A stretch of 64,000 bases of DNA. It comes from Burkholderia cenocepacia (lineage in GTDB: Bacteria; Pseudomonadota; Gammaproteobacteria; Burkholderiales; Burkholderiaceae). The DNA is taken from positions 2,604,001 through 2,668,000 of the forward strand of contig NZ_CP060040.1 in NCBI RefSeq assembly GCF_014211915.1, in the 5' to 3' direction. This document shows positions 1 to 64,000 of this stretch, one piece after another. The notes below the pieces were generated by a model. The model did not search any database. It was not told the origin of the DNA and saw only the letters and a program-made list of their open reading frames with translations. Every line of letters begins with the position of its first letter. Positions within the stretch are counted from its first letter, which is position 1. Position numbers and translations under genes: made by a program.

Positions 1-1
1 G

Positions 2-49
2 AAGGTCGACGGCACGTTGACGATCGTCAAACTCGTCAAGGGTTCCTGA
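2..49 (+). CDS. C-terminal end of a CusF-like copper-binding protein (partial)
   Basis: Only the last 15 codons are in the window, ending in TGA. The visible tail (KVDGTLTIVKLVKGS) closely resembles the tail of the complete CusF-like protein ending at 10566 (DVDGALTVVELKKP), so this is probably the end of a second CusF-type periplasmic copper/silver-binding protein. CusF domains usually follow a CusCBA-type efflux system, which would lie before the window. The fragment is too short for more than a similarity call. Confidence 0.45.
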   Translation, partial: KVDGTLTIVKLVKGS

Positions 50-144
50 TCGTCGGGATGCGGGCGTCGCAGCCGCCGCCTGCATGCGGCGCCGTGAAGC
101 GCGCCGCGCCGACGTGTTGGTCGGCCGGCGCGCCCGACCGGCGT

Positions 145-1155
145 TTAGCGCGCCAGCGTCACCGCCAGATACCCCGCATACCCCGCGCCGTTCGCGAGCA
201 ATGCCCAGATCGCGAGCCCGCGCGTGCGTGCATTGACGCGCAGCCACGCCGCCGCCGCGAGCGTGATGATCACGCCGGTCAGCACTTCGGGGCGCGGCTC
301 CCACGGCGTCAGCATGATGCCGATCGCCGGCAGCAGCGTGCCCTGGAACACCATCGCGCCGGTGATGTTGCCGAACGCGAGCGTGTCTTTCCCGCGGCGA
401 ATCCACAGCACGCTGTTGACCTTCTCCGGCAGCTCCGTCGCGATCGGCACGATGATCAGCGACAGCAGCAGCGCCGACACGCCGAGCACGTGCGACACGC
501 CTTCCACGCCGCGAATGAAGCCCTTCGCCCCGCCGACCAGCAGCGCGACGCCGATCAGCAGTTGCAGCACGATCGTCGCCAGGTTGGTCGGCAGGCCGAT
601 GCGCGACAGCAACATCGCGTGCGGCGCCTCGGTGCCGTGCCCGGCATCGACGAGCCGGGTCGACGCACGGAACGTCAGCACGACGTACATCACGTAGAGG
701 CCGACTAGCATCGCGGCGAGCAGCGCGCGCACGGCCCAGTTGTGATGCGGGACGAACATCGCGACGGTCGCCAGCGAGAAGGCGGCGAGGAAGGTGTTCA
801 TGTCGCGCACGAAGCCCGTGCGTTCGGGCGCGATCGTGCCGCGCGGCCCGCGCGAGCGGATCACGGCGAGCGCCATCAGGAACGTGGTGAGCGTCACGAG
901 CATCAACGGCGCGCCGAGAATCGCGCCGACGCCGATCTCCTCGTTCACGGCCTGGCTCGACGTGCCGCCGGCGAGCGCGAGCAGCGGCACCATCGTTTCG
1001 GGCAGCGCGGTGCCGACGGCCGCGAACAGCGAGCCGGTCACGCCTTCGGAAATCTTCAGGCGTTCGCCGAGATGTTCGAGCGCATTGGTGAAGACTTCGG
1101 CCGCGACGAGGATGACGATCAGCATGAACGCGAGTTCGACGAACATGAAAGTCAT
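145..1155 (-). CDS. CaCA-family cation/H+ or Na+ exchanger, probably a Mn2+ exporter
   Basis: 336-residue polytopic membrane protein with the internal repeat of the calcium/cation antiporter (CaCA) superfamily. The first alpha-repeat (GTALPETMVPLLAL) lies near residues 48-61. The second (ATELPEKVNSVLW, then GNITGAM) lies near 239-268. Both contain the ion-binding acidic residue between prolines. The start at 1155 is chosen because GGAGGT lies about 6 bases upstream, whereas the longer reading frame to 1239 adds a Ser/Pro/Arg-rich stretch that does not look membrane-like. A yybP-ykoY element with its own promoter precedes it, so expression is probably induced by manganese and the substrate is probably Mn2+. 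The substrate is inferred from the riboswitch, since CaCA proteins also move Ca2+. Confidence 0.85.
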   Translation of the reverse strand: MTFMFVELAFMLIVILVAAEVFTNALEHLGERLKISEGVTGSLFAAVGTALPETMVPLLALAGGTSSQAVNEEIGVGAILGAPLMLVTLTTFLMALAVIRSRGPRGTIAPERTGFVRDMNTFLAAFSLATVAMFVPHHNWAVRALLAAMLVGLYVMYVVLTFRASTRLVDAGHGTEAPHAMLLSRIGLPTNLATIVLQLLIGVALLVGGAKGFIRGVEGVSHVLGVSALLLSLIIVPIATELPEKVNSVLWIRRGKDTLAFGNITGAMVFQGTLLPAIGIMLTPWEPRPEVLTGVIITLAAAAWLRVNARTRGLAIWALLANGAGYAGYLAVTLAR

Positions 1156-1282
1156 GCGACACCTCCGCGGGCAGCGGTGGCGTGAGGGAAGCGAGGGGGA
1201 GGAACATGGGGACTCCGTGGTCGGACGCTGACGAACCATGACACATCCGCCGACGTCCGACCAGGAACGACGCGATGTGCCG

Positions 1283-1388
1283 ATGGTCTCGCCAAGCCGA
1301 TCAGGCTGAACGCGCCACGGCCGCAGGCCGAGTGTGTTGACGCGTTCGCTTTCCGGGAGACGGAAAGCAGGCTACTCCCCAAAGACGG
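1283..1388 (-). promoter_or_regulatory. yybP-ykoY manganese riboswitch
   Basis: Read on the minus strand, this leader carries the conserved yybP-ykoY elements in order: GGGGAGTAGCC (1370-1380), a variable hairpin (GCTTTCCG...CGGAAAGC), GTCAACACACTCGGC in the junction, a distal GC-rich hairpin, and the closing GGCGAGACC (1285-1293). This family binds Mn2+ and controls manganese exporters (MntP, Alx/TerC and P-type or CaCA pumps). The element begins within a few bases of a predicted transcription start and lies 130 bases upstream of the exchanger start codon. Confidence 0.9.
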
Positions 1389-1393
1389 AAAGC

Positions 1394-1422
1394 AGTCTAG
1401 CCGAGCGGTTTTCTTTCGACAA
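1394..1422 (-). promoter_or_regulatory. sigma-70 promoter for the riboswitch-exchanger transcript
   Basis: On the minus strand there is TTGTCG (1422-1417), a 17-base spacer and TAGACT (1399-1394). The predicted start near 1387 falls at the 5' edge of the yybP-ykoY element, which supports both calls. Confidence 0.6.
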
Positions 1423-1440
1423 GCCTTCGTCTCGAAAAAA

Positions 1441-1459
1441 TATACCCCTCCGCCCTATA
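1441..1459 (+). promoter_or_regulatory. DmeR/RcnR-type operator, distal copy
   Basis: TATA-CCCCTCCGCCC-TATA: a C-tract flanked by TATA arms, the layout of RcnR/DmeR operators. It is repeated 37 bases downstream with identical arm spacing. Just upstream TTCGAC (1415-1420) and an AT-rich stretch near 1438-1444 could form the dmeR promoter, placing the operator over the -10 region. Confidence 0.6.
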
Positions 1460-1477
1460 GGGGCAGCGCTTAGGAGA

Positions 1478-1496
1478 TATACTCCCCTACCCTATA
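1478..1496 (+). promoter_or_regulatory. DmeR/RcnR-type operator, proximal copy
   Basis: TATA-CTCCCCTACCC-TATA, 12 bases before the dmeR start codon, with the same 4-11-4 layout as the copy at 1441. Binding here would block both transcription and access to the ribosome-binding region, giving tight autorepression. Confidence 0.6.
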
Positions 1497-1508
1497 CAGG
1501 AGCCATCG

Positions 1509-1784
1509 ATGAGTCATACCGTTCGCGAAAAACAGAAGCTGCTGAACCGCGTGCGCCGTATCAAGGGACAGGTCGAGGCGATCGAGCGGGCGCTGGAAGA
1601 AGAGCGCGACTGCAACGACGTGCTGCAACTGATCACGAGCTGCCGCGGCGCGATGAACGGCCTGCTGGCGGTCGTGCTGGAAGACCACATCCGGTCGCAT
1701 CTCGTCGATGCGGACACGCCCGATGCGCACGAAGGCAGCGCGACCGAGCAGCTGATCGAGGTCGTCCACAGCTATTTCAAGTAA
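1509..1784 (+). CDS. dmeR: CsoR/RcnR-family Ni/Co-responsive repressor DmeR
   Basis: 91-residue all-helical repressor of the DUF156 (CsoR/RcnR/FrmR) family, normal length. It keeps the four metal ligands of RcnR: His3, Cys35, His60 and His64. This His-Cys-His-His set is used for Ni(II)/Co(II) rather than the copper set of CsoR. The gene is 12 bases upstream of a DmeF-type exporter, matching the dmeRF arrangement of other proteobacteria. Two C-tract operators sit immediately upstream. Metal binding is expected to release the repressor and turn on its own gene and dmeF. Confidence 0.9.
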   Translation: MSHTVREKQKLLNRVRRIKGQVEAIERALEEERDCNDVLQLITSCRGAMNGLLAVVLEDHIRSHLVDADTPDAHEGSATEQLIEVVHSYFK

Positions 1785-1796
1785 GCGGATCGGAAC

Positions 1797-2822
1797 ATGA
1801 ACGAATTCAAGAGCCCGGCGGCCGGCGGCGCGCACAGTCACGCGTTTCTGGGCGCCGCCCATGCGCGCAACGAGCGGAAGACGTGGATGGTCATCGGCCT
1901 GTGCACGGCGATGATGATCGCCGAGATCGTCGGCGGCACGCTGTTCGGATCGCTCGCGCTGGTCGCGGACGGGCTGCACATGTCGACGCATGCGGGCGCG
2001 ATGCTGATCGCCGCGCTGGCCTATACCTATGCGCGCCGGCACGCCGACGATCCGCGCTTCGTGTTCGGTACCGGCAAGCTCGGCGACCTGGCCGGCTTCA
2101 CGAGCGCGATCGTGCTGGCGATGATCGCGTTGCTGATCGGCTACGAGGCGATCGCGCGCCTGCTGGCGCCGGTGCCGATTCGCTTCGACGAAGCGATTCC
2201 GATCGCCGTGCTGGGGCTGGCCGTCAACCTCGCCAGCGTATGGCTGCTGAGTGGCGATCATCATCACGGGCATGGTCACGGCCATCATCATGCGCATGGG
2301 CACGACCACCATGATGACCACGACCATGATCATGACCACGACGACGCCCACCACGCGCATCATGCTCACGGTTCGCCTTCGGCCGCGCATCGCGACCACA
2401 ACATCCGGTCGGCCTACGTTCACGTGATCGCCGACGCGGCCGTGTCGGTGCTGGCGATCGTCGGCCTGCTGCTCGCTCGCGCGTTCGGATGGGTCTGGAT
2501 GGATCCGCTCGCGGGCATCGTCGGCGCGCTGGTGATCGCCAACTGGGCGTACGGGCTGATGCGCGATACGGGCGGAATCCTGCTCGACGTCAACGTCGAT
2601 CGCAAGCTGACCGACAACGTGCGCCGCGCGATCGAGGCGCTCGGCGACAAGGTCAACGATCTCCATGTGTGGCGCGTGGGGCCGGGGCACATGAGCGCGA
2701 TCGTGTCGGTCGAATCGGGCGACGCCGCGCGCGATGTGCGCTTTTATCATGCGCTGGTCGCGGGCTTCGACGGCGTGTCGCACGTGACCGTCGAAGTGCT
2801 GACGCCCGCGAAGGCCGCCTGA
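1797..2822 (+). CDS. dmeF: cation diffusion facilitator, Co/Ni efflux transporter DmeF
   Basis: 341-residue CDF transporter of the inner membrane. The N-terminal block HSHAFLGAAHARNERKTW (13-30) is typical of DmeF. Predicted helices follow, with the substrate-site segment ADGLHMSTH (57-65). A cytoplasmic loop of about 40 residues (153-192) is extremely rich in His and Asp. A C-terminal cytoplasmic domain completes the fold. It exports divalent metal, most likely cobalt and nickel, in exchange for protons. The gene is the second of an operon led by the RcnR-like repressor, whose ligand set supports Ni/Co over zinc. Confidence 0.9.
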   Translation: MNEFKSPAAGGAHSHAFLGAAHARNERKTWMVIGLCTAMMIAEIVGGTLFGSLALVADGLHMSTHAGAMLIAALAYTYARRHADDPRFVFGTGKLGDLAGFTSAIVLAMIALLIGYEAIARLLAPVPIRFDEAIPIAVLGLAVNLASVWLLSGDHHHGHGHGHHHAHGHDHHDDHDHDHDHDDAHHAHHAHGSPSAAHRDHNIRSAYVHVIADAAVSVLAIVGLLLARAFGWVWMDPLAGIVGALVIANWAYGLMRDTGGILLDVNVDRKLTDNVRRAIEALGDKVNDLHVWRVGPGHMSAIVSVESGDAARDVRFYHALVAGFDGVSHVTVEVLTPAKAA

Positions 2823-2824
2823 TC

Positions 2825-3010
2825 GTGGCCGTGAAATCGCCGTGTATCGAGCTGTGCACGTTCGACGGCCGCACCGGCTTTTGTGTCGGCTGCCTGCGCA
2901 CCCGCGACGAGGCGCGCGACTGGAAGAAGCTGACCGACCATCGCCGGCACCAGATCCTCAACGACCGCACGCGCCGGCAGGCGAAGCTGCGGCGCGACGC
3001 GGTGGAATAA
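2825..3010 (+). CDS. DUF1289 family small Cys-rich protein
   Basis: 61-residue protein with the DUF1289 signature SPCIELC...GFCVGCLRT.DEA..W, including four closely spaced cysteines that suggest metal or Fe-S binding. The start is the GTG two bases after the dmeF stop codon, so it is the third gene of the dmeRF operon and probably translationally coupled. GTG at 2831 is an alternative. The function of DUF1289 is unknown. The link to metal efflux is positional only. Confidence 0.75.
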   Translation: MAVKSPCIELCTFDGRTGFCVGCLRTRDEARDWKKLTDHRRHQILNDRTRRQAKLRRDAVE

Positions 3011-3101
3011 CGAGGGTGCACGCGCAACCCGCGATCGTGTCACGGGACTGCAGTAGCATCACAGGCATTCAGCGTCACGATTCCTGAACCGGGGACGACC
3101 C

Positions 3102-4310
3102 ATGCAGACCGACTCATCGACCGGCATTCTTCGGCAGATTCCGCGCAGCGTGTGGGTGCTCGGCTGTGTCAGCCTGCTGATGGACGTGTCGTCCGAAATC
3201 ATCCACAGCCTGTTGCCGATGTTCCTGATGGCGGGGCTCGGTGCGAGCGCGACGACGATCGGCCTGATCGAGGGGATCGCCGAGGCGACGTCGCCGGTCG
3301 TCAAGGTATTCTCCGGCACGCTGAGCGACTATCTGCGCAATCGCAAATGGCTCGCGGTGGCCGGCTACGCGCTCGGCGCGCTCAGCAAGCCGCTGTTCGC
3401 GATCGCGCCGACGATCGGCGTCGTGGTCACGGCACGGATCGTCGACCGCGTCGGCAAGGGGATTCGCGGCGCGCCGCGCGATGCGCTCGTCGCCGACGTG
3501 ACGCCCGTTCACCTGCGCGGCGCCGCGTACGGGTTGCGTCAGTCGCTCGACACGGTGGGCGCGTTCCTCGGGCCGTTGTTGGCCGTCGTCATCATGCTGA
3601 TGTGGCGCGACGATTTCCGCCTCGCGTTCTGGCTGGCCGTGATCCCCGGCGTGCTCGCCGTGGCGCTGCTCGCGGTCGGTATTGACGAGCCGGCACGTGC
3701 GCCGGGCGAGAAGCGCGTCAATCCGGTTCGCCGCGAGGTCGTCGCGCAACTCGGCGCCCGCTACTGGTGGGTCGTGGCCGTCGGCGGCGTGTTCGCGCTG
3801 GCGCGTTTCAGCGAGGCGTTCCTGGTGCTGCGCGCGATGGGCAGCGGCGTGCCCGTCGCGCTCGTGCCGCTCGTGATGGTCGCGATGAACGTCGTGTACG
3901 CGTTGTCCGCTTACCCGTTCGGTAAGCTCGCCGATACGACGAGCCACACGAAGCTGATGGTGGTCGGGCTCGCGCTGCTGATCGCCGCCGATATCGTGCT
4001 GGCGCACGGCGCGCACTGGCCGACCGTGCTCGTCGGCGTCGCGCTGTGGGGACTGCATATGGGAATGACGCAAGGGCTGCTCGCGACGATGGTCGCGCAG
4101 GCCGCGCCGGCTGAATTGAGAGGAACGGCGTTCGGCGTGTTCAACCTGATCAGCGGCGTGGTCACGCTCGTATCGAGCGTCGTCGCGGGTGCCCTGTGGG
4201 ACCAGGTGGGCGCCGCCGCCACGTTCTATGCGGGGGCCGTATTCAGCGCAGCGACCATCGTGTTGCTCGTGTGCGTTCGCACGTCGTTCGGCGCGGTGCG
4301 GGATCGCTAG
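3102..4310 (+). CDS. MFS transporter
   Basis: 402 residues with about twelve hydrophobic segments, a complete major facilitator superfamily protein. Between helices 2 and 3 lies SGTLSDYLRNRKW (the A-like loop), and DRVGKGIRGAPRDALVADVTP follows later, a motif of the subfamily annotated as MFS drug or metabolite exporters. It is downstream of dmeRF on the same strand with a 90-base gap. GGGGACGACCC precedes the ATG. The substrate cannot be read from sequence. The metal-rich neighbourhood is suggestive but not decisive. Confidence 0.8.
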   Translation: MQTDSSTGILRQIPRSVWVLGCVSLLMDVSSEIIHSLLPMFLMAGLGASATTIGLIEGIAEATSPVVKVFSGTLSDYLRNRKWLAVAGYALGALSKPLFAIAPTIGVVVTARIVDRVGKGIRGAPRDALVADVTPVHLRGAAYGLRQSLDTVGAFLGPLLAVVIMLMWRDDFRLAFWLAVIPGVLAVALLAVGIDEPARAPGEKRVNPVRREVVAQLGARYWWVVAVGGVFALARFSEAFLVLRAMGSGVPVALVPLVMVAMNVVYALSAYPFGKLADTTSHTKLMVVGLALLIAADIVLAHGAHWPTVLVGVALWGLHMGMTQGLLATMVAQAAPAELRGTAFGVFNLISGVVTLVSSVVAGALWDQVGAAATFYAGAVFSAATIVLLVCVRTSFGAVRDR

Positions 4311-4334
4311 CCGCTCAACGCGGCGGCGCATGGC

Positions 4335-5744
4335 CTAACTATCGGTACCGCGCGGAAAGTACAGCGCGAACGTCGTGCGCCCGTCGCGGCTCGCGACTTC
4401 CACCTTGCCGCGATGGAGCTCCATGATCGACTTCACGATCGCGAGCCCGAGCCCCGCGTTGCGCGCCGCGCCGTGCCGCGACGAATCGATCCGGTAGAAG
4501 CGCTCGAAGATCCGCTCGACCTGTTCGGGCGGAATCGCGACGCCGCGATTCGTGACTTCGACGACCGTGTAGCTGCCTTGTACGGACACGGCCAGTTCGA
4601 TCGTCGACGCGGCGTCCGCGTGTTCGAGCGCATTCGACGCGAGGTTGCTCACCGCACGCCGGAACAGCGTCGCGTCCGCGACGACCGGCGCTTCGCCATG
4701 CACGTCGATGCGCACGCCGGCCTCGTCGGCCAGCGCCTGGAAATACGACGCGAGCCGGCGCAGTTCGCTGCCCGCATCGAGTTCGGCGGTCTTCAGGTGC
4801 TGCCGCGCATTGTCGGTACGGGCGAGAAACAGCATGTTCTCGATCATTCGCTGAAGCCGTTCGCATTCCTCGATATTCGATTCGATCAGCGCTTCATATT
4901 CGTCGGTCGTGCGCGCGCGCGACAGCGTGATCTGCGACGAGCTGATCACGTTCGCGAGCGGCGTGCGCATGTCGTGCGCGAGATCGGATGAGAACTGCGA
5001 CAGCCGCACGAACGCGCGTTCGAGCCGGTCGAGCATCCGGTTCACCGACGTGGCGAGCTCGCGCAATTCGACCGGGCCGCCGCGCGCGTCGAGGCGCGCG
5101 TTCAGGTTGTGCGCCTCGATGCGCGACGTCTGCCGGCCGAGGCTCTCGACCGGGCGCAGCCCGCGCGACGCGACCGCATAGCCGAGCGCACCGACCAGCA
5201 GCGCGCCGACGGCCGCCGCGAGCCAGATGTCGACGCGATAGCTTTCGAGCAGCGATTGCCGATCGGTTGCGGTGCGCGCGAGCGCGACCTGGATCGCTTC
5301 GCCGGACGGCAGCGTTTCACGCGCATACACGCAGCGCGACGTGCCGATGCCGGGCGGCGCGCACGTGAACGGGCTGCCGGCGTTGCCAGTCGGATGCGAG
5401 GCCGAGATCACCGACGCGAGCGTGTTGCCGGCTTCGTCGGAATGCTCGACGAGCGGGCGGTGTTGCGCATCGTAGATGCCGAGATAGACGCCCGGATGCG
5501 ACAGCAGCACGTCGTGGAACACGGCGGGATCGGCGCGCAGCGCGGCCGTCGATCCGCTGGCGCGTGCGAGTTGCAGGAACTGATTGAGCTTGGCCGAGAT
5601 CTCGATGTCGTCGCGCCGCGTCAATTCGGCGGACAACGAGCGGTAGAGATACGCGCCGGTCAGCGCGAACACCAGCGCCGCGACGGTGGCGAACGCGAGC
5701 GTCAGGCGCCGCAGCAGCGAATACGACGTGGGGCCCGTGGTCAC
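4335..5744 (-). CDS. cusS: heavy-metal sensor histidine kinase (CusS/IrlS type)
   Basis: 469-residue membrane kinase. The first transmembrane helix is at about 14-32, followed by a periplasmic domain of about 140 residues with a Cys pair (128, 138). The second helix is at 172-194, then HAMP, then the H-box [14 protein letters not shown] with His257, and a GHKL ATPase domain. This is the layout and length of the heavy-metal sensor kinase family. It starts with GTG, overlaps the response regulator stop by four bases (GTGA), and has AGGA seven bases upstream. It probably senses periplasmic copper or silver, given the copper operon transcribed divergently from the pair. Confidence 0.85.
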
Positions 5745-6412
5745 GAACGATCCTCGAGCACGTAGCCCATGCCGCGGATCGTGTGGATCAGCTTCTTCTC
5801 GTACGCGTTGTCGATCTTCGCGCGCAGGCGCTTGATCGCCGCGTCGACGACGTTCGTGTCGCTGTCGAAATTCATGTCCCAGATCTGCGACGTAATGAAG
5901 GTGCGCGTCAGCACCTCGCCTTCGCGTTCCGCGAGCAACTGCAGCAGCGCGAATTCCTGCGCGGTCAGGTCGATGCGAGTGTCCGCGCGCCGCACGCGAC
6001 GCTTGAGCAGGTCGATTTCGAGATCGGCGACGTGCAGGATATCGCGCACGTTGCGTGGCGCGCGGCGCAGCAGCGAGCGGATACGCGCGAGGAATTCGGC
6101 ATACGCGAACGGCTTGAGCAGGTAATCGTCGGCGCCGAGTTCGAGCCCGGCGACCTTGTCCTCGATCGCCTCGCGGGCCGTGAGCAGCAGCACGGGCGTC
6201 TGCTTCTGCGCGCGCAGCCGCCTGAGCACCTCGAAGCCGTCCAGCGCGGGCAGCATCACGTCGAGCACGATCAGGTCGAAATCCTCGTGCAAGGCGAGGA
6301 ACAGGCCGTCCTGGCCGTTTTCCGCGACATCGACCGTGTAGCTCGCCTCCGTCAACCCCTTCCGGAGGTATGACGCCATCTTGGGTTCGTCTTCGACTAT
6401 CAGTATCCGCAT
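5741..6412 (-). CDS. cusR: heavy-metal response regulator (CusR/IrlR type)
   Basis: 223-residue OmpR/PhoB-type regulator. The receiver domain carries the phosphoacceptor Asp51 in VLDVMLP, the acidic pair near 8-9 and Lys in LLKPF. A C-terminal winged helix ends with the recognition segment [13 protein letters not shown]. It lies upstream of the kinase and is translationally coupled to it. The intergenic region contains a box matching the CusR consensus spacing (ATGAC-N6-GTCAT), so it most likely activates the divergent copper operon and possibly itself. Confidence 0.88.
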
Positions 6413-6486
6413 GGTGAGGCAGGCTATCCGTGATTCCAGCCGGTCAGTGTAACGCCGGAGCGTACGGCAGCGCGCGTGCGTGAAGA

Positions 6487-6527
6487 ATGACCGGCGGATG
6501 ACGGAATTGTCATGAAAAGCCGGTCAT
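6487..6527. promoter_or_regulatory. nested palindrome containing a CusR-like box
   Basis: The outer arms ATGACCGGC (6487-6495) and GCCGGTCAT (6519-6527) form a perfect 9-base inverted repeat. Nested inside, ATGAC (6498-6502) and GTCAT (6509-6513) are separated by six bases, the same spacing as the E. coli CusR box. Both dyads are centred within about two bases of each other. The site lies between divergent cusR and the copper operon, 73 bases upstream of cusR and 118 upstream of the first copper gene. Confidence 0.65.
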
Positions 6528-6644
6528 GTTTCGGCCATGCCGTCGTCACCGGGGCGGCGATAAGCTGCGACCGTCTTGTCCCCGGAGCGCGCCGTCGTGC
6601 GACGCGCCGGCCCTAACGATCGCTGTCTGCCTGATCTCGCATCC

Positions 6645-7001
6645 ATGTCGTACTGGCGCACATTTCTCGTCGTCGTGTTGCTCGCGCTGAGCCTGTCGAT
6701 CCCGTCGTTCGCGGCGGTTTCGATGCAGTGCCCGGGCGTCGCCGTGCCGCAAGAGGAAAAGGCGTCGCACGCGATGCCGGCCGCGCAGGGTGGCCATCAC
6801 GATCACGGCGATCACGCGCGGCATGCGTCGTCATGTGCCGCGTGCGTGTCCTGCTGCTTCGGCGCGGGGATGTCGAGTGCGCCCGCGGTGCCCGCCGAGG
6901 CGAGCGTCGGCGTCACCATCGTCGCGCCTCCGCGTTCGGCCGGGGGCGTGTCGTTCCTGACGGGCGGAATCGACCGGCCGCCGCGCCGGATGCCCGCCTA
7001 G
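6645..7001 (+). CDS. exported His/Cys-rich protein, first gene of the copper operon (CopL-like?)
   Basis: 118 residues. A signal peptide (about 1-24) is followed by a His/Asp-rich stretch HHDHGDHARH (51-60) and a Cys cluster CAACVSCC (64-71), so it very likely binds metal in the periplasm. The longer frame from 6576 adds a non-hydrophobic N-terminus, and the ATG at 6645 gives a clean signal peptide. The layout recalls CopL-type copper-responsive proteins of Xanthomonas, but identity is too low by eye to name it. It opens a co-directional run of copper genes and follows the CusR-like box. Confidence 0.65.
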   Translation: MSYWRTFLVVVLLALSLSIPSFAAVSMQCPGVAVPQEEKASHAMPAAQGGHHDHGDHARHASSCAACVSCCFGAGMSSAPAVPAEASVGVTIVAPPRSAGGVSFLTGGIDRPPRRMPA

Positions 7002-7083
7002 TCGCTGCCCGCGGCCGATGCGCCGCGATCCGCCACCCGCTCCGGCGGCCGCATCAGGCGCGCCGGACGACTTACGACGAGAC

Positions 7084-7359
7084 ATGTTCATGCGATTGAT
7101 CATTGCGGCGCTGTTGGGCGCGGCGGCCCTCGTGCCGTCGCTCGCGCCCGCGCAAACTCCGTTTCCCGATCCGGCTGACGCCGCCGCGTCGGTGCCGGAC
7201 GTCACCGTGACGTCCGCGTTCGACGGCTACCGGCCGTATCGGGACGACGCAGGCCCGGGCTGGAAGCAACTGAACCGGGACGTGATGGAGCGACCCGCGA
7301 AAGGGCGCACGACCGGCAACGCCGCGCCCCATTCGGCGCACGGAGGGGCCACGCGATGA
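7084..7359 (+). CDS. small exported protein of unknown function, copper operon
   Basis: About 91 residues from ATG 7084 (ATG 7090 is possible). A signal peptide ends at about PSLAPAQ, and a short hydrophilic mature part contains DGYRPYRDDAGPGWKQLNRDV. I recognise no family beyond similarity in style to small proteins encoded beside TolC-like genes in Burkholderia and Cupriavidus copper clusters. Its stop overlaps the start of the next gene (ATGA), which supports it being translated. Confidence 0.55.
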   Translation: MFMRLIIAALLGAAALVPSLAPAQTPFPDPADAAASVPDVTVTSAFDGYRPYRDDAGPGWKQLNRDVMERPAKGRTTGNAAPHSAHGGATR

Positions 7360-8858
7360 CGACGCTCGCGATATCACCGAGGATCGGCGCGGCCGCGATC
7401 GCGCTGGCGTTCCTCGCGGGCTGCACGACGTTTTCGAAGGATGGCGGGTTCGACGCCGTGTCGTCGGCTGCATCGGAACGCATCGGAAAGGACGCGGTGG
7501 TGGTGAGGACCGACGCCGACCGCGAAGCGGTCGACCAGCGGACGAAGGAACTGCTCGGCAAGCCGTTGTCGATGGACGACGCGGTGCAGGTCGCGTTGCT
7601 GAACAACCGCGGGCTGCAGGCGTCGTACGCGGAACTGGGGCTGTCGGAGGCCGACCTCGTGCAGGCCGGCCGGTTGCCGAACCCGCGCTTCGCGTTCAGC
7701 CGCACGCGTGCCGGCGATGGCGAGCTGACGCTTGGCCGCACGTTCTCGGCGAACGTGTTCGCGCTGCTGACGATGCCGCTCGCAACGAAGATCGAACGCC
7801 GCCGTTTCGTGCAGACCAAGCTCGAAACGGCCGATGCGATGCTGAAGGTCGCGGCCGACGCGCGCCGCGCGTATGTCGAGGCGGTCGCCGCCGAGCAGGC
7901 CGCACACTATGCGCAGCAGGTGCGCGACGCCGCGAGCGCGGCCGCCGAACTCGCACTGCGCATGCGGCAGGCCGGCAACTTCAGCCGGCTCGACTACGCC
8001 CGTGAACAGGCGTTTCACGCCGACGCGGTCGCGCAGCACGCGAAAACGCGGCAGCAGGCCATCGCCGCACGCGAGAAGCTCACGCGCGCGATGGGGCTGT
8101 GGGGCGAGCGAACGCGGTACGCGCTGCCCGAGCGCTTGCCGGATCTGCCGAAGGCGCGCCCGAACCTGCCCGACCTCGAACGCTTCGCGATGGGCAATCG
8201 CCTCGACGTCCAGGCCGCGAAGCTGCAGACGCAGGGCGTCGCGTCGTCGCTCGGCCTGAGCAAGGCCACCCGCTTCGTCAACGCGGTCGAGCTGGGCTAC
8301 GTGAACGACTACGAAACCGGCAAGGGCCACGAGCACGGCTACGAGATCAGCATCGAGATTCCGCTGTTCGACTGGGGTGGAGCCAAGGTCGCGCGCGCCG
8401 AGGCCGTCTACATGCAATCGGCGAACCGGCTCGCGAAAACGGCCATCGATGCCCGCTCGGAAGTACGCGAATCGTATGCGGCGTACGTGACGAGCTACGA
8501 CGTCGCGACGCACTATCGCGACGAAGTCGTGCCGCTGCGCAAGACGATCTCCGACGAACTGCTGCTGCGCTACAACGGGATGCTCGCGAGCGTGTTCGAG
8601 CTGCTGACCGATGCGCGCGAACAGATCGGCGCGGTCAACGGCTACATCGACGCGCTGAAGGACTACTGGCTCGCGGAAACCGATCTGCAGATGGCCGTCG
8701 GCGGCCGGTTGCCGTTACCGGATGCCGTGCCGAGCGCGACGCATTCCGCCGAACCCGCACCCCGATCCACATCCAGCGCCGACGCTGCGCCGCAACCGGC
8801 TTCCACTCCCGCGGCGCCGTCGGCGCCCGCCACGCAACCGCATCCGGAAGGTCATTGA
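7356..8858 (+). CDS. TolC-family outer-membrane lipoprotein
   Basis: 500 residues. A lipoprotein signal with lipobox LAGC (Cys23) is followed by two outer-membrane-efflux repeats with long amphipathic helices (about 75-265 and 270-460), then a Pro/Ala/Ser-rich tail of about 45 residues. This is the fold of TolC/CusC channels. Unlike cus operons, no RND pump or membrane-fusion gene accompanies it here. The neighbour is instead a multicopper oxidase. It may work with an RND pump encoded before the window, or serve a different copper route. Confidence 0.82.
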   Translation: MTTLAISPRIGAAAIALAFLAGCTTFSKDGGFDAVSSAASERIGKDAVVVRTDADREAVDQRTKELLGKPLSMDDAVQVALLNNRGLQASYAELGLSEADLVQAGRLPNPRFAFSRTRAGDGELTLGRTFSANVFALLTMPLATKIERRRFVQTKLETADAMLKVAADARRAYVEAVAAEQAAHYAQQVRDAASAAAELALRMRQAGNFSRLDYAREQAFHADAVAQHAKTRQQAIAAREKLTRAMGLWGERTRYALPERLPDLPKARPNLPDLERFAMGNRLDVQAAKLQTQGVASSLGLSKATRFVNAVELGYVNDYETGKGHEHGYEISIEIPLFDWGGAKVARAEAVYMQSANRLAKTAIDARSEVRESYAAYVTSYDVATHYRDEVVPLRKTISDELLLRYNGMLASVFELLTDAREQIGAVNGYIDALKDYWLAETDLQMAVGGRLPLPDAVPSATHSAEPAPRSTSSADAAPQPASTPAAPSAPATQPHPEGH

Positions 8859-8859
8859 C

Positions 8860-10155
8860 ATGGTGTCCCGTCGACAATTTCTCAGCGGCTCGGGCGCCGC
8901 GCTGCTCGGTGCGGCGATGGTCAGCAAGGCTGGCGCCGCGTCGTTGCCCGACGCGCCGACGATGGCGAAAGCCGGCACGCAGCCGCCGCTCGTGCCGCCC
9001 AACGGCCGCCCGTACACGCCCGTCGCGACGCTGAACGGCTGGTCGCTGCCGTGGCGGATGAAGAACGGTTGGAAGGAATTCCACCTGACGGCCGAGCCCG
9101 TCGTGCGCGAGATGGCGCCCGGCATGAACGCGAACCTGTGGGGCTACAACGGCCAGTCGCCGGGCCCGACGATCGAGGCCGTCGAAGGCGACAAGGTCCG
9201 CATCTTCGTGACCAACCGGCTGCCCGAGCACACGACGATCCACTGGCACGGGCTGCGGCTGCCGAACGGGATGGACGGCGTCGGCGGCCTCACGCAGCCG
9301 CATATCCCGCCCGGCAAGACCTTCGTCTACGAGTTCCAGCTCGAAGCGCACGGCACGTTCATGTATCACCCGCACGCCGACGAGATGGTGCAGATGGCGA
9401 TGGGGATGATGGGCATGTTCATCGTGCATCCGAAGGACCGCGGCACGATGCCGGTCGATCGCGACTTCGTGTTCCTGCTCGCCGCATACGACATCGACCC
9501 GGGCAGCTATACGCCGCGCGTGAACGAGATGACCGATTTCAACATGTGGACCTTCAACTCGCGCGTGTTCCCGGGCATCGATCCGCTGCCGGTGCGAGCC
9601 GGCGACCGCGTGCGGATTCGCTTCGGCAACCTGACGATGACGAACCACCCGATCCACCTGCACGGCTACAGCTTCGAAGTCGCGGGCACCGACGGCGGCT
9701 GGATTCCGCCGGCCGCGCGCTGGCCGGAAGTGACGGCCGATGTCGCGGTGGGTCAGATGCGCGCGATCGAGTTCACCGCCGATCGTCCGGGCGACTGGGC
9801 GTTCCATTGCCACAAGTCGCACCACACGATGAATGCGATGGGCCATCAGGTGCCGAACCTGATCGGCGTGCCGCAGAAGGATCTCGCGAAGCGCATCGGC
9901 AAGCTCGTGCCCGACTACATGGCGATGGGCAGCACGGGCGGCGCGATGGGCGGCATGGAGATGCCGCTGCCCGAGAACACGCTGCCGATGATGACCGGCA
10001 CGGGCCCGTTCGGGCCGCTGGAGATGGGCGGCATGTTCACCGTGCTCAAGGTGCGGCAAGGGCTGGGCCGCAACGACTATCGCGATCCGGGCTGGTTCCG
10101 GCATCCGAAGGGCACCGTCGCATACGAATACACCGGCGAATTGCCGGACGGCTGA
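8860..10155 (+). CDS. Tat-exported multicopper oxidase (copper detoxification)
   Basis: 431 residues. The Tat signal SRRQFLSGSG is at 3-12. The copper ligand motifs are all present: HWHG (128-131), YHPH (169-172), HPIHLHG (263-269) and HCHKSHHTM (316-324, with the type-1 Cys and axial Met). A Met/Gly-rich stretch near 355-400 (GGAMGGMEM, MMTGTG) resembles the methionine-rich inserts of copper-tolerance oxidases. It is shorter than CopA (about 600). GGAAGG precedes the ATG, two bases after the upstream stop. It probably oxidises Cu(I) in the periplasm. Confidence 0.9.
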   Translation: MVSRRQFLSGSGAALLGAAMVSKAGAASLPDAPTMAKAGTQPPLVPPNGRPYTPVATLNGWSLPWRMKNGWKEFHLTAEPVVREMAPGMNANLWGYNGQSPGPTIEAVEGDKVRIFVTNRLPEHTTIHWHGLRLPNGMDGVGGLTQPHIPPGKTFVYEFQLEAHGTFMYHPHADEMVQMAMGMMGMFIVHPKDRGTMPVDRDFVFLLAAYDIDPGSYTPRVNEMTDFNMWTFNSRVFPGIDPLPVRAGDRVRIRFGNLTMTNHPIHLHGYSFEVAGTDGGWIPPAARWPEVTADVAVGQMRAIEFTADRPGDWAFHCHKSHHTMNAMGHQVPNLIGVPQKDLAKRIGKLVPDYMAMGSTGGAMGGMEMPLPENTLPMMTGTGPFGPLEMGGMFTVLKVRQGLGRNDYRDPGWFRHPKGTVAYEYTGELPDG

Positions 10156-10164
10156 AGCAGCATG

Positions 10165-10194
10165 CGGCGGCCGCGTCGATGCGGCCGCCGGTTT
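10165..10194 (+). terminator. hairpin between oxidase and cusF-like gene
   Basis: A perfect 10-base stem (CGGCGGCCGC / GCGGCCGCCG) with a 6-base loop is followed by only a short T run (GTTTCC). It may be a weak internal terminator or mRNA stabiliser that lowers expression of downstream copC/copD. Confidence 0.4.
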
Positions 10195-10221
10195 CCATTC
10201 ACTCACACGGGAGTCGACACG

Positions 10222-10566
10222 ATGAAGAAGGGGCTGGTTTTGATGGCGACGGGGTGCGCGCTGGCGTTCTCCGCGGCGTCGTACGCGGCCGGCGACATGG
10301 CCGGCATGGACATGAGCGCGAATGCGAAGCAGGGCGCCGCGGTGTCGCGCATGTCGCACGGCGAAATCCGCAAGGTCGACACGGCGGCCGGCAAGCTGAC
10401 GATCAAGCACGGCCCGCTGGAGAACCTCGGGATGGACGCGATGACGATGGTGTTCAAGGTGAAGGACCCGGCGATGCTGGCGCAGGTGAAGGTGGGCGAT
10501 ACGATCGATTTCGTCGCTGAGGACGTGGACGGTGCGTTGACCGTCGTCGAGCTGAAGAAGCCGTGA
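10222..10566 (+). CDS. CusF-like periplasmic copper-binding protein
   Basis: 114 residues. A signal peptide (1-23) and a Met-rich linker (AGDMAGMDM) are followed by a small beta-barrel with the CusF metal site region: His63, then LGMDAMTMVF with Met71, Met74 and Met76. In E. coli CusF the position before the two methionines is a Trp that stacks on Cu(I). Here it is Met, so the site differs. GGGAG lies upstream of the ATG, which lies after a GC-rich hairpin. It probably ferries Cu(I)/Ag(I) in the periplasm. Confidence 0.82.
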   Translation: MKKGLVLMATGCALAFSAASYAAGDMAGMDMSANAKQGAAVSRMSHGEIRKVDTAAGKLTIKHGPLENLGMDAMTMVFKVKDPAMLAQVKVGDTIDFVAEDVDGALTVVELKKP

Positions 10567-10582
10567 AGCGGAGCGCGTGAAC

Positions 10583-10963
10583 ATGACGATCTCGATGCTC
10601 AAGCGGCTGGCCGGCTTCGCCGCGGCTACCGCCATCTTCGCAGGCGCACCGGTCGCGGCGTCGGCGCACGGCAAGCTGGAGCGCGCCGTACCGGCGGCCG
10701 GCGGCACGGTCGATGCGGCGCCCGACACGGTGCGGCTCACGTTCAACGAAGACCTCGAACCGGCGTTCAGCTCGGTGAAGGTGTCGGACGCGAGCGGCAA
10801 CACCGTCACGCAGGACAAGGCGAAGGTCGATGCGTCGAACCCGCGCGTGATGACCGTCGCGATACCGAAGCTTGCGGCAGGCGCGTACACCGTACAGTGG
10901 GCGGCGATGACGGCCGATGCGCATCGCGCGAAGGGCGCCTATACGTTCCGGGTGAAGGAATGA
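10583..10963 (+). CDS. copC: copper resistance protein CopC
   Basis: 126 residues. The signal peptide ends before HGKLERAVPAAGG, so the mature N-terminal His is a copper ligand as in CopC. The conserved TVRLTFNEDLEPAFSSVKV core and the C-terminal ADAHRAKGAYTFRV (Asp-x-His) are present. ATG 10583 is preferred over GTG 10577 because GGAG lies at the proper distance. Its stop overlaps the copD start (ATGA), so the two are coupled. It is a periplasmic copper carrier delivering to CopD. Confidence 0.9.
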   Translation: MTISMLKRLAGFAAATAIFAGAPVAASAHGKLERAVPAAGGTVDAAPDTVRLTFNEDLEPAFSSVKVSDASGNTVTQDKAKVDASNPRVMTVAIPKLAAGAYTVQWAAMTADAHRAKGAYTFRVKE

Positions 10964-11901
10964 ACGACGGCATCGTCGGCCTGCTGCGGCTCGTGGCGGT
11001 GGCGATCCAGAACGCCGGGTTCGCGGTCGTCGTCGGCGCATTGCTCGGCCGGCACTGGCTCGCGCGCGGCGTGTCCGCGTGGCAGCGCGACATTGGGCGG
11101 CGGCTCGCCGCGACGCTATGTATTGCGTCCGTCGTATCGCTGCTCGCGAGCGTCGCCGCGTTCTGGGCGCACTGCGCATTGATGAGCGAGGTGTCGCTGC
11201 TCGACGCAGGGCCGGCGGTGTGTTCGATGCTCGCGCGCACCGGCTTCGGTCATGCGTGGCTGGCCGGGGCGGCGTTCATGCTCGTCGTCGTGCTGCTGTC
11301 GTTCGTCGGACACGCGAACGACACGCGGTTTCCGCTCGCGATGGTGGCTGCCCTCGCTTGTGTCGCGCTGGCACGCAGCAACGGCGGTCATCCGGTGGAC
11401 GCCGGGCTGTTCAGCGTGCCGGTGTGGATCGACTGGCTGCATCTGCTGGCGATCAGCGCGTGGGTGGGGCTCGTGCTCGTCACGGCATTCGGCGTGATGT
11501 CGCGGCTCGCCCGCATGCCGGCGAGCGAACGCGCGACGGGCGCATCGTTCGTGCAGTCGCTGTCCGATGCATCCACTTACGCACTGGTCGTGCTGTTCGC
11601 GACCGGCGCGTACAACGGCTGGCGCGGCGTCGATACGCCCGCCAACCTGTTCGCGTCGACGTATGGGCAAATCCTGCTGCTGAAGCTTGTGCTCGTGCTG
11701 ATTGCCGCGATGCTCGGCGGACACAACCGCTTCTTCGGGATGCCGAAGCTGCTGGCCGCGTTGAAAGACCCGGCCGCCGCGATACCGGTACGCGCGTTGA
11801 AACGGTTCGGCACGGTGCTGCGAGTCGAGGCGGTCGTGCTCGGCGGCGTGCTGATGGCGGCGGCCGCGCTCGTGTCGAGCGCATTGCCGGGGACGGTCTA
11901 G
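10960..11901 (+). CDS. copD: copper resistance protein CopD
   Basis: 313 residues with about eight transmembrane helices, the CopD family (putative copper importer of the inner membrane that works with CopC). Conserved features include GHAWLAGA, PVWIDWLHLLAISAWVGLVLV and the segment FATGAYNGWR in the C-terminal half. The longer frame from 10897 reads into copC and is rejected; ATG 10960 overlaps the copC stop by four bases. It is the last gene of the copper operon. Confidence 0.9.
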   Translation: MNDGIVGLLRLVAVAIQNAGFAVVVGALLGRHWLARGVSAWQRDIGRRLAATLCIASVVSLLASVAAFWAHCALMSEVSLLDAGPAVCSMLARTGFGHAWLAGAAFMLVVVLLSFVGHANDTRFPLAMVAALACVALARSNGGHPVDAGLFSVPVWIDWLHLLAISAWVGLVLVTAFGVMSRLARMPASERATGASFVQSLSDASTYALVVLFATGAYNGWRGVDTPANLFASTYGQILLLKLVLVLIAAMLGGHNRFFGMPKLLAALKDPAAAIPVRALKRFGTVLRVEAVVLGGVLMAAAALVSSALPGTV

Positions 11902-12006
11902 CGGCGGGGCTTCGTCGTCGGGAGATCGGCTGCATTGTCGGGACTTGACCGGATGACGCATGGCGATCGCGGCGTGATGACGACGATTACATCGGCCTGT
12001 CTCACG

Positions 12007-12024
12007 ATTACCAAAAACTGTCAC
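12007..12024 (+). promoter_or_regulatory. possible Pho box upstream of the extracellular nuclease
   Basis: ATTACCA-AAAA-CTGTCAC has the 7-4-7 Pho-box layout. The second half matches the consensus CTGTCAY exactly; the first half is poor. It lies 47 bases before the start codon. ExeM-type nucleases are often phosphate-starvation genes, which is the main reason to list it. Confidence 0.25.
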
Positions 12025-12070
12025 CGAGCGCCGCTAAGCTTTCGCCACCCTCACAACCGGGATTCCCGCC

Positions 12071-13885
12071 ATGCGCTCGCCAATCCGCCTGTTTGCCCCG
12101 CTATTGCTGCTCCCGACGCTCGCCGCGCCGGTATTCGCCGCCACTGCCGCGCCCGTCAGCCCGAATTGTGGCGGCAGCACGACGCCGATCGCCGATATCC
12201 AGGGGCCGGGCGCGCCGTCGCCGCTCGCCGGGCAGAACGCATCGATCGAAGCGGTCGTCACCGCCGATTTCGGCGGCACGGACGGCTTCGGCGGCTTCTT
12301 CGTCCAGCAGGCGGACGCGCAGCGCCGCAACCAGCCGGGCGTGTCCGAAGGCCTGTTCGTCTATGCGCCGAAAGCGCGCGCGAAGGCCGGCGATCTCGTG
12401 CACGTGACGGGCAAGGTCGAGGAGAAATACGGGCAGACGCAGCTCACGCTGCAGGGCGCGATCGCGGTATGCGCGAACGGCCAGACGGTCACGCCCGCGA
12501 CGCTCACGCTGCCGGTCGACAGCCCGAGCGCGTTCGCCGCGTACGAAGGGATGCTCGTGCGCCTGCCGCAGACGCTGAGCGTCACCGACAACTACGAACT
12601 CGGCCGCTACGGCAGCGTGATGCTCAGCAACGGCCGCCTGCGCACGCCGACGAGCGTCGTGCCGCCCGCGCAGGCGCAGACGCAGATCGACGCGAACGCG
12701 CGCAACCGCCTGATCCTCGACGACGGCTCGAACAAGCAGAACCCCGCGACCGTGCCGTATCCGGCGCCGGGCCTGTCGGCCGCGAACACGCTGCGCGCGG
12801 GCTACACCGTGCGCGACGTGGAAGGCGTGCTCGAAGTGCGTTACGGCGCCTGGCGCGTGCAGCCGCTGCCGGGCGCGGCCGTGCCGGCGTTCGACGCGCG
12901 TTCGAACCCGCGCACCATCGCACCGGCGCGCGATCCAAAATCGAACCTGCGCGTCGCATCGTTCAACGTGCTGAACTACTTCAACGGCAACGGTCTCGGC
13001 GGCGGCTTCGACGATCCGAACAATCGCGGCGCGAAGACGTTCCAGGAATTCCAGCGCCAGGAAGCGAAGATCGTCAGCGCGCTGAAGGCGATCGACGCCG
13101 ACGTGATCGGCCTGATGGAAATCCAGAACAACGGCTATGGCGAACTGAGCGCGGTGCGCCAGCTCGCGGCGAAGCTCGGCAACCACTGGCGCGTGGTCGA
13201 TCCGGGCACGTCGCGGCTCGGCGGCGATGCGATCGCGGTCGCGATGATCTACGACAGCCGCAAGGTCGAGCCGGTCGGCCGCGCGGCGACGCTCGCGATC
13301 GACGACAAGAACCGCCAGCCGCTCGCGCAGTCGTTCCGGCTGATCAACGGCAACAAGCAGGCGCTGACGGTGGCCGTGAACCACCTGAAGTCGAAGAATT
13401 GCCCGGATGCCGCGAACGACGATCTCGACCAGGGCGATGGTCAAGGCTGCTGGAACCCGACGCGCACGCGCGCGGCGGCGAAGGTTGCCGACTGGCTGGC
13501 CGGCAACCCGACGGGCGTCAAGAGCCAGGGCGTGCTGCTGATCGGCGACTTCAACAGCTACACGTACGAAGATCCGATCCGCACGCTGGAATCGCGCGGC
13601 TACCGTAACCTCGTCGCGCGCTGGATCGGTGCGAACGCGTACAGCTACGTGTACAACGGCGAAGCCGGCTATCTCGACCACGCACTGGCGACGCTGCCGC
13701 TTGCGTCGCACGTGAAGGCCGTGCACGAATGGCACATCAACGCGGACGAGCCGCTCGCGCTGCAGTACACGCTTGCGTACAAGTCGGCCGAGCAGCAGAA
13801 GACGTTCTACGCGGCCGATGCGTATCGTTCGTCGGATCACGATCCGGTGCTGATCGATATCGCGCTGCCGGGCGGCGGGAAGTAA
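12071..13885 (+). CDS. ExeM/NucH-family extracellular endonuclease
   Basis: 604 residues. A signal peptide (1-23) is followed by an OB-like/lamin-tail-type region (about 35-260, with ISPNCGG-type Cys near the N-terminus). The C-terminal endonuclease/exonuclease/phosphatase domain (about 290-600) shows RVASFNVLNYF, GLMEIQNNG, VNHLKSKNC, LLIGDFNSY and SSDHDPVLIDI. These are the metal and catalytic residues of the DNase I-like fold. Secreted enzymes of this type degrade extracellular DNA for phosphate or nucleosides and in biofilm turnover. It stands alone, with a possible weak Pho box upstream. Confidence 0.88.
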   Translation: MRSPIRLFAPLLLLPTLAAPVFAATAAPVSPNCGGSTTPIADIQGPGAPSPLAGQNASIEAVVTADFGGTDGFGGFFVQQADAQRRNQPGVSEGLFVYAPKARAKAGDLVHVTGKVEEKYGQTQLTLQGAIAVCANGQTVTPATLTLPVDSPSAFAAYEGMLVRLPQTLSVTDNYELGRYGSVMLSNGRLRTPTSVVPPAQAQTQIDANARNRLILDDGSNKQNPATVPYPAPGLSAANTLRAGYTVRDVEGVLEVRYGAWRVQPLPGAAVPAFDARSNPRTIAPARDPKSNLRVASFNVLNYFNGNGLGGGFDDPNNRGAKTFQEFQRQEAKIVSALKAIDADVIGLMEIQNNGYGELSAVRQLAAKLGNHWRVVDPGTSRLGGDAIAVAMIYDSRKVEPVGRAATLAIDDKNRQPLAQSFRLINGNKQALTVAVNHLKSKNCPDAANDDLDQGDGQGCWNPTRTRAAAKVADWLAGNPTGVKSQGVLLIGDFNSYTYEDPIRTLESRGYRNLVARWIGANAYSYVYNGEAGYLDHALATLPLASHVKAVHEWHINADEPLALQYTLAYKSAEQQKTFYAADAYRSSDHDPVLIDIALPGGGK

Positions 13886-14582
13886 GCGTGGTCTGAGTCT
13901 TGGTGACGGCGCGATGTGCGGCAATGCCGGACGTCGCGCCCGTTCCGGAAAGCCGTTCGAATACCGGGTAAATAATGCCGTGAACAATTAATCGAACCGG
14001 TATTTTATGGATGATGCGGTGCACATCGATACTTCGATTGAAGTGCGATTGAAATGGAAAGAATCATCGAATGACGTGTGCATGCTGCTGCATCGTCTTA
14101 ATCGATTGGCGATAATAAAATTGAAAGAATAATCCTGTCGATCTGAAGGCTTTCGATGTGTTGCGCCAATGCAGGAAAGGCTTCCTCGTTGTGCAGAAAA
14201 GGTAAAATATTCGACGCGACATAGTCGATAAAGCCCGCCTTGCACGAATAATTCCGTTTTCTTTCAAATTCCAGACACTGTCCGCCCTTCGCATCATTGC
14301 GGGATTTTTAATATCCGAATGATCTTTGACAACGCGGCGCAGCACCGCCTATTTTTGTCATGGCTCAAGTTTCAGTCATACAAAAGTTGTCCAAACTGCA
14401 GGGGGCGCGTCCGGGCATCATTCTCGCCAGCAGTTTGCTGTGTCTGTATCAAGTTCAGTCTCTGAGAAGTCCCATTCCCAACCGCCGACTGCCGACCGTG
14501 CAACGCGAGTGGCGGGTCGGCCTGCGCGTGTCGCGGGCGTTGGCGGCCTTTGTGACGCGGTATCCGAAGCCAAAGGAAAGAG
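13886..14582. other. AT-rich intergenic region with promoter for the S10 peptidase
   Basis: About 700 bases without a convincing gene. 13910-13955 folds into a GC hairpin (GGCGCGA...TCGCGCC around CGGCAATGCCG) that may end the nuclease transcript. 13970-14320 is markedly AT-rich compared with both flanks and contains only short minus-strand frames with no recognisable family. TTGACA-N18-TATTTT (14326-14355) is a good sigma-70 promoter for the peptidase, which implies an untranslated leader of about 220 bases. The AT-rich stretch may be a regulatory landing zone or a remnant of transfer. Confidence 0.5.
14326..14355 (+). promoter_or_regulatory. sigma-70 promoter for S10 peptidase
   Basis: TTGACA (14326-14331), an 18-base spacer and TATTTT (14350-14355). 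It is the best promoter-like match in the AT-rich region and directs transcription to the lipoprotein peptidase. Confidence 0.5.
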
Positions 14583-16430
14583 ATGAAACCAGACAGGAGC
14601 AGTACCGGCAGCCGCCGTGTTCGTCGCGGCCGGCTGGCCGGGCTAGGCGCATTGACTGCCATGACACTGGCGCTCGCGGCATGCGGCGGCGACGATTCGT
14701 CGTCCGTCGGCGCGTCGAGCCTCGCGCAGGCCACCGCAAGCCAGCAGGCCAGCGCGCACGCGGCCGGCACCCAGGCGCCGGCGGCCAACCAGCCGTACGT
14801 CGACCCGGTCGCGTACTCGATGAACGCGACCGACGGCCTCGCGCCGTCGCAGGTGTCCGAGAAAGCGGCCGTCATGCATTACCAGTGGAAAGGCGGCGGC
14901 AAGACGATCGACTACACGACCACCACCGGCCACCTGACCGCGCAGGACGCGAACGGTAATCCGGAAGCGTCGATGTCGTATGTCGCGTACACCGCGCCCG
15001 GCACGAACGGCAAGCCGCGCCCGGTCACGTTCGTCTATAACGGCGGGCCCGGCTCGTCGTCGATCTGGCTGCGCCTCGGCTCGTTCGCGCCGACCCGCGT
15101 GGCCACGCCCGATCCGCTGTTCGGCAACAACTGGCCGAACTACCCGCTCGTCGACAACGCGGAGAGCCTGATCGACACCACCGACCTCGTGTTCATCGAC
15201 CCGCCCGGCACCGGGCTGTCGGAAGCCGTGTTGCCGAACACCAACCAGAAGTACTGGGGTTCCGACGTGGACGTGAACATCATGCGCGACTTCATCCAGC
15301 GCTACCTGAACGTCAACAACCGCGGCACGTCGCCGATCTACCTGTACGGCGAATCGTACGGCACGCCGCGTACCGACATGCTGGCGCTCGCGCTCGAATC
15401 GGCCGGCGTGCACCTGACGGGCATCGTGCTGCAGTCGGCGATCCTGAACTACTTCGCGGACGCGGTGGAAGCGGTGGCGATCACGCAGTCGACCGAAGGG
15501 CTGCTGCTCGATACCGACACGGTGGCCGGCTATCTGCCCGGCTACGCGGCGGTCGCGGCGTACTTCAACCAGGTGTCGCCGGCGCCGGTGAACCAGGATC
15601 TGTACGCACTGCAGACGGAACTGTTCACGACGCTGATCTACAGCCAGCTGCAGAAGTACTCGCAGTCGTGGGTGTTGAGCCAGCTCGGCATTCCGGATGC
15701 GCTCGGCACGCCGGTGTTCCCGAGCGATGCGACGCTCAGGCTGTGGTCGATCCCGTCGAGCCTCACGCAGCAGGCGCTGCGCGGCTACTTCAACGCGAAT
15801 CCGTTCGGCACGAGCCTGCTGCCCGGCACGACGATCGGCCGGTACGACGGGCGCGTGTCGTTGCCGAATTCGGACCCGCGGTTGCAGAACGACGGCGATC
15901 CGTCCGACATCCTGATCTCGCAGCCGTTCACGAACGCGCTCGCGACGCAGATGCCGGACTACCTCGGCTATACGGCCCCAAACGCGACGTACCTGCCGCT
16001 GAACGACAACATCATCGAGGTCTGGGACTTCTCGCACGACGGCCAGCCGATGCCGGACACGATCCCCGATCTGCTCGGCGCGCTGCAGCTCAACCCGAAG
16101 CTTCGCGTGCTCGCGGAGAACGGCTTCCACGATCTCGCGACGCCGTTCTTCAACACCGAGAAGCAACTCGCGCGACTGCAGACGGTGAAGGGCCTGAATC
16201 CGAAGCTGCAGGTGAACTTCTTCCAGGGTGGTCACATGATCTATCTGGACGACGTCGCCCGCCCGCAGATGAAGCGGGATTTGCAGACCTTCTACAAGGG
16301 CGCGCGGATTCCGACGGCGCTGACGCTGCACACGCTGCCGCCGCCGTGGCCGGATGAAAATGCGCCGAGCGTCCCGACCGGCAGCACGCCAGGCGCGACC
16401 GCCGCGACGACGCTGGCGGCAGCCCCTTGA
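14583..16430 (+). CDS. S10 family serine carboxypeptidase-like lipoprotein
   Basis: 615 residues. A lipoprotein signal with LAAC (Cys34) is followed by a low-complexity Ala/Gln/Ser linker (40-70). The alpha/beta-hydrolase of peptidase family S10 then begins: VYNGGPGSSS (151-160), nucleophile Ser258 in GESYG, and a C-terminal GGHM segment supplying the His. It is probably anchored in the outer membrane facing the periplasm, or exported, and trims peptides at the carboxyl end. An EF-hand protein gene follows 43 bases later on the same strand. Confidence 0.85.
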   Translation: MKPDRSSTGSRRVRRGRLAGLGALTAMTLALAACGGDDSSSVGASSLAQATASQQASAHAAGTQAPAANQPYVDPVAYSMNATDGLAPSQVSEKAAVMHYQWKGGGKTIDYTTTTGHLTAQDANGNPEASMSYVAYTAPGTNGKPRPVTFVYNGGPGSSSIWLRLGSFAPTRVATPDPLFGNNWPNYPLVDNAESLIDTTDLVFIDPPGTGLSEAVLPNTNQKYWGSDVDVNIMRDFIQRYLNVNNRGTSPIYLYGESYGTPRTDMLALALESAGVHLTGIVLQSAILNYFADAVEAVAITQSTEGLLLDTDTVAGYLPGYAAVAAYFNQVSPAPVNQDLYALQTELFTTLIYSQLQKYSQSWVLSQLGIPDALGTPVFPSDATLRLWSIPSSLTQQALRGYFNANPFGTSLLPGTTIGRYDGRVSLPNSDPRLQNDGDPSDILISQPFTNALATQMPDYLGYTAPNATYLPLNDNIIEVWDFSHDGQPMPDTIPDLLGALQLNPKLRVLAENGFHDLATPFFNTEKQLARLQTVKGLNPKLQVNFFQGGHMIYLDDVARPQMKRDLQTFYKGARIPTALTLHTLPPPWPDENAPSVPTGSTPGATAATTLAAAP

Positions 16431-16473
16431 GCGACGGAGTCCTTGTCAAAGGAACCCTCTCTTCATCCATTGA

Positions 16474-16905
16474 ATGCGAGCGATCATGTCCCTAATCCAA
16501 TTGATGCGGCGTCTGTCTCCGTTGATCGTGCTCGGTGCCGTGATGAGCAGCGCCCATGCGTTGCCGCCGCAGGCGGTGGCGCCGGTGAAGCTGCCGCACG
16601 GCGGGCGCGGTGTCGACGGTCCGTTCTTTCCGGCCACGCGGGCGGCGCCGGTGTTGCCGTCGACCGGCGCGACGTTGCAGCAGCAGGCGCAACAGCGCGT
16701 CGACGCGCGGCTCGGCGGCAATACCGTGCTGAGCAACGGCGCGGCCGTGACGAAGGCGCAGGCGCAGAGCAGCGGGCTCGGCTTCGTGTCGAAGCACTTC
16801 GACGAGATCGATGCGAAGCACACCGGTCGCGTGACGATGAGTGATGTCCGGCAGTTCATCCGGCAGCGGCAGGTGCAGGCGCAGCAGCAACAGCAGGACG
16901 AGTGA
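16474..16905 (+). CDS. exported EF-hand domain protein
   Basis: 143 residues from ATG 16474 (ATG 16486, four codons later, is equally possible). A signal peptide ends at about SSAHA. The mature protein has a Pro/Gly-rich region, then one EF-hand loop, DEIDAKHTGRVTMSDV, with Asp/Asp/His-Thr/Arg/Asp positions suited to Ca2+ binding, and ends in a Gln-rich tail (RQVQAQQQQQDE). The role is unknown. It may be co-transcribed with the upstream S10 peptidase. Confidence 0.7.
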   Translation: MRAIMSLIQLMRRLSPLIVLGAVMSSAHALPPQAVAPVKLPHGGRGVDGPFFPATRAAPVLPSTGATLQQQAQQRVDARLGGNTVLSNGAAVTKAQAQSSGLGFVSKHFDEIDAKHTGRVTMSDVRQFIRQRQVQAQQQQQDE

Positions 16906-16920
16906 CGTAGCCGGGCTGGG

Positions 16921-16956
16921 CGGGGGCCGGTGCGATGGCGACCGCACCGGCCCCCG
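16921..16956. terminator. 14-bp GC hairpin between convergent genes
   Basis: A perfect 14-base stem (CGGGGGCCGGTGCG and its complement) encloses an 8-base loop. It lies just after the EF-hand gene and before the 3' end of the convergent AraC-type regulator. There is no T run, so it may stop or protect both transcripts by structure alone. Confidence 0.5.
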
Positions 16957-17039
16957 ACTATTCAGCTGCGCGGGTGCCGGGGGGCGCCCGGCTTCCGTTG
17001 CATGTTTTCATCCCGCATGCCGGAGAAGCGGACGACGGC

Positions 17040-18050
17040 TTATTCCGTTTGCCGCTTGGCGCGTCGCGGTCCGAAGCGCGCGCGATAGTCGCGCGGCGCG
17101 ATGCCGACGCGTTTCGAGAACGCACGCTGGAGCGCGTCCACGCTGCCGAATCCCGCGCGTTCCGCGATCCGTTCGAGTGGCCAGTCGGCCCGCTCCAGCA
17201 GCGCCTTCGCCCGCTCGACACGCGCGGCCAGCACGTACTGCGCGGGCGACACGCCGGTCTCCTTGAAGAAATGGCGCGCGAAGGTCCGTGCGCTCATGTG
17301 CATTCGCGCGGCCAGCGCGGCGACGCCGAGGTCGCCGGCCGGATCGTCGGCGATGTCGGCGAGCAGTGCCCGCATGCGCGGCGTCGCACGAGCCTGGATG
17401 TCGAGCCCGACGCTGAACTGCGCCTGTCCACCGGGACGATGCATGAACAGCACGAGTTCGCGTGCGACCGCGAGCGCGGTGGGCGCGCCGCAGTCCGCCT
17501 CGACGAGCGCCAGGCACAGATCGATGCCGGCCGTCACGCCGGCCGACGTATGGAACGGCGGGTCGCTCACGTAGAGCGCGTCCGGCTCGATCCGCGCGTC
17601 GGGACAGAGCGCCTGTAGCGTCGCGCACTGGTTCCAGTGCGTAGTCGCGCGCTTGCCGTCCAGCCATCCGCCGGCGGCGAGCACGAACGCACCCGTGCAG
17701 ATACTCGCGATGCGCCGCGTGCTCGCGATCCGCGTGCGGAGCCACGGCAGCACGCCGGCTTCCGACGCGGCGTGCCGCAGCGCCGCTTCATCGCCGCCCG
17801 CGACGATGATCGTGTCGATTCGTGCGGGCAGTGCCGCCAGTGCGGCCGCGCCGGCGAGGCGCAGGCCCGCGTGCGTGACGATGTCGTCTCCGTGTTGCGA
17901 CGCGAGCGTGAGCCGGTACGGGGCGGCGTGCGCCGGAAGATGACGGTTCGCGACCGCGAACACTTCCATCGGCCCCGTGATGTCGAGCGACTGGACACCT
18001 TCGAAGCCGACGACGACGACGTCGCGTGCCGAGCAGGTTGACTGGGACAT
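17040..18050 (-). CDS. GlxA-type transcriptional regulator (DJ-1/PfpI + AraC HTH)
   Basis: 336 residues. An N-terminal DJ-1/PfpI domain (about 8-190, with SICTGAFVLAAGGWLDG containing the nucleophile-elbow Cys) is fused to a C-terminal AraC HTH domain (about 230-325, MSARTFARHFFKETGVSPAQYV). This is the GlxA/FtrA architecture of amidase-like ligand-sensing activators. The start at 18050 begins the DJ-1 fold. The longer frame to 18689 has no domain. It is divergent from an exported DJ-1 protein with 88 bases between them, so it probably controls that gene. Confidence 0.88.
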   Translation of the reverse strand: MSQSTCSARDVVVVGFEGVQSLDITGPMEVFAVANRHLPAHAAPYRLTLASQHGDDIVTHAGLRLAGAAALAALPARIDTIIVAGGDEAALRHAASEAGVLPWLRTRIASTRRIASICTGAFVLAAGGWLDGKRATTHWNQCATLQALCPDARIEPDALYVSDPPFHTSAGVTAGIDLCLALVEADCGAPTALAVARELVLFMHRPGGQAQFSVGLDIQARATPRMRALLADIADDPAGDLGVAALAARMHMSARTFARHFFKETGVSPAQYVLAARVERAKALLERADWPLERIAERAGFGSVDALQRAFSKRVGIAPRDYRARFGPRRAKRQTE

Positions 18051-18138
18051 GGCGGAAAGTGCGGTGGAGTTGTCCTTGTGACCGCGAGCATGATCCTTGT
18101 AATTTTCCGGACATGCAATCGATCGATACGGGTGGACG

Positions 18139-19239
18139 ATGCGGGAACGGAAGACAGGCAGCGCGGTGTTGCTCGTGTGCGGGCTGCTGGGTGCGTGGGC
18201 ATTGGGGTGGCCGACGCGGGCGATGGCGGAAGACGCGCCGGCGGCGGCCCGGACGCTGACGATCGACATGCCGAAGGCGGGCCGCACGCGGCCGCTCGTT
18301 GCGGTCGTCGCGGACAACGCCGGCACGGAGACGACCGATTTCATCGTTCCGTACGCGATTCTGAAGCGCTCCGGCGCCGTCGATGTCGTCGCCGTGTCGG
18401 CCGACGAAGGCACGGTCGAACTGATGCCCGCCCTGCGCATGCTGGCCGATACCACGTTCGACCGGTTCGACGCGACGGTGCCCGCGGGCGCGGATGTCGT
18501 GATCGTTCCCGCGCTGCATCGTGCGGACCGGCCGGCCGTGCTGGCCTGGCTACGCAAGCAGGCCGCTGCCGGCGCGACGATGGTGGCGATCTGCGATGGC
18601 GCGGAGGTTCTCGCGAATACAGGCCTGCTGCGGCAGCGCACCGCGACGTCGCACTGGTATTCGCGCGAGGGCCTGCGTCGCCGCTTCACCGAGACGAAAT
18701 GGGTCGACGATCGTCGCTACGTGATGGACGGCAACGTCATGACGACGACCGGCGTGTCCGCATCGATTCCCGCTTCGCTGGCATTGCTGGGTGTGCTGGC
18801 CGGACCGAACGCAGCGCGCGAGACGGCGCGGGGCCTCGGCGTGCACGCATGGGGCGATGATCACGACGGTGGCCGGTTCGGGTTGACCGCGCGCGTGGCG
18901 GCGATCGCATTGATGAACCGCCTCGCGTTCTGGCGGCACGAGACGTTCGATCTTCCGGTCGACAGCGGGTTCGACGAACTCACGGTCGCGTTGACCGCCG
19001 ACGCGTGGGCGCGGACCTGGCGCAGTGACGTCGTCGCGACGGCCGATGCGAGCGTGGTCGAGTCGAGGCACGGGCTGCGGCTGCTGGCGCAGCCGGCCGA
19101 TGTCCGGCACGCGCGTGTGGCGATATCGGCTGGCCGGCGGGGCGATTCGGCGCTGCCCGGCGTGCTTGCCGATATCGCGGCGCGCTACGACGACGCGACG
19201 TCCAGCTGGGTTGCGTTGCAGCTGGAGTATCCGAAGTAG
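18139..19239 (+). CDS. exported DJ-1/PfpI family protein
   Basis: 366 residues. A signal peptide (about 1-30, ending TRAMAEDA) is followed by a DJ-1/PfpI domain with the elbow AICDGAEVLANTGLL (Cys present) and the helper region TSHWYSREGLRRRF. A further C-terminal region of about 130 residues has no recognised domain. DJ-1 folds in the periplasm are unusual. It is divergent from a GlxA regulator that carries the same fold, which suggests a ligand-sensing pair. The enzymatic role is unknown. Confidence 0.75.
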   Translation: MRERKTGSAVLLVCGLLGAWALGWPTRAMAEDAPAAARTLTIDMPKAGRTRPLVAVVADNAGTETTDFIVPYAILKRSGAVDVVAVSADEGTVELMPALRMLADTTFDRFDATVPAGADVVIVPALHRADRPAVLAWLRKQAAAGATMVAICDGAEVLANTGLLRQRTATSHWYSREGLRRRFTETKWVDDRRYVMDGNVMTTTGVSASIPASLALLGVLAGPNAARETARGLGVHAWGDDHDGGRFGLTARVAAIALMNRLAFWRHETFDLPVDSGFDELTVALTADAWARTWRSDVVATADASVVESRHGLRLLAQPADVRHARVAISAGRRGDSALPGVLADIAARYDDATSSWVALQLEYPK

Positions 19240-19254
19240 CACCCGTCGCGCAGG

Positions 19255-20334
19255 CTAAGGCGCGATCACCGTCATCCTGAACGGCCCGCCATGTTCCGCC
19301 GCATGCACGACCGCGTCGTTCGCGTCGTCGAGCGCGAAAACCGTCACGTCGAAATGCCCGAGGTCGAGCAGTCCGCCGCGGACGAGCCCGGTCATCAGCG
19401 TCACGGCTTCCGTCGGGTACATCCATTTGCCGCGCAGCGTGATGTCGTTGCGCATGATCCACGGATACGGCAGCTCGAGCCCGGCTCCGCCGAGCATGCC
19501 GACGCCGCCCATCAGCACCACGCGTCCATAAGGACGCACGGCCATCACGGCGGCACGCACCGTCGTCGCCGGCACCGACGGCGGCATCAGGTCGATCACG
19601 CAGTCGATCGGCCCCGGCGCCGCCTGCTGCATGCGGATGCGGTCCGCGGTTTCGTCGCCGGCCAGCTCGACCGTGCGTACGCGGTCGCCGAAGCGGCGTT
19701 CGAGCTCCGCCAGCACGCGTGCATTGCGGCCGGGCGCGACCACGCATTGCGCGCCCATCGCCAGCGCCACCGCGATGCACGCGCTGCCGAAATTGCCGGT
19801 CGCGCCGCTGACGAGCAGGATTTCGCCGGCGCGCAGGTCGGACGCAAGCAGGCCGCCATAAGGCACGAGCAGCGTATTGAGCGCGCACCAGCGCGCGGCG
19901 TCGGCCGGCGCGATCGTGCCGACGCGCACCGCGTTCTCGGTCGGCACGCGCAGCCGCTCGGCGAACGGGCCGTCGTGAAAATAGCGCTGCAACTGCTTGC
20001 CGCCTTCGCCGCGCGCGCTCCAGCCCTGCAGCACGATGTCGGGCATCCGCGCATCGTCGCGCGAACGCACGGTCGGGTCGCAGAACACCCAGTCGCCCGG
20101 CTGCAATTGCGTCGCGTCGGGGCCGGTTTGCCGGACCCGGCCGATCGCGCCGCAACCGGGCACCATCGGCAACTCGATCGGATAGCGGCGCTCGCCGCTG
20201 AACACTTCACGCGCATAGGACAGCACCGGCGTCGCGACGACATCCACGACGACCTCGCCGGTGCCGAGCACCGGGTCGGGCATCGTTTCGATCGCGAGCG
20301 GCTGGCCGAGCGACTTCAGAATCGCAGCTTTCAT
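19255..20334 (-). CDS. zinc-type alcohol dehydrogenase-like (MDR) oxidoreductase
   Basis: 359 residues of the medium-chain dehydrogenase/reductase family. The N-terminal GroES-like domain contains VPGCGAIGRV and GDWVFCDPTV. The Rossmann motif GATGNFGSACIAVALAMGA lies near 170-190. The catalytic-zinc Cys-His pattern of classical ADH is not evident, so it may be zinc-independent. AGGAAG precedes the ATG at 20334. The longer frame to 20766 crosses the divergent regulator and is rejected. It is probably controlled by the adjacent HTH regulator. The substrate is unknown. Confidence 0.85.
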   Translation of the reverse strand: MKAAILKSLGQPLAIETMPDPVLGTGEVVVDVVATPVLSYAREVFSGERRYPIELPMVPGCGAIGRVRQTGPDATQLQPGDWVFCDPTVRSRDDARMPDIVLQGWSARGEGGKQLQRYFHDGPFAERLRVPTENAVRVGTIAPADAARWCALNTLLVPYGGLLASDLRAGEILLVSGATGNFGSACIAVALAMGAQCVVAPGRNARVLAELERRFGDRVRTVELAGDETADRIRMQQAAPGPIDCVIDLMPPSVPATTVRAAVMAVRPYGRVVLMGGVGMLGGAGLELPYPWIMRNDITLRGKWMYPTEAVTLMTGLVRGGLLDLGHFDVTVFALDDANDAVVHAAEHGGPFRMTVIAP

Positions 20335-20443
20335 GACGCTTCCTGGGGGTAGGGACGCGTCGATTCTGGCAGGCTTAGAATCGGCAACAAGGCCCGGCGC
20401 GAACCCAGGATTGGCCGGTACCACCCAGCACGGAGCGAACCCG

Positions 20444-21235
20444 ATGACCGTCACCACGCGAACCCCGTTCGGCGATTTCCTGCGCTCGCGGCGCAAGAAG
20501 CTGCGCCCGGATGCCGTCGGCCTGCACGACGGCCCGCGCCGGCGCACGCCCGGCCTGCGGCGCGAGGAAGTCGCGGAACGGGCGGGCATCGGCGTCGACT
20601 GGTACGTGCGGCTCGAGCAGGGGCGCGACGTCAACCCGTCGGATGCGACGCTCGACGCGCTGGCGCGCGCGTTGCGGCTCGACAAGGCCGAAGCCGCCCA
20701 CCTGCGCACGCTCGCGCGGCGCGACGGGTCACGTGCGTTCGTGCCGGAGCGTGTGCCGCCGGCCATCGCGCGGCTCGTCGCGCATCTTCAGCAGCCTGCC
20801 TACGTGACCGGCCGGCGCTGGGACATCCTCGCGTGGAATGCCGCCGCGGCCGAGCTGCTCGGCTTCGACCGGCTGGCGCCAGCCGATCTCAACATCCTCG
20901 TCTACATGTTCGAGGCGCCGTACGCGCGTGCGCTGTTCGCCGCAGGCTGGGCCGACGAGGCGCGCCGGATGATCGCGCTGTTTCGCGCGAACCACGATCT
21001 CTATGCGAGCGACCCGGCGTTCGTCGCGCTGGTGGCGCGCTTGCGCGCCGGCAGCGGTGAGTTCGCGCAGTGGTGGGATGCGCATGACGTGCGCAGTGGC
21101 GTGTCGGGCGAGAAGGTGCTCGTGCATGCGCGACACGGCACGCAGCGCTACGAGTACGCGACGTTTCAGGCCAACGACGATCCCGCGCTGAAGCTGGCGA
21201 TCTATACGCCGGTGAACGGCGATGAACAGACGTGA
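20444..21235 (+). CDS. XRE-type HTH regulator with MmyB-like ligand domain
   Basis: 263 residues. An N-terminal helix-turn-helix (about 8-85) contains RRTPGLRREEVAERAGIGVDWYVRLEQGR, the signature of a large actinobacterial/proteobacterial regulator group. It is followed by an MmyB-like C-terminal domain (about 100-255) predicted to bind a small hydrophobic ligand. GGAG lies 8 bases before the ATG. It is divergent from the MDR dehydrogenase with 109 bases between start codons, so local repression of that gene is the likely role. Confidence 0.87.
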   Translation: MTVTTRTPFGDFLRSRRKKLRPDAVGLHDGPRRRTPGLRREEVAERAGIGVDWYVRLEQGRDVNPSDATLDALARALRLDKAEAAHLRTLARRDGSRAFVPERVPPAIARLVAHLQQPAYVTGRRWDILAWNAAAAELLGFDRLAPADLNILVYMFEAPYARALFAAGWADEARRMIALFRANHDLYASDPAFVALVARLRAGSGEFAQWWDAHDVRSGVSGEKVLVHARHGTQRYEYATFQANDDPALKLAIYTPVNGDEQT

Positions 21236-21327
21236 TGCGGAAGTGACCGGCGCCACCTGGCGGCCACGCGGCGAAGCATCGGCTCCGTGCGTGAGCGCAG
21301 GTGGTTGGGCGTAATGGCGGGGGCGGC

Positions 21328-22805
21328 TCAGGCCGCGCGGCGAGCGGACAGCCGGTTCCACAGCATGCCGGAGCGGCTGCCGCTGCGGCAATACGCGAGC
21401 ACGGGCTTCGGCAGCGTGTCGACCAGTGCGCCGAACGCGTCGACTTCCGCGTCGCCGATGCGGTCGCGCTCGACCGGCAGGTAGCGCGCGTCCATGCCGA
21501 GTTCGCGTGCGGCGGCGGCGATCTCCTCGAACGCCGGCTGATCGTCGCCTTCGCCATCCGGCCGGTTGCAGATCACCGCACGGAAGCCCGCATTGCGGAT
21601 CGCCTTCAGATCGGCCGGCGTGATCTGCCGCGACGCGGTGAAGCCGGTCGCCGCCGCGGCCCGACATTGCTCGATCGCCCGCGCGAAACAGCCGATCGCG
21701 AAGTCGACGTCCTGCTCGGTCGAGAAACGCCCGAAGCTGATGCGCACCGTGCGCCCGGCCGTTTCCGCATCGAGGCCGATCGCGGTCAGCACGTGGGACG
21801 GCGCGCCGCTGGTCGAATTGCATGCGGAGGTGGACGACACGGCGAGCGCATCGCCGAGCATGAACGGGAAGAAGCCCGGCGCCTGCACCGTCAGGCTCAG
21901 CGTGTGCGGGATGCGGCGGGCGGCGGCCGCGTTCTGCGTGACGTCGCCGAGCGCGAACAGCGCGTCGGTCAGCCGTGCGCCGAGCGCCGCGATTCGCGCG
22001 CACTCGCCGTCGAGTTTTTCCGCGGCGAGTTCGCACGCGACGCCCATGCCGACGATCTGGTGCGTCGCGAGCGTGCCCGAACGCAACCCGCGCTCGTGGC
22101 CGCCACCGTGAATCTGCGGTGCAATCCGGCTCGCGATCTCGCGGCGGACGAACAGTGCGCCGATGCCTTTCGGGCCGTACACCTTGTGGGCGGACATCGA
22201 CATCATGTCGATGCCGAGCGCGCGCACGTCGATCGGCGTCTTGCCGAGCGCCTGCGCGGCGTCGACGTGGAGCAGCGCGCCGGCGGCGTGCACGATGCGG
22301 GCGATCGCGCCGATGTCGGTCAGCGTGCCGATCTCGTTGTTCACGAGCATCAGCGACACGAGGCCCGTGTCGGGGCCGATCGCGGCCGCGACCGCGTCGG
22401 CGGTGATTTCGCCGTGCGCGTCGGGTGCGAGGAAGGTGACCTGCGTGCCGTGCTTCGACAGGTTCGCCATCGTGTCGAGGATGGCTTTGTGCTCGAGGCG
22501 GCTCGTGATCAGGTGGCGCTTGCCGGTCGCGTGTTCCGCATAGCCCTTCAGCGCGAGGTTGTTCGATTCGGTGGCGCCGGACGTCCAGACGATTTCGTCG
22601 GCATCGGCGCCGATCAGGGCGGCGACCTGCGCGCGGGCGTGCTCGACCTTGTCTTTCGCGAGCCGGCCGGCCGCGTGTGAACTGGAGGCGGGGTTGCCGA
22701 AGATGCCGTCGAAGCCGAGGCAGGCCGTCATCGCTTCGATCACGCGCGGATCGGCGGGGTCGTGGCTGCGTAGTCGAGGTAGTGCAGCGGGGTGGGTGCG
22801 CTCAT
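21328..22805 (-). pseudogene. cysteine desulfurase fused to a TIGR01244/DUF442 domain, 5' frameshift
   Basis: Class-V aminotransferase of the NifS/IscS type: PLP Lys in SMSAHKVYGPKGIGAL, catalytic Cys loop SACNSTSGAPSHV. A C-terminal domain of about 100 residues follows, with the TIGR01244/DUF442 pattern (ITPADLKAIRNAGF, then LAYCRSGSRSGMLW, a CX4R-type loop). The true start is ATG 22805: it encodes MSAPTPLHYLDYAATT, the normal N-terminus. The frame then breaks at a run of four G (22756-22759); one more base would give TPADPRVIEAM and join the main frame. As read, translation can only begin at GTG 22743 and loses the DYAATTP cofactor-site segment. Confidence 0.8.
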
Positions 22806-22971
22806 GTCCGTCTCTTGCTCATTGCGTAGTGACGGAAATGATACGGGGGACAGAAGGGAAAAAGGATCCAAAGTTGGCTGGGAATGCGGCTCGAAGTGGA
22901 ATTACGTTTTCTTTGTATGTTGAATTGGGGAATTTGTTTCTCCGGCGGTTCGCTGGCTGGAATCGTTGCGA

Positions 22972-23304
22972 TTACATCGCCGCATCGGGGCCGGCTTGAG
23001 TCGACAACCGGTGTGCATCCCGCACCCATGCCAGCAGCGCGTGCTCGTACCTCGACGGGATCGTGACCGTGAGTGTCGTGAGGCGGGTGGCGTTGCTCGG
23101 CAACTCCAGATAGCGTCGCCAGGCTTTTCGCACAAGTTGCGACATCGCGGAGTGGGTCATGCCGAGTTCGGCGGCCAGCGCCCGTTGGGATCTGCCTTTC
23201 ACGAAAATCTCGTGCAAGGCCCACTGGTTCAGCGGCTTGGTCCGCGTAGCGTGCAGTCGCAACAGCCGGAACTGTTCGGCGGTCATGCGTCGGGTCGTCG
23301 GCAT
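22972..23304 (-). CDS. TrfB/KorA-like DNA-binding protein, last gene of the T6SS operon
   Basis: 110 residues with a helix-turn-helix of the TrfB/KorA family: MTAEQFRLLR at the N-terminus, then VKGRSQRALAAELGMTHSAMSQLVRKAWRRY. KorA/TrfB proteins are global repressors of broad-host-range plasmids. Here the ATG directly follows the stop codon of the PAAR reading frame (TGAATG), so it is translationally coupled to a type VI effector operon. It may autoregulate that operon. The C-terminal 35 residues are not like KorA's dimerisation domain. Confidence 0.75.
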   Translation of the reverse strand: MPTTRRMTAEQFRLLRLHATRTKPLNQWALHEIFVKGRSQRALAAELGMTHSAMSQLVRKAWRRYLELPSNATRLTTLTVTIPSRYEHALLAWVRDAHRLSTQAGPDAAM

Positions 23305-25122
23305 TCAGGGCCGCCCCGAATGTCGAAGCGACGAGATCAATTCCGCGCCGCACGAAGTCTTGTGGCCGTCGAACGCGGCGGCTCCGCCTTCGATGTCGAA
23401 GGCCGGGTCGCCTTCGGCGATCGTGCACGCACCATGAATCGGACACGAGCACGCGTCGCCGATACGAGCGACCGCGCGCCCCATCACCGTGCTTTTTCGG
23501 GCGCCGGATTCGACCCGGCCGCCGTGGGTATGCTTGTCTTCTACCCGGATAATTCCCCGCATGGGATTCCGTCCTCCAAATGGTTTGAGGTCTGACGCGG
23601 CGATCACGTTCGGATGAAGCAATCTGCCGCACCGGTGTGCATCACCACGAATAACCTTGCATGCCGTAATTTGTGTCGTGCCGACGCCCCACCACGGCAG
23701 ATAGGCATTGTTGCCACCGCGTGCGCGGAACCAGTCCTTGTCGGGATCGATCGGCGTGAGTTTCGACGGTGGCCGGACGACGACCGCGACAGGGTGATCT
23801 GGATCGGTCGTGCCGGCGACGAGTGCGTTGCCGCCGAAGTGATTGATCCGGCCGATGGCGAGCGCGACGTCGGTCAATGCGCTGCCTGTTCCCATGTCGC
23901 CGAGCAGGGCGGCCGTGTTGAATGTCTGCTTCCGGTGGTCGTATTCGGGAAGGGTTTCGGTCAAGGTTTGTCCGAGCATCGCAAGACGTGCCGATGATGC
24001 GTCGCTGCCTTTACCTGCGTCGTGGACGATGTAGTCGAGGTCAGGGACCGCGACGCCGGCATTGCGTGCCGCTTGGTCGATGGTCGCCTTCCACGCCTGC
24101 ACGGCGCGGGTCGTGCCTGCCTTCTGCGGAAAATCATGCGTGTTGCCAGTGGCGGCCTTGCCGATCCAGGCGAGCGGTTCGCGTTCGGTGTTGAACGTCG
24201 GACCAGCGAGGAACAGCGCGACAAGGTTCTCATTGATCTGTGCATCCGTGGGAGGGAAGTTGGGTGCGTCCCAGTTCACTACCCAGACGCTCTTGTCGGG
24301 GTTCGCCTGCAAGTAGTCCAGTGCGTTGTTCAGGGATGTGAATCCGGTGTTGGGGCCGCCCTGTGTGACCTGTACGTCGGGGAGCGTGTTGCGGCTCCAC
24401 ATCGTTGGAAAATACCGATTCCCGATCGAAAACGTCCTTCGAATCGAGTCCTGCAAGTAGCTTTGCGATTCGGCCGCGTCGAGTCGTTCCGGAATCGCAA
24501 GCTCGACACGGATGCCAGCCAATTCACGCCAGTCCCTTTTATCGTCAGGTTTGACCGTGTAGAAGTATTTCGCGTTGCTCGCGTAGCGTGAGTGAAGCAG
24601 TAGCGGAAATTTAGTCATGTACTTGCGATAGAACCCTCTGAATGTTTCTGCGCCTTCGTTTCCATATACCAGCGCGCCAATCGATTGAAGCGTTGTGAAG
24701 GACTTCGGATCGGTCCGCACCATGTCGTCGTTCTTGTTCGGAGACGCGAGTCCTTGCGTCCACAGCAGTTGCCATTCGGTCGGGTAGTCCATGCGTTGCA
24801 ACGGATTCAACCAGATCAAACCTACGACCTGAGCGACGAATGGCTTCGCTGCTTCTTCCGCAGAGGGTCCCGCATGCGTTACAGGTTTCGTCGAAGGTGT
24901 CGCGTGCGCCGGCCGTACCGTGGCCGTGGTGAACAGAAGCACCATGAGCGCAGCCAGGCTGGGCACGACTAAAAATCGTTTCATCCAATCTCCTATTTCC
25001 AGTTGTGTCGGGTCTGGTTGTTCTACGTGCGCCATTAACGACGCCATGAGTACGGTCGTGATCATCCATGCTGCGAGCGCGACAGCGGCACGTCGCGGCC
25101 ATGTCGCGATTAGTGCCTTCAT
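23305..25122 (-). CDS. tla3: type VI lipase adaptor Tla3 (DUF2875) reading in frame into a PAAR domain
   Basis: 605 residues. Residues 1-520 match the Tla3/DUF2875 family: two N-terminal membrane segments (about 9-31 and 50-67), then a large soluble domain with EEAAKPFVAQVVGLIWLNPLQR and later WWGVGTTQITACKVIRGD. Residues 521-605 are a complete PAAR protein (MRGIIRVEDKHTHGG ... GDACSCPIHG). An internal ATG (23562) with GGAGG 10 bases upstream marks what is normally a separate PAAR gene. Tla3 loads Tle3 lipase onto VgrG, and PAAR caps the VgrG spike. Its start overlaps the tle3 stop (ATGA). Confidence 0.8.
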   Translation of the reverse strand: MKALIATWPRRAAVALAAWMITTVLMASLMAHVEQPDPTQLEIGDWMKRFLVVPSLAALMVLLFTTATVRPAHATPSTKPVTHAGPSAEEAAKPFVAQVVGLIWLNPLQRMDYPTEWQLLWTQGLASPNKNDDMVRTDPKSFTTLQSIGALVYGNEGAETFRGFYRKYMTKFPLLLHSRYASNAKYFYTVKPDDKRDWRELAGIRVELAIPERLDAAESQSYLQDSIRRTFSIGNRYFPTMWSRNTLPDVQVTQGGPNTGFTSLNNALDYLQANPDKSVWVVNWDAPNFPPTDAQINENLVALFLAGPTFNTEREPLAWIGKAATGNTHDFPQKAGTTRAVQAWKATIDQAARNAGVAVPDLDYIVHDAGKGSDASSARLAMLGQTLTETLPEYDHRKQTFNTAALLGDMGTGSALTDVALAIGRINHFGGNALVAGTTDPDHPVAVVVRPPSKLTPIDPDKDWFRARGGNNAYLPWWGVGTTQITACKVIRGDAHRCGRLLHPNVIAASDLKPFGGRNPMRGIIRVEDKHTHGGRVESGARKSTVMGRAVARIGDACSCPIHGACTIAEGDPAFDIEGGAAAFDGHKTSCGAELISSLRHSGRP

Positions 25123-27431
25123 ATCGTGCCTCCGACCTTCAGATAGAACTGACCTTCTCGTTCATTCGTGATGGCATCCGGCATCTTGCCTTCGCTGCTC
25201 TCCGCATGTACCCATTCATGCATCGGAAGTTCGTCAAGTTTTCCGCGCACAAAGTACTCTGTGTATTTCTTGTTCGGGTTGTCGTCGGGAATACCGTCTT
25301 CCATCCGCCAATCGGCTTCAATCCGTAGCGCTTTCATTTGCTCGGGCGTCAGATAGCAAACCCCGATCGCCACGTCGTACGCAAGCGCCTTTTTGGCATG
25401 ATCCGGATTGGTCATCGTCGTGGAGTGATTTGTCGGGCTGTTGGTCGAACCACGATCGAGCCAATCGACAATCTGCTTGTCGCGCCATTCCTTGTAGCCC
25501 TCCGGCATTTCGCTCTTGCCGTCCTCGCCGATCACGTGACCATCGCCATCGAGCCATTCCGTATTCAGCGTTCGCCGCGCCTCCATCCGCATCAACGCGC
25601 GGTCCTCGTAACGCTGTCCGGCTTCGCTCTCTGCCGTACCTTGCGCGACACTGTCCGCGTTCTTCGCCTCGTACTGATCGTAAGGATCGTCCGCGCGCTT
25701 GTCTGCCTCGCTCTTGCTTGCGTCACGCCATGCGGCTGGCGGATCGTTGCCTTCGTTGAAGTCGCTTTTCGCATTGCCGTCCCTCGTTTCGATGGGCTTG
25801 CCGAACCGCAACGCTTGCGGCGGGAACGGTTCGTCGAGTGCCGGCGCGTCCGCTACCACGGTCCAGCCCTTCGGCGGAAGGGCGTTCACGCGGAACATAT
25901 TCAATGCCGAGCTGATCTGGGTCACGAAAAACATGATCGGCGCGGATGCAAGCGTGGCCGCCACCCCGAACACGGACTCGTTTCCCTTGAGCGCACCGAT
26001 GAGATTGAACTTGGCCGGCGGCGAAGGTGGATACCAGAATCCCGACGTCTTTCCCTTTTGCCGATGCCGCCAGTCGTCTTCCCAATACTGATAGCGTTCC
26101 TGCACGCCAACCTGGAAGCCGGAGGCAAAGACGCGTTGCGTCAGCACGCCGGGGACGCTGATATCGTTCAGCTCGTTCTCGTCGATGCCGCGCCAGCCGA
26201 TACCTTGAACCGTGACCGCCGAAATCACCTGGTCGTGCGGGCAGCAATACGCGGTGACGCGACCATATGTCGATCCGTTCAGGCCGTGGCGGGCCCGATC
26301 CTCTTGTGCCGCATAAGACCGCTTGCTGGTCGGCGATACCCGCTCGTTGGCCATGTCTTCATCGATCTTGCCGGCGGGCAGTTCGTAAGCTTTGCGCGTG
26401 CCGATGATCGACAGAAACTTGCCGAGCGTTTTCGTGCGGGCGGCGTAGGTCTGCCGTCCGCGACGACCGCTGCCGTCCCTGGTCGCGCGTTGCGACCAGG
26501 TATCCATGAACGTATCGGATGGATTCGGGCCGTCTGCGCGCGCAAGGCTGTACGGCGCATTCGCCAGTACATAGGCATCCGCCACGCAATGCCCGCTACG
26601 TCCCCACGGATCTTCGACATCGGGCATTGCATCGCCGAAGAACGCCGCCGTCAGGCCCACGATGTTGCCCTGGCTATGGCATACGACGGTAATCGGCACG
26701 TCGGCCTGCATGCGGCGAATCGACTCGATCAGCCTCGCCAGGCGCAACGCCGCGAGCACGCCATATGCGCGGGGCGGCGCGCGATATAGCGGCCGGTTGG
26801 TCGGGTTGATCCCTTGGACGGTCAACCACCCGGCCGCGCGGTCGTCGAGGCCGTCGTGCCAGAGATCGGGCAGGCTCGCGCAGCCATTCGTGAACGGGCC
26901 GCCGCCCCAATAGTCCTTCTCGTTCAGGAAAATCTTGTCGCCATACTCTTTCAACTCTGCGGCGGTTGCCCGATAGCCCCATCGGAAATGAATGACGGGC
27001 GAGAAGGACGGATCAGATTTGACGTAGTTGTCCGCAAGCAGCGTCGGATTGAGAAACCCATCCGGCGTCACGCTTTCCGTGTACTTCGCCGGCACCAATT
27101 GCCCAGCGTCGATGCCGTGATACATCAATTGATCATCCAGCCGCCCGAGCCGTCGGTTCAGACCTTTGCACAGCCCACGCTCGGCGGCTTCAAACCATTC
27201 GCCTTCGGAGTTCACGCCATGAACGAAGATGACGACACCAGGCAACGGCATTTGCTTGATGCAGATCAGCCGCGTGTCTTTCGTCCACATCGAGACCCCG
27301 TCGCTCCGACCGACGACGATCTGAGGTGGCTCCGTGCCCGTCGCGGCATGCTCGTCGGTGCGTGCGTCCTCTTCCGGCCGAGGATCGAGAGATGATTCGA
27401 TCATCCGGACTCCTGCGCTTTTGTTAAACAT
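25119..27431 (-). CDS. tle3: type VI secretion lipase effector Tle3
   Basis: 770 residues with an alpha/beta-hydrolase core and the DUF3274-type C-terminal region of the Tle3 phospholipase family. The oxyanion segment is VIFVHGVNSEGEWF (67-80). The nucleophile is Ser253 in VVCHSQGNIVG, a CHSQG variant of GxSxG. It overlaps the vgrG stop by 8 bases and is preceded by AAGAAG. It is delivered by VgrG with help from Tla3 and PAAR, and attacks membrane phospholipids of neighbouring bacteria. No Tli3-like immunity gene is seen between vgrG and tla3. Confidence 0.88.
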   Translation of the reverse strand: MFNKSAGVRMIESSLDPRPEEDARTDEHAATGTEPPQIVVGRSDGVSMWTKDTRLICIKQMPLPGVVIFVHGVNSEGEWFEAAERGLCKGLNRRLGRLDDQLMYHGIDAGQLVPAKYTESVTPDGFLNPTLLADNYVKSDPSFSPVIHFRWGYRATAAELKEYGDKIFLNEKDYWGGGPFTNGCASLPDLWHDGLDDRAAGWLTVQGINPTNRPLYRAPPRAYGVLAALRLARLIESIRRMQADVPITVVCHSQGNIVGLTAAFFGDAMPDVEDPWGRSGHCVADAYVLANAPYSLARADGPNPSDTFMDTWSQRATRDGSGRRGRQTYAARTKTLGKFLSIIGTRKAYELPAGKIDEDMANERVSPTSKRSYAAQEDRARHGLNGSTYGRVTAYCCPHDQVISAVTVQGIGWRGIDENELNDISVPGVLTQRVFASGFQVGVQERYQYWEDDWRHRQKGKTSGFWYPPSPPAKFNLIGALKGNESVFGVAATLASAPIMFFVTQISSALNMFRVNALPPKGWTVVADAPALDEPFPPQALRFGKPIETRDGNAKSDFNEGNDPPAAWRDASKSEADKRADDPYDQYEAKNADSVAQGTAESEAGQRYEDRALMRMEARRTLNTEWLDGDGHVIGEDGKSEMPEGYKEWRDKQIVDWLDRGSTNSPTNHSTTMTNPDHAKKALAYDVAIGVCYLTPEQMKALRIEADWRMEDGIPDDNPNKKYTEYFVRGKLDELPMHEWVHAESSEGKMPDAITNEREGQFYLKVGGTI

Positions 27432-30186
27432 TCTTCTTGGTGAACTGCACCGCCAGTCTCTCGAACCGGTCGGTATCGACCGCCGGCAGTTCCCCGGCCG
27501 TGTCGGTCGTCAAACTCGACAGCGTTCCCGATGCCGTTCGAATCTGTCCTTCGAACCCCGGCGCCGCGTTACCGTCCGTTGGGCGAATCAGCTTCGGGAC
27601 GCGGCCGAGCGGACGCTGATCGAATGTCGGCAGATCGACGCTCATGCTCGCGGGGCCGTCCCACGCATGACCATCGGATTTCACGGTGAACTTGCCGGGG
27701 CATCCCAGTTCGATATCGCTCCCGTGCAGCTTGAGATACGCGCCGCCAGCCGTGACGAATACGACTTCGTCGCTTGCCGTGCCGACAAGCCTGCCGTCGA
27801 CCGCGGTCAACTGGATGTTTTTGCCGGACTCGATTTGCGTGTCGTCGTGCTGCGATTGAAGGGCCACTTTCCCCTGATGCGCGATCGCCGATACGCCGTC
27901 ACCATGCGCGAACATCGCGACGCCACGCCCGGCATGCAGATTGATTCGCTCGCCGCTCGTGATTTGCATGTGCTGCTGCGCGATCTGATCGACGTTCTCG
28001 CCCGCATACGTGACGTGCGTTTTCGGCGTGACGTTCAGCGACCCGGCTTGCGCGCCGAACGCCATGAACGCGGAGGCGTCGCCGGTGGCGCCGGATTCCG
28101 ACCGGCCGGGTTTCCAGTGACGGAATGCATTGGCGATGTTGTCCTGGCCGGCCGTGTCGGCGGATTGCCCGCCATGCTGGCCGGCGTGATCGCCGAGCGA
28201 CTTGAACAGCGCCGTGCATTGATCGAGCAAGCGGATCAATTCGTCGCGATCGAGCTGACCACCGGTTGCATGCGAACGCGCATAGGTCGTCAACAGCATG
28301 CCTTGGGCAGCGCGCAACGCCACAGCGGCGTCGGTGCGCAGCTCCGCGCCTTCGCCCCGATCGCTTCCGTGTCCGTCCTTGCGCGGCTGCGTCAGGTAGC
28401 CGAGATTCAGCTGGGTATGCGCATGTCCGCTTGCCAGCTGCGCGGAGATTTGCGACGGCGTGTCGTCCAGCCGAAGCTGGTTGTGCCGGCGGCCCCTGAT
28501 TTCCCGCGTCTTGATCCCGGACACGTAGCGGTTGCCCGGCAGCGCGCCGGTATCGCTGAAAGTCGCGGGTGGGTTCGCGCCGTTGCTCAACACCCCGATG
28601 ATCACCAGACGGTCGGGATCGCCCGACAGGCTCCCCAGCAAGACTTCCATGCCGACACGCGGCAGGAACAGCGCCCCGAAGCATTCGCCCGCGAGACTTG
28701 CCACGACGCGAATCGGCGCGCTGTCGCCGGCCAGCCCGTTCGTGCCGGCGCCTTGCGCGTGAGCGTGGTCCGCCGGATCCAGCCCGTGAATCAGCACACG
28801 CACGCGGCCTGCGTTGTCGCACAACACCTCTTCGCCCTGCGTGCCGACGATCGTGCCGGTCAGCAGGTGAACCGGCGGCACGTCGATCGCCGGATCGTAG
28901 GCCGGCTTGAGCGGCACACCGCGTTGCACGCACGTGAAACTGTTCTCGTAGCGTGTGTCCGTTTGTCCCGATGCATCGGGCGGCGGGACGGTCGGCGTCA
29001 GGTTGCGGCTTGCCGCGAACAGCCCGCTTGCGCGGCCCGACAGGTCTTTCGGCAGGTTGTTCCAGATTTCGTGTCGAATCGACGTGACGACGAACCGACG
29101 ACGATCGATCGACTTCATATCCAGCTCGGGGTCGCCCGCCAGCGTGAACCCGTGTCCCACGAGCATGTCGCGCACGGTGCCGATGCCTTCGAAGTGCGCG
29201 GCTTCGAACTGATGGGCCAGCATCCGGTCGTGCGCGATGCGCGCGTGATCGTTCCACGAGTCGCCGACGTGCGGGATGTCGATCGCGACGTCGGTCAGCA
29301 GGCGCGCGAGATCGTTTCCCGACTCGCCCTGATCGATGTCGGCGGCGGCCTCGAAGTCGTCCACGCGAGCGGTCTTGTAATCCCACGACGGGCGGCGGAC
29401 CTTGCCGGGCGACAGACGCTGGTCGTACGCAAAGAGGGTGACGGTGTCACGTTGCTCGACGCCGGCGTCGCGCGGGTGAAGGCGGACGGTGCCGGCCGGC
29501 GCGTCCGGCAGACGATGCGGATCGTCGCAGAACACGAGCGTGTGAATCGGCCGCTCGTCGGCCACGCCGCGTCTGCCGTCGACCGGGGCGGCCTTCGCGA
29601 AAACCGTGATGCCTTCCCGGCGCAGCAGACGCCGGATGAAGCGCGCGTCGGATTCGTTGACTTGCCGCGTCAGCTCGCGTGCCGGATAGCGATCGGCCTG
29701 CAACGTCGACAGGTCGAAATCGAACGTGCGCGCGAGCGCGGGGCTACGCTGTTTCCACTCGTTCATCAGCGTCGCCAGAATGTCCGGCACGCTGCGCGAG
29801 CGGAACAGGCGGGCGTTCGTGCGACGGTCCATCAGCGACAGGGCGTCGCAAACGTGCAGCTGATAGACGGTCAGTTCGCCGTCTGATTGCCCGGCTCGCA
29901 CTTCGCGCACGATCGCGTTGATGGCCTGGATGTTGCCCCGGTCGGTCGTCAGCCGGACCGATACGGGCAAGCCGAGAAACAGCGCAGGCGGCAGATGGTC
30001 GTAGGTGGACACGCAGGTCAGTTGCCCTTCGATGCCCGACATCAGTCCCTCGCGGATATCGGCGTGATGGAGCGCCAGCAGATGGCCGACCGCGCGTTGC
30101 GCCTGCCCGAAATGGAGGGAGACTGGACGCTTGTTCTGGTCGACCAGACCCGACGCAAAGTTTCTCAAAGTTGCTGCTATCGACAT
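27424..30186 (-). CDS. vgrG: type VI secretion spike protein VgrG
   Basis: 920 residues. The N-terminal gp27-like part (1-390) includes EGQLTCVSTYDHLPP and NESDARFIRRLLRREGITVFA. The gp5 OB domain is at about 460-560 (PVHLLTGTIVG, RVGMEVLLGSLSGDPDRLVIIGVLSNG). A DUF2345 beta-helix (about 700-830) and a short C-terminal extension follow. It is the first gene of the four-gene effector operon. No other T6SS structural genes are in the window, so this is an orphan vgrG cluster served by an apparatus elsewhere in the genome. Confidence 0.93.
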   Translation of the reverse strand: MSIAATLRNFASGLVDQNKRPVSLHFGQAQRAVGHLLALHHADIREGLMSGIEGQLTCVSTYDHLPPALFLGLPVSVRLTTDRGNIQAINAIVREVRAGQSDGELTVYQLHVCDALSLMDRRTNARLFRSRSVPDILATLMNEWKQRSPALARTFDFDLSTLQADRYPARELTRQVNESDARFIRRLLRREGITVFAKAAPVDGRRGVADERPIHTLVFCDDPHRLPDAPAGTVRLHPRDAGVEQRDTVTLFAYDQRLSPGKVRRPSWDYKTARVDDFEAAADIDQGESGNDLARLLTDVAIDIPHVGDSWNDHARIAHDRMLAHQFEAAHFEGIGTVRDMLVGHGFTLAGDPELDMKSIDRRRFVVTSIRHEIWNNLPKDLSGRASGLFAASRNLTPTVPPPDASGQTDTRYENSFTCVQRGVPLKPAYDPAIDVPPVHLLTGTIVGTQGEEVLCDNAGRVRVLIHGLDPADHAHAQGAGTNGLAGDSAPIRVVASLAGECFGALFLPRVGMEVLLGSLSGDPDRLVIIGVLSNGANPPATFSDTGALPGNRYVSGIKTREIRGRRHNQLRLDDTPSQISAQLASGHAHTQLNLGYLTQPRKDGHGSDRGEGAELRTDAAVALRAAQGMLLTTYARSHATGGQLDRDELIRLLDQCTALFKSLGDHAGQHGGQSADTAGQDNIANAFRHWKPGRSESGATGDASAFMAFGAQAGSLNVTPKTHVTYAGENVDQIAQQHMQITSGERINLHAGRGVAMFAHGDGVSAIAHQGKVALQSQHDDTQIESGKNIQLTAVDGRLVGTASDEVVFVTAGGAYLKLHGSDIELGCPGKFTVKSDGHAWDGPASMSVDLPTFDQRPLGRVPKLIRPTDGNAAPGFEGQIRTASGTLSSLTTDTAGELPAVDTDRFERLAVQFTKKNV

Positions 30187-30809
30187 AACGACAATCTCGT
30201 TATTTTTTGTTCCGGATTCGGATGGATTCGAATCCGCCTCTCAGGGTGGCAATGCGACGGCACTTGGAATTTCGGTGCGAAGAATAGCAAGCTATTTCTA
30301 TCTCTATTCGATATTTTTATTTTGAGATGGAAAATTATTTCTTTTGAAACAATGGTTAATGTTTGTTTTGGTTAGGTGGTGTTTTTGTTTCGATGGGGAT
30401 ATGTCGAGGAAGTTATTTTGGATTGGTATTTGTTGTGACTCGTTTTTCCATATCATCGAAATAGGGGATTTTTTGTCAGGACATGATTGAATTGGAGAAT
30501 GAGAGTTCGGAATTGTCCCGAATCAAAATGAGCAACGGTACGTCACGCCATTGAAATTGGCGCGAGCGGGCTTGTGTACTGGCGCGCGATGTGCACGTCC
30601 GCCGATCGGATGCCGGAAAAATGCATCTTTCAACATACAAATTCGCCGCTGGATGGTTCGGTCAGCGCCCATTGACGTGCCGCCGGGCGACAAGGAACCT
30701 GTGACGAGGCATGCCGGCATCGGCGAATTTCGAACGGCGGGTGCGTTGCCGATCATTCCACCCTATAGTGCTCGTCGTTGATCGATCCGCAAGCAATCGG
30801 GGGTTCGTC
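30187..30809. other. AT-rich region upstream of vgrG
   Basis: About 620 bases without a convincing gene, strongly AT-rich between 30190 and 30540 compared with its flanks, which is typical of T6SS effector islands and H-NS-type silencing targets. The minus strand should hold the vgrG promoter. TATAGT (30764-30769) is a candidate -10 for the plus-strand exported protein gene. No repeat or RNA gene was recognised. Confidence 0.45.
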
Positions 30810-31625
30810 GTGTTTCGCCGGAAATTCAAATTGGGTTGTTCGCGCTTCGCGTGCATCGTCGCCGTGACGACGATGCTGGCGCCCGTCGCGGTGCATGCGG
30901 AGGGGGAGGCTGTCGATGGCACGACGCACGTCGCGTCGGCTGTCGATCACGACACGTCACCGGCACGACCGATTGTCGGCGACGATCCGGTTGCCATCCG
31001 GAATGCGCTGCAGAAGGTGCACATCGGCACGCTCTCACCTTCGTTGCGCGATCGCGTTCGCGGCGCGGTCGCCGGTGCCGCCGGCCGGCACGGCCCGACG
31101 AATCCCGACCTGGCGGCCGTCGGTCTCGATCGTGACGTGACGTTCGTGGTGCCGGTGCGGTACGGGCTGAGATACCGGTCGCGGCGGCAACTGCTGACGC
31201 TGGATGTCGACCTGTTCGATGCGGAGCGCGACGGCCGGGACGGCATCCTGCTCCACAAGGTGACGACGGGGCCGCGAGGGCGCGGGCTCGTGATTGCACC
31301 GGAAGCGAAGGCAAAAGGGTACATCCAGCACGTCGACATCATCGAACTCGAGGCCGGGCAAGGCAAAAAGACCACGGTTCGGAGCCGCATGCGGCTTTCC
31401 CCCGCCGAGTACGCGCAAACGCATGGCGACTTCGCGCTTGTTTTTTCCGGACGCCTGGTTCGGCCTTACCTGACCGAACAAACCGAACATGCCGATCCGA
31501 GTATCGAGGAGCCGACGGACATTTCGACGAGGATCTCCACGTTGCATATGGATCTCCGCGACATCTGGCTGGTGAGTCCGTCGAGCGGCGTCGTGGTGTC
31601 GAAGAAGCTGGGGTTGTCGAAGTAG
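30810..31625 (+). CDS. exported protein of unknown function, divergent from vgrG
   Basis: 271 residues from GTG 30810, which has GGGGG upstream and gives a good signal peptide (RRKFKLGCSRFACIVAVTTMLAPVAVHA is split across the n- and h-regions). The frame could extend to ATG 30711, but a TATAGT element at 30764 argues that transcription starts later. The mature part contains VPVRYGLRYRSRRQLLTLDV and LRDIWLVSPSSGVVVSKKLG. No family was recognised. Its position opposite the T6SS operon makes an unrelated role or an immunity role both possible. Confidence 0.6.
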   Translation: MFRRKFKLGCSRFACIVAVTTMLAPVAVHAEGEAVDGTTHVASAVDHDTSPARPIVGDDPVAIRNALQKVHIGTLSPSLRDRVRGAVAGAAGRHGPTNPDLAAVGLDRDVTFVVPVRYGLRYRSRRQLLTLDVDLFDAERDGRDGILLHKVTTGPRGRGLVIAPEAKAKGYIQHVDIIELEAGQGKKTTVRSRMRLSPAEYAQTHGDFALVFSGRLVRPYLTEQTEHADPSIEEPTDISTRISTLHMDLRDIWLVSPSSGVVVSKKLGLSK

Positions 31626-31859
31626 CGGGATTCGGCGGGCGGGTCATGCAGTCATACAGGCGCGCGGAGAGGAAAGGACCGGGTCGGCGAAGCCCTCCGC
31701 CCGAAGAACCCCTTTCCGGGGCTGCTTGTTCAACATCGGTGGCAATGCGATAACCAAAGCCGATTCTGTCATTAGACGATATTTTTCCTGGTAAGTGAGC
31801 GGTAAGTCGACTGGTCCTACAGTAGCCCCCGTTTCGACCCTCGACTCCAGGAAACGATT

Positions 31860-32675
31860 GTGAAAATTGCCTCTCGCCGCGCCCGCCCGTTATGGCTGAT
31901 TGCCGCTTCATTCGCACTTTCATCTGTTTCCGCGTGGGCGGACGACGGCATGAGCCCACCCGACCCAGACAATACGGGGCTGACCATCCTCAACAACGCG
32001 ACGAACGTCACGCACTGGGGATTGGGCGCCGGCGTCGGCATCGAGCCGTCGGCCTACAAGGGCGACGGCACCCGTGTATTGCCTTTTCCGCTGGTCTACT
32101 TCGACAACAAGTGGGTGCAGGCCATCGGCACCACGGTCGATCTGAAAATCGGTAGCTGGAGCGGCGTCAATCTCGCGCTTCGTGGCCAGTTCTCGCTGTT
32201 CGACGGATACAAGGGCTCGGATGCGCCGATCCTGAACGGCATGGAAAATCGCAAGGGCGCGTTCTGGTACGGCCCTGCGCTGTCATGGAACACCGGATTC
32301 GGCACGTTGTCGGGCAGCTTCCTGCTCGGCGGAAACAAGGGCGAGCGCGCGAAGATCGGCTTCGAGAAGGCGTTCGCCGTCGGCGCATTTTCGATCGCGC
32401 CACATGTCGGCGTGGAATGGCTGAGCAACAAATACGTCGACTACTATTACGGCGTGCGACCATCCGAGGCGCGTGCCTGGCGCGCCGCCTACAGCGCGGG
32501 TTCGGCCGTGAACGTGTCGGCCGGCACGCGTGTCGACTACCGGTTGACGAAGCAGCAGACGATGTTCGTGGACGTGGGCGTGTCGCGTCTCGGCGACGGC
32601 ATCACCGACAGTCCGCTCGTCGGCAGGCGGTTCATTCCGGAGGCCAGGATCGGCTACATGTATCGGTTCAAGTGA
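31860..32675 (+). CDS. MipA/OmpV family outer-membrane protein
   Basis: 271 residues. The signal peptide (1-27, ending VSAWA) is followed by a beta-barrel with the MipA/OmpV hallmarks: WGLGAGVGIEPSAYKG, LPFPLVYFDNKW, and a C-terminal YMYRFK ending in an aromatic-charged pattern for barrel assembly. It starts with GTG, seven bases after AGGA. Members scaffold murein enzymes or act as stress-induced porins. A response regulator and kinase follow immediately, so the porin is probably both neighbour and target of that system. Confidence 0.87.
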   Translation: MKIASRRARPLWLIAASFALSSVSAWADDGMSPPDPDNTGLTILNNATNVTHWGLGAGVGIEPSAYKGDGTRVLPFPLVYFDNKWVQAIGTTVDLKIGSWSGVNLALRGQFSLFDGYKGSDAPILNGMENRKGAFWYGPALSWNTGFGTLSGSFLLGGNKGERAKIGFEKAFAVGAFSIAPHVGVEWLSNKYVDYYYGVRPSEARAWRAAYSAGSAVNVSAGTRVDYRLTKQQTMFVDVGVSRLGDGITDSPLVGRRFIPEARIGYMYRFK

Positions 32676-32683
32676 GTGCGAGC

Positions 32684-33358
32684 ATGCCAAGAGTGGCGAT
32701 TGTCGAGGATCACGAGCGTCTGGCCGGCCTGTTGTCGCAGGCGTTGGCCGCGGCGGGAATCGAATCCGACCGGTTCGGCAATGCTCGGGAAGCTGCTTAC
32801 GGTGTCGACCGGGCCGATTACGCGCTGCTGATCATCGATCGCGGATTGCCGGACGGAGACGGTCTGGCGTTCTTGCGGACACTGCGTGCGGCGGGGCGCA
32901 TGATGCCTTGCCTGATGCTGACGGCGCGCGACGCGTTGCATGACCGCATCGACGGACTCGAAAGCGGCGCCGACGACTATGTGACCAAGCCGTTCGAAAT
33001 GAGCGAACTCGTCGCGCGCGTCCGTACGCTGATGCGGCGCCCGGCGCGGCTCACGACGCTCGTCGCGTCGTTCGCGGACGTGACCGTGGACCCGCCCCAG
33101 CGCGCGATGCGCTGTGGCGACCGGACGGTGCTACTGGCGCCGGCCGAGCTGCAGATCATGCTTTGCCTGATCGAAGCCGCGGGCCGCACCGTCCGGCATT
33201 CGAACCTCGAGCATGCCGCATGGGGGCTCGCGGAAGCGGTCACGCCGAATGCACTCGAGGTGACCGTGCACCGCTTGCGCAAGAAACTGACGGCGATCGG
33301 CGCGACGATGCGGCTCACCAATATCCGCGGCGCCGGCTTTGCGCTGCGAGACGCGTGA
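32684..33358 (+). CDS. OmpR-family response regulator
   Basis: 224 residues. The receiver domain has VEDHE at the start and the phosphoacceptor Asp in LLIIDRGLPDGDG (Arg replaces the usual Val/Met after Asp). Lys is present in VTKPFEMSEL. The winged helix ends TVHRLRKKLTAIGATMRLTNIRGAGF, in which the final residues match the family. ATG 32684 is nine bases after the porin stop. GTG 32672, overlapping that stop, is an alternative. It is followed by its kinase. The signal is unknown. Confidence 0.88.
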   Translation: MPRVAIVEDHERLAGLLSQALAAAGIESDRFGNAREAAYGVDRADYALLIIDRGLPDGDGLAFLRTLRAAGRMMPCLMLTARDALHDRIDGLESGADDYVTKPFEMSELVARVRTLMRRPARLTTLVASFADVTVDPPQRAMRCGDRTVLLAPAELQIMLCLIEAAGRTVRHSNLEHAAWGLAEAVTPNALEVTVHRLRKKLTAIGATMRLTNIRGAGFALRDA

Positions 33359-33409
33359 CGATGCTTCGCCGCGTGTCGCACGTGGCTACTCCCTCGTAAG
33401 AAAACCGCC

Positions 33410-34762
33410 ATGTTTCGTCATTGGGCCCTGCGTCTGTCGACGCGTCTGTGGGTGACCAACGTTGCCGCGTTCGCCATCAGCCTGGCGCTGCTGTCCGCGC
33501 TTTCCGTGTATTTTCTGGATCGATATCCCGAGTTCCTGGGACGGCGCCAGCAGATGGAGAGCATCCGTCATATCGTGGCCGGGATGCGTTTCGATGCGGC
33601 CGGGCGCCCGGCATCCGTGCGATTGGGCGAGCATCCGGCGGTGATGTTCCGGCTCTTGCCGGCCGACGTGAAGTATCGGGTGCTCGATGCGACGGGGAAG
33701 GTGTTGTTGGCGTCGGTGCCTTCGAACGAAGATCGACCGTGGCTGACGGAGGACCTCGCGACGGTGGCAGGCAAGGTGCTGCCCGCCACGATCGACGGCA
33801 AGGCGTACGCGGTCGCGACGCAGCGCGCGTTGAACGGGAGCGTCGTCTATTACGTGCAGGTGGCGCACAGCAACCAACTCGTCGATGCGCTCGTCAGGAC
33901 GCGGATCGATCCGATCCCGAAGACCGTCGTTTATGTGCTGGTCATTGCGACCGTCATTTTCGGACTGACGCTGCCGTTGACGATCGGTCACGTGCTGAAG
34001 CCGTTGCGGGAGGTATCGCGTGCCGCGCGGGAAATCGAGCCGCGCAACCTGAAGACGCGGCTGTCGTCAGCCGGGATTCCCAGCGAGATCAAGCCGCTGA
34101 TCGATGCGTTCAACGACGCGCTGACCCGGCTCGAGAACGGCTTCGCGGTGCAGCAGCAGTTTCTGGCCGATGCCGCGCACGAGTTGCAGACGCCGCTCAC
34201 GCTCGTCAGAGGGCAGATCGAGTTGCAGCCCGACATCAGCCAGAAGGCGCTTTTGCTTCGCGAGATCGATCTGATGGCCCGGCAGGTGAAGCAACTGCTG
34301 CATCTGGCTGAAGTCAGCGAGGCGCAGAACTTCAGTTTCGGCGACGTGAATGGTGCCGACGTCGCGCGGGACATCGTGAGCTTGCTGGCCGGCAAGGCCG
34401 ATGCGAAGCAGGTGACGCTTCATATCGAAGCGCGTGATTCCGTGGCACCCATACGCGCGGACGGCGGGGCGCTTTTCATCCTGCTCAAGAACCTGCTCGA
34501 GAATGCGATCAACGCGTCGCCGTCGGGCGGGGTCGTGGTGCTGACTGTTCTTGATACGGCGATTCATGTCGAAGATGAAGGGCCGGGGATTCGGCGAGAA
34601 CATCTTCCGCTGGTCTTCGATCGATACTGGCGGGCGCCGGATTCGCGGTATGACGGTGCGGGGCTCGGCTTGGCCATCTGCAAGGAGATTGCCGAGGCCC
34701 ATCAATGGACACTGACGGTCGATGTGCTGGCGACGGGGACGCGGTTCAGTGTCCGGTTTTAG
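33410..34762 (+). CDS. sensor histidine kinase
   Basis: 450 residues. The first transmembrane helix is at about 13-36, with a periplasmic domain of about 130 residues, and the second helix is at 173-195. HAMP follows, then the H-box FLADAAHELQTPLTLV and a GHKL ATPase (LLKNLLENAINASP, VEDEGPGI, GAGLGLAICKEI). In the H-box, Gln replaces the common Arg after Glu-Leu. It forms a two-component pair with the preceding regulator and is probably linked to the MipA/OmpV protein. Confidence 0.88.
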   Translation: MFRHWALRLSTRLWVTNVAAFAISLALLSALSVYFLDRYPEFLGRRQQMESIRHIVAGMRFDAAGRPASVRLGEHPAVMFRLLPADVKYRVLDATGKVLLASVPSNEDRPWLTEDLATVAGKVLPATIDGKAYAVATQRALNGSVVYYVQVAHSNQLVDALVRTRIDPIPKTVVYVLVIATVIFGLTLPLTIGHVLKPLREVSRAAREIEPRNLKTRLSSAGIPSEIKPLIDAFNDALTRLENGFAVQQQFLADAAHELQTPLTLVRGQIELQPDISQKALLLREIDLMARQVKQLLHLAEVSEAQNFSFGDVNGADVARDIVSLLAGKADAKQVTLHIEARDSVAPIRADGGALFILLKNLLENAINASPSGGVVVLTVLDTAIHVEDEGPGIRREHLPLVFDRYWRAPDSRYDGAGLGLAICKEIAEAHQWTLTVDVLATGTRFSVRF

Positions 34763-34862
34763 CCGGATACGACGGGATTCCGACCCTCATACGAGGCGCT
34801 CGGTGGAGGTGGGGCGGGCGGGGGGCGCCTGTCCCGCAGAAGTACTGCTTTTCACAGACTCC

Positions 34863-34890
34863 TTGTTCGCCGCCGATTTTTCGATATAAT
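34863..34890 (+). promoter_or_regulatory. strong sigma-70 promoter for the ACT-like gene
   Basis: TTGTTC (34863-34868), a 16-base spacer and a perfect TATAAT (34885-34890). It points to a transcription start near 34897, inside an inverted repeat. Confidence 0.65.
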
Positions 34891-34895
34891 GAATC

Positions 34896-34917
34896 CACGT
34901 TCGGAATGTCGAACGTG
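34896..34917. promoter_or_regulatory. 8-bp inverted repeat at the transcription start (operator or 5' hairpin)
   Basis: CACGTTCG-N6-CGAACGTG is a perfect palindrome placed at about +1 to +20 of the predicted transcript. It could be a repressor operator or a 5' stabilising hairpin. Further hairpins follow in the leader: GTCGGG-TTT-CCCGAC near 34936-34950, and a GCCC/GGGC stem near 34960-34973. Confidence 0.5.
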
Positions 34918-35067
34918 AGAAATCAAGCATCCAGAGTCGGGTTTCCCGACGCCAACCTGCCCTCCCGGGCAAGGTGGACGCCCTCGAGGCGATGCGGCCG
35001 ATTGACGGCAACGAAACGGGAGCAGCATGGCTGGCACCGGTTCGATAACCATTCATCCGGAGCAACC

Positions 35068-35415
35068 ATGAGCCAAGTTTCCTCCGCTTCCCGCCCGACG
35101 GTCTGTGAAGACTGGTCGCATTTTCTTCCCGGTTTCACGTTGACGCATACGGTTCATCTCGTTTCGAGACGGAATCCGGGCATCGTTTCGACCGCGGCGG
35201 CCGTGCTCGAAGGTGAAACGGCGACGGTCGATCGGTGGGCCATCACGCGCTGTGGCGACGTGCTCGAACAGAAGATCGTGCTCGGCGAGATGACGGAAGG
35301 GCAAGCGGTGCGGCTGCGTGAACGGCTTGCCGCGCTGGAGGGGGTGCTTCGCACGAAGGTCGAGCATCATTTTGTTCGGGGTGGTTCTGGACATGCGTCG
35401 GAGAAAGGTCGTTAG
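35068..35415 (+). CDS. small protein with ACT-like domain
   Basis: 115 residues. GGAG precedes the ATG. After a short N-terminal tail the sequence FTLTHTVHLVSRRNPGIVSTAAAVLEGETATVDRWAI has the beta-alpha pattern and PGIV motif of ACT regulatory domains (as in the acetolactate synthase small subunit), followed by LEQKIVLGEM and a second helix. A role as a small amino-acid-binding regulator is inferred from this pattern only. A strong promoter and a structured leader of about 170 bases precede it. Confidence 0.55.
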   Translation: MSQVSSASRPTVCEDWSHFLPGFTLTHTVHLVSRRNPGIVSTAAAVLEGETATVDRWAITRCGDVLEQKIVLGEMTEGQAVRLRERLAALEGVLRTKVEHHFVRGGSGHASEKGR

Positions 35416-35479
35416 ACGATACATTTGCGTCGCCACCGCATTTGCTGACATGACTTCTCGCGGCGTGATGCCTGAACGA

Positions 35480-35997
35480 TTACTCCCGGACGTCGCAATA
35501 GACCGCCAGATTTCGCTCAGATCGAACCAAGTCGAGGTCCTGAATTTCCTCAAACTGCTCGATTGCTGCTATGTAGTCGGGAGGAAGTTTTGCCGCACGA
35601 GCCCCGTACAACACGTGATATTTGTACCAGTGGTACGGCCTTAGTCCCAGCTCTGTCTTGGTTGCGAAGTAAGTGAATGCGGTAACGACTCCTTGGTCAG
35701 TCTGAACTTGAACTTCTTGCAGCTCAGAGGTGCGGCTGGCATCTTCGTATTTGTCCAAGGCCGGCAAACTGCTGGTATCAATAGCAAAGAGTACCCCCCA
35801 CACGTGATGCCCCGGTTTTCCAGTGAAATTGCAATCGCAATTGCCTGAGTCATCTATGGAAGCTTTGTCGAACGTGAGTTAAATCCATCGGGGTATCCAT
35901 TCGCGATATGCCGAATCGGTTTGATGCGGGTGGTCAGGCGCGGCGCACTCATGTTGGACCCGTATGCAAAGTATGCGAATTCGTTTGATTTGAACAT
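35480..35997 (-). pseudogene. gamma-glutamylcyclotransferase (AIG2-like), frameshifted
   Basis: The start ATG at 35997 (with GGGGAAAAA upstream) encodes MFKSNEFAYFAYGSNMSAPRL, containing the YGSN motif of the family. That frame stops at a TAG (35854-35856). A single-base shift nearby continues with IDDSGNCDCNFTGKPGHHVWG and then VLFAIDTSSLPALDKYE, LRPYHWYKYHVLYGA and LPPDYIAAIE, the normal C-terminal half. The total length is 518 bases, one short of a whole number of codons, giving about 172 residues if repaired. It lies 81 bases after the protease on the same strand. Confidence 0.75.
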
Positions 35998-36078
35998 TTT
36001 TTCCCCACACTGTTCAGCGCTAGTGAATGCTTAAAAGTATTCTTCTCTCTTGCATGAGTGCGCTGTCGTTGGAGCCGG

Positions 36079-36894
36079 CTATGTGGCAGTGCTGGCCCCC
36101 GCGAGAAAACGTAGTGGCAAGAGGCTGATGGCTACCGTGCACCCTGAAGGAACTCGGGTATTACCATCTTTGCCAATATCAACAGTCGTCACAGCTCGTT
36201 GGGACAGAACGCCAATGGCTTCACCTCTCTCGTTGACGAGAGGCCCGCCGCTAGCGCCTGTATGCATCGCGTTGTCGATATACATGACGTCGCACTCCAG
36301 CGTTTCGCCGCCAGCAGTTGTCACCACAATACGCCTGATGTTTCCGATGTGCCCTTGCTTGATAAGCGGGCCAGTCATATCTGCCTGATACCCTTTATCC
36401 ATTGCGGCTTTGAATGCATCAGCGCCTTCCATTGCAGGACACAGCAATCGGTCTACATCAAAGGGCAGCCGCAACTCCTCTGAATAGCCGGCCATAAATA
36501 CGCGTTGACCGAGACGAGGTGTCTCCAGTGGAACTGGTATCCAGTGAAGCGTGTCGGGAAAAGGAATCTTCGGATGCAGTATCGCCAAGTCTAACTGAAC
36601 ATTACTCGTAAAGCCCGGGACCTGTATCTCTGGGCAACACATAACTACAGCATACTCAGCTACGGGAATTCCAGGAAATTTGCAGAATATCTTCAACTCG
36701 GGGGCGGTGTAGTCGCTCCTTCGAATGGGAAATCGTCCAGTGACAACATGTGCAGCTGTCATAACCTCACCGCTGGGCGTGTACGCGTATCCCGAACCTT
36801 CGCTAATCTTTTCGTCGTCCAGAAACACCGTCACGTAGCAGCAGGCGGGAGAGATTCGACCGTAGAGTTCTTCAGGCATGTCGCGTTGAGCCAT
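36079..36894 (-). CDS. trypsin-like serine protease, partner of the SMC-like ATPase
   Basis: 271 residues with the S1 (chymotrypsin-like) catalytic triad: His49 in TAAHVVTG, Asp102 in LDLAIL and Ser215 in HTGASGGPLVN. There is no signal peptide (MAQRDMPEELYG), so it is cytoplasmic, which is unusual for this fold and typical of effector proteases in defence systems. The start at 36894 is chosen because the longer frame to 37038 only reads through the end of the ATPase gene in another frame. It is 55 bases downstream of the ATPase stop on the same strand. Confidence 0.8.
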   Translation of the reverse strand: MAQRDMPEELYGRISPACCYVTVFLDDEKISEGSGYAYTPSGEVMTAAHVVTGRFPIRRSDYTAPELKIFCKFPGIPVAEYAVVMCCPEIQVPGFTSNVQLDLAILHPKIPFPDTLHWIPVPLETPRLGQRVFMAGYSEELRLPFDVDRLLCPAMEGADAFKAAMDKGYQADMTGPLIKQGHIGNIRRIVVTTAGGETLECDVMYIDNAMHTGASGGPLVNERGEAIGVLSQRAVTTVDIGKDGNTRVPSGCTVAISLLPLRFLAGASTAT

Positions 36895-36949
36895 GGATGT
36901 CAGATAGGGACGCCAGCATACTTCAGCAGCTTTCAAGTATCGACGAGGT

Positions 36950-39562
36950 CTAACCCCTCGCCGCGCGGATGGGGGTGCGCCTACGAACAATCTGCTCCCG
37001 CCATGATTCGAGCTTCTCAATGTCTTCACTAAGCTCATCGGGCTGAGGGATGGGTAACCTGCCGACGCGGGCGGCAGCGTCGTGCTCGAATTTCGAGCAT
37101 TTAGTCATCCCTGCTTCTATTGCGCGATAGTCATCGTCCGAGACAGCGACTTCTTTCAGCCGTTGTGTTGAAACACCCTCGCCAAAGCGTTGAATCGCAC
37201 CGTTGAAGAGGACCTCTTCCACACACCGCTCCCACGCGAGGCGCAAATCACCATACGCACGCGCTGTGAGGGTCCGATGCGCGTCCTCGTCTCCGTCAGC
37301 ATGCGCCTTGCGAACCTCTACAAGCATCTGCCGCAGCTTGCCAATGCGATTCTTCGTCCCGAGCACGTCGAAGGGAAGACCATCGGAATGTGCACCAAAT
37401 CCATCGACAGTGCGGCGGATGTAGTTTGCTTGGAGCGGGGTTTTTAGCTCATCAGCCTTCTGTTCAAGAATGCACAGGAAATATATGTCGTGCGTGAACA
37501 CGATGACCTGCCGCTTAAGCGACTCTTCGACGAGGCGCTCCGCGACTTCCCAACGGCGGCGATGGTCGAGCGACGAGACCGGGTCGTCGAAGACAATGCC
37601 GCCGCGACCGCCACTGAGCTTGGTTTCCGCGAGGAACGACGCGATAGCGATGGCGCGCTGTTCGCCTTCACTGAGAATTGCGGCCGGCGTCGCGTTGCCC
37701 GGCAGTTGAAGCGTGAGCTTGAACTGCGTTCGACCGCCGGGTGATTCTGGCTTCATGACAACCTGCAACTCATGGCACTTCAACCTAGTGAGCTCGTCGT
37801 TCAGCGCATCCGCCAACTCCTTACTTGCAAGAGTTCGGGACAGGTCGGTGGACTTTCGGGAAATCGCACGCGTGTCGGTACCGTTGATGCACGTTTGCAA
37901 CTTCGCGCAATACTCATATTTCGCAATTGCCTCGAACACGGCGTCCTTCACCTCGCGAAGCTTGTGCCTTGCGTCAAGTTCAGCTCGTTCGAGTACCAGC
38001 TTTGTGCGAGCGACCTCGTCGGCCGATGCTTCGAGGGTCTTTGCCTGAGCTTCCAGCGCGTCGGCAATCTCTTCGAGTCGAACGGCAGCGTCGTTCTGCA
38101 CGGTGCATACGTTTTCCCACGGCAGAGTGCCCGCAGACGCAAGCAACGCTTCGGATTGTCGAGTCTTCAAAACGGCTTCCGATTGCTCGCAAAGCGGCAA
38201 CAGCCGTGCATCCAGAGTGTTGAGCTCTTCCTTCATGGCAGGATCGATCACAAAGTCGAGCTTCGCATTCTTTATCGTGTTGTACGCGTCCTTTGCCAGG
38301 CTCCGTGCGTCCTTCGCAGCCTGCTCAACCTTGTCTTTAATAAACGCGTCGAAGCGACTGAGCCTGCTTGCGCCTTCTGCGCCCAGTTCATTCTGACAGA
38401 GCGGGCACTGTGCATCTTTCGGAAGAGCAGAAATTTGGTGGCCGGCGTGAGAGATGGCTGCGAAGTCGCGAGCGGCGTCAAACAGCGTCTTCCACTCGTC
38501 GCCACCAGTGCCTGGAAGCTGCCCCGGCTCACTTCGAAACGCTTCAGCTGCGGTATCGGCGACTTTCCTCGCGGCGTTCGATTTGCTGATAAGTTCCTGA
38601 AGATTATGGAGCTTTTCGGCGGAGACAGTTCCGACCTTAGTATCAATCTGCGTCTTGAGCCCTTTAACGCGAAGCGCCTTGTTTCGAATCTCTCGGGCTT
38701 TCGTCTTCGGGTCCGCTTCGGAAAGCGTCTTCGTCAAGGTTTCTCGGCGATTGACCTCGTCGTCCGACAGCTCTGCCAGCTTCTCTATCTCTTCTCTGGT
38801 GGTCTTCTTGGAAATGCCGCTAAGTGCGCGGCCGACTGCGGTGGTCTGGCTAATTAGCACAGAGTACGCCGCGTCGCTCGGCGACGAGTCCCCCTTTTCT
38901 TTCGTCGCGCGCGCCCTCAGTTTCCCACACAGACTCACCAGCCCTTCGAGAATATCGAGCCCGTACGGCACGTAAGCGAAATCACCCTGGTTGTCGATAT
39001 ACGCACGTGCGCAGTGGGTGTCGAAGATTGAGATATCCGCGAGCGGTACAGGCGGTTCTGCGCGATGCTTCCACACGAAGTCGACCGTAGTGCCATCGAC
39101 AATGGTTTCGAATACCGCCTGTGCAGTACCGACATCCTTCGGGTCCAAGCGAGCGTTGGGCAGGATAGGCTCTCTCCGGTCCCGTGCGCGGCATGCATGT
39201 TTGAATATTCTGGAGTAGCCAGATTTCCCTGCTCCATTTTCGCCGTAGATAACGGTCAGACCGGTCGGCGAAATTGGGAGGCGACCGCCTTGAACCAACG
39301 CGTTGACGTGTTGTAACTCTTTGATGGCGACAATCTGAACAAGTCGAGTGGGGTTGGTCTGAGGGGCGACCTCGGTGCTTGCTAACTTCTTGGCTACTCG
39401 GCCATGCTCGTCGGGGATACCCGCTTCAACCTTGGCAAGCGCATAGATGTCCTCGATGTCCTCCGGCGACAGCTCGCGATTCTCGTACAGTCGGGCAATA
39501 GCGTCTTGCTGCCAGGCCGAAAGAGTCTTCGACCACTGATGAATTTCTTGGATGATTGTCAC
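36950..39562 (-). CDS. SMC-like AAA ATPase of the PrrC/RloC (AAA_13) group with zinc hook
   Basis: 870 residues. An N-terminal helical segment (1-75) is followed by Walker A GENGAGKS (107-114) and SGYSRIFKHACRARD. Long coiled coils (about 210-380 and 395-600) flank a zinc-hook CPLC (386-389). The ABC signature LSEGEQ (630-635), Walker B IVFDDP (656-661) and FTHD (689-692) follow. The C-terminal domain has Arg774-x3-Glu778 and His827, which recalls the Arg-Glu-His triad of PrrC/RloC anticodon nucleases. Base composition is lower in GC than the flanks. It is probably a nuclease activated by phage or DNA damage. Confidence 0.75.
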   Translation of the reverse strand: MTIIQEIHQWSKTLSAWQQDAIARLYENRELSPEDIEDIYALAKVEAGIPDEHGRVAKKLASTEVAPQTNPTRLVQIVAIKELQHVNALVQGGRLPISPTGLTVIYGENGAGKSGYSRIFKHACRARDRREPILPNARLDPKDVGTAQAVFETIVDGTTVDFVWKHRAEPPVPLADISIFDTHCARAYIDNQGDFAYVPYGLDILEGLVSLCGKLRARATKEKGDSSPSDAAYSVLISQTTAVGRALSGISKKTTREEIEKLAELSDDEVNRRETLTKTLSEADPKTKAREIRNKALRVKGLKTQIDTKVGTVSAEKLHNLQELISKSNAARKVADTAAEAFRSEPGQLPGTGGDEWKTLFDAARDFAAISHAGHQISALPKDAQCPLCQNELGAEGASRLSRFDAFIKDKVEQAAKDARSLAKDAYNTIKNAKLDFVIDPAMKEELNTLDARLLPLCEQSEAVLKTRQSEALLASAGTLPWENVCTVQNDAAVRLEEIADALEAQAKTLEASADEVARTKLVLERAELDARHKLREVKDAVFEAIAKYEYCAKLQTCINGTDTRAISRKSTDLSRTLASKELADALNDELTRLKCHELQVVMKPESPGGRTQFKLTLQLPGNATPAAILSEGEQRAIAIASFLAETKLSGGRGGIVFDDPVSSLDHRRRWEVAERLVEESLKRQVIVFTHDIYFLCILEQKADELKTPLQANYIRRTVDGFGAHSDGLPFDVLGTKNRIGKLRQMLVEVRKAHADGDEDAHRTLTARAYGDLRLAWERCVEEVLFNGAIQRFGEGVSTQRLKEVAVSDDDYRAIEAGMTKCSKFEHDAAARVGRLPIPQPDELSEDIEKLESWREQIVRRRTPIRAARG

Positions 39563-40206
39563 AGGTCAAGCCCCCGTAATTTATCGAGACTGATGTAGTT
39601 GCTTTGGTCGGTGCATTATTTGAAATGGGATAGATATTTTAATGTTATACGCGCGAATATAAATGCGTATACCGAAAAATCGGTATTTTTTTGACCGACC
39701 CCTGCAACCGTTTTCAACAAGACGACGCGCCGAGAGACTATGCACGCGAGTTGTGAGTCATCCAGAAGTGTGAGTCTGCAATGCGAGGCTACTAGGGCGA
39801 CTCGCTACCCGTATCTCTCCGTGTGCATCGAAATGGGAACCTAGTACTATATCCCGCGCCTTTCGAGTGGGTAACCTCGGTGAGGGGCGTGTTGATAGGT
39901 GCTACTCCTTGGAGGGTGTAGGTCGACATTGCGTTTACCGGGGCGCACGTGCGTTGGTTGACGGTCTCACAGCGCCGGAGGTGCTCGCAGATGCGTTCGC
40001 TGGCGGGTGGCGCGGGGACCTCGGAGGCGGAGGTTTCTCCGCTCTCGAGGCATGCTAGAGGGCTGCGCTTTAGTTCTATTCGTTTCCGTTAAGCTGCGTC
40101 CCGCCCGAGTTTGCGGGCGGGACAAAGGCCCTAAGGAAAATTTTTGTAGCAAGCTTCAAGTGGAACCTGTCCGCATTTTTGTGGGCGCGGCACGGTTCAC
40201 TCGCCC
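39563..40206. other. gap between the defence-like cassette and glmS
   Basis: About 640 bases without a recognised gene. 39600-39860 is AT-rich and should contain the ATPase promoter on the minus strand. A terminator-like palindrome lies at 39669-39692. A perfect 10-base hairpin (GTCCCGCCCG/CGGGCGGGAC) lies near 40096-40121. The last 30 bases before the glmS stop correspond to the place where Tn7-type elements insert (about 25 bases after the stop). No clear Tn7 end, target duplication or transposase gene was seen. Confidence 0.5.
39669..39692 (+). terminator. palindrome with T run upstream of the ATPase gene
   Basis: ATACCGA-AAAA-TCGGTAT followed by seven T (39686-39692) is a textbook intrinsic terminator on the plus strand, yet no plus-strand gene precedes it. 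It would stop transcripts running antisense out of the ATPase gene, or act as a palindromic operator about 110 bases upstream of that gene. Confidence 0.5.
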
Positions 40207-42036
40207 TCACTCCACCGTCACCGACTTGGCCAGATTCCTAGGCTTATCAATATCCGTCCCCCGCGCCAACGCCGCGTGATACGCGAGCAGTTGCATCGGC
40301 ACCGTATGCAAAATCGGCGACAACGGCCCGTAATACTCATTGAGCCGAATCACCTCGATCCCTTCACCCGGCACGATCCCGCAGTCCACGTCAGCGAACA
40401 CGAAGAGCCGCCCGTTCCGCGCACTGACCTCATGCATGTTCGACCGGAGTTTCTCGAGCAACATGTCATTCGGCGCGACCGCGATCACCGGCATTTCATT
40501 GCTGACGAGCGCCAGCGGCCCATGCTTCAACTCACCCGCCGGATAAGCCTCCGCATGAATATACGAAATCTCCTTCATCTTCAGCGCGCCTTCCAATGCG
40601 ATCGGATAATGCATCCCGCGCCCGAGAAACAGCATGTTGTCGCGTCGCGCGAGTAGCTCCGACCACGCCATGATCTGCGGTTCCAGCGCGAGCACTTTCG
40701 ACATCGCATCGGGCAGATGCCGCAGCGTCCGCAGATGTTCCTTCTCGTCGTCGTCATTCAGCCGCCCGCGCACCTGCGCCAGCGACAGCGTCAGCAGGAA
40801 CAGCGCGACGAGCTGCGTCGTAAACGCCTTCGTCGACGCCACGCCGATCTCGACCCCCGCACGCGTCACGAACTGCAGCGCGCATTCGCGCATCAGCGCA
40901 CTCGTCGCCACGTTGCAGATCGCGAGCGTGTGGATCATCCCGCTGCGTTTCGCGACATGCACGGCCCCGAGCACGTCGGCCGTCTCGCCGCTCTGCGATA
41001 CCGCAACCACCAGCGTGCGCGGATTCGGCACGCTGTCGCGATAACGGAACTCGCTGGCAATCTCCACGCTGGCCGGCAGCTTCGCGATGCTTTCGATCCA
41101 GTACTTCGCGGTCAGCGCCGCGTGATAGCTGCCGCCGCACGCGAGCAGCAGCACCGAATCGACGTCATTGAACACGCGCCACGCGCCGTCGCCGAACAGC
41201 TCGGGCATGATCGACGAAACGTCGAGCAGCGTATCGGCCACGGCCTGCGGCTGCTCGAAGATCTCCTTCTGCATGTAGTAGCGATACGATCCGAGATCGG
41301 CCGCGCCGCTATGCGCGGCGACGCGTTGCACCGCGCGCTCGACGCGCTGACCGTTCGCATCGACGATCCAGTAGCGATGCAGTTGGATATCGGCGACGTC
41401 GCCGTTCTCCAGGTACGCAATGCGATCGGTGATACCCGACAGCGCAATCGCGTCGGACGCCAGAAAATTCTCGCCTTCGCCGACCCCGACGACGAGCGGC
41501 ATCCCGTCGCGTGCGCCGACGATCCGGTGCGGCTCATCGCGGCACATCACCGCGATCGCATAGCTGCCGCGCAGTCGCGCGACCGCGCGCCGTACCGCGT
41601 CGAACAGGTCGCCGTCGTACAGATGGTCGATCAGATGCGCGATCGCCTCGCTGTCGGTCTGGCTCGCGAACACATAGCCGTGCGCCTGCAGTTCCGCGCG
41701 CAGTTGATCGCAGTTCTCGATGATCCCGTTGTGCGACAGCGCGATGCGCGCATTGGCGTCGCTTGGCGAGAAGTGCGGATGCGCGTTGAGCGTGACGGGC
41801 GCGCCATGCGTGGCCCAGCGCGTATGCGCGATGCCCGTGTAACCGGACAACGCTTGGTCGGCAATCTCGCGCTGCAGGTTCGCGACGCGATCGACGCTGC
41901 GGGCGCGCGCCAGCGCGCGGTCGCGGTAGACCACGACGCCGCACGAATCGTAGCCGCGGTATTCGAGCCGCTTCAGGCCGTCGACGAGGTTCGGCAGGAT
42001 GTCCCGCTGGGCAACCGCCCCGACAATTCCACACAT
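40207..42036 (-). CDS. glmS: glutamine--fructose-6-phosphate aminotransferase GlmS
   Basis: 609 residues, normal length. The N-terminal nucleophile hydrolase glutaminase domain begins MCGIVGA (Cys2 catalytic), with [14 protein letters not shown] and SHNGIIEN. Two SIS sugar-isomerase domains follow ([25 protein letters not shown]). The C-terminus ends in the conserved KSVTVE, the TnsD recognition end used by Tn7. It makes glucosamine-6-phosphate for peptidoglycan and lipopolysaccharide. It is divergent from an Lrp-type regulator through a region with two matching palindromes. Confidence 0.97.
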
Positions 42037-42094
42037 ATCGCGCTCCGTAAATGTCCTGTCTGGATCAGTGAGAGCGATGGTAGAACCAGCGAAA

Positions 42095-42109
42095 TGGAAT
42101 TAAATTTCA
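42095..42109. promoter_or_regulatory. 15-bp palindrome, glmS-proximal copy
   Basis: TGGAATT-A-AATTTCA, one mismatch from a perfect palindrome and nearly identical to the copy at 42154. Lrp/AsnC proteins bind paired AT-rich palindromes spaced by helical turns. The spacing of 59 bases is close to this. Confidence 0.5.
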
Positions 42110-42153
42110 AAAAATAACAGATAATGAAATGGATGGTATATCGTCTATCATAT

Positions 42154-42168
42154 TGAAATTAAATTTCA
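42154..42168. promoter_or_regulatory. 15-bp palindrome, lrp-proximal copy
   Basis: TGAAATT-A-AATTTCA is a perfect palindrome, 25 bases before the Lrp-family gene. Together with the copy at 42095 it is a likely binding site for that regulator and could control both divergent genes. Confidence 0.55.
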
Positions 42169-42192
42169 CTCTCTGACGGGAAGGAGTGGCCG

Positions 42193-42684
42193 ATGGCCGG
42201 CATCACCCTCGACGACCTCGACCTGCGCATCCTCGCGATCCTGCAGGACGATGCATCGGTATCGAACCTGCAACTCGCCGAGCGCGCGCTGTCGTCGCCG
42301 CCCACCTGCATGCGTCGCGTGCGCCGGCTGACGGAGGCCGGCGTGATCCGTCGGCAGGTCGCGGTGCTCGATCCGGTCGCGATCGGCACGGCCGTCACCG
42401 CGCTGATCGAGATCAGCCTCGACCGGCAGACGGCCGAAGACTACGACGCGTTCGAAGCGTACGTGTGCGCGGAGCCGGCCGTCACGCAGTGCTACCGCGT
42501 GTCGCCGGGGCCCGATTTCGTCGTGATCGCCGATCTGGCCGACGTCGCCGAATACGACGAATTCGCGCGGCGGCTGTTCACCGGTGCATCGAACGTCCGC
42601 AACGTGCGGACGTTTTTCTCGACGCATCGCGCGAAGTTCGAAGCGAACGCGCGGGTCGCGCACGCGACGCGCAAGCGCACATGA
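42193..42684 (+). CDS. Lrp/AsnC family transcriptional regulator
   Basis: 163 residues. An N-terminal winged helix (LDDLDLRILAILQDDASVSNLQLAERALSSPPTCMRRV is the HTH region, split by the turn) is followed by a RAM/ACT-like effector domain with VLDPVAIG, YRVSPGPDFVVIADLADVAEY and the dimer helix. AAGGAG lies upstream of the ATG. It is divergent from glmS and flanked by two 15-bp palindromes. It probably senses an amino acid and controls glmS and itself. Confidence 0.9.
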   Translation: MAGITLDDLDLRILAILQDDASVSNLQLAERALSSPPTCMRRVRRLTEAGVIRRQVAVLDPVAIGTAVTALIEISLDRQTAEDYDAFEAYVCAEPAVTQCYRVSPGPDFVVIADLADVAEYDEFARRLFTGASNVRNVRTFFSTHRAKFEANARVAHATRKRT

Positions 42685-42712
42685 CGTAAGTCCACCGCGT
42701 GTTCGTCCGGCA

Positions 42713-43569
42713 TCAAGCAGCAGCCGCTTCCGCCAGTTGCAGCGGCTTGCCGTATCCGAAGCAATGCGCGGGCTCGGGAAACACGCGCTGCCGCACGTCG
42801 TGCGCGTACTGGCGGATCGCGTCGCGCATCACCGCGTTCGCATCCGCGTAGCGCTTCACGAAGCGCGGCGTGTACGCATCGAATGCGCCGATCATGTCCT
42901 CGGTCACGAGCACCTGCCCGTCACATGCGGGCGATGCGCCGATGCCGATCGTCGGGATCGTCAGCGTTTCGGTCAGGTGGCGCGCGAGCGCTTCGGCGGT
43001 GCCTTCGATGACGACGCTGAACGCGCCGGCCCGCTCGGCCGCACACGCGGCGTCGAACACCTGCGCGGCCGAACGCGGGTCCATGCCCTGCGCGCGGAAG
43101 CCGCCCGTCGCGTTGGCTTGCTGCGGCATGAGGCCGACATGCGCCATCACCGGAATGCCGCGATCGGTCAGGAAGCGGATCGTGTCGGTCATCTCGCAGC
43201 CGCCTTCGAGCTTCACGGCCTGCGCGCCGGTTTCGGCGAGCAGCCGCGCGGCGGAGCGATAGGCTTGCGCGGGCGATTCCTGGAACGTGGAGAACGGCAG
43301 GTCGACGACGACGCACGCCTGCGCGGCGCCGCGCCGCGCACGACGGCCGCCCCATGTGCAATCATCATGTCGAGCGTGACGCGCAGCGTATCGGGCATCC
43401 CGTACAGCACCATGCCGACGGAGTCGCCGACGATGATCACGTCGGCTACTTCATCGACGAGCTTCGCCATCGGCGCGGAGTACGCGGTCAGCGACACGAG
43501 GCTGCCGATGCCTTTGGTCGAACGGATCGCGGTGACGGTCTTGCGGGTGATGCGGGTATGAGCGCTCAT
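42713..43569 (-). pseudogene. panB: 3-methyl-2-oxobutanoate hydroxymethyltransferase PanB, frameshifted
   Basis: The start at 43569 gives [17 protein letters not shown] and the conserved [14 protein letters not shown] and [11 protein letters not shown] (Mg2+ site). The frame breaks within the GC repeat at about 43321-43333, after GAAVVRGAA. Removing two bases or adding one restores [25 protein letters not shown], then [34 protein letters not shown] and FVKRYAD. A repaired protein would be about 285 residues, normal for PanB. Pantothenate synthesis would need another copy if the break is real. Confidence 0.82.
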
Positions 43570-43646
43570 GGGCGGAAGCCGTGTGAAAAGGGAGCCGCCA
43601 CGGTAGCATCGCGTGCGTTCGTGCAATGACCTTCGGAGGACGTCTT

Positions 43647-44465
43647 ATGTTGCTGTCGGGACAACCCGGCGACCCTTACGCGGTGCCGCCGATGGCGCGC
43701 CTACCGAGGCCGCTGTACGTGCGGGCGTTCGGCATTCCCGGTAACGTGAGCGTCGACGCGCACAGTCATCCGTGGGCGCAGTTGATGTATGCGACGAGCG
43801 GCGTGCTCGAGGTGTCGACGCCGTCGGGCCGGCAACTGCTGCCGCCGCACTACGCGATGTGGATTCCGCCGCATGTGCCGCATGCGGTGTCGACGCGCGA
43901 TTGCGTCGCGTTCCACAGCCTGTATCTCGACGAAGCCATTGCGCGCAGCGACGTGAACGACGATTGCACGATCCTCTGCATGACGCCGCTGCTGCGCGAA
44001 CTGGTGATCGCGACCGGCGAGTTGCCGGTGAATTACGACGAGGCGGGGCCCGACGGTGCGCTCGTGTGCCTGATCGCGGACCGGATCGCGCGCATGCAGC
44101 CGGCGCCGCTCACGGTGCCGCTGCCGCGCGATCCGCGCCTGCTGAAAATCGCGCGCGCGTTGCATGCGGCGCCGGGCGATACGCGCAGTCTCGACGAATG
44201 GGGCCATCAGGTCGGCGCGACGCGGCGCACGCTGTCGCGGCTGTTCCGGCAGGACACGGGGCTGTCGTTTACCGAATGGCGGCAGGGCGTGCGGCTGGTC
44301 GCGTCGCTGCCGCTGCTCGATGCAGGCGAGCCGATCGGCACGGTGGCCGCGCAGCTGGGTTACGACTCGACGTCGTCGTTCATCGCGTTGTTCCAGACGA
44401 AATTCCGCATGACACCCGGCGCATATGCGAAGCGTGAAGCGCGCCGGCCGCTGCTGCCCGCGTGA
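43647..44465 (+). CDS. AraC-family regulator with cupin sensor domain
   Basis: 272 residues from ATG 43647, chosen because GGAGGA sits six bases upstream. An N-terminal AraC-binding cupin (about 20-110, HSHPWAQLMYATSG, WIPPHVPHAV) is followed by a C-terminal pair of helix-turn-helix motifs (EWGHQVGATRRTLSRLFRQDTGLSF and PIGTVAAQLGYDSTSSFIALFQ). It is divergent from panB with 77 bases between starts. The ligand is unknown. Confidence 0.87.
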   Translation: MLLSGQPGDPYAVPPMARLPRPLYVRAFGIPGNVSVDAHSHPWAQLMYATSGVLEVSTPSGRQLLPPHYAMWIPPHVPHAVSTRDCVAFHSLYLDEAIARSDVNDDCTILCMTPLLRELVIATGELPVNYDEAGPDGALVCLIADRIARMQPAPLTVPLPRDPRLLKIARALHAAPGDTRSLDEWGHQVGATRRTLSRLFRQDTGLSFTEWRQGVRLVASLPLLDAGEPIGTVAAQLGYDSTSSFIALFQTKFRMTPGAYAKREARRPLLPA

Positions 44466-44478
44466 CGCGCTTCGTCGA

Positions 44479-45012
44479 TCAGAACGCGAGCGCCTGCTGC
44501 ATCGGATGATGCGCGCCGCGTGAAAGCTCTGCGCCTTCGAGCGACAGCAGCGCACGTTTGCGATCGATGCCGCCCGCATAGCCGGTCAGGCTGCCCGATG
44601 CGCCGACCACGCGATGGCACGGCACGATGATCGATACCGGATTGCGGCCGACCGCACCGCCCACGGCGCGTGCGCCGCTCATCGGCAGCCCGACGCGTTC
44701 GGTGATGTCGCCATACGACACGAGTTCGCCGAACGGAATCGCAAGCAGTTCCTGCCAGACGCGTCGCTGAAACGCGGTGCCGCGCAGGTGGATCGGCACC
44801 GAGAACGTGTCGCGCGCGCCGGTGAAGTATTCGGCGATTTCTTCCGCGACCCGGCGGGCGACCGGCGACCTGGCGAGCGTGTGCGCGTCGTTCAGGATCG
44901 CAAGCGACGGGAAGTATTTCTGGCCGACGAAGTACAGGCCGGTCAGCGCATCGTCCTCGATGCGTACGGCGATGTCGCCCAGCGGGCTCGGAATCAGGTG
45001 AGCGGGAGTCAT
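44479..45012 (-). CDS. ogt: methylated-DNA--protein-cysteine methyltransferase (Ogt type)
   Basis: 177 residues. The C-terminal DNA-binding and active-site domain shows FQRRVWQELLAIPFGELVSYGDI, and the acceptor Cys in IIVPCHRVVGA, followed by GSLTGYAGGIDRKRALLSLE. It repairs O6-alkylguanine and O4-alkylthymine by suicide transfer. The ATG overlaps the stop of the upstream AdaA-AlkA gene by four bases, so the two alkylation repair genes form one operon. Confidence 0.93.
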   Translation of the reverse strand: MTPAHLIPSPLGDIAVRIEDDALTGLYFVGQKYFPSLAILNDAHTLARSPVARRVAEEIAEYFTGARDTFSVPIHLRGTAFQRRVWQELLAIPFGELVSYGDITERVGLPMSGARAVGGAVGRNPVSIIVPCHRVVGASGSLTGYAGGIDRKRALLSLEGAELSRGAHHPMQQALAF

Positions 45013-46469
45013 CGCGATACATCTCCATGAAGACGCCACACATGCAGTGCGGCATACGCGCGCCACGGCGCCCAGCGCGCCGCATGCGGTGCTGCTGATG
45101 GCACGCGCGTGCGGTCGGTGCGGGCGGCGCGGGCGGACAGCAACACGTCGTCGGCGGGGAATGCATTCGGCCATGCCATCGCACGCATCGCGACGTACTG
45201 CACCGCGCGTTCGTCGAAGCCGGGCAGCGCGCGCAGCGCGGCGAGCGTTGCATCGAGCGGCGCCATCGGTTCGAGCGCGAGCGTGCCGTCGTCGACCGCG
45301 CGGGCGAGCGACACGATCGCGTGCGCCATGTCGCGCTCGATGCCGATCGTTTCGAGGGCCGAAGGCGGCAGCGCGGCCAGTGTCGCGGCACAGGGCAGGG
45401 CGCGCATGAGGCCCGGCGGCGCACCATCGACCGAGTGACCGAAGCGCTCCGCGATTCGTGCGAGCAACGGCATATCGGCCTGCGCCGCCGCCAGCTGCTC
45501 GCCCGCGATCGCACGGATCGCGATCTCCAGGCCGTCGAACGCGCCGGGCACGCGCAGCCCCGGCGAGCCGCTCGCGAGATCGCCGAGATGCGCGTCGATC
45601 ACGTCGGGCCGGCTGTCGAGATCGAACAGCCGGCGCACGCGTGCGAGTACGGCCGGTACGACCGGCGTCAGCGCGGGCGACACGGTGACGGCCAGCGCGA
45701 AGCGCTGCGGCACGTGCGCGACGGACAGCCAGCCGGCCACGCAGCCGCCGTCGTGTCGATTCGGCAATTCGACGACGCGTGCATAACCGCGCGCGTCGAT
45801 CCGCTCGACGCCGTCGATCTGCCGCTGCGCAAGAAAACGCATCAGGTCGGCCCACGCGAACGGCGGCCGGTACGGCAGCGGGAAGGTCATGTCGCCGTCG
45901 GCCGACGCGCCGGCCCCTTTGCGCAGTCGCAGCGGATTGAGGCCGTAGCGCTGACGGAACAGGTCATTGAAGCGCCGTACGCTGCCGAACCCGGCCGTCG
46001 ACGCGACGACGGCCACCGGCAGCGCGGTATCGGTCAGCAGCCGCTTGGCCATCAGCAGCCGCTGCGTCTGCGCGAACTCGACCGGCGACACGCCGAACTG
46101 CGCGCTGAAGATGCGGCGCAGATGGCGTTCGGTCACGCCGACGCGCCGTGCGAGCGCGGCGACGGAATGCGCGTTCAGGAAACCGTCGTCGATCAGCGTC
46201 GCGGCCGCGTCGGCGAGATTGCCGGACAGGTCGAGCAGCCCGTGGCCGGGCGCGAGTTCGGGGCGGCAGCGCATGCAGGGCCGGAAGCCGGCTTTCTCGG
46301 CGGCCGCGGCGGTCGGGTAGTAGCTGCAGTTTTGCGCTTTCGGCGGCTTCACCGGGCAGACCGGGCGGCAGTACACCCCGGTCGTCGCGACGCCGACGAA
46401 GAACCAGCCGTCGAAGCGGCGGTTCCGCGAAAGCAGGGCGTCGTAGCAGGTGTCGGGATCGAGGCGCAT
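45009..46469 (-). CDS. AdaA-AlkA fusion: methyl-sensing activator and 3-methyladenine glycosylase
   Basis: 486 residues. The Ada N-terminal zinc domain has Cys34, Cys38, Cys65 and Cys68 in CRPVCPVKPPKAQNCSYYP and RPCMRCRPE, where Cys34 accepts methyl groups from phosphotriesters. An AraC HTH domain (about 85-185) and an AlkA-type N-terminal domain follow. The HhH-GPD glycosylase domain has GIERDMAHAIVSLARAV and LPGFDERAVQYVAMRAM, with the catalytic Asp in FPADDVLL. It both repairs DNA and activates the adaptive response, including coupled ogt. ATG 46469 begins the Ada domain. Confidence 0.92.
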   Translation of the reverse strand: MRLDPDTCYDALLSRNRRFDGWFFVGVATTGVYCRPVCPVKPPKAQNCSYYPTAAAAEKAGFRPCMRCRPELAPGHGLLDLSGNLADAAATLIDDGFLNAHSVAALARRVGVTERHLRRIFSAQFGVSPVEFAQTQRLLMAKRLLTDTALPVAVVASTAGFGSVRRFNDLFRQRYGLNPLRLRKGAGASADGDMTFPLPYRPPFAWADLMRFLAQRQIDGVERIDARGYARVVELPNRHDGGCVAGWLSVAHVPQRFALAVTVSPALTPVVPAVLARVRRLFDLDSRPDVIDAHLGDLASGSPGLRVPGAFDGLEIAIRAIAGEQLAAAQADMPLLARIAERFGHSVDGAPPGLMRALPCAATLAALPPSALETIGIERDMAHAIVSLARAVDDGTLALEPMAPLDATLAALRALPGFDERAVQYVAMRAMAWPNAFPADDVLLSARAARTDRTRVPSAAPHAARWAPWRAYAALHVWRLHGDVSR

Positions 46470-46647
46470 GGGACGACTGTAAACCATCCCCGCGGTCGAT
46501 TCTGGCTGGAATCGGACATGTGTCTCGGCTGCCGCGCGCCTGCCGCGCCGCAGCGGGAAAATCAGGGGAAAAACGGTTAATACCACTTTGCGAAACAGTC
46601 GTCTCTTTTACCGCGACTAATTTGAGATGACTCATCGAAATCCCCGA

Positions 46648-46677
46648 CTGACACGGCACCGGCAGACGCCCTATCCT
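46648..46677 (+). promoter_or_regulatory. promoter of the uronate transporter gene
   Basis: CTGACA (46648-46653), an 18-base spacer and TATCCT (46672-46677). The LacI-type operator begins one base after the -10 element, the same geometry as at the udh promoter. Confidence 0.6.
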
Positions 46678-46678
46678 T

Positions 46679-46694
46679 TGAAAAACGTTTTCCA
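46679..46694. promoter_or_regulatory. LacI-family operator upstream of exuT-like gene
   Basis: TGAAAAACGTTTTCCA, one base from the perfect palindrome TGGAAAACGTTTTCCA. It covers the predicted transcription start. A near-identical operator lies upstream of the uronate dehydrogenase gene at 49312. Confidence 0.75.
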
Positions 46695-46810
46695 GATGGG
46701 TTGGCGAAAAGGGCCGGTGCGTCAGCGCGTGGGCCGTTCGCCCCGGCGCCGGTCGCCGGTCAACGAATACCGCGCGGCGCGACGGGCGCGACCGCGCATC
46801 GGAGACATTC

Positions 46811-48103
46811 ATGCAATCTGCCGTCGTCGGCGCCGTGCGCGCGGCCGCCAGCCGCTACCGCTGGACCGTCTGTGCGCTGCTGTTCTTCGCGACCGTGATC
46901 AACTACATGGATCGGCAGATCCTCGGCCTGCTCGCGCCGATGCTCCAGCACGACATCGGCTGGAGCCAGGTGCAGTACGGCCGCATCGTGATGGCGTTTT
47001 CGGCGTTCTATGCGCTGGGTCTGCTCGGCTTCGGGCGCATCGTCGACTGGCTCGGCACGCGCGTGTCGTACGCAGTGGCGATGCTGGTATGGAGCATCGC
47101 CGCGATGCTGCATGCGGCGGTCGGCTCGGTGACGGGCTTCGCGTTCGTGCGTGCGCTGCTCGGGATCGGCGAGGGCGGCAACTTCCCGGCCGCGATCAAG
47201 ACGACGGCCGAATGGTTCCCGCGCCGCGAACGCGCGCTCGCCACCGGCATCTTCAACTCGGGCGCGAACATCGGCGCGGTGTTCGCGCCGGCGATCATCC
47301 CCGCGATCGCGGTGGCCTACGGCTGGCGCGCGGCGTTCGTGATCATCGGCGCGATCGGCATCGTGTGGCTCGCGGTGTGGCTGGTGATGTATCGCACGGC
47401 CGACACGCGCGCGCTCGCCGCGGAATACGACGAGCCGCGCGACGAAGCCGAAGCGCTCGACGCGGCGAACGCGAACGCCGGCGCGCCGCGCTGGGGCGAA
47501 CTGATCCGCAAGCGCGAGACGTGGGCCTTCCTGATCGGCAAGTTCCTGACCGATCCGGTGTGGTGGTTCTACCTGTTCTGGCTGCCGAAGTGGCTCAACG
47601 AATCGCGCGGGATGGACATGCAGCACATCGGTTTGCCGCTCGTGTGCATCTATGCGCTGACGACGGTCGGCAGCATCGGCGGCGGCTGGCTGTCGTCGAT
47701 GCTGCTGCGTGCGGGCTGGAGCGTGAACCGGGCGCGCAAGACGGCGATGCTGATCTGCGCATGTTGCGTGCTGCCGATCGCGTTCGTGTCGCAGGTGCAG
47801 AGCCTGTGGATCGCGGTGCTGATCGTCGGCCTCGCCGCCGCCGCGCACCAGGGCTGGTCGGCGAACCTGTTCACGACGGCGTCCGACCTGTTCCCGCGCC
47901 GCGCGGTCGCATCGGTGGTCGGTATCGGCGGGATGGCCGGCTCGATCGGCGGCGTGCTGTTCTCGGAAGTGATCGGCCAGGTGCTGCAGCGCACCGGCCA
48001 CTACTGGGTGCTGTTCGCGATCGGCGCGTCGGCCTACCTGATCGCGCTGGCCGTGATGCACGTGCTCACGCCGAAGATGAAGCCCGCGAAACTCGATGCG
48101 TGA
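46811..48103 (+). CDS. MFS hexuronate transporter (ExuT type)
   Basis: 430 residues with twelve predicted helices. NYMDRQILGLLAPMLQHDIGWSQVQYG is split by the first loop and is typical of the ACS subfamily (anion:cation symporters), including ExuT and GudP. GIGEGGNFPAAIKTTAEWFPRRERALATGIFNSG spans helices 4-5. It probably imports galacturonate or glucuronate with protons. The operator shared with udh and the adjacent LacI regulator support uronates over other sugar acids. Confidence 0.88.
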   Translation: MQSAVVGAVRAAASRYRWTVCALLFFATVINYMDRQILGLLAPMLQHDIGWSQVQYGRIVMAFSAFYALGLLGFGRIVDWLGTRVSYAVAMLVWSIAAMLHAAVGSVTGFAFVRALLGIGEGGNFPAAIKTTAEWFPRRERALATGIFNSGANIGAVFAPAIIPAIAVAYGWRAAFVIIGAIGIVWLAVWLVMYRTADTRALAAEYDEPRDEAEALDAANANAGAPRWGELIRKRETWAFLIGKFLTDPVWWFYLFWLPKWLNESRGMDMQHIGLPLVCIYALTTVGSIGGGWLSSMLLRAGWSVNRARKTAMLICACCVLPIAFVSQVQSLWIAVLIVGLAAAAHQGWSANLFTTASDLFPRRAVASVVGIGGMAGSIGGVLFSEVIGQVLQRTGHYWVLFAIGASAYLIALAVMHVLTPKMKPAKLDA

Positions 48104-48122
48104 TCGCGTATCGGCAAGCGAC

Positions 48123-48147
48123 AACGCCGCCCTCGGGCGGCGTTTTT
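48123..48147 (+). terminator. intrinsic terminator after the uronate transporter
   Basis: AACGCCGCC-CTCG-GGCGGCGTT stem-loop followed by a T run (to 48147). It separates the transporter from the convergent LacI regulator. Confidence 0.85.
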
Positions 48148-48178
48148 GCGTTCGGGGACGTGACGCGTCGCGACCGCG

Positions 48179-49171
48179 TCAGCCGGCCGATGCGGTCGAC
48201 GCGCGCATGATCAGCCGCGGCTCGAACGTCGAATAGCTCGCGTCGGTGCGCCCGGCGAGCGCATCGATCAGCTTCTGCATCGCAAGTTCGCCCATGTTCT
48301 CGCTCTGGATGTCGACGGTCGTCAGCGCGGGCGCCGCGTATGCGCCGTACGGCACGTTGTCGATGCCGGCGACGGACACGTCCTGCGGCAGGCGGAAGCC
48401 GAGCGACGCGGCTTCCTTCATGAAGCCGAGCGCGATCAGGTCGTTGTAGCAGATCACGGCCTGCGGGCGCTGCGGCCCGAGCATCACGCGCGAGCACGCA
48501 CGCTCGCCGGCCTCGGCGGTCGGCGCGTGCGCGTCGTGCACGTCGAGCGTGAGCCCCGCTTCGGCGAGGCAGTCGCGCGCGCCCTGGATTCGTTCGTCGT
48601 TCACGCGCGCGGTGCCGAAGCCGAGATATGCGATGCGCGTATGGCCGAGGTTGAGCAGGTGGCGCGCGAGCATGTAGGTCGACAGCCGGTTGTCGATGCC
48701 GACGCTCGGAATCGGCAGGCCGGGGCTGCGACGCAGCAGCACGAGCGGCTTGTTGAGGTCGAGCATCCAGCCGGCTTCCTCGTCGGGCATCCGCGTGCTG
48801 ACGATCAGCCCGTCGACGCGCTGCGCGAGCGCCTCGATCAGCGAGCGTTCGCGCGCCTGGCTCTCCTCGGTATCGACGAGCAGCAGCGTGTAGTCGTGCT
48901 GCAGCGCGACGCGGTTCGCGCCTTTCACGACGTTCGTGAAGTGCGGGTTGCTGATGTCGAGGATCACGAGGCCGATGGTGCGCGTGCGGCCGGTGATCAT
49001 CGAGCGCGCAAGCGGATTCGATCGGTAGCCGAGCCGCTCGATGGCCTCCTTGAGCCGTGCCTCGACGGTCGGCGAGAAGCGTTGCGTGCCGTTCACGTAC
49101 TTCGATACCGTCGCGACCGACACGCCGGCTTCCGCGGCCACGTCGCGGATCGTCGAGGAAACTTTTTTCAT
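48179..49171 (-). CDS. LacI-family repressor of the uronate regulon
   Basis: 330 residues. The HTH STIRDVAAEAGVSVATVSKYVNG is at 6-28 with hinge helix NPLARSMITGRT, then a periplasmic-binding-protein-like sensor domain (about 60-325). The start at 49171 begins directly before the HTH. The longer frame to 49282 would add 37 residues before it. It is flanked by exuT-like and udh genes, both with matching operators. A half-matching site (GGTAACGTTTTCG, 49180-49192) lies just upstream of its own start and may allow autoregulation. Confidence 0.9.
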   Translation of the reverse strand: MKKVSSTIRDVAAEAGVSVATVSKYVNGTQRFSPTVEARLKEAIERLGYRSNPLARSMITGRTRTIGLVILDISNPHFTNVVKGANRVALQHDYTLLLVDTEESQARERSLIEALAQRVDGLIVSTRMPDEEAGWMLDLNKPLVLLRRSPGLPIPSVGIDNRLSTYMLARHLLNLGHTRIAYLGFGTARVNDERIQGARDCLAEAGLTLDVHDAHAPTAEAGERACSRVMLGPQRPQAVICYNDLIALGFMKEAASLGFRLPQDVSVAGIDNVPYGAYAAPALTTVDIQSENMGELAMQKLIDALAGRTDASYSTFEPRLIMRASTASAG

Positions 49172-49281
49172 CGGAAGGGTAACGTTTTCGTTCGATAACG
49201 CCGGATTGTGGCAGAAAAAGCCGGCGTGCAGCCACCCGTCGATATCGGGAAAGTGCGGATGGCTGCGAGCAGATTCGACCA

Positions 49282-49311
49282 TTGACGCTCGACGCCGCGC
49301 ACGCGTATAGT
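49282..49311 (+). promoter_or_regulatory. promoter of the uronate dehydrogenase gene
   Basis: TTGACG (49282-49287), an 18-base spacer and TATAGT (49306-49311). The operator starts at the next base. Confidence 0.7.
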
Positions 49312-49327
49312 TGGAAAACGTTTTCCG
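49312..49327. promoter_or_regulatory. LacI-family operator upstream of udh
   Basis: TGGAAAACGTTTTCCG contains the perfect 14-bp palindrome GGAAAACGTTTTCC with the central CG typical of LacI operators. It overlaps the predicted transcription start of udh. Confidence 0.8.
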
Positions 49328-49352
49328 CTTTAAGTCAGATCAAGGAGATTCG

Positions 49353-50189
49353 ATGAACGCCTCATCCACCGCCGCGCGCAAACCGTTCGGCCGCCTGCTG
49401 CTGACGGGCGCGGCCGGCAACCTCGGCCGCCAGTTGCGCGGCGCGCTCGCCGACTGGGCCGACGTCGTGCGCGTCAGCGACATCGCGGCGCTCGGCGACG
49501 CGGCCGCGCATGAAGAACTCCGCGTGGTCGACCTGGCCGACCGGCCGGCCGTGATGCAGCTCGTCGACGGCGTGGACGCGATCGTTCACCTGGGCGGCAT
49601 TTCGGTCGATGCGCCGTTCGACGATCTGGTCGGCGCGAACATCACCGGCACGTACAACCTGTACGAAGCCGCGCGCAAACACGGCGTGAAGCGCGTCGTG
49701 TTCGCGAGCTCGAACCATGCGATCGGGTTCCATCCGGTCACCGAGGTGCTCGACGCCGATGCGCCGCTGCGCCCGGACAGCCTGTACGGCGTGACGAAGT
49801 GCTTCGGCGAATCGCTGTCGCGCTACTACTTCGACCGCTTCGGGATCGAAACCGTATGCCTGCGGATCGGCTCGTCGTTCGAGGTGCCGAAGAACCCGCG
49901 CATGCTCGTCACGTTCCTCAGCTATCGCGATTTCATCGAGCTCGTGCGCTGCTCGCTGCTGACGAACCGCGTCGGGCACGCGATCGTCTACGGCGCGTCG
50001 GACAACCCGGTGAAGTGGTGGGACAACACGAAGGTCGGCTTCCTCGGCTTCCGTCCGCGCGACAGCTCCGAGCAGTTCGCCGGGCTGTTCCCGGTGACGG
50101 CGCCGACCGCCGAGTACGACGATCCCGCGCAGCGGTTCCAGGGCGGCGGGTTCGTCGTCGGCGAGCCGATGGAGCGCAACGTGAAATAA
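49353..50189 (+). CDS. udh: NAD-dependent uronate dehydrogenase
   Basis: 278 residues, short-chain dehydrogenase/epimerase fold. The NAD site LLLTGAAGNLGRQLR lies near residues 15-29. The catalytic YxxxK is YGVTK with an upstream SSNHAIG serine. The end segment WWDNTKVGFLGFRPRDSSEQFA is characteristic of uronate dehydrogenases. AAGGAG lies before the ATG. It oxidises galacturonate or glucuronate to the aldarolactone, the first step of oxidative uronate catabolism. It is controlled by the neighbouring LacI repressor. Confidence 0.9.
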   Translation: MNASSTAARKPFGRLLLTGAAGNLGRQLRGALADWADVVRVSDIAALGDAAAHEELRVVDLADRPAVMQLVDGVDAIVHLGGISVDAPFDDLVGANITGTYNLYEAARKHGVKRVVFASSNHAIGFHPVTEVLDADAPLRPDSLYGVTKCFGESLSRYYFDRFGIETVCLRIGSSFEVPKNPRMLVTFLSYRDFIELVRCSLLTNRVGHAIVYGASDNPVKWWDNTKVGFLGFRPRDSSEQFAGLFPVTAPTAEYDDPAQRFQGGGFVVGEPMERNVK

Positions 50190-50221
50190 GTCAGGCCGGC
50201 GGCGGGCGCGGGCGTCGGCGA

Positions 50222-50542
50222 TCAACGCAGGATGTCGGTCGCCTTGTGCCGCTCGTCGACGCCGTCGATCAGGATCAACGGGCCGCTCGCGTGCCGTGCG
50301 CGCAGCGGCTGGATCTGCCGGTACGCATCCGAGTCGTACCACGCGCGCACCATGTCGAGATCCGGAAACGCGATCGCGATCAGGTCGCCGTGCCATGCGC
50401 CTTCGCGTACCTCCGGCCGTGCGCCGTGAATCACGAAATGGCCGTCGTACGGTGCGAGCGTGCCGTCGATCCGTTCGAGGTATTCGACGATGTCGTCGCA
50501 CATTTCGACGTCGTGCAGATGGGCGATGGCGTAGGCGGTCAT
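50222..50542 (-). CDS. DUF1330 family protein
   Basis: 106 residues, an alpha-beta dimeric-barrel protein of the DUF1330 family: YAIAHLHDVEMCDDIVEYLERID, then GHFVIHG and ARAWYDSDAYRQIQPLRA-type segments (the last begins VRAWYDS). The start at 50542 is favoured over 50587 because the fold begins there. The function of the family is unknown. It lies convergent to udh. Confidence 0.8.
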   Translation of the reverse strand: MTAYAIAHLHDVEMCDDIVEYLERIDGTLAPYDGHFVIHGARPEVREGAWHGDLIAIAFPDLDMVRAWYDSDAYRQIQPLRARHASGPLILIDGVDERHKATDILR

Positions 50543-50732
50543 GGCGGGCTCCTTGGCGTGATGCGGTTCGAGAATCGATGGCGCCATGATCGCGGCGCGG
50601 GCGGCGCGCGTCGATTACCTGCGACGTAAGCAAATCGGGGCGAGCGCGCCGCGTCTTGCTTCAGGCCGAGGCGCGCATCGATCGATGGACGGCGCGGCGC
50701 AATCCCGCATCACAATCCCGCGGCACACGCCA

Positions 50733-51191
50733 TCACGCCCGCTTGCGCGCTGCCCGCACGACGGGCGTCGCCTCCAGCGGCTCGCTGGCCTGCTCGCCCA
50801 GCCGGTCGAGCATCCGTTGCGCGGCGCCCGCGCAATCCTCGCCCGCCGGCTTGTTCTCGATCTCGTCGATCAGCGTTTCCAGATGCTGCCGGTTCTGCGC
50901 GAGACGCCGTTCGAGCAGCGCGATTTCGTCGACCTTGTGCCGCAGCGCGGCCAGCAGTTCGTCGTGCGGCCATGCGCCGAGATCGGGCGGCAACACCGCG
51001 CGGATCTCGTCGAGCGAGAAGCCCGCGCCCTGCGCGCGGTCGATGATCGCGAGCCGCGTCAACGCTTCCGGCCCGTATTCCCGATAGCCGTTCGCCTGCC
51101 GGCGGGCCGGTTCGAGCAGGCCGCTCGCTTCGTAGAAGCGGATGCGCGACGCCGCGAGGCCGCTCGCCTTCGCCAGTTCGCCGATTTTCAT
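50733..51191 (-). CDS. MerR-family transcriptional regulator
   Basis: 152 residues. The N-terminal winged helix KIGELAKASGLAASRIRFYE with the RYE-like wing is followed by the dimerisation helix (ELLAALRHKVDEIALLERRLAQ). It is typical of MerR regulators that sense organic ligands or redox stress: there is only one Cys near the C-terminus (EDCAG) and no metal-binding loop. It is divergent from an old yellow enzyme gene, across a MerR-type 19-base-spacer promoter. Confidence 0.88.
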   Translation of the reverse strand: MKIGELAKASGLAASRIRFYEASGLLEPARRQANGYREYGPEALTRLAIIDRAQGAGFSLDEIRAVLPPDLGAWPHDELLAALRHKVDEIALLERRLAQNRQHLETLIDEIENKPAGEDCAGAAQRMLDRLGEQASEPLEATPVVRAARKRA

Positions 51192-51210
51192 GATGGGCTC
51201 CAAAAAGGGC

Positions 51211-51241
51211 TTGACCTTAAAGTTGACTTTAAAGTTATCGT
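51211..51241 (+). promoter_or_regulatory. MerR-type promoter with 19-bp spacer and dyad
   Basis: TTGACC (51211-51216), a 19-base spacer and TATCGT (51236-51241). The spacer overlaps the dyad ACCTTAAAGT-TG-ACTTTAAAGT (51214-51235, one mismatch). This is the classical MerR arrangement in which the bound activator untwists an over-long spacer. Confidence 0.85.
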
Positions 51242-51269
51242 TGGCCATCGTCAATCGAGGATCTGCACC

Positions 51270-52514
51270 ATGAATCTGTTTGCGCCCCTCACACTGCCCA
51301 ACGGGGCGGTGATTCCGAACCGTCTGGCCAAGGCCGCGATGGAAGAAAACATGGCCGATGCGGATCACGCGCCGTCCGACGCGTTGCTGCGCCTGTACCA
51401 GGCGTGGGCCGACGGCCAGGCCGGCCTGATCCTGACCGGCAACGTGATGGTGGACGGCCGCGCGATGACGGGGCCGAACGGCGTCGTACTCGAAAGCGAC
51501 GCGCATCTCGACCGTTTCCGCCGCTGGGCGCAGATCGCGCGCTCGAACGGCGCGCACGTGTGGATGCAGATCAATCACCCGGGGCGCCAGATGCAGGCGG
51601 CGCTCGGCCAGACGACGCTCGCGCCGTCGGCCGTGCCGCTCGCGCTCGGCGCGCTGTCGAAGCAGTTCCCGGTGCCGAAGGAGATGACGGCCGCCGACAT
51701 CGCGGACGTGCAGCAGCGCTTCGTCCGTGCCGCGCAGCTCGCGGAGCAAAGCGGCTTCACCGGCGTGCAGGTGCATGCGGCGCACGGCTATCTGCTGAGC
51801 CAGTTCCTGTCGCCGCTGACGAACCGCCGGCAGGATCAATGGGGCGGCAGCATCGAGAATCGCGCGCGCCTGCTGCTCGATATCGTGAAGGCGGTGCGTG
51901 CGGCGGTGTCGCCGGCATTCGTCGTCGCGGTGAAGCTGAACTCGGCCGATTTCCAGCGCGGCGGTTTCAGCGCGGACGACGCGAAGCGCGTGGTCGAACT
52001 GCTGAATCCGCTCGGCGTCGATCTCGTCGAACTGTCGGGCGGCAGCTATGAAGTGCCGGCGATGCAGGGCGACGCGCGCGACGGCCGCACGCTGGCGCGC
52101 GAAGCGTATTTCCTCGAATTCGCGCGCGACATCACCGCCGTCGCGCGGATGCCGCTGATGGTCACGGGCGGCATCCGCCGTCGTGCGGTGGCCGAGCAGG
52201 TGGTGAACAGCGGCGTGGCGATGGTCGGCATCGCGACCGCGCTGTCGATCGCCCCGAACCTGCCGCGCGACTGGCGCGCCGGCAAGGACAGCGCGCCGGT
52301 GCTGCAGCCGATCCGCTGGAAGAACAAGGCGCTGGGCGCGCTGGCGAACATGGCCGTCGTCAAGTTCCAGCTCGCGCGATTGAGCGAAGGGCGCCGCACG
52401 CATCCGCAGGTATCGCCGCTGCGCGCGCTGGTGGGGCAGCAACTGGCCGCGCAGTGCCAGACGCGGCGCTACCGGAAGTGGATGGCGGGGCGCGCGGCGG
52501 GCACGCGTGCATGA
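51270..52514 (+). CDS. NADH:flavin oxidoreductase (old yellow enzyme family)
   Basis: 414 residues, a TIM-barrel FMN enzyme. MNLFAPLTLPNGAVIPNRLAKAAMEE is split across the first strand and helix. It has WMQINHPGRQ and the GVQVHAAHGYLLSQFLSP segment with His-x2-His for substrate binding, NRRQDQWGGSIENR, and MVTGGIRRR for the phosphate of FMN. It reduces electrophilic alkenes or other xenobiotics. The MerR regulator and its promoter suggest induction by the toxic substrate. GAGG precedes the ATG. Confidence 0.9.
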   Translation: MNLFAPLTLPNGAVIPNRLAKAAMEENMADADHAPSDALLRLYQAWADGQAGLILTGNVMVDGRAMTGPNGVVLESDAHLDRFRRWAQIARSNGAHVWMQINHPGRQMQAALGQTTLAPSAVPLALGALSKQFPVPKEMTAADIADVQQRFVRAAQLAEQSGFTGVQVHAAHGYLLSQFLSPLTNRRQDQWGGSIENRARLLLDIVKAVRAAVSPAFVVAVKLNSADFQRGGFSADDAKRVVELLNPLGVDLVELSGGSYEVPAMQGDARDGRTLAREAYFLEFARDITAVARMPLMVTGGIRRRAVAEQVVNSGVAMVGIATALSIAPNLPRDWRAGKDSAPVLQPIRWKNKALGALANMAVVKFQLARLSEGRRTHPQVSPLRALVGQQLAAQCQTRRYRKWMAGRAAGTRA

Positions 52515-52602
52515 TGCATCGACGCGCGCCGGCGATGCCGAAGGCTGACCGGCACGCCGCCGCGGTCGTGCCGCCTGGCACGTTGCGCGGCGGCCTGCGC
52601 GC

Positions 52603-54726
52603 TCAGAACCGGTAGTTCGCCAGTACCTCGAAGCGCCGGTCGTTGCCGAGCAGATACTGCGTCTCGTTGTAGTACGCGGACTGCACGTAGCGGCGATTGA
52701 ACACGTTGTACGCGCGGGCGGTGATCGTCGTGTCCTTGCGCGGCTTCCACGCGAGGCCGAGGTCGACGGTCGTGTACGACGGCATCACGAACTGGTTCGC
52801 GGTATCGGCGAACCGCTTGCCGACGTACTTGACGCCCGCGATGCCGGTCCAGTCCGGCGCGAAGCGCCAGCTTACCCACAGGTTCGCGAGCCGCTGCGGC
52901 ACCGACACCGGCACGTTGCCCGCGCGCGACACGGTCGTGCCGGCGGACGACTGCTGGAAATCGTCGTATTTCGCGCGCAGGATCGACACGTTCGCATCGA
53001 CGCGCCAGTCCTTCGCGATCTCCGCGCCGACCGTCGCCTCCAGCCCGCGCGACGACTGCTGGCCGACCTGGATCGACTGGTTCGGATTCACCGGGTCGGC
53101 CGTCAGGAGGTTGCTCTTCACGATCCGGTACGCGGCGAGCGTCCATTCGGCCTTGCCGTCGAGGAACGACTGCTTCACGCCGATCTCGATCTGCCGGCCG
53201 GTGGCGAGCGTGAAATTCGCCTTCGACGCATTGAGCGACAGCAGCGAGCTGACCGGATCGGCCGCGACCGAATACTGGCCGTACACGGCGAGGCCGGGCC
53301 GCACGTCGTACACGGTGCCGATGCGCCAGCCGGTGTTCGCGAACACCTTCGTGAATGCGCCGCCGTTCACGAGATCGTCGCGGTTCACGCTCGCATGGTC
53401 GTAGCGCAGCCCGCCGATCACCGACCAGCGCGGCGTGATCTCCAGCCGGTTCTCCGCGAACAGCGCGTACTGGTTCGACTGGCTGCGGTACTTCGGAAAC
53501 GTGCCGGCCGTGTTGATGAAACTGCCCGGATCGAAGTTGTACGGATCGACCGTCGACGTGCCAGCATACGGCGAATTGTTGTCGTGCTGGAACGTCGTGT
53601 GGTTGAACTCGACGCCCGCCGAAAACGTGTTGCGCATGCCGAGCAGCGCGCCGCCGACGGTGGCCGTCGTCACGTTGCCGTACTGTTCCTGGTCGTGAAA
53701 GATCTCGGTGTAGCTGCTGCGCCGCACTTGCGCGCTCGACGGCAGGTACGTGTAGTACTCCGCATCCTTCCAGTGACGGTTGCTCTTCATCCGGTACAGC
53801 GTGCTCGTCACGTTCAGGCTGTCGCTCGGCTGCCAGTTCGCCGAGACGGTGGCCCAGCTGTCGCGGAACGCGATGTCGGCGTCGCCGACGTTGTAGTTCT
53901 TCTTGTCGAGCGCGCGGTCACGGGCACCGTTGACGAGCGGCACGCCGAAATACTGCATCGGATGCATGAAGCCCTGCGCGTACGACGCCGTCACGTACAG
54001 CTCGGGCGTCACGTCGTAGCGCAACGCGCCGGACACCGACAGGTTGCGCGAATCGCCGCGGTCGACCCAGTTCGACGCGCGGTTGCCGCTGATGTCGAAG
54101 CGGTACGACAGCTTGTCGTTGATCGCGCCGCCGCTGCCGAACGCGGCGCGTGCCGTGCCTTCGGTGCCGCCGCCGACTTGCAGTTCGTTGCGGATCGGCG
54201 TGCGCGTCGGCTTCTTCGGCACGATGTTGACCACGCCGCCGATCGCGCCTTCGCCGTAGATCACCGAAGCGGGGCCGCGCAGCACGTCGATATGGTCGAC
54301 CGACCACGTGTCGAACGGGAACGTGACGCCGATCGCGCCGTACGGGCGCACGCCGTCGTACAGCTGCGTGACCGACGACGCGCCGACGAAGCCGCGCGCG
54401 GCGAGCTCCGAGTTGCCGTTGCCGGGATGCGGCGACGCGCTGATGCCGGCGGCGCGGCTCACGGCGTCGATGATCGAACTGTCGCCGCGCGTGTCGAGTG
54501 TCGCGCGGTTGATCTGCTCGACGCTCGCGGGCGTTTCGAGCGGCGACAGCCCGAGATGGCTGCCGGTGTCGAGCGGTTGCGTCAGGGCGGGCGCCTTCCG
54601 CGCGTCGACGCGAATCGGTGCGAGCGTGGCGCCGGTGCCGTCGACACTGCGTTCCTGTGTTTGTGCCTGCCCGGCCGGCGACAGCGCCGCGAGCACGGCG
54701 GCGGGCAGCATCAATCTGAACTTCAT
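52603..54726 (-). CDS. TonB-dependent outer-membrane receptor
   Basis: 707 residues. The signal peptide (1-22, SPAGQA) is followed by a plug domain with ETPASVEQINRATLDTRG, RGFVGASSVTQLYDGVRPYG and VDHIDVLRGPASVIYGEGAIGGVVNIV. A 22-strand barrel ends VLANYRF with the terminal Phe. AAGGAA precedes the ATG. Longer frames upstream run through the PepSY gene and are rejected. It is the third gene after DUF2946 and PepSY genes on one strand. The ligand is a siderophore or possibly a metal complex. Confidence 0.9.
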   Translation of the reverse strand: MKFRLMLPAAVLAALSPAGQAQTQERSVDGTGATLAPIRVDARKAPALTQPLDTGSHLGLSPLETPASVEQINRATLDTRGDSSIIDAVSRAAGISASPHPGNGNSELAARGFVGASSVTQLYDGVRPYGAIGVTFPFDTWSVDHIDVLRGPASVIYGEGAIGGVVNIVPKKPTRTPIRNELQVGGGTEGTARAAFGSGGAINDKLSYRFDISGNRASNWVDRGDSRNLSVSGALRYDVTPELYVTASYAQGFMHPMQYFGVPLVNGARDRALDKKNYNVGDADIAFRDSWATVSANWQPSDSLNVTSTLYRMKSNRHWKDAEYYTYLPSSAQVRRSSYTEIFHDQEQYGNVTTATVGGALLGMRNTFSAGVEFNHTTFQHDNNSPYAGTSTVDPYNFDPGSFINTAGTFPKYRSQSNQYALFAENRLEITPRWSVIGGLRYDHASVNRDDLVNGGAFTKVFANTGWRIGTVYDVRPGLAVYGQYSVAADPVSSLLSLNASKANFTLATGRQIEIGVKQSFLDGKAEWTLAAYRIVKSNLLTADPVNPNQSIQVGQQSSRGLEATVGAEIAKDWRVDANVSILRAKYDDFQQSSAGTTVSRAGNVPVSVPQRLANLWVSWRFAPDWTGIAGVKYVGKRFADTANQFVMPSYTTVDLGLAWKPRKDTTITARAYNVFNRRYVQSAYYNETQYLLGNDRRFEVLANYRF

Positions 54727-54767
54727 TGTTTCGGTTTCCTTCGAATGGGGGGACGCGCTTGCGTCGG

Positions 54768-56237
54768 TCACGCCGCGGCGCGCGCCGCGCGGCCGAACAG
54801 CAACCGGTCGAGCAACCAGACCGCGACGATCGTCAGACCCATCAACGGGAAGACGAGGCCGAGCAGCACGAGCCCGGCGAGCCAGCCGCGCATCGGCGGC
54901 GTGCCGCGTTCGCGCGACGGTGCGCCCAGCGTCCCGGCCGGGCGGCGCTTCCACCACATCACGGTGCCCGTGACGGCCATCGCGGCCAGCCCGAGCGACA
55001 GCACCGCGCAAATGATCTGGTTCGCGAGCCCGAAATAGCGGCCCATGTGCAGCGACGTGCCGTACGACACCGCTTTCGATACCGCGCCGTAGTCGCCATA
55101 GCGGATGTCCTTCAAGACCGCGCCGCTGTACTGGTCGACGTAGATCGTGCGTTCGGCCTTCGGGTCGGCCGGAAAGTACGACGCGGTGAACACGCCGTCC
55201 GGGCCGGACGGCAGCGCGAGCGTGTAGCCGCTCGTCACGCCGAGCCCGGCGACGATCGCGATCGCGCGGCCCAGCGGCAGCGGCGCGGGTGTGGGCGCGG
55301 CCGGCGAATGCGGCACGGGTACGTTGCCGACCGCCCACGGCGTTTGCGGCAACGGCAGGTCGTCCATCACCATGCCCGGCATCGATTCGCCGGAATCGTG
55401 GTGATGGCCGGACGGCGCGGCGGCCTGCGCAGGGGCATGCCCGGCCGTCGCGGCGGCACCCGGGCGCGTCGAGCGCATCGACGCGCCGCCCCACGCGCCT
55501 TCCGGCGCGCCGAGGTTCACGGTCGCGGCGAGCGCCTTGAAGTTCTTGCCCCACGAGCCCGACCACGGCAGCCCGGTCAGGATGAACGCGATCGTGCCGG
55601 CCGCGAGCCAGATACCGGCCGTCGCGTGAAGGCTCTTCCACAGCGGCCGGCCGCGCAGCGACAGGTCGGGCCGCAGCGCGCGCCCGACGCGTGCCGCGCC
55701 GCGCGGCCACCACAGCGCGATGCCGGTGCCGATCATCACGAAGGTCCAGCAGGCGGCGAGCTCCATCAGCAACTCGCCGGTCTTGCCGAGCAGCAGCTTG
55801 CGATGCAGCATCCGGTCGACCTGCATGAAGCGGTTCTCGACGCTCAGCGTGCCGAGCACGCTGCCGTCGTACGGGTTCACGTACACGCTCTCGCGGCTGC
55901 CGTCGCGCAGCCGGAAACCATACTCGGCGCTACGGTCCGGCGCGGTGGAGACCTGCACGGAAACCGGCGTGGCGTCGGCCGGCATCGCGGTGCGGGCGCG
56001 GGCGAGCAGCGTGTCGGCATCGAGCCGCGGCGTCGTGCGCGGTTCGACGACCAGCCGGTGCGGATACAGCAGCGGCTCGATCTGCGGCTGGAAGCAATAG
56101 AGCGTGCCGGTGATCGCGAGGATCACGAGGAACGGCATCACGAACAGGCCGGCGTAGAAGTGCCAGCGCCAGAGCGTCCGGTAACCGGCGCTGGCGGAAC
56201 GGGCGGGCGAGATGGCCCGATCGACGGTGGTCGACAT
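54768..56237 (-). CDS. PepSY-associated transmembrane protein
   Basis: 489 residues with four main transmembrane helices of the PepSY_TM family: GYRTLWRWHFYAGLFVMPF at the start, MLHRKLLLGKTGELLMEL, LWKSLHATAGIWLAAG, and a C-terminal pair. The loop between helices 3 and 4 contains a His/Met-rich patch, GHHHDSGESMPGMVMDD, that looks metal-binding. Such proteins accompany TonB receptors and may act as ferric-siderophore reductases. The patch and the DUF2946 neighbour make copper involvement possible. Confidence 0.85.
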   Translation of the reverse strand: MSTTVDRAISPARSASAGYRTLWRWHFYAGLFVMPFLVILAITGTLYCFQPQIEPLLYPHRLVVEPRTTPRLDADTLLARARTAMPADATPVSVQVSTAPDRSAEYGFRLRDGSRESVYVNPYDGSVLGTLSVENRFMQVDRMLHRKLLLGKTGELLMELAACWTFVMIGTGIALWWPRGAARVGRALRPDLSLRGRPLWKSLHATAGIWLAAGTIAFILTGLPWSGSWGKNFKALAATVNLGAPEGAWGGASMRSTRPGAAATAGHAPAQAAAPSGHHHDSGESMPGMVMDDLPLPQTPWAVGNVPVPHSPAAPTPAPLPLGRAIAIVAGLGVTSGYTLALPSGPDGVFTASYFPADPKAERTIYVDQYSGAVLKDIRYGDYGAVSKAVSYGTSLHMGRYFGLANQIICAVLSLGLAAMAVTGTVMWWKRRPAGTLGAPSRERGTPPMRGWLAGLVLLGLVFPLMGLTIVAVWLLDRLLFGRAARAAA

Positions 56238-56479
56238 GGTGTGAACTCCTCGGGTTCGTCGAGCGGCGGGGCTGGCGCGGGCCGGCGGCCGTCAACGTGC
56301 GTCGCACCCGCGTGCGGGCATCGCCGCAGCAGGCGGCGCGGCGCGCTGCGCAAACGGGGCGCAGGGCGGCGTCGCCCGCGCGATGCGGGCAGGCGGGTGA
56401 GCGCGTGAATCAGGTCGGGTGAAACGAACGGCGTGAACGCGCAGGCACGTCGACGTGCCTGCGCCACGGGGCGGAACGC

Positions 56480-56965
56480 TCAGCAGAACCGAGGAGGGGC
56501 GCGGGAGGGCGGGCGATCGTCGAATACCGATCGCACGAAAGGAAGACTGTCGAAGTGAACGCGGAAGCGTCGCGGCGCCGCCGCGGGAAACAGCAGCACC
56601 AGCAGCACGAACGATGCGATCGCGGTGAACAGCGCGGCGCCGAATGCGCACAGGCTGTCGCCGTTACCGGAAGACGCCGCCTTGTCGGCGTGCGCGTCGT
56701 GCTTCAGTGCATCGACGAGCGCCAGCGCATCGTTGGCCGGCGTGATCGGCGCGCTCGCGTCGAAGCGGGCGGCCAGCGCGGCGGCGGTGACGATCAGCGG
56801 GCCCTGGCCTGAACACAGCACCACCGAGCCCGCATCCGGACCGTCCGGATCGAGCATCACGGCGCCCGACATCAGCGCGCGGGACAGCAGCGTCACGAGG
56901 AGGAACCCCCACAGCCACTGTCGCGCGACGCCTGGCCGAAGCAGGAAGCGGCGAAGTGCGTTCAT
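56480..56965 (-). CDS. DUF2946 family membrane protein
   Basis: 161 residues. An N-terminal helix (about 17-36) and a C-terminal helix (about 112-130) flank a periplasmic segment with LCSGQGPLIVT and LCAFGAAL, the paired cysteines typical of DUF2946. The family is found beside copper-responsive TonB receptors and PepSY proteins and may bind copper. It is the first gene of a minus-strand run with PepSY and the TonB receptor. The gap to PepSY (242 bases) contains no gene. Confidence 0.78.
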   Translation of the reverse strand: MNALRRFLLRPGVARQWLWGFLLVTLLSRALMSGAVMLDPDGPDAGSVVLCSGQGPLIVTAAALAARFDASAPITPANDALALVDALKHDAHADKAASSGNGDSLCAFGAALFTAIASFVLLVLLFPAAAPRRFRVHFDSLPFVRSVFDDRPPSRAPPRFC

Positions 56966-57330
56966 GGCGCGCGATTGTACCTCCGTTTGCGTGGAGGGGC
57001 AGGCGGGCCGTGCGTGTGGAGTGGGGCAAGTCAGGGGGAGCCAGGGGTGACGTCCCGTTCTCCGTCGGCCAGCAGATCGGCGCGATCGGCCGGCGACAGT
57101 CGCTTCATCATGCGCTCGGTGTCGTGACCGTAGCGGCGATCGTTCGATCGGGATGCTTCCGCGCGTTGCGACCGTATTGCTTCACGAAGAAGCCGAATTC
57201 GCCGGCTGGCCGGGATGTCCGGTTTCTATTGCCAACGCTCATGCGGCGAGGTTATCCGACACTCGCGCGAATCGCGTATGGCCGGCGTTGCCGCGACGGT
57301 CCTGCGCGGCCCCCGAGCCGTTGCGCCCGC
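56966..57330. other. intergenic region upstream of DUF2946 gene
   Basis: 365 bases with no convincing gene. The short frames here have no recognisable domain or ribosome-binding site. It probably holds the promoter of the DUF2946-PepSY-TonB operon (minus strand) and the end of the 57331 gene transcript. No repeat or RNA was seen. Confidence 0.35.
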
Positions 57331-57654
57331 TTACACCGGATACGCATCGTCGACCTTCAGGTTCGCGAGCCGGAATAGCGTGCGCAGCGTCTGCGGATGG
57401 ATGTCGCGGTGCGCGGCGAGCGACGTCAGCATGAAGTCGAGCACCTTCGCGTAGCGGAGCAGCACGAGGCAACGCGCAAGATCGGGCGTGCGGCCGCGCA
57501 TGTCTTCGGCGAGCGTGACCATTTGCGTCGACAGCGTGCGCGCCATCTCGAGTTCCATCTGCTGTTTTTCGGTCCAGTCGGGCAGCGGCTGTTCGAGCAC
57601 CTTCGCGAGGAAGAGCTGGAACGACGTATCGGACGAATTGGGCTGCGCATCCAT
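57331..57654 (-). CDS. hypothetical protein, helical
   Basis: 107 residues from ATG 57654, preceded by GAGG six bases upstream. The longer frame to 57720 lacks such a site. The sequence is almost entirely alpha-helical (LFLAKVLEQPLPDWTEKQQMELEMARTL is a long amphipathic region, followed by LARCLVLLRYAKVLDFMLTSLAAHR). No signal peptide, membrane segment or known domain. Codon use matches its neighbours, so it is likely real. The function is unknown. Confidence 0.6.
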   Translation of the reverse strand: MDAQPNSSDTSFQLFLAKVLEQPLPDWTEKQQMELEMARTLSTQMVTLAEDMRGRTPDLARCLVLLRYAKVLDFMLTSLAAHRDIHPQTLRTLFRLANLKVDDAYPV

Positions 57655-58244
57655 GAAGAGCCTCGTTGCGTGTGCATAGCGTACGGGCGTATCCGTGGGA
57701 GCGCCCGAGGGTGAGATCATGTCCGCGCGGTACCGGGCGCGGCTTCTGCCCGAACGGAATGCAGATTCCGTACCAGCCCTGCCGGACGATTGTTGAGCAA
57801 TGTTGAGCCGTGATCCGGCATCGGTCGGCGAGTCCCGTCGGGACTGGATCGCGCAGGCGATCGAGGAGGGTGTCTACGGGCGGGAGGTGGGCGACGTCGG
57901 GCGCCCGACGCGGCGCGACGACGCGAAATGCTTCACGGATGTAACGTAACGCGGGCGTCCGGCGCATCGCGCGCTCGTGCCGGCGAATGGCCGGAACGAT
58001 GCGTGCCGCGCGGTGCGGCCATGCCCGCCGTGCGTCCGCCGACGGGAAACGGCTGCAGGGCGCGCGCGCCGCCGCATCGCGCGAACCGGCGGCGAATGCG
58101 CCAGTTGTTTCAAAACAGAGACGGTTCGGCGCGGCGACTGGTTGCATGGCCACGCAACTGGCCCAGCGATTGGCCGCGTAATTGTCCATGGGCAGACGGT
58201 GCAGGTTTGCCAACAATCTCCCGAACATCCCCGCGAGGTTCGAT
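57655..58244. other. intergenic region before LysE gene
   Basis: 590 bases without a convincing gene. A direct repeat TGTTGAGC occurs twice near 57791-57807. An imperfect dyad (GTTGCATGGCCACGCAAC) lies near 58142-58159, about 90 bases before the LysE-type gene, and could be an operator. Frames crossing this region have no recognisable product. Confidence 0.35.
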
Positions 58245-58877
58245 ATGAGCGTCCACACCTTCTTCTCGGCCAACCTGCTGCTCGCCTACACCGCCTATTT
58301 CATCGGCACGGCCAGCCCCGGGCCGAGCAATCTCGCGATCATGTCGGTCGCCGCGAACCAGGGCCGCAAGGCGGCGCTCGCATTCGCGCTCGGCGTGATT
58401 TCAGGGTCGATGTTCTGGGCGACGGTGGCGGCGCTCGGCATCTCGGCCGCGCTGCTCGCGTGGTCGAAGCTGCTGGTCGCGATCAAGGTGTTCGGCGGGC
58501 TGTACCTGCTGTGGCTCGCGTTCAAGTCGGGCCGCACGGCGCTGGCGGGGCCGCCGGCGGCAGCGGCGAACGCGGCGCGCGAGCAGCGGCTGTCGCGCTT
58601 CTACGTGCGCGGCGCGATGCTGCACCTGACCAATCCGAAAGCGATTCTCGTGTGGGTATCGATCGTCGCGCTGTCGTCGAACGGCGCGGGCGGCGCGCAT
58701 GGCGCGGTCGTGCCGGGCTGCCTGGCGATCGGCTGCGTGGTGTTCGGCGGCTATGCGCTGGTGTTCTCGATGGACGGGGCGCGCCGGTTGTACGTGCGCG
58801 GCCGGCGCGCGATGGAAGCGTGTCTGGCCGTCGTGTTCGGCGTGGCGGGCGTTCGGCTGCTGGTGACGAACGTCTAG
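58245..58877 (+). CDS. LysE family translocator (RhtB-type exporter)
   Basis: 210 residues with six predicted helices. The family signature TASPGPSNLAIMSVAANQGRK spans helix 1 and the first loop. ALGVISGSMFWATVAALGISAALLAW and LYLLWLAFKSGR follow, and MLHLTNPKAILVWVS lies in the second half. It exports amino acids or related small molecules across the inner membrane. The start at 58245 gives a normal N-terminus. The frame from 58182 adds 21 residues without support. It is convergent with the gapN-like gene. Confidence 0.88.
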   Translation: MSVHTFFSANLLLAYTAYFIGTASPGPSNLAIMSVAANQGRKAALAFALGVISGSMFWATVAALGISAALLAWSKLLVAIKVFGGLYLLWLAFKSGRTALAGPPAAAANAAREQRLSRFYVRGAMLHLTNPKAILVWVSIVALSSNGAGGAHGAVVPGCLAIGCVVFGGYALVFSMDGARRLYVRGRRAMEACLAVVFGVAGVRLLVTNV

Positions 58878-58951
58878 CCCGCGCAGCGTGTGCCGGAAGC
58901 GCTCCGCCGCGTTGGCGTGCGACGGAGGCTCCGGTATCGGTCAAGCCGGCT

Positions 58952-60580
58952 TCAGAAAATGAAGCCCGTATTGATGAACTTCGAGTGGTGATCCGACACG
59001 ATCGAGTCGAGCAGCTGCTTGCTGCTGTCGGTCTGCTTCGCCGCGACCATCGAGCGGATCGAGAACGCGCGCAGCGCGTCGCTCACCGACAGCGTGCCTT
59101 CCGCCGAATCCTTGCGGCCCGCGAACGGGAACACGTCGGGCCCGCGCTGGCACTGGCAGTTGATGTTCACGCGGCACACCTGGTTCACGAGCGGATCGAC
59201 GAGCGCGCCGATCTGCGCCGGATCGGAACCGAAGATGCTGACCTGCTGGCCGTGCTCCGACGTCGTCACGTAGTCGAGCGCGGTTTCCACGTCGTCGAAC
59301 GGCGCGACCGGAATGATCGGCCCGAACTGCTCCTCGCGGTACAGCTTCATCCCTTCGGACACCGGATACACGACGGCCGGGTAGAACAGCGTCTTGCTGA
59401 ATTCGCCGCCCTGATGGTTGACGACCTGTGCGCCTTTCGCCTTCGCGTCGTCGATCGCGTCGGTCATGTACGCGGTGCGATGCATGCCGGGCAGCGGCGT
59501 GATGCTGACGCCCTTTTCCCACGGCATGCCGATCTTCAACTGTTCGAGCGCGGCGGTGAAGCGCTTCAGGAATTCGTCGACGATCGAACGATGCACGAGC
59601 AGCATCTTCAGCGCGGTACAGCGCTGGCCGTTGAACGACAGCGCGCCGAGCAGGCACTCCTTCACGGTGAGGTCGAGATCGGCGTCGGGCAGCACGATCG
59701 CCGCGTTCTTCGCGTCGAGACCGAGGATCGCGCGCAGCCGGTGCGACTTCGGGTGCTGCTTCTTCAGGTGATCGGCGACCTTGCTCGAGCCGATCAGCGC
59801 GAGCACGTTGATCTTGCCCGACGCGAGCATGTGCGGCACGACCACCGCGCCCGGCGCATAGATCGTGTTGATCACGCCCTTCGGGAACGCATCGCGGAAC
59901 GCTTCCAGCAGCGGCTCGAACAGCAGCGTGCCGTACTGAGGCGGCTTGAACACCACGGTGTTGCCCATCAGCAGCGCGGGGATCAGCGTCGCGAAGGTTT
60001 CGTTCAGCGGATAGTTGTACGGGCCCATGCACAGCACGACGCCGAGCGGCGTGCGGCGGATCTGGCCGATCGTGCCTTCCGCGATCACGAAGCGCGAGTT
60101 CGCGTTGTCGAGCTCCTTCAGCGCGTCGATCGTCTGCGTCATGTACGTGACGGTGCGGTCGAACTCCTTCTGCGAATCGGCAAGGCTCTTGCCGATCTCC
60201 CACATGATCAGGTTCACGACGAGTTCGCGCTGCGCGACCATCCGCTTGATGAAGTCCTGCATGCACGCAATGCGCTGCTCGACCTTCATCGTCGGCCACT
60301 CGCCGCGGCCGGCGTCGTACGCGCGCACCGCGGCGTCGAGCGCCGCGTCGCTTTCCGTTTCGCCCATCACCGGGTAGCTGCCGATCTCGACCTGCTCGAC
60401 GCTGCCGTCCGCCTGTCGCACGCATACCGGCGACAGCACGGTCTTGGTTGCGCCGTCCCACGGTCGCAATTCGCCGTCGACGAGCGACACGCGCTGGTGG
60501 ATCGGCGAAGCCAGCCGGAATTCGGCGGGAATCTCTTGCAAGGCGGGAAACAGGTGCTGCAGGGAGGCGGAATCGGGCAT
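58952..60580 (-). CDS. gapN: GapN-like NADP-dependent glyceraldehyde-3-phosphate dehydrogenase
   Basis: 542 residues of the aldehyde dehydrogenase superfamily. The catalytic Cys is in LSFNGQRCTALK and the oxyanion Asn in MGPYNYPLNE. The closest match is the non-phosphorylating GapN group. The usual general-base Glu (ELGGK in most members) is not conserved: the aligned stretch reads ILGLDAKNAAIV, with Gly at the Glu position and Asp two residues later. The enzyme would oxidise glyceraldehyde-3-phosphate (or another aldehyde) while reducing NADP+. A TGGAAC-N2-GTTCCA dyad lies 135 bases upstream. Confidence 0.8.
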   Translation of the reverse strand: MPDSASLQHLFPALQEIPAEFRLASPIHQRVSLVDGELRPWDGATKTVLSPVCVRQADGSVEQVEIGSYPVMGETESDAALDAAVRAYDAGRGEWPTMKVEQRIACMQDFIKRMVAQRELVVNLIMWEIGKSLADSQKEFDRTVTYMTQTIDALKELDNANSRFVIAEGTIGQIRRTPLGVVLCMGPYNYPLNETFATLIPALLMGNTVVFKPPQYGTLLFEPLLEAFRDAFPKGVINTIYAPGAVVVPHMLASGKINVLALIGSSKVADHLKKQHPKSHRLRAILGLDAKNAAIVLPDADLDLTVKECLLGALSFNGQRCTALKMLLVHRSIVDEFLKRFTAALEQLKIGMPWEKGVSITPLPGMHRTAYMTDAIDDAKAKGAQVVNHQGGEFSKTLFYPAVVYPVSEGMKLYREEQFGPIIPVAPFDDVETALDYVTTSEHGQQVSIFGSDPAQIGALVDPLVNQVCRVNINCQCQRGPDVFPFAGRKDSAEGTLSVSDALRAFSIRSMVAAKQTDSSKQLLDSIVSDHHSKFINTGFIF

Positions 60581-60714
60581 GACGGTCTCGTTTGACGGGG
60601 TGTCCGGGAAGGACGGGCGATGCGAATCCTGAGCGGAATGATCCTCGATCCTGAATCGGCATCATGACGCGCACGCGGCTGCTCGTCACGCACGAACATG
60701 GCCGATTCAATGAT

Positions 60715-60728
60715 TGGAACCAGTTCCA
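60715..60728. promoter_or_regulatory. TGGAAC-N2-GTTCCA dyad upstream of gapN-like gene
   Basis: Perfect 6-base arms around CA. It is a plausible binding site for an HxlR/MarR/TetR-like regulator. Its position 135 bases before the gapN-like start fits an operator. The regulator is not identified. Confidence 0.35.
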
Positions 60729-61258
60729 TTTAAAAGGAACGCCGCAATGAATGCAACCTGGGTGCTATCGCGTCGAAATGACCGTAAGCATTTGGAAAGA
60801 TTGTTGCCGAATCGTCGATATAACAGCCAGGGTGCAACCGCAAACGTTTTACTTCGGCGGAATTGAGCGGATAATGGCCCGACGCGGTGAGAAAAAAATG
60901 CAGTGAACCTGAGAGCAGACGTAGTGAAGAACAGAAGAAGATCCGCCGCGCCGCCGATACGAGGTCGGCTGCCCGGAGCGCCGGGTCGGGGTTGCCCGGT
61001 CCGGCGCGCACCGGACGATTGAATCCGTGCCGCCTGCTGCTCCTGATCCTTCGTGATCCTCTCCAGCTTCTCCGTCACCCCTGTCCCGCATCCCGCCTCT
61101 TGCCGATCGTTGCCGCATTCAGGCGACCGATTCAATTCTTTCGTTTTTATTACGTTTCAAGCCGTTCAATAATCTGAAATAGAAAGGCATTCGTCAGGAA
61201 TGCAGAGCGCAATGCGCATTCACGTTGCGGCCAGGCGACACGCTGAAAATTAATTAAA

Positions 61259-61277
61259 AACACGAATCATTCTCGTT
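61259..61277 (+). promoter_or_regulatory. Fur-box-like site upstream of the TonB receptor
   Basis: The core AATCATTCTC (61265-61274) matches the central half of the Fur consensus AATNATTNTC, inside an AT-rich stretch. Iron repression of a catecholate-siderophore receptor would be expected. Confidence 0.55.
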
Positions 61278-61297
61278 TATTATTTCGCCGCATTACG

Positions 61298-61325
61298 AGC
61301 CGTGACGGGAAGTCACGGCTTTTTT
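61298..61325 (+). terminator. intrinsic terminator in the leader of the TonB receptor gene
   Basis: AGCCGTGAC-GGGAA-GTCACGGCT followed by TTTTT: a 9-base perfect stem with a U tract, located after the Fur-like box and 65 bases before the receptor start codon. It would end most transcripts that begin at the Fur-controlled promoter, which suggests attenuation or a short Fur-regulated RNA. Confidence 0.75.
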
Positions 61326-61390
61326 CGTGCCGGTTGCGCCGGCCGGCGTGCGTTCGTTCGCCGTTTTCTTCACCCCCTTCTACGTTCACG

Positions 61391-63520
61391 ATGAAACTCA
61401 ACACGAGCGCGTGCCATGCGCTTCTGATCGCCACGTCGCTGGCCGGCGCCCGCACTTCGTTTGCGCAGGCGGCCGACGCCGCGGCAACCCTGCCCGCGAT
61501 TTCCGTCAACGCGGCCGCCGAGCATGCGTCGTACGACGGCGGCCATTCGCGTGCGGCGACCAAGACCGACATGTCGCTGATGGACGTGCCGCAGACCGTG
61601 AACGTCGTGCCGCACGCGGTGATCGAGGATCAGAACGCGACGTCGCTGCAGGACGCGTTGCGCAACGTGCCGGGCGTCGGCTTCTCGGTCGGCGACGGCC
61701 AGCGCGACCAGATCACGATCCGCGGCTTCAACAGCATCACGGACCAGTACGTCGACGGCATTCGCGATGACGCGCTGTACTACCGCGACCTGTCGAACGT
61801 CGATCGCGTCGAGGTGTTGAAGGGGCCGGCGGCCGTGCTGTACGGACGCGGCTCGGCGGGCGGCATCGTGAATCGCGTGCTGAAGCGGCCGCTCGCGAGC
61901 CCGGTGAACGACGTGGGCGTGACGCTCGGCACGCGCGGCGAGCGACGCGGCGAATTCGACCTCGGCTGGAACGCGAACGACGCGGCACGCTTTCGCATGA
62001 CCGGTGCGGCCGAGAATTCGAACAGCTTCCGCGACCAGTTCCAGCTCAACCGGCAGGCGATCGCGCCGTCCGCGCAGTTCAAGCTCGACCGCGACACGGT
62101 GCTGAACGTCGAATTCGACTACCTGCACGACCGCCGCACGTCCGACCAGGGGATCCCCGCGTATCTCGGCCGGCCGGTCGACGTGCCGATCAACACGTAC
62201 TACGGGTCGGCCGACGGGGTGAACAGCTCGTACAACGACGTCTCCGCGAAAAGCGCGACGGTGTCGCTCGATCATCGCTTCAACGATTCGCTGTCGTTCC
62301 ACGGCGCGATCCGCGCGTACGACTTCTCGCTCGAGCGGAAGAACTACGTGACGTATGAGCCGATCAAGACCGCCGCGCATCCGGTCGTCACGCTCGACCA
62401 GTCGACGCGCCAGCGTACCGATCACGGCATCGACGGGCTGTTCGAACTCACGCAGAAGACGTCGCTGTTCGGCATGCGCCACGAGCTGCTTTACGGGCTG
62501 GAACTGTCGCAGCAGCAGAAGTTCGACACGATCTACAGCGTGTCGAAGGTCGCGACCTACGATCTCTTCAATCCGCAGCCGGTCGTCCTGCCCGGCGTGC
62601 CGACCGGCACGCGTGCGAAGACGAACGCGTCGACCGTGGTCGGGCTCGCGGGCGTCTACGCGCAGGACCTGATCTCGCTGACCGAACACTGGAAGGTGCT
62701 TGCCGGCCTGCGCTTCGACTACCTGAACCAGATTCGCCACGACTACACGTCGTCGAACGTCAATCTCGATCGCACCGACCATGCGTGGAGCCCGCGCGTC
62801 GGCCTGATCTACGAACCGCTCGACTGGCTGACGCTGTACGGGTCGTTCAGCCAGTCGTTCTCGCCGCTGGCCGACACGCTGATCAGTTCCGGCGCGTTCA
62901 CGAACGGCGCCGCGCTCGCGCCGCAGAAGACCACCGCGTATGAAGTCGGCTCACGCTTCGACCTCGGCGGCAAGGCGACGGCCAGCGTCGCGCTGTTCGA
63001 CATGCGCCAGACCAACCAGCAGATCGGCGACCCGGCGAATCCCGGCTATGCGCTGCCGATCGGTACCCAGCACGTACGCGGGATGGAGCTCGGCTTCACC
63101 GGCGAGATCGCACCGAAGTGGTCGGTGTATGCGGGTTACGCGTACCTGAACGGCACGGTGGACGGCTCCGCGCAATCGACGGCGGCCGGCCTCGCGGTAT
63201 CGAGCAATACGCCGGGGCTGATGCCGCGCCACAGCGCGAACCTGTGGCTCAAGCGCGAGCTGCCGTACGGCTTCTATGCGGCGGCCGGCATGCAGTTCCA
63301 GTCGGCGCGCTACACGTCGGCGAGCGATCTCGTCACGCTGCCGTCGTTCACGGTGTTCAACCTGGGCGCAGGCTATCGCAGCAAGAAGGTCGACGTGACG
63401 CTCACGCTCGACAACCTGTTCAATCGACGCTACTTCATCGCCGCGCACGGCAACGCGGACCTGTACAACATGCCCGGCGATCCGCGCACGCTGACCGCCA
63501 CGGTGAAGTGGCACATGTAA
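61391..63520 (+). CDS. TonB-dependent siderophore receptor (Fiu/PiuA-like)
   Basis: 709 residues. The signal peptide (1-22, SFAQA) is followed by plug domain segments VPQTVNVVPHAVIEDQN, QDALRNVPGVGFSVGDGQRDQITIRGF and VDGIRDDALYYRDLSNVDRVEVLKGPAAVLYGRGSAGG (the last is split by the plug loop). These are typical of catecholate receptors of the Fiu/PiuA group. The barrel ends LTATVKWHM. ATG 61391 begins the signal peptide. It is preceded by a Fur-like box and an intrinsic terminator. It imports ferric catecholate siderophores. Confidence 0.9.
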   Translation: MKLNTSACHALLIATSLAGARTSFAQAADAAATLPAISVNAAAEHASYDGGHSRAATKTDMSLMDVPQTVNVVPHAVIEDQNATSLQDALRNVPGVGFSVGDGQRDQITIRGFNSITDQYVDGIRDDALYYRDLSNVDRVEVLKGPAAVLYGRGSAGGIVNRVLKRPLASPVNDVGVTLGTRGERRGEFDLGWNANDAARFRMTGAAENSNSFRDQFQLNRQAIAPSAQFKLDRDTVLNVEFDYLHDRRTSDQGIPAYLGRPVDVPINTYYGSADGVNSSYNDVSAKSATVSLDHRFNDSLSFHGAIRAYDFSLERKNYVTYEPIKTAAHPVVTLDQSTRQRTDHGIDGLFELTQKTSLFGMRHELLYGLELSQQQKFDTIYSVSKVATYDLFNPQPVVLPGVPTGTRAKTNASTVVGLAGVYAQDLISLTEHWKVLAGLRFDYLNQIRHDYTSSNVNLDRTDHAWSPRVGLIYEPLDWLTLYGSFSQSFSPLADTLISSGAFTNGAALAPQKTTAYEVGSRFDLGGKATASVALFDMRQTNQQIGDPANPGYALPIGTQHVRGMELGFTGEIAPKWSVYAGYAYLNGTVDGSAQSTAAGLAVSSNTPGLMPRHSANLWLKRELPYGFYAAAGMQFQSARYTSASDLVTLPSFTVFNLGAGYRSKKVDVTLTLDNLFNRRYFIAAHGNADLYNMPGDPRTLTATVKWHM

Positions 63521-63713
63521 CGCACGCGGTGCGCGACGATGCGGGGCTTCCTCGCGATGCCTCGCACTCGAGCGCCCATGATCCGGCTCGCGCTTGATGT
63601 GTCGAGCATGAGCGGTCGCGCCCGCGCGCTGCTGGTGAAGATCGTTTCTGCCGGCGTGCCGGCGCGGCACGCATGCGGCGCCACCGCGTCATGACACCGG
63701 CGCGACCGCGCCG

Positions 63714-64000
63714 TTACTCGACGTCTTCGTCATCCTCTTCATCGGCGTCTTGCACGTCGCGTTCCGGCGCCGCATACGCGCTCGCCTGTTCGAGCAGCCA
63801 GCCGCGGAACGATTCCAGCGGCTTGCTGTGGCTGAACTCGGTCGGATACACGAGGTAGTACGCCGAATCGCCGACGGTTGCCGCGTCGCACGGCACGACG
63901 AGGCCGAGCTGCTGCAGCTGCTCCTCGACGAAGAACTTCGGCACGAGCGCGACGCCGAGCCCGGCCGCGGCCGCGCTGATCAGCATCGTATGCAGTTCGT
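63714..64000 (-). CDS. LysR-family regulator, C-terminal part (runs off the window)
   Basis: At least 95 residues of the effector domain are visible: ELHTMLISAAAAGLGVALVPKFFVEEQL is the helix-strand pair near the C-terminus of GcvA-like LysR proteins, followed by YYLVYPTEFSHSKPLESFRGWLLEQA, and then an acidic tail (DVQDADEEDDEDVE) that is longer than usual. The frame continues past base 64000. It is convergent with the TonB receptor gene, so a regulatory link is not implied. Confidence 0.8.
   Translation of the reverse strand, partial: ELHTMLISAAAAGLGVALVPKFFVEEQLQQLGLVVPCDAATVGDSAYYLVYPTEFSHSKPLESFRGWLLEQASAYAAPERDVQDADEEDDEDVE

Follow-up and report, generated by a model that had tools for sequence, protein, structure and literature searches.

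Three adjacent genes on the reverse strand of a Burkholderia cenocepacia genome, encoding in order an SMC-like ATPase, a trypsin-like protease and a gamma-glutamylcyclotransferase, raise the question of whether they work as one conserved defence system or represent separate pieces of mobile cargo. The initial annotation of the window, the 64,000-nucleotide stretch of DNA to which all positions below refer, proposed the former. The comparisons below do not sustain that proposal of a new, conserved system of three genes. Judging from sequence comparison, we consider it fairly probable that the ATPase gene is mobile and by itself encodes an RloC-like abortive-infection system, and that the protease and cyclotransferase constitute a second cargo block.

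An insert behind glmS

The three genes occupy an insert of ~4.8 kb (35431..40203), which extends from a small gene behind a SAM riboswitch to the 3′ end of glmS (40207..42036, reverse strand). This flanking gene was recognised by Pfam and in genus genomes, its 3′ end having a match in each of the 61 genus genomes searched, although some of these offer no more than a copy ~74-75% identical. Four of 12 relatives (L073, L074, L075 and L076) have an empty site, with matched flanks 92, 70, 28 and 39 bp apart, and two others have Lamassu or a Mokosh-like helicase nearby at the glmS-3′ site. A distant RloC-like branch (PDC-S06, PDLC04891 type) is thereby placed in a glmS-3′ insertion hotspot that is cleanly empty in relatives. 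The empty sites, the alternative defence cargo behind glmS and the defence neighbours of related ATPases (below) are among the grounds for reading the locus as defence-related, and the ATPase gene would itself be the mobile unit carried into this site. The lower GC than both flanks that had been noted initially is confirmed: each kilobase across 35001-40000 has 54-57%, compared with 61-66% in the 3 kb to either side, though comparable dips occur elsewhere in the window (53% at 30001-31000 and ~58% at 24001-26000).

Apart from these genes, the insert showed no ORF of a size expected for a transposase or integrase, and comparison of the tested insert ends gave no exact match of at least 9 bp, whether inverted or direct. 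Terminal repeats marking the insert were likewise not found; a chance-like family of 19-nt repeats does not mark the ends. A phage origin was rejected, as a search of 50,697 phage records with a cut of 1e-5 matched neither ATPase nor protease, and a search of viral contigs with the protease alone found no copy.

The ATPase and its conserved motifs

The ATPase gene (36950..39562, reverse strand) starts with GTG and encodes 870 residues; its assignment as an RloC-like (PDC-S06) ABC/Rad50-type protein draws on the ORF, Pfam, PADLOC, alignment and structure search. All motifs listed in the initial annotation lie where it had placed them: Walker A GENGAGKS at residues 107-114 (39221..39244), a CPLC hook at C386-C389 in a coiled-coil insert (38396..38407), LSEGEQ at 630-635, a Walker B ending in D659-D660, and R774-x3-E778 with H827 in a C-terminal helical domain (37082..37243), each on the reverse strand. 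Walker A, signature, Walker B and D-loop make up a Rad50-like ABC head, while the structure model sets the hook cysteines between helices 355-371 and 394-431. Pfam assigns AAA_13, AAA_21 and SMC_N. Membership of AVAST was rejected, since Pfam finds no STAND domain and no Avs family occurs among the 25 of 31 PADLOC matches listed.

The motifs are conserved far beyond chance, since G107, N109, G110, G112, K113, S114, C386, C389, D659, D660, R774, E778 and H827 are invariant in all 32 rows of an alignment of the window protein with 31 relatives (31-89% identity). A wider set of 128 distinct rows, composed of 112 of the 120 listed homologues (those of at least 780 aa; the best 120 of 3510) and the 32-row set, keeps C386, R774, E778 and H827 in 128/128 and C389 in 127/128. 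One further homologue alignment held 27 full-length distinct rows from 43 matches.

The PADLOC model PDC-S06 (PDLC04891) matches the whole protein, residues 1-862 on profile positions 1-857/858 (1.7e-227). At full length, the ATPase profile also matches an RloC-type group, a profile group with members source-named 'wobble nucleotide-excising tRNase', over 610 columns at 20% identity (probability 99.1, E 7e-19). Because of these two matches, the invariant R-E-H set and the RloC-like R-x3-E spacing, the protein is taken as RloC-like, and the best reading is that this PDC-S06-type ATPase belongs to a known kind as a distant RloC-like branch.

Three observations were counted against that reading: the mismatch of the C-terminal domain, the offset of R774/E778 and the homologue names. 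In the full-length profile alignment, R774 and E778 are offset from the Arg and Glu of the RloC group. The C-terminal domain alone gave no significant match to the corresponding domain of the RloC group (hhalign probability 0.5, E 0.11) or to a wider RloC set (hhalign probability 0.2), had zero matches in Pfam, and as a profile against PDB returned a single match, an unrelated ribosomal protein (E 0.25). HEPN was not found by profile, and its lack among the structure matches carries no weight, as that search barely reached past residue 735; in the model, the domain is all-helical, with helices 759-785 and 809-826. Source names among the best 120 of 3510 homologues include 'AAA family ATPase', 'recombination protein F' and transporter ATPases, with 'RloC' or 'tRNase' in none. 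A PHROG family of unassigned function matches the ATPase around Walker B (2e-15).

We envisage that head and hook may respond to aberrant DNA ends, to damaged DNA or to interference by phage, upon which ATP turnover would free the C-terminal domain to cut RNA, most likely tRNA, and translation would stop. R774/E778/H827 offer an invariant residue set for testing.

Protease and cyclotransferase

The protease gene (36079..36879, reverse strand) likely starts at the Met at 36879, since most relatives shown begin at the equivalent Met, which would give a protein of 266 aa and a gap of 70 nt from the ATPase stop. Pfam (Trypsin_2, 9.6e-11), a triad H44, D97 and S210 invariant in 46/46 rows, and a model with a mean pLDDT of 87 and DegS as best PDB matches identify it as an HtrA/DegS-type trypsin-like protease without PDZ. 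No signal peptide was seen by eye, and the family is apparently cytoplasmic. PADLOC has no model for it, the best match being RT-Protease_XI (9.9e-09).

The cyclotransferase-like gene (AIG2_2; 35480..35997, reverse strand), recognised by Pfam and reading-frame comparison, is frameshifted: its YFAYGSN start (35997..35854) lies in another frame than the remainder (to 35480), and the initial coordinates covered the 3′ part only. The gene is whole in P. susongensis (L005, 172 aa) and open over 171 aligned residues in Burkholderia sp. H160 (L016). In the window it appears to be decaying, and as a working part it is ruled out by the frameshift. The proposed order of ATPase, protease and cyclotransferase on the reverse strand stands, with the last gene not intact.

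Linkage across genomes

Among 398 family genomes, the ATPase occurs in 20 (best two first-look candidates per genome, cut 1e-100) and the protease in five (up to six candidates per genome, cut 1e-15), two of these copies being partial (G155 and G315). Both occur in the window genome only; the other four protease-bearing genomes lack the window-type ATPase. The ATPase was also found in 12 of 144 genomes of the P. susongensis genus, a sample that overlaps with the first (G315 and G786 give one and the same match at an identical position, and three ATPase genomes likewise coincide).

ATPases 88-90% identical to that of the window, in Paraburkholderia fungorum, Pandoraea and Trinickia, have no adjacent protease: it is missing beside the L001, L002 and L004 genes and the truncated L003 gene, and is absent from the rest of these genomes. 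DNA similarity to L001, L002 and L004 extends only 12 nt beyond the end of the ATPase gene. A protease adjoins the ATPase in two of 16 loci, L005 and L016; at L014 only ~300 bases lie beyond the ATPase, and a protease could lie further on. One count of 0/60 within the conserved-cassette test came without a positive control. The trio recurs whole in P. susongensis, and in Burkholderia sp. H160 with an intact protease behind an ATPase reduced to its C-terminal end; both loci share order and strand with the window, and an ATPase-protease gap of 70-78 nt is common to all three. Four more pairings, one each in Paraburkholderia sp. BCC1876 and P. atlantica and two on contigs of 30096 and 36682 bases, are deduced from longest contigs of equal length among the listed homologues of the protease (the best 120 of 161) and of the ATPase (the best 120 of 3510), rather than from the DNA itself.

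The ATPase-only close relatives, the co-occurrence in 1/20 and 1/5 genomes and the 12-nt boundary led us to reject a conserved three-gene cassette, and the expectation that the protease would be conserved beside close ATPase homologues largely fails with it, as does, given also the frameshift, the conserved three-gene defence system initially proposed. We suggest that protease and cyclotransferase joined the ATPase in a Paraburkholderia/Burkholderia sub-lineage, within which the P. susongensis trio, its truncated counterpart in H160 and the four inferred pairings leave room for functional coupling.

Defence neighbourhoods

Related ATPases have as neighbours Hachiman HamA and HamB (L004), PDC-M11A (L011) and a type II restriction enzyme (L008), with a partial HNH-effector match near another (L049) and BREX BrxL ~5 kb upstream of a further one (L055). 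The initial annotation named absence from defence islands and a non-nuclease fold of the C-terminal domain as further findings that would speak against its proposal; the related ATPases do lie near defence genes, and no non-nuclease fold emerged for the domain. Its view of the ATPase as RloC-like and defence-associated is supported by the full-length PDC-S06 match, the R-E-H set, the head and hook, and the glmS-3′ site with defence systems in two relatives. Plasmids also carry relatives (280 records at 1e-5, of which 169 cover at least 80% of the query and six reach at least 60% identity).

The protease has a PADLOC-listed gene next to it in six of 11 distinct contexts inspected. That gene is PDC-S06 in the window (by scan) and in L005 and L016 (by ATPase identity to the window's). 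At L043, the protease lies 0.85 kb from a divergent PDC-S06 gene of another subtype; at L100, its next gene is PD-T7-1-like and Lamassu follows after 3.3 kb; and at L101, a protease fragment lies beside the arrangement seen at L100 (both of its defence genes being recognised through their similarity to those of L100) and a ThsB-like, Thoeris-type TIR gene. Three ORFs scanned around the L044 protease gave one weak DrmA match (1.6e-05), ~5.6 kb off. Copies in an Acinetobacter plasmid and in IncC-type plasmids lie beside integrases (by annotation) with no clear defence neighbour, and none was evident in the unscanned surroundings of the L045 and L046 fragments. Recurrence next to defence genes and the lack of a PADLOC model make this small protease family a modest new lead.

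Alternative readings

A two-gene system, with the ATPase as the infection sensor in control of a protease that serves as second effector or as a switch freeing the nuclease domain, could draw on the common arrangement of the three loci, on the four inferred pairs and on the trypsin-domain effectors that SMC-like Lamassu systems can carry (PMC10586767). We nevertheless judge it distinctly unlikely, given close relatives that have the ATPase and no protease anywhere in the genome, the rarity of co-occurrence, the end of common DNA just past the ATPase stop, and an L016 protease that has stayed intact despite its reduced ATPase. The protease might alternatively be a general, uncatalogued defence-island protease, acting solo or plugged into various SMC/Rad50-like sensors. 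The six of 11 contexts and the missing PADLOC model speak for this, but it seems doubtful: the other five have no clear defence neighbour, and the sharing of hotspots could give adjacency without function.

That the ATPase is an SMC-like protein of DNA repair or housekeeping, unconnected with defence, is very improbable, in view of its patchy distribution (20/398 and 12/144 genomes), plasmid relatives, defence neighbours, lower GC and invariant R-E-H domain; Rad50 and SbcC are described as lacking the C-region of RloC (PMC2610378). We return, then, to a single-gene RloC-like ATPase, beside which the protease would more probably be a defence-island gene, independent or accessory, than an obligate partner. 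One might speculate further, although we think it unlikely, that PDZ-less HtrA-type proteases are an uncatalogued anti-phage plug-in that moves among RloC-like, Lamassu, PD-T7-1-like and TIR systems and, once switched on by infection, would cleave a protein of the host or the phage.

Relation to known systems

Like the RloC of Geobacillus kaustophilus, the ATPase is Rad50-like, carries a CxxC hook in its coiled coil and has Arg-x3-Glu...His in the C-terminal region, the RloC set being R692-E696-H737 (PMC2610378). It also falls within the range of 658-897 aa described for RloC, and shares the GUG start of 13 of 70 RloC genes (PMC2610378). It differs in being distant in sequence (20% identity), in a C-terminal domain with no significant match to that of RloC and in an R774-H827 spacing of 53 against 45. 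According to the same source, RloC genes are usually unlinked to restriction genes and lie in possible transposons in 10 of 73 cases. Pseudomonas aeruginosa PA14 has two PDC-S06 by PADLOC (PMC11878078) and two RloC orthologues (PMC2610378).

PDC-S06, by its 'S', is taken to denote a single gene, whereas in the window the ATPase is followed by a protease and by a cyclotransferase that is broken. No published RloC-protease system was found among the open-access paper listings searched. An SMC-like ATPase near a trypsin-like protease resembles Lamassu with a trypsin-domain LmuA, but the ATPase matches LmuB at 1.6e-10 against 1.7e-227 for PDC-S06, the protease matches LmuA weakly (1.7e-04) and there is no third component. 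Membership was rejected, the best PADLOC matches being PDC-S06 and RT-Protease_XI.

PrrC, too, combines an ATPase with C-terminal R-x3-E and H logic; it is described as lacking the RloC-type hook insert (PMC2610378). It goes with type I restriction genes, whereas the window insert holds only protease and cyclotransferase besides the ATPase, which matches the PrrC profile around Walker B alone (3.4e-06). Elsewhere in the genome, a PrrC match lies directly behind an HsdM-like gene.

The ATPase and the insertion site behind glmS

We consider that the ATPase of the window (870 aa; 36950..39562, minus strand) is probably an RloC-like single-gene defence protein carried in an insertion site behind glmS. 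Proteins of its kind are already known, being listed as the candidate defence family PDC-S06. The initial annotation had placed it in a candidate defence cassette with a trypsin-like protease (36079..36879) and a gamma-glutamylcyclotransferase-like sequence (35997..35480), both also on the minus strand, with glmS (40207..42036, minus strand) directly upstream of the trio. The cyclotransferase is broken in the window, where it is split over two frames; its counterparts at L005 (P. susongensis) and L016 (Burkholderia sp. H160) each occupy a single frame.

We compared the glmS flank from 12 relatives. In four of them (L073, L074, L075 and L076) the flanks of the window are joined, with 92, 70, 28 and 39 bp between matches, respectively. 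Such near-contiguous flanks therefore set the window insert at ~4.8 kb. Other relatives hold ~0.8 kb (L072), 4.4 kb (L080) or 9.1 kb (L078) at the site, and five (L077, L079, L081, L082 and L083) have no match to the near left flank within the glmS-flank stretch examined. Among these five, L077 carries Lamassu LmuA-LmuB and L083 a Mokosh-like helicase (MkoC, 3.2e-71), each ~3.3 kb from glmS. Judged from translations read by eye, there is also non-defence-like cargo, with L079 carrying genes related to secretion and L078, L080 and L082 carrying genes for metal transport. The 3′ ends of glmS are the classic target of Tn7; no Tn7 genes were seen within the window insert.

In genome G391 (locus L043), the GlmS encoded ahead of a different PDC-S06 ATPase and a protease of 78% identity is only 62% identical to that of the window, and this pair consequently sits behind another glmS copy. 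The ATPase of L001, a further relative, likewise follows a 64%-identical GlmS.

Just beyond the insert, inside the flank retained by empty-site relatives, is a SAM-I/IV riboswitch (34922-35025, plus strand; 57.2 bits against a gathering threshold of 41.1), which precedes the 3′ portion of an ORF whose end is at 35415. Near glmS in L077, together with Lamassu, is an unclassified gene of 481 aa (8199-9644) without a match in PADLOC and Pfam scans; N-terminal similarity, by eye, points to a counterpart (L046:1-589) beside a protease fragment in another genome.

The protease as separate cargo

The protease, an HtrA/DegS-type protease domain without PDZ and with no signal peptide seen by eye, forms a recurrent cargo of its own, often accompanied by defence genes. 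It adjoins the ATPase in two of 16 ATPase loci: L005, where similarity to the window spans the whole trio (35477-39740), and L016, which retains just the C-terminal end of the ATPase. The DNA that L001, L002 and L004 share with the window reaches no further than 36938, 12 nt beyond the ATPase stop codon. Further, the protease occurs in one of 11 ATPase-bearing genomes searched whole, a set that excludes the L016 genome. Four further ATPase-protease pairs, among the homologues listed, are inferred from matching lengths of the longest contig and not read from DNA.

The best 120 of 161 protease homologues were listed. Copies occur in 5/398 family genomes (three full-length, two partial), in 3/144 genomes of the P. 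susongensis genus (one being a partial copy already counted in the family sample), in 1/369 class genomes (the window's own) and in none of 60 genomes of another genus.

A PADLOC-listed neighbour is present in six of 11 distinct protease contexts, a raw count in which some contexts were judged by similarity and not by scan. The protease adjoins a PD-T7-1-like gene with Lamassu nearby (L100), accompanies another PDC-S06 gene (L043), and lies beside integrases on resistance plasmids (L054, L119 and L120). A fragment at a second P. susongensis locus (L101; G776, 2419-16957) is also by PD-T7-1-like and Lamassu-type genes, both assigned by similarity to L100. Nothing clearly defence-like lies near the protease in L044, which has one weak DrmA match, in L053, or in the fragments L045 and L046. 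The L101 fragment also lies beside Tn7-like TniQ/TniB/TnsA-like genes and a ThsB-like TIR gene.

Distribution and neighbours of related ATPases

At E 1e-100 or better, the ATPase is present in 20/398 family genomes and 12/144 genomes of the P. susongensis genus, two samples that overlap. Any match at 1e-5 was found in 280 plasmid records; 169 of these records cover at least 80% of the query and only six reach at least 60% identity.

Nine neighbouring proteins from L002, L004, L008, L011, L012 and L049 were scanned. Matches to HamA and HamB in L004 were strong, as were those to PDC-M11A in L011 and, in L008, to a type II restriction enzyme; L049 gave a weak or partial match to an HNH effector, as did L012 to families associated with SIR2 and Argonaute. 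The L002 exonuclease had no match, and its YhaN-like partner weak matches only. Among plasmid records, L055 has BREX BrxL ~5 kb upstream of the ATPase, and near that of L057 is a type II restriction-modification pair; annotation of L056, L058 and L059 revealed no obvious defence neighbour.

A pair of exonuclease and YhaN-like ATPase genes, annotated in L055 and assigned by similarity in L001, L002 and L047, is beside or within ~5 kb of related ATPases. Elsewhere in the window's own genome, a PrrC match (2.4e-143; L114, G000:C1:531721-532794) directly follows a gene named HsdM-like by eye.
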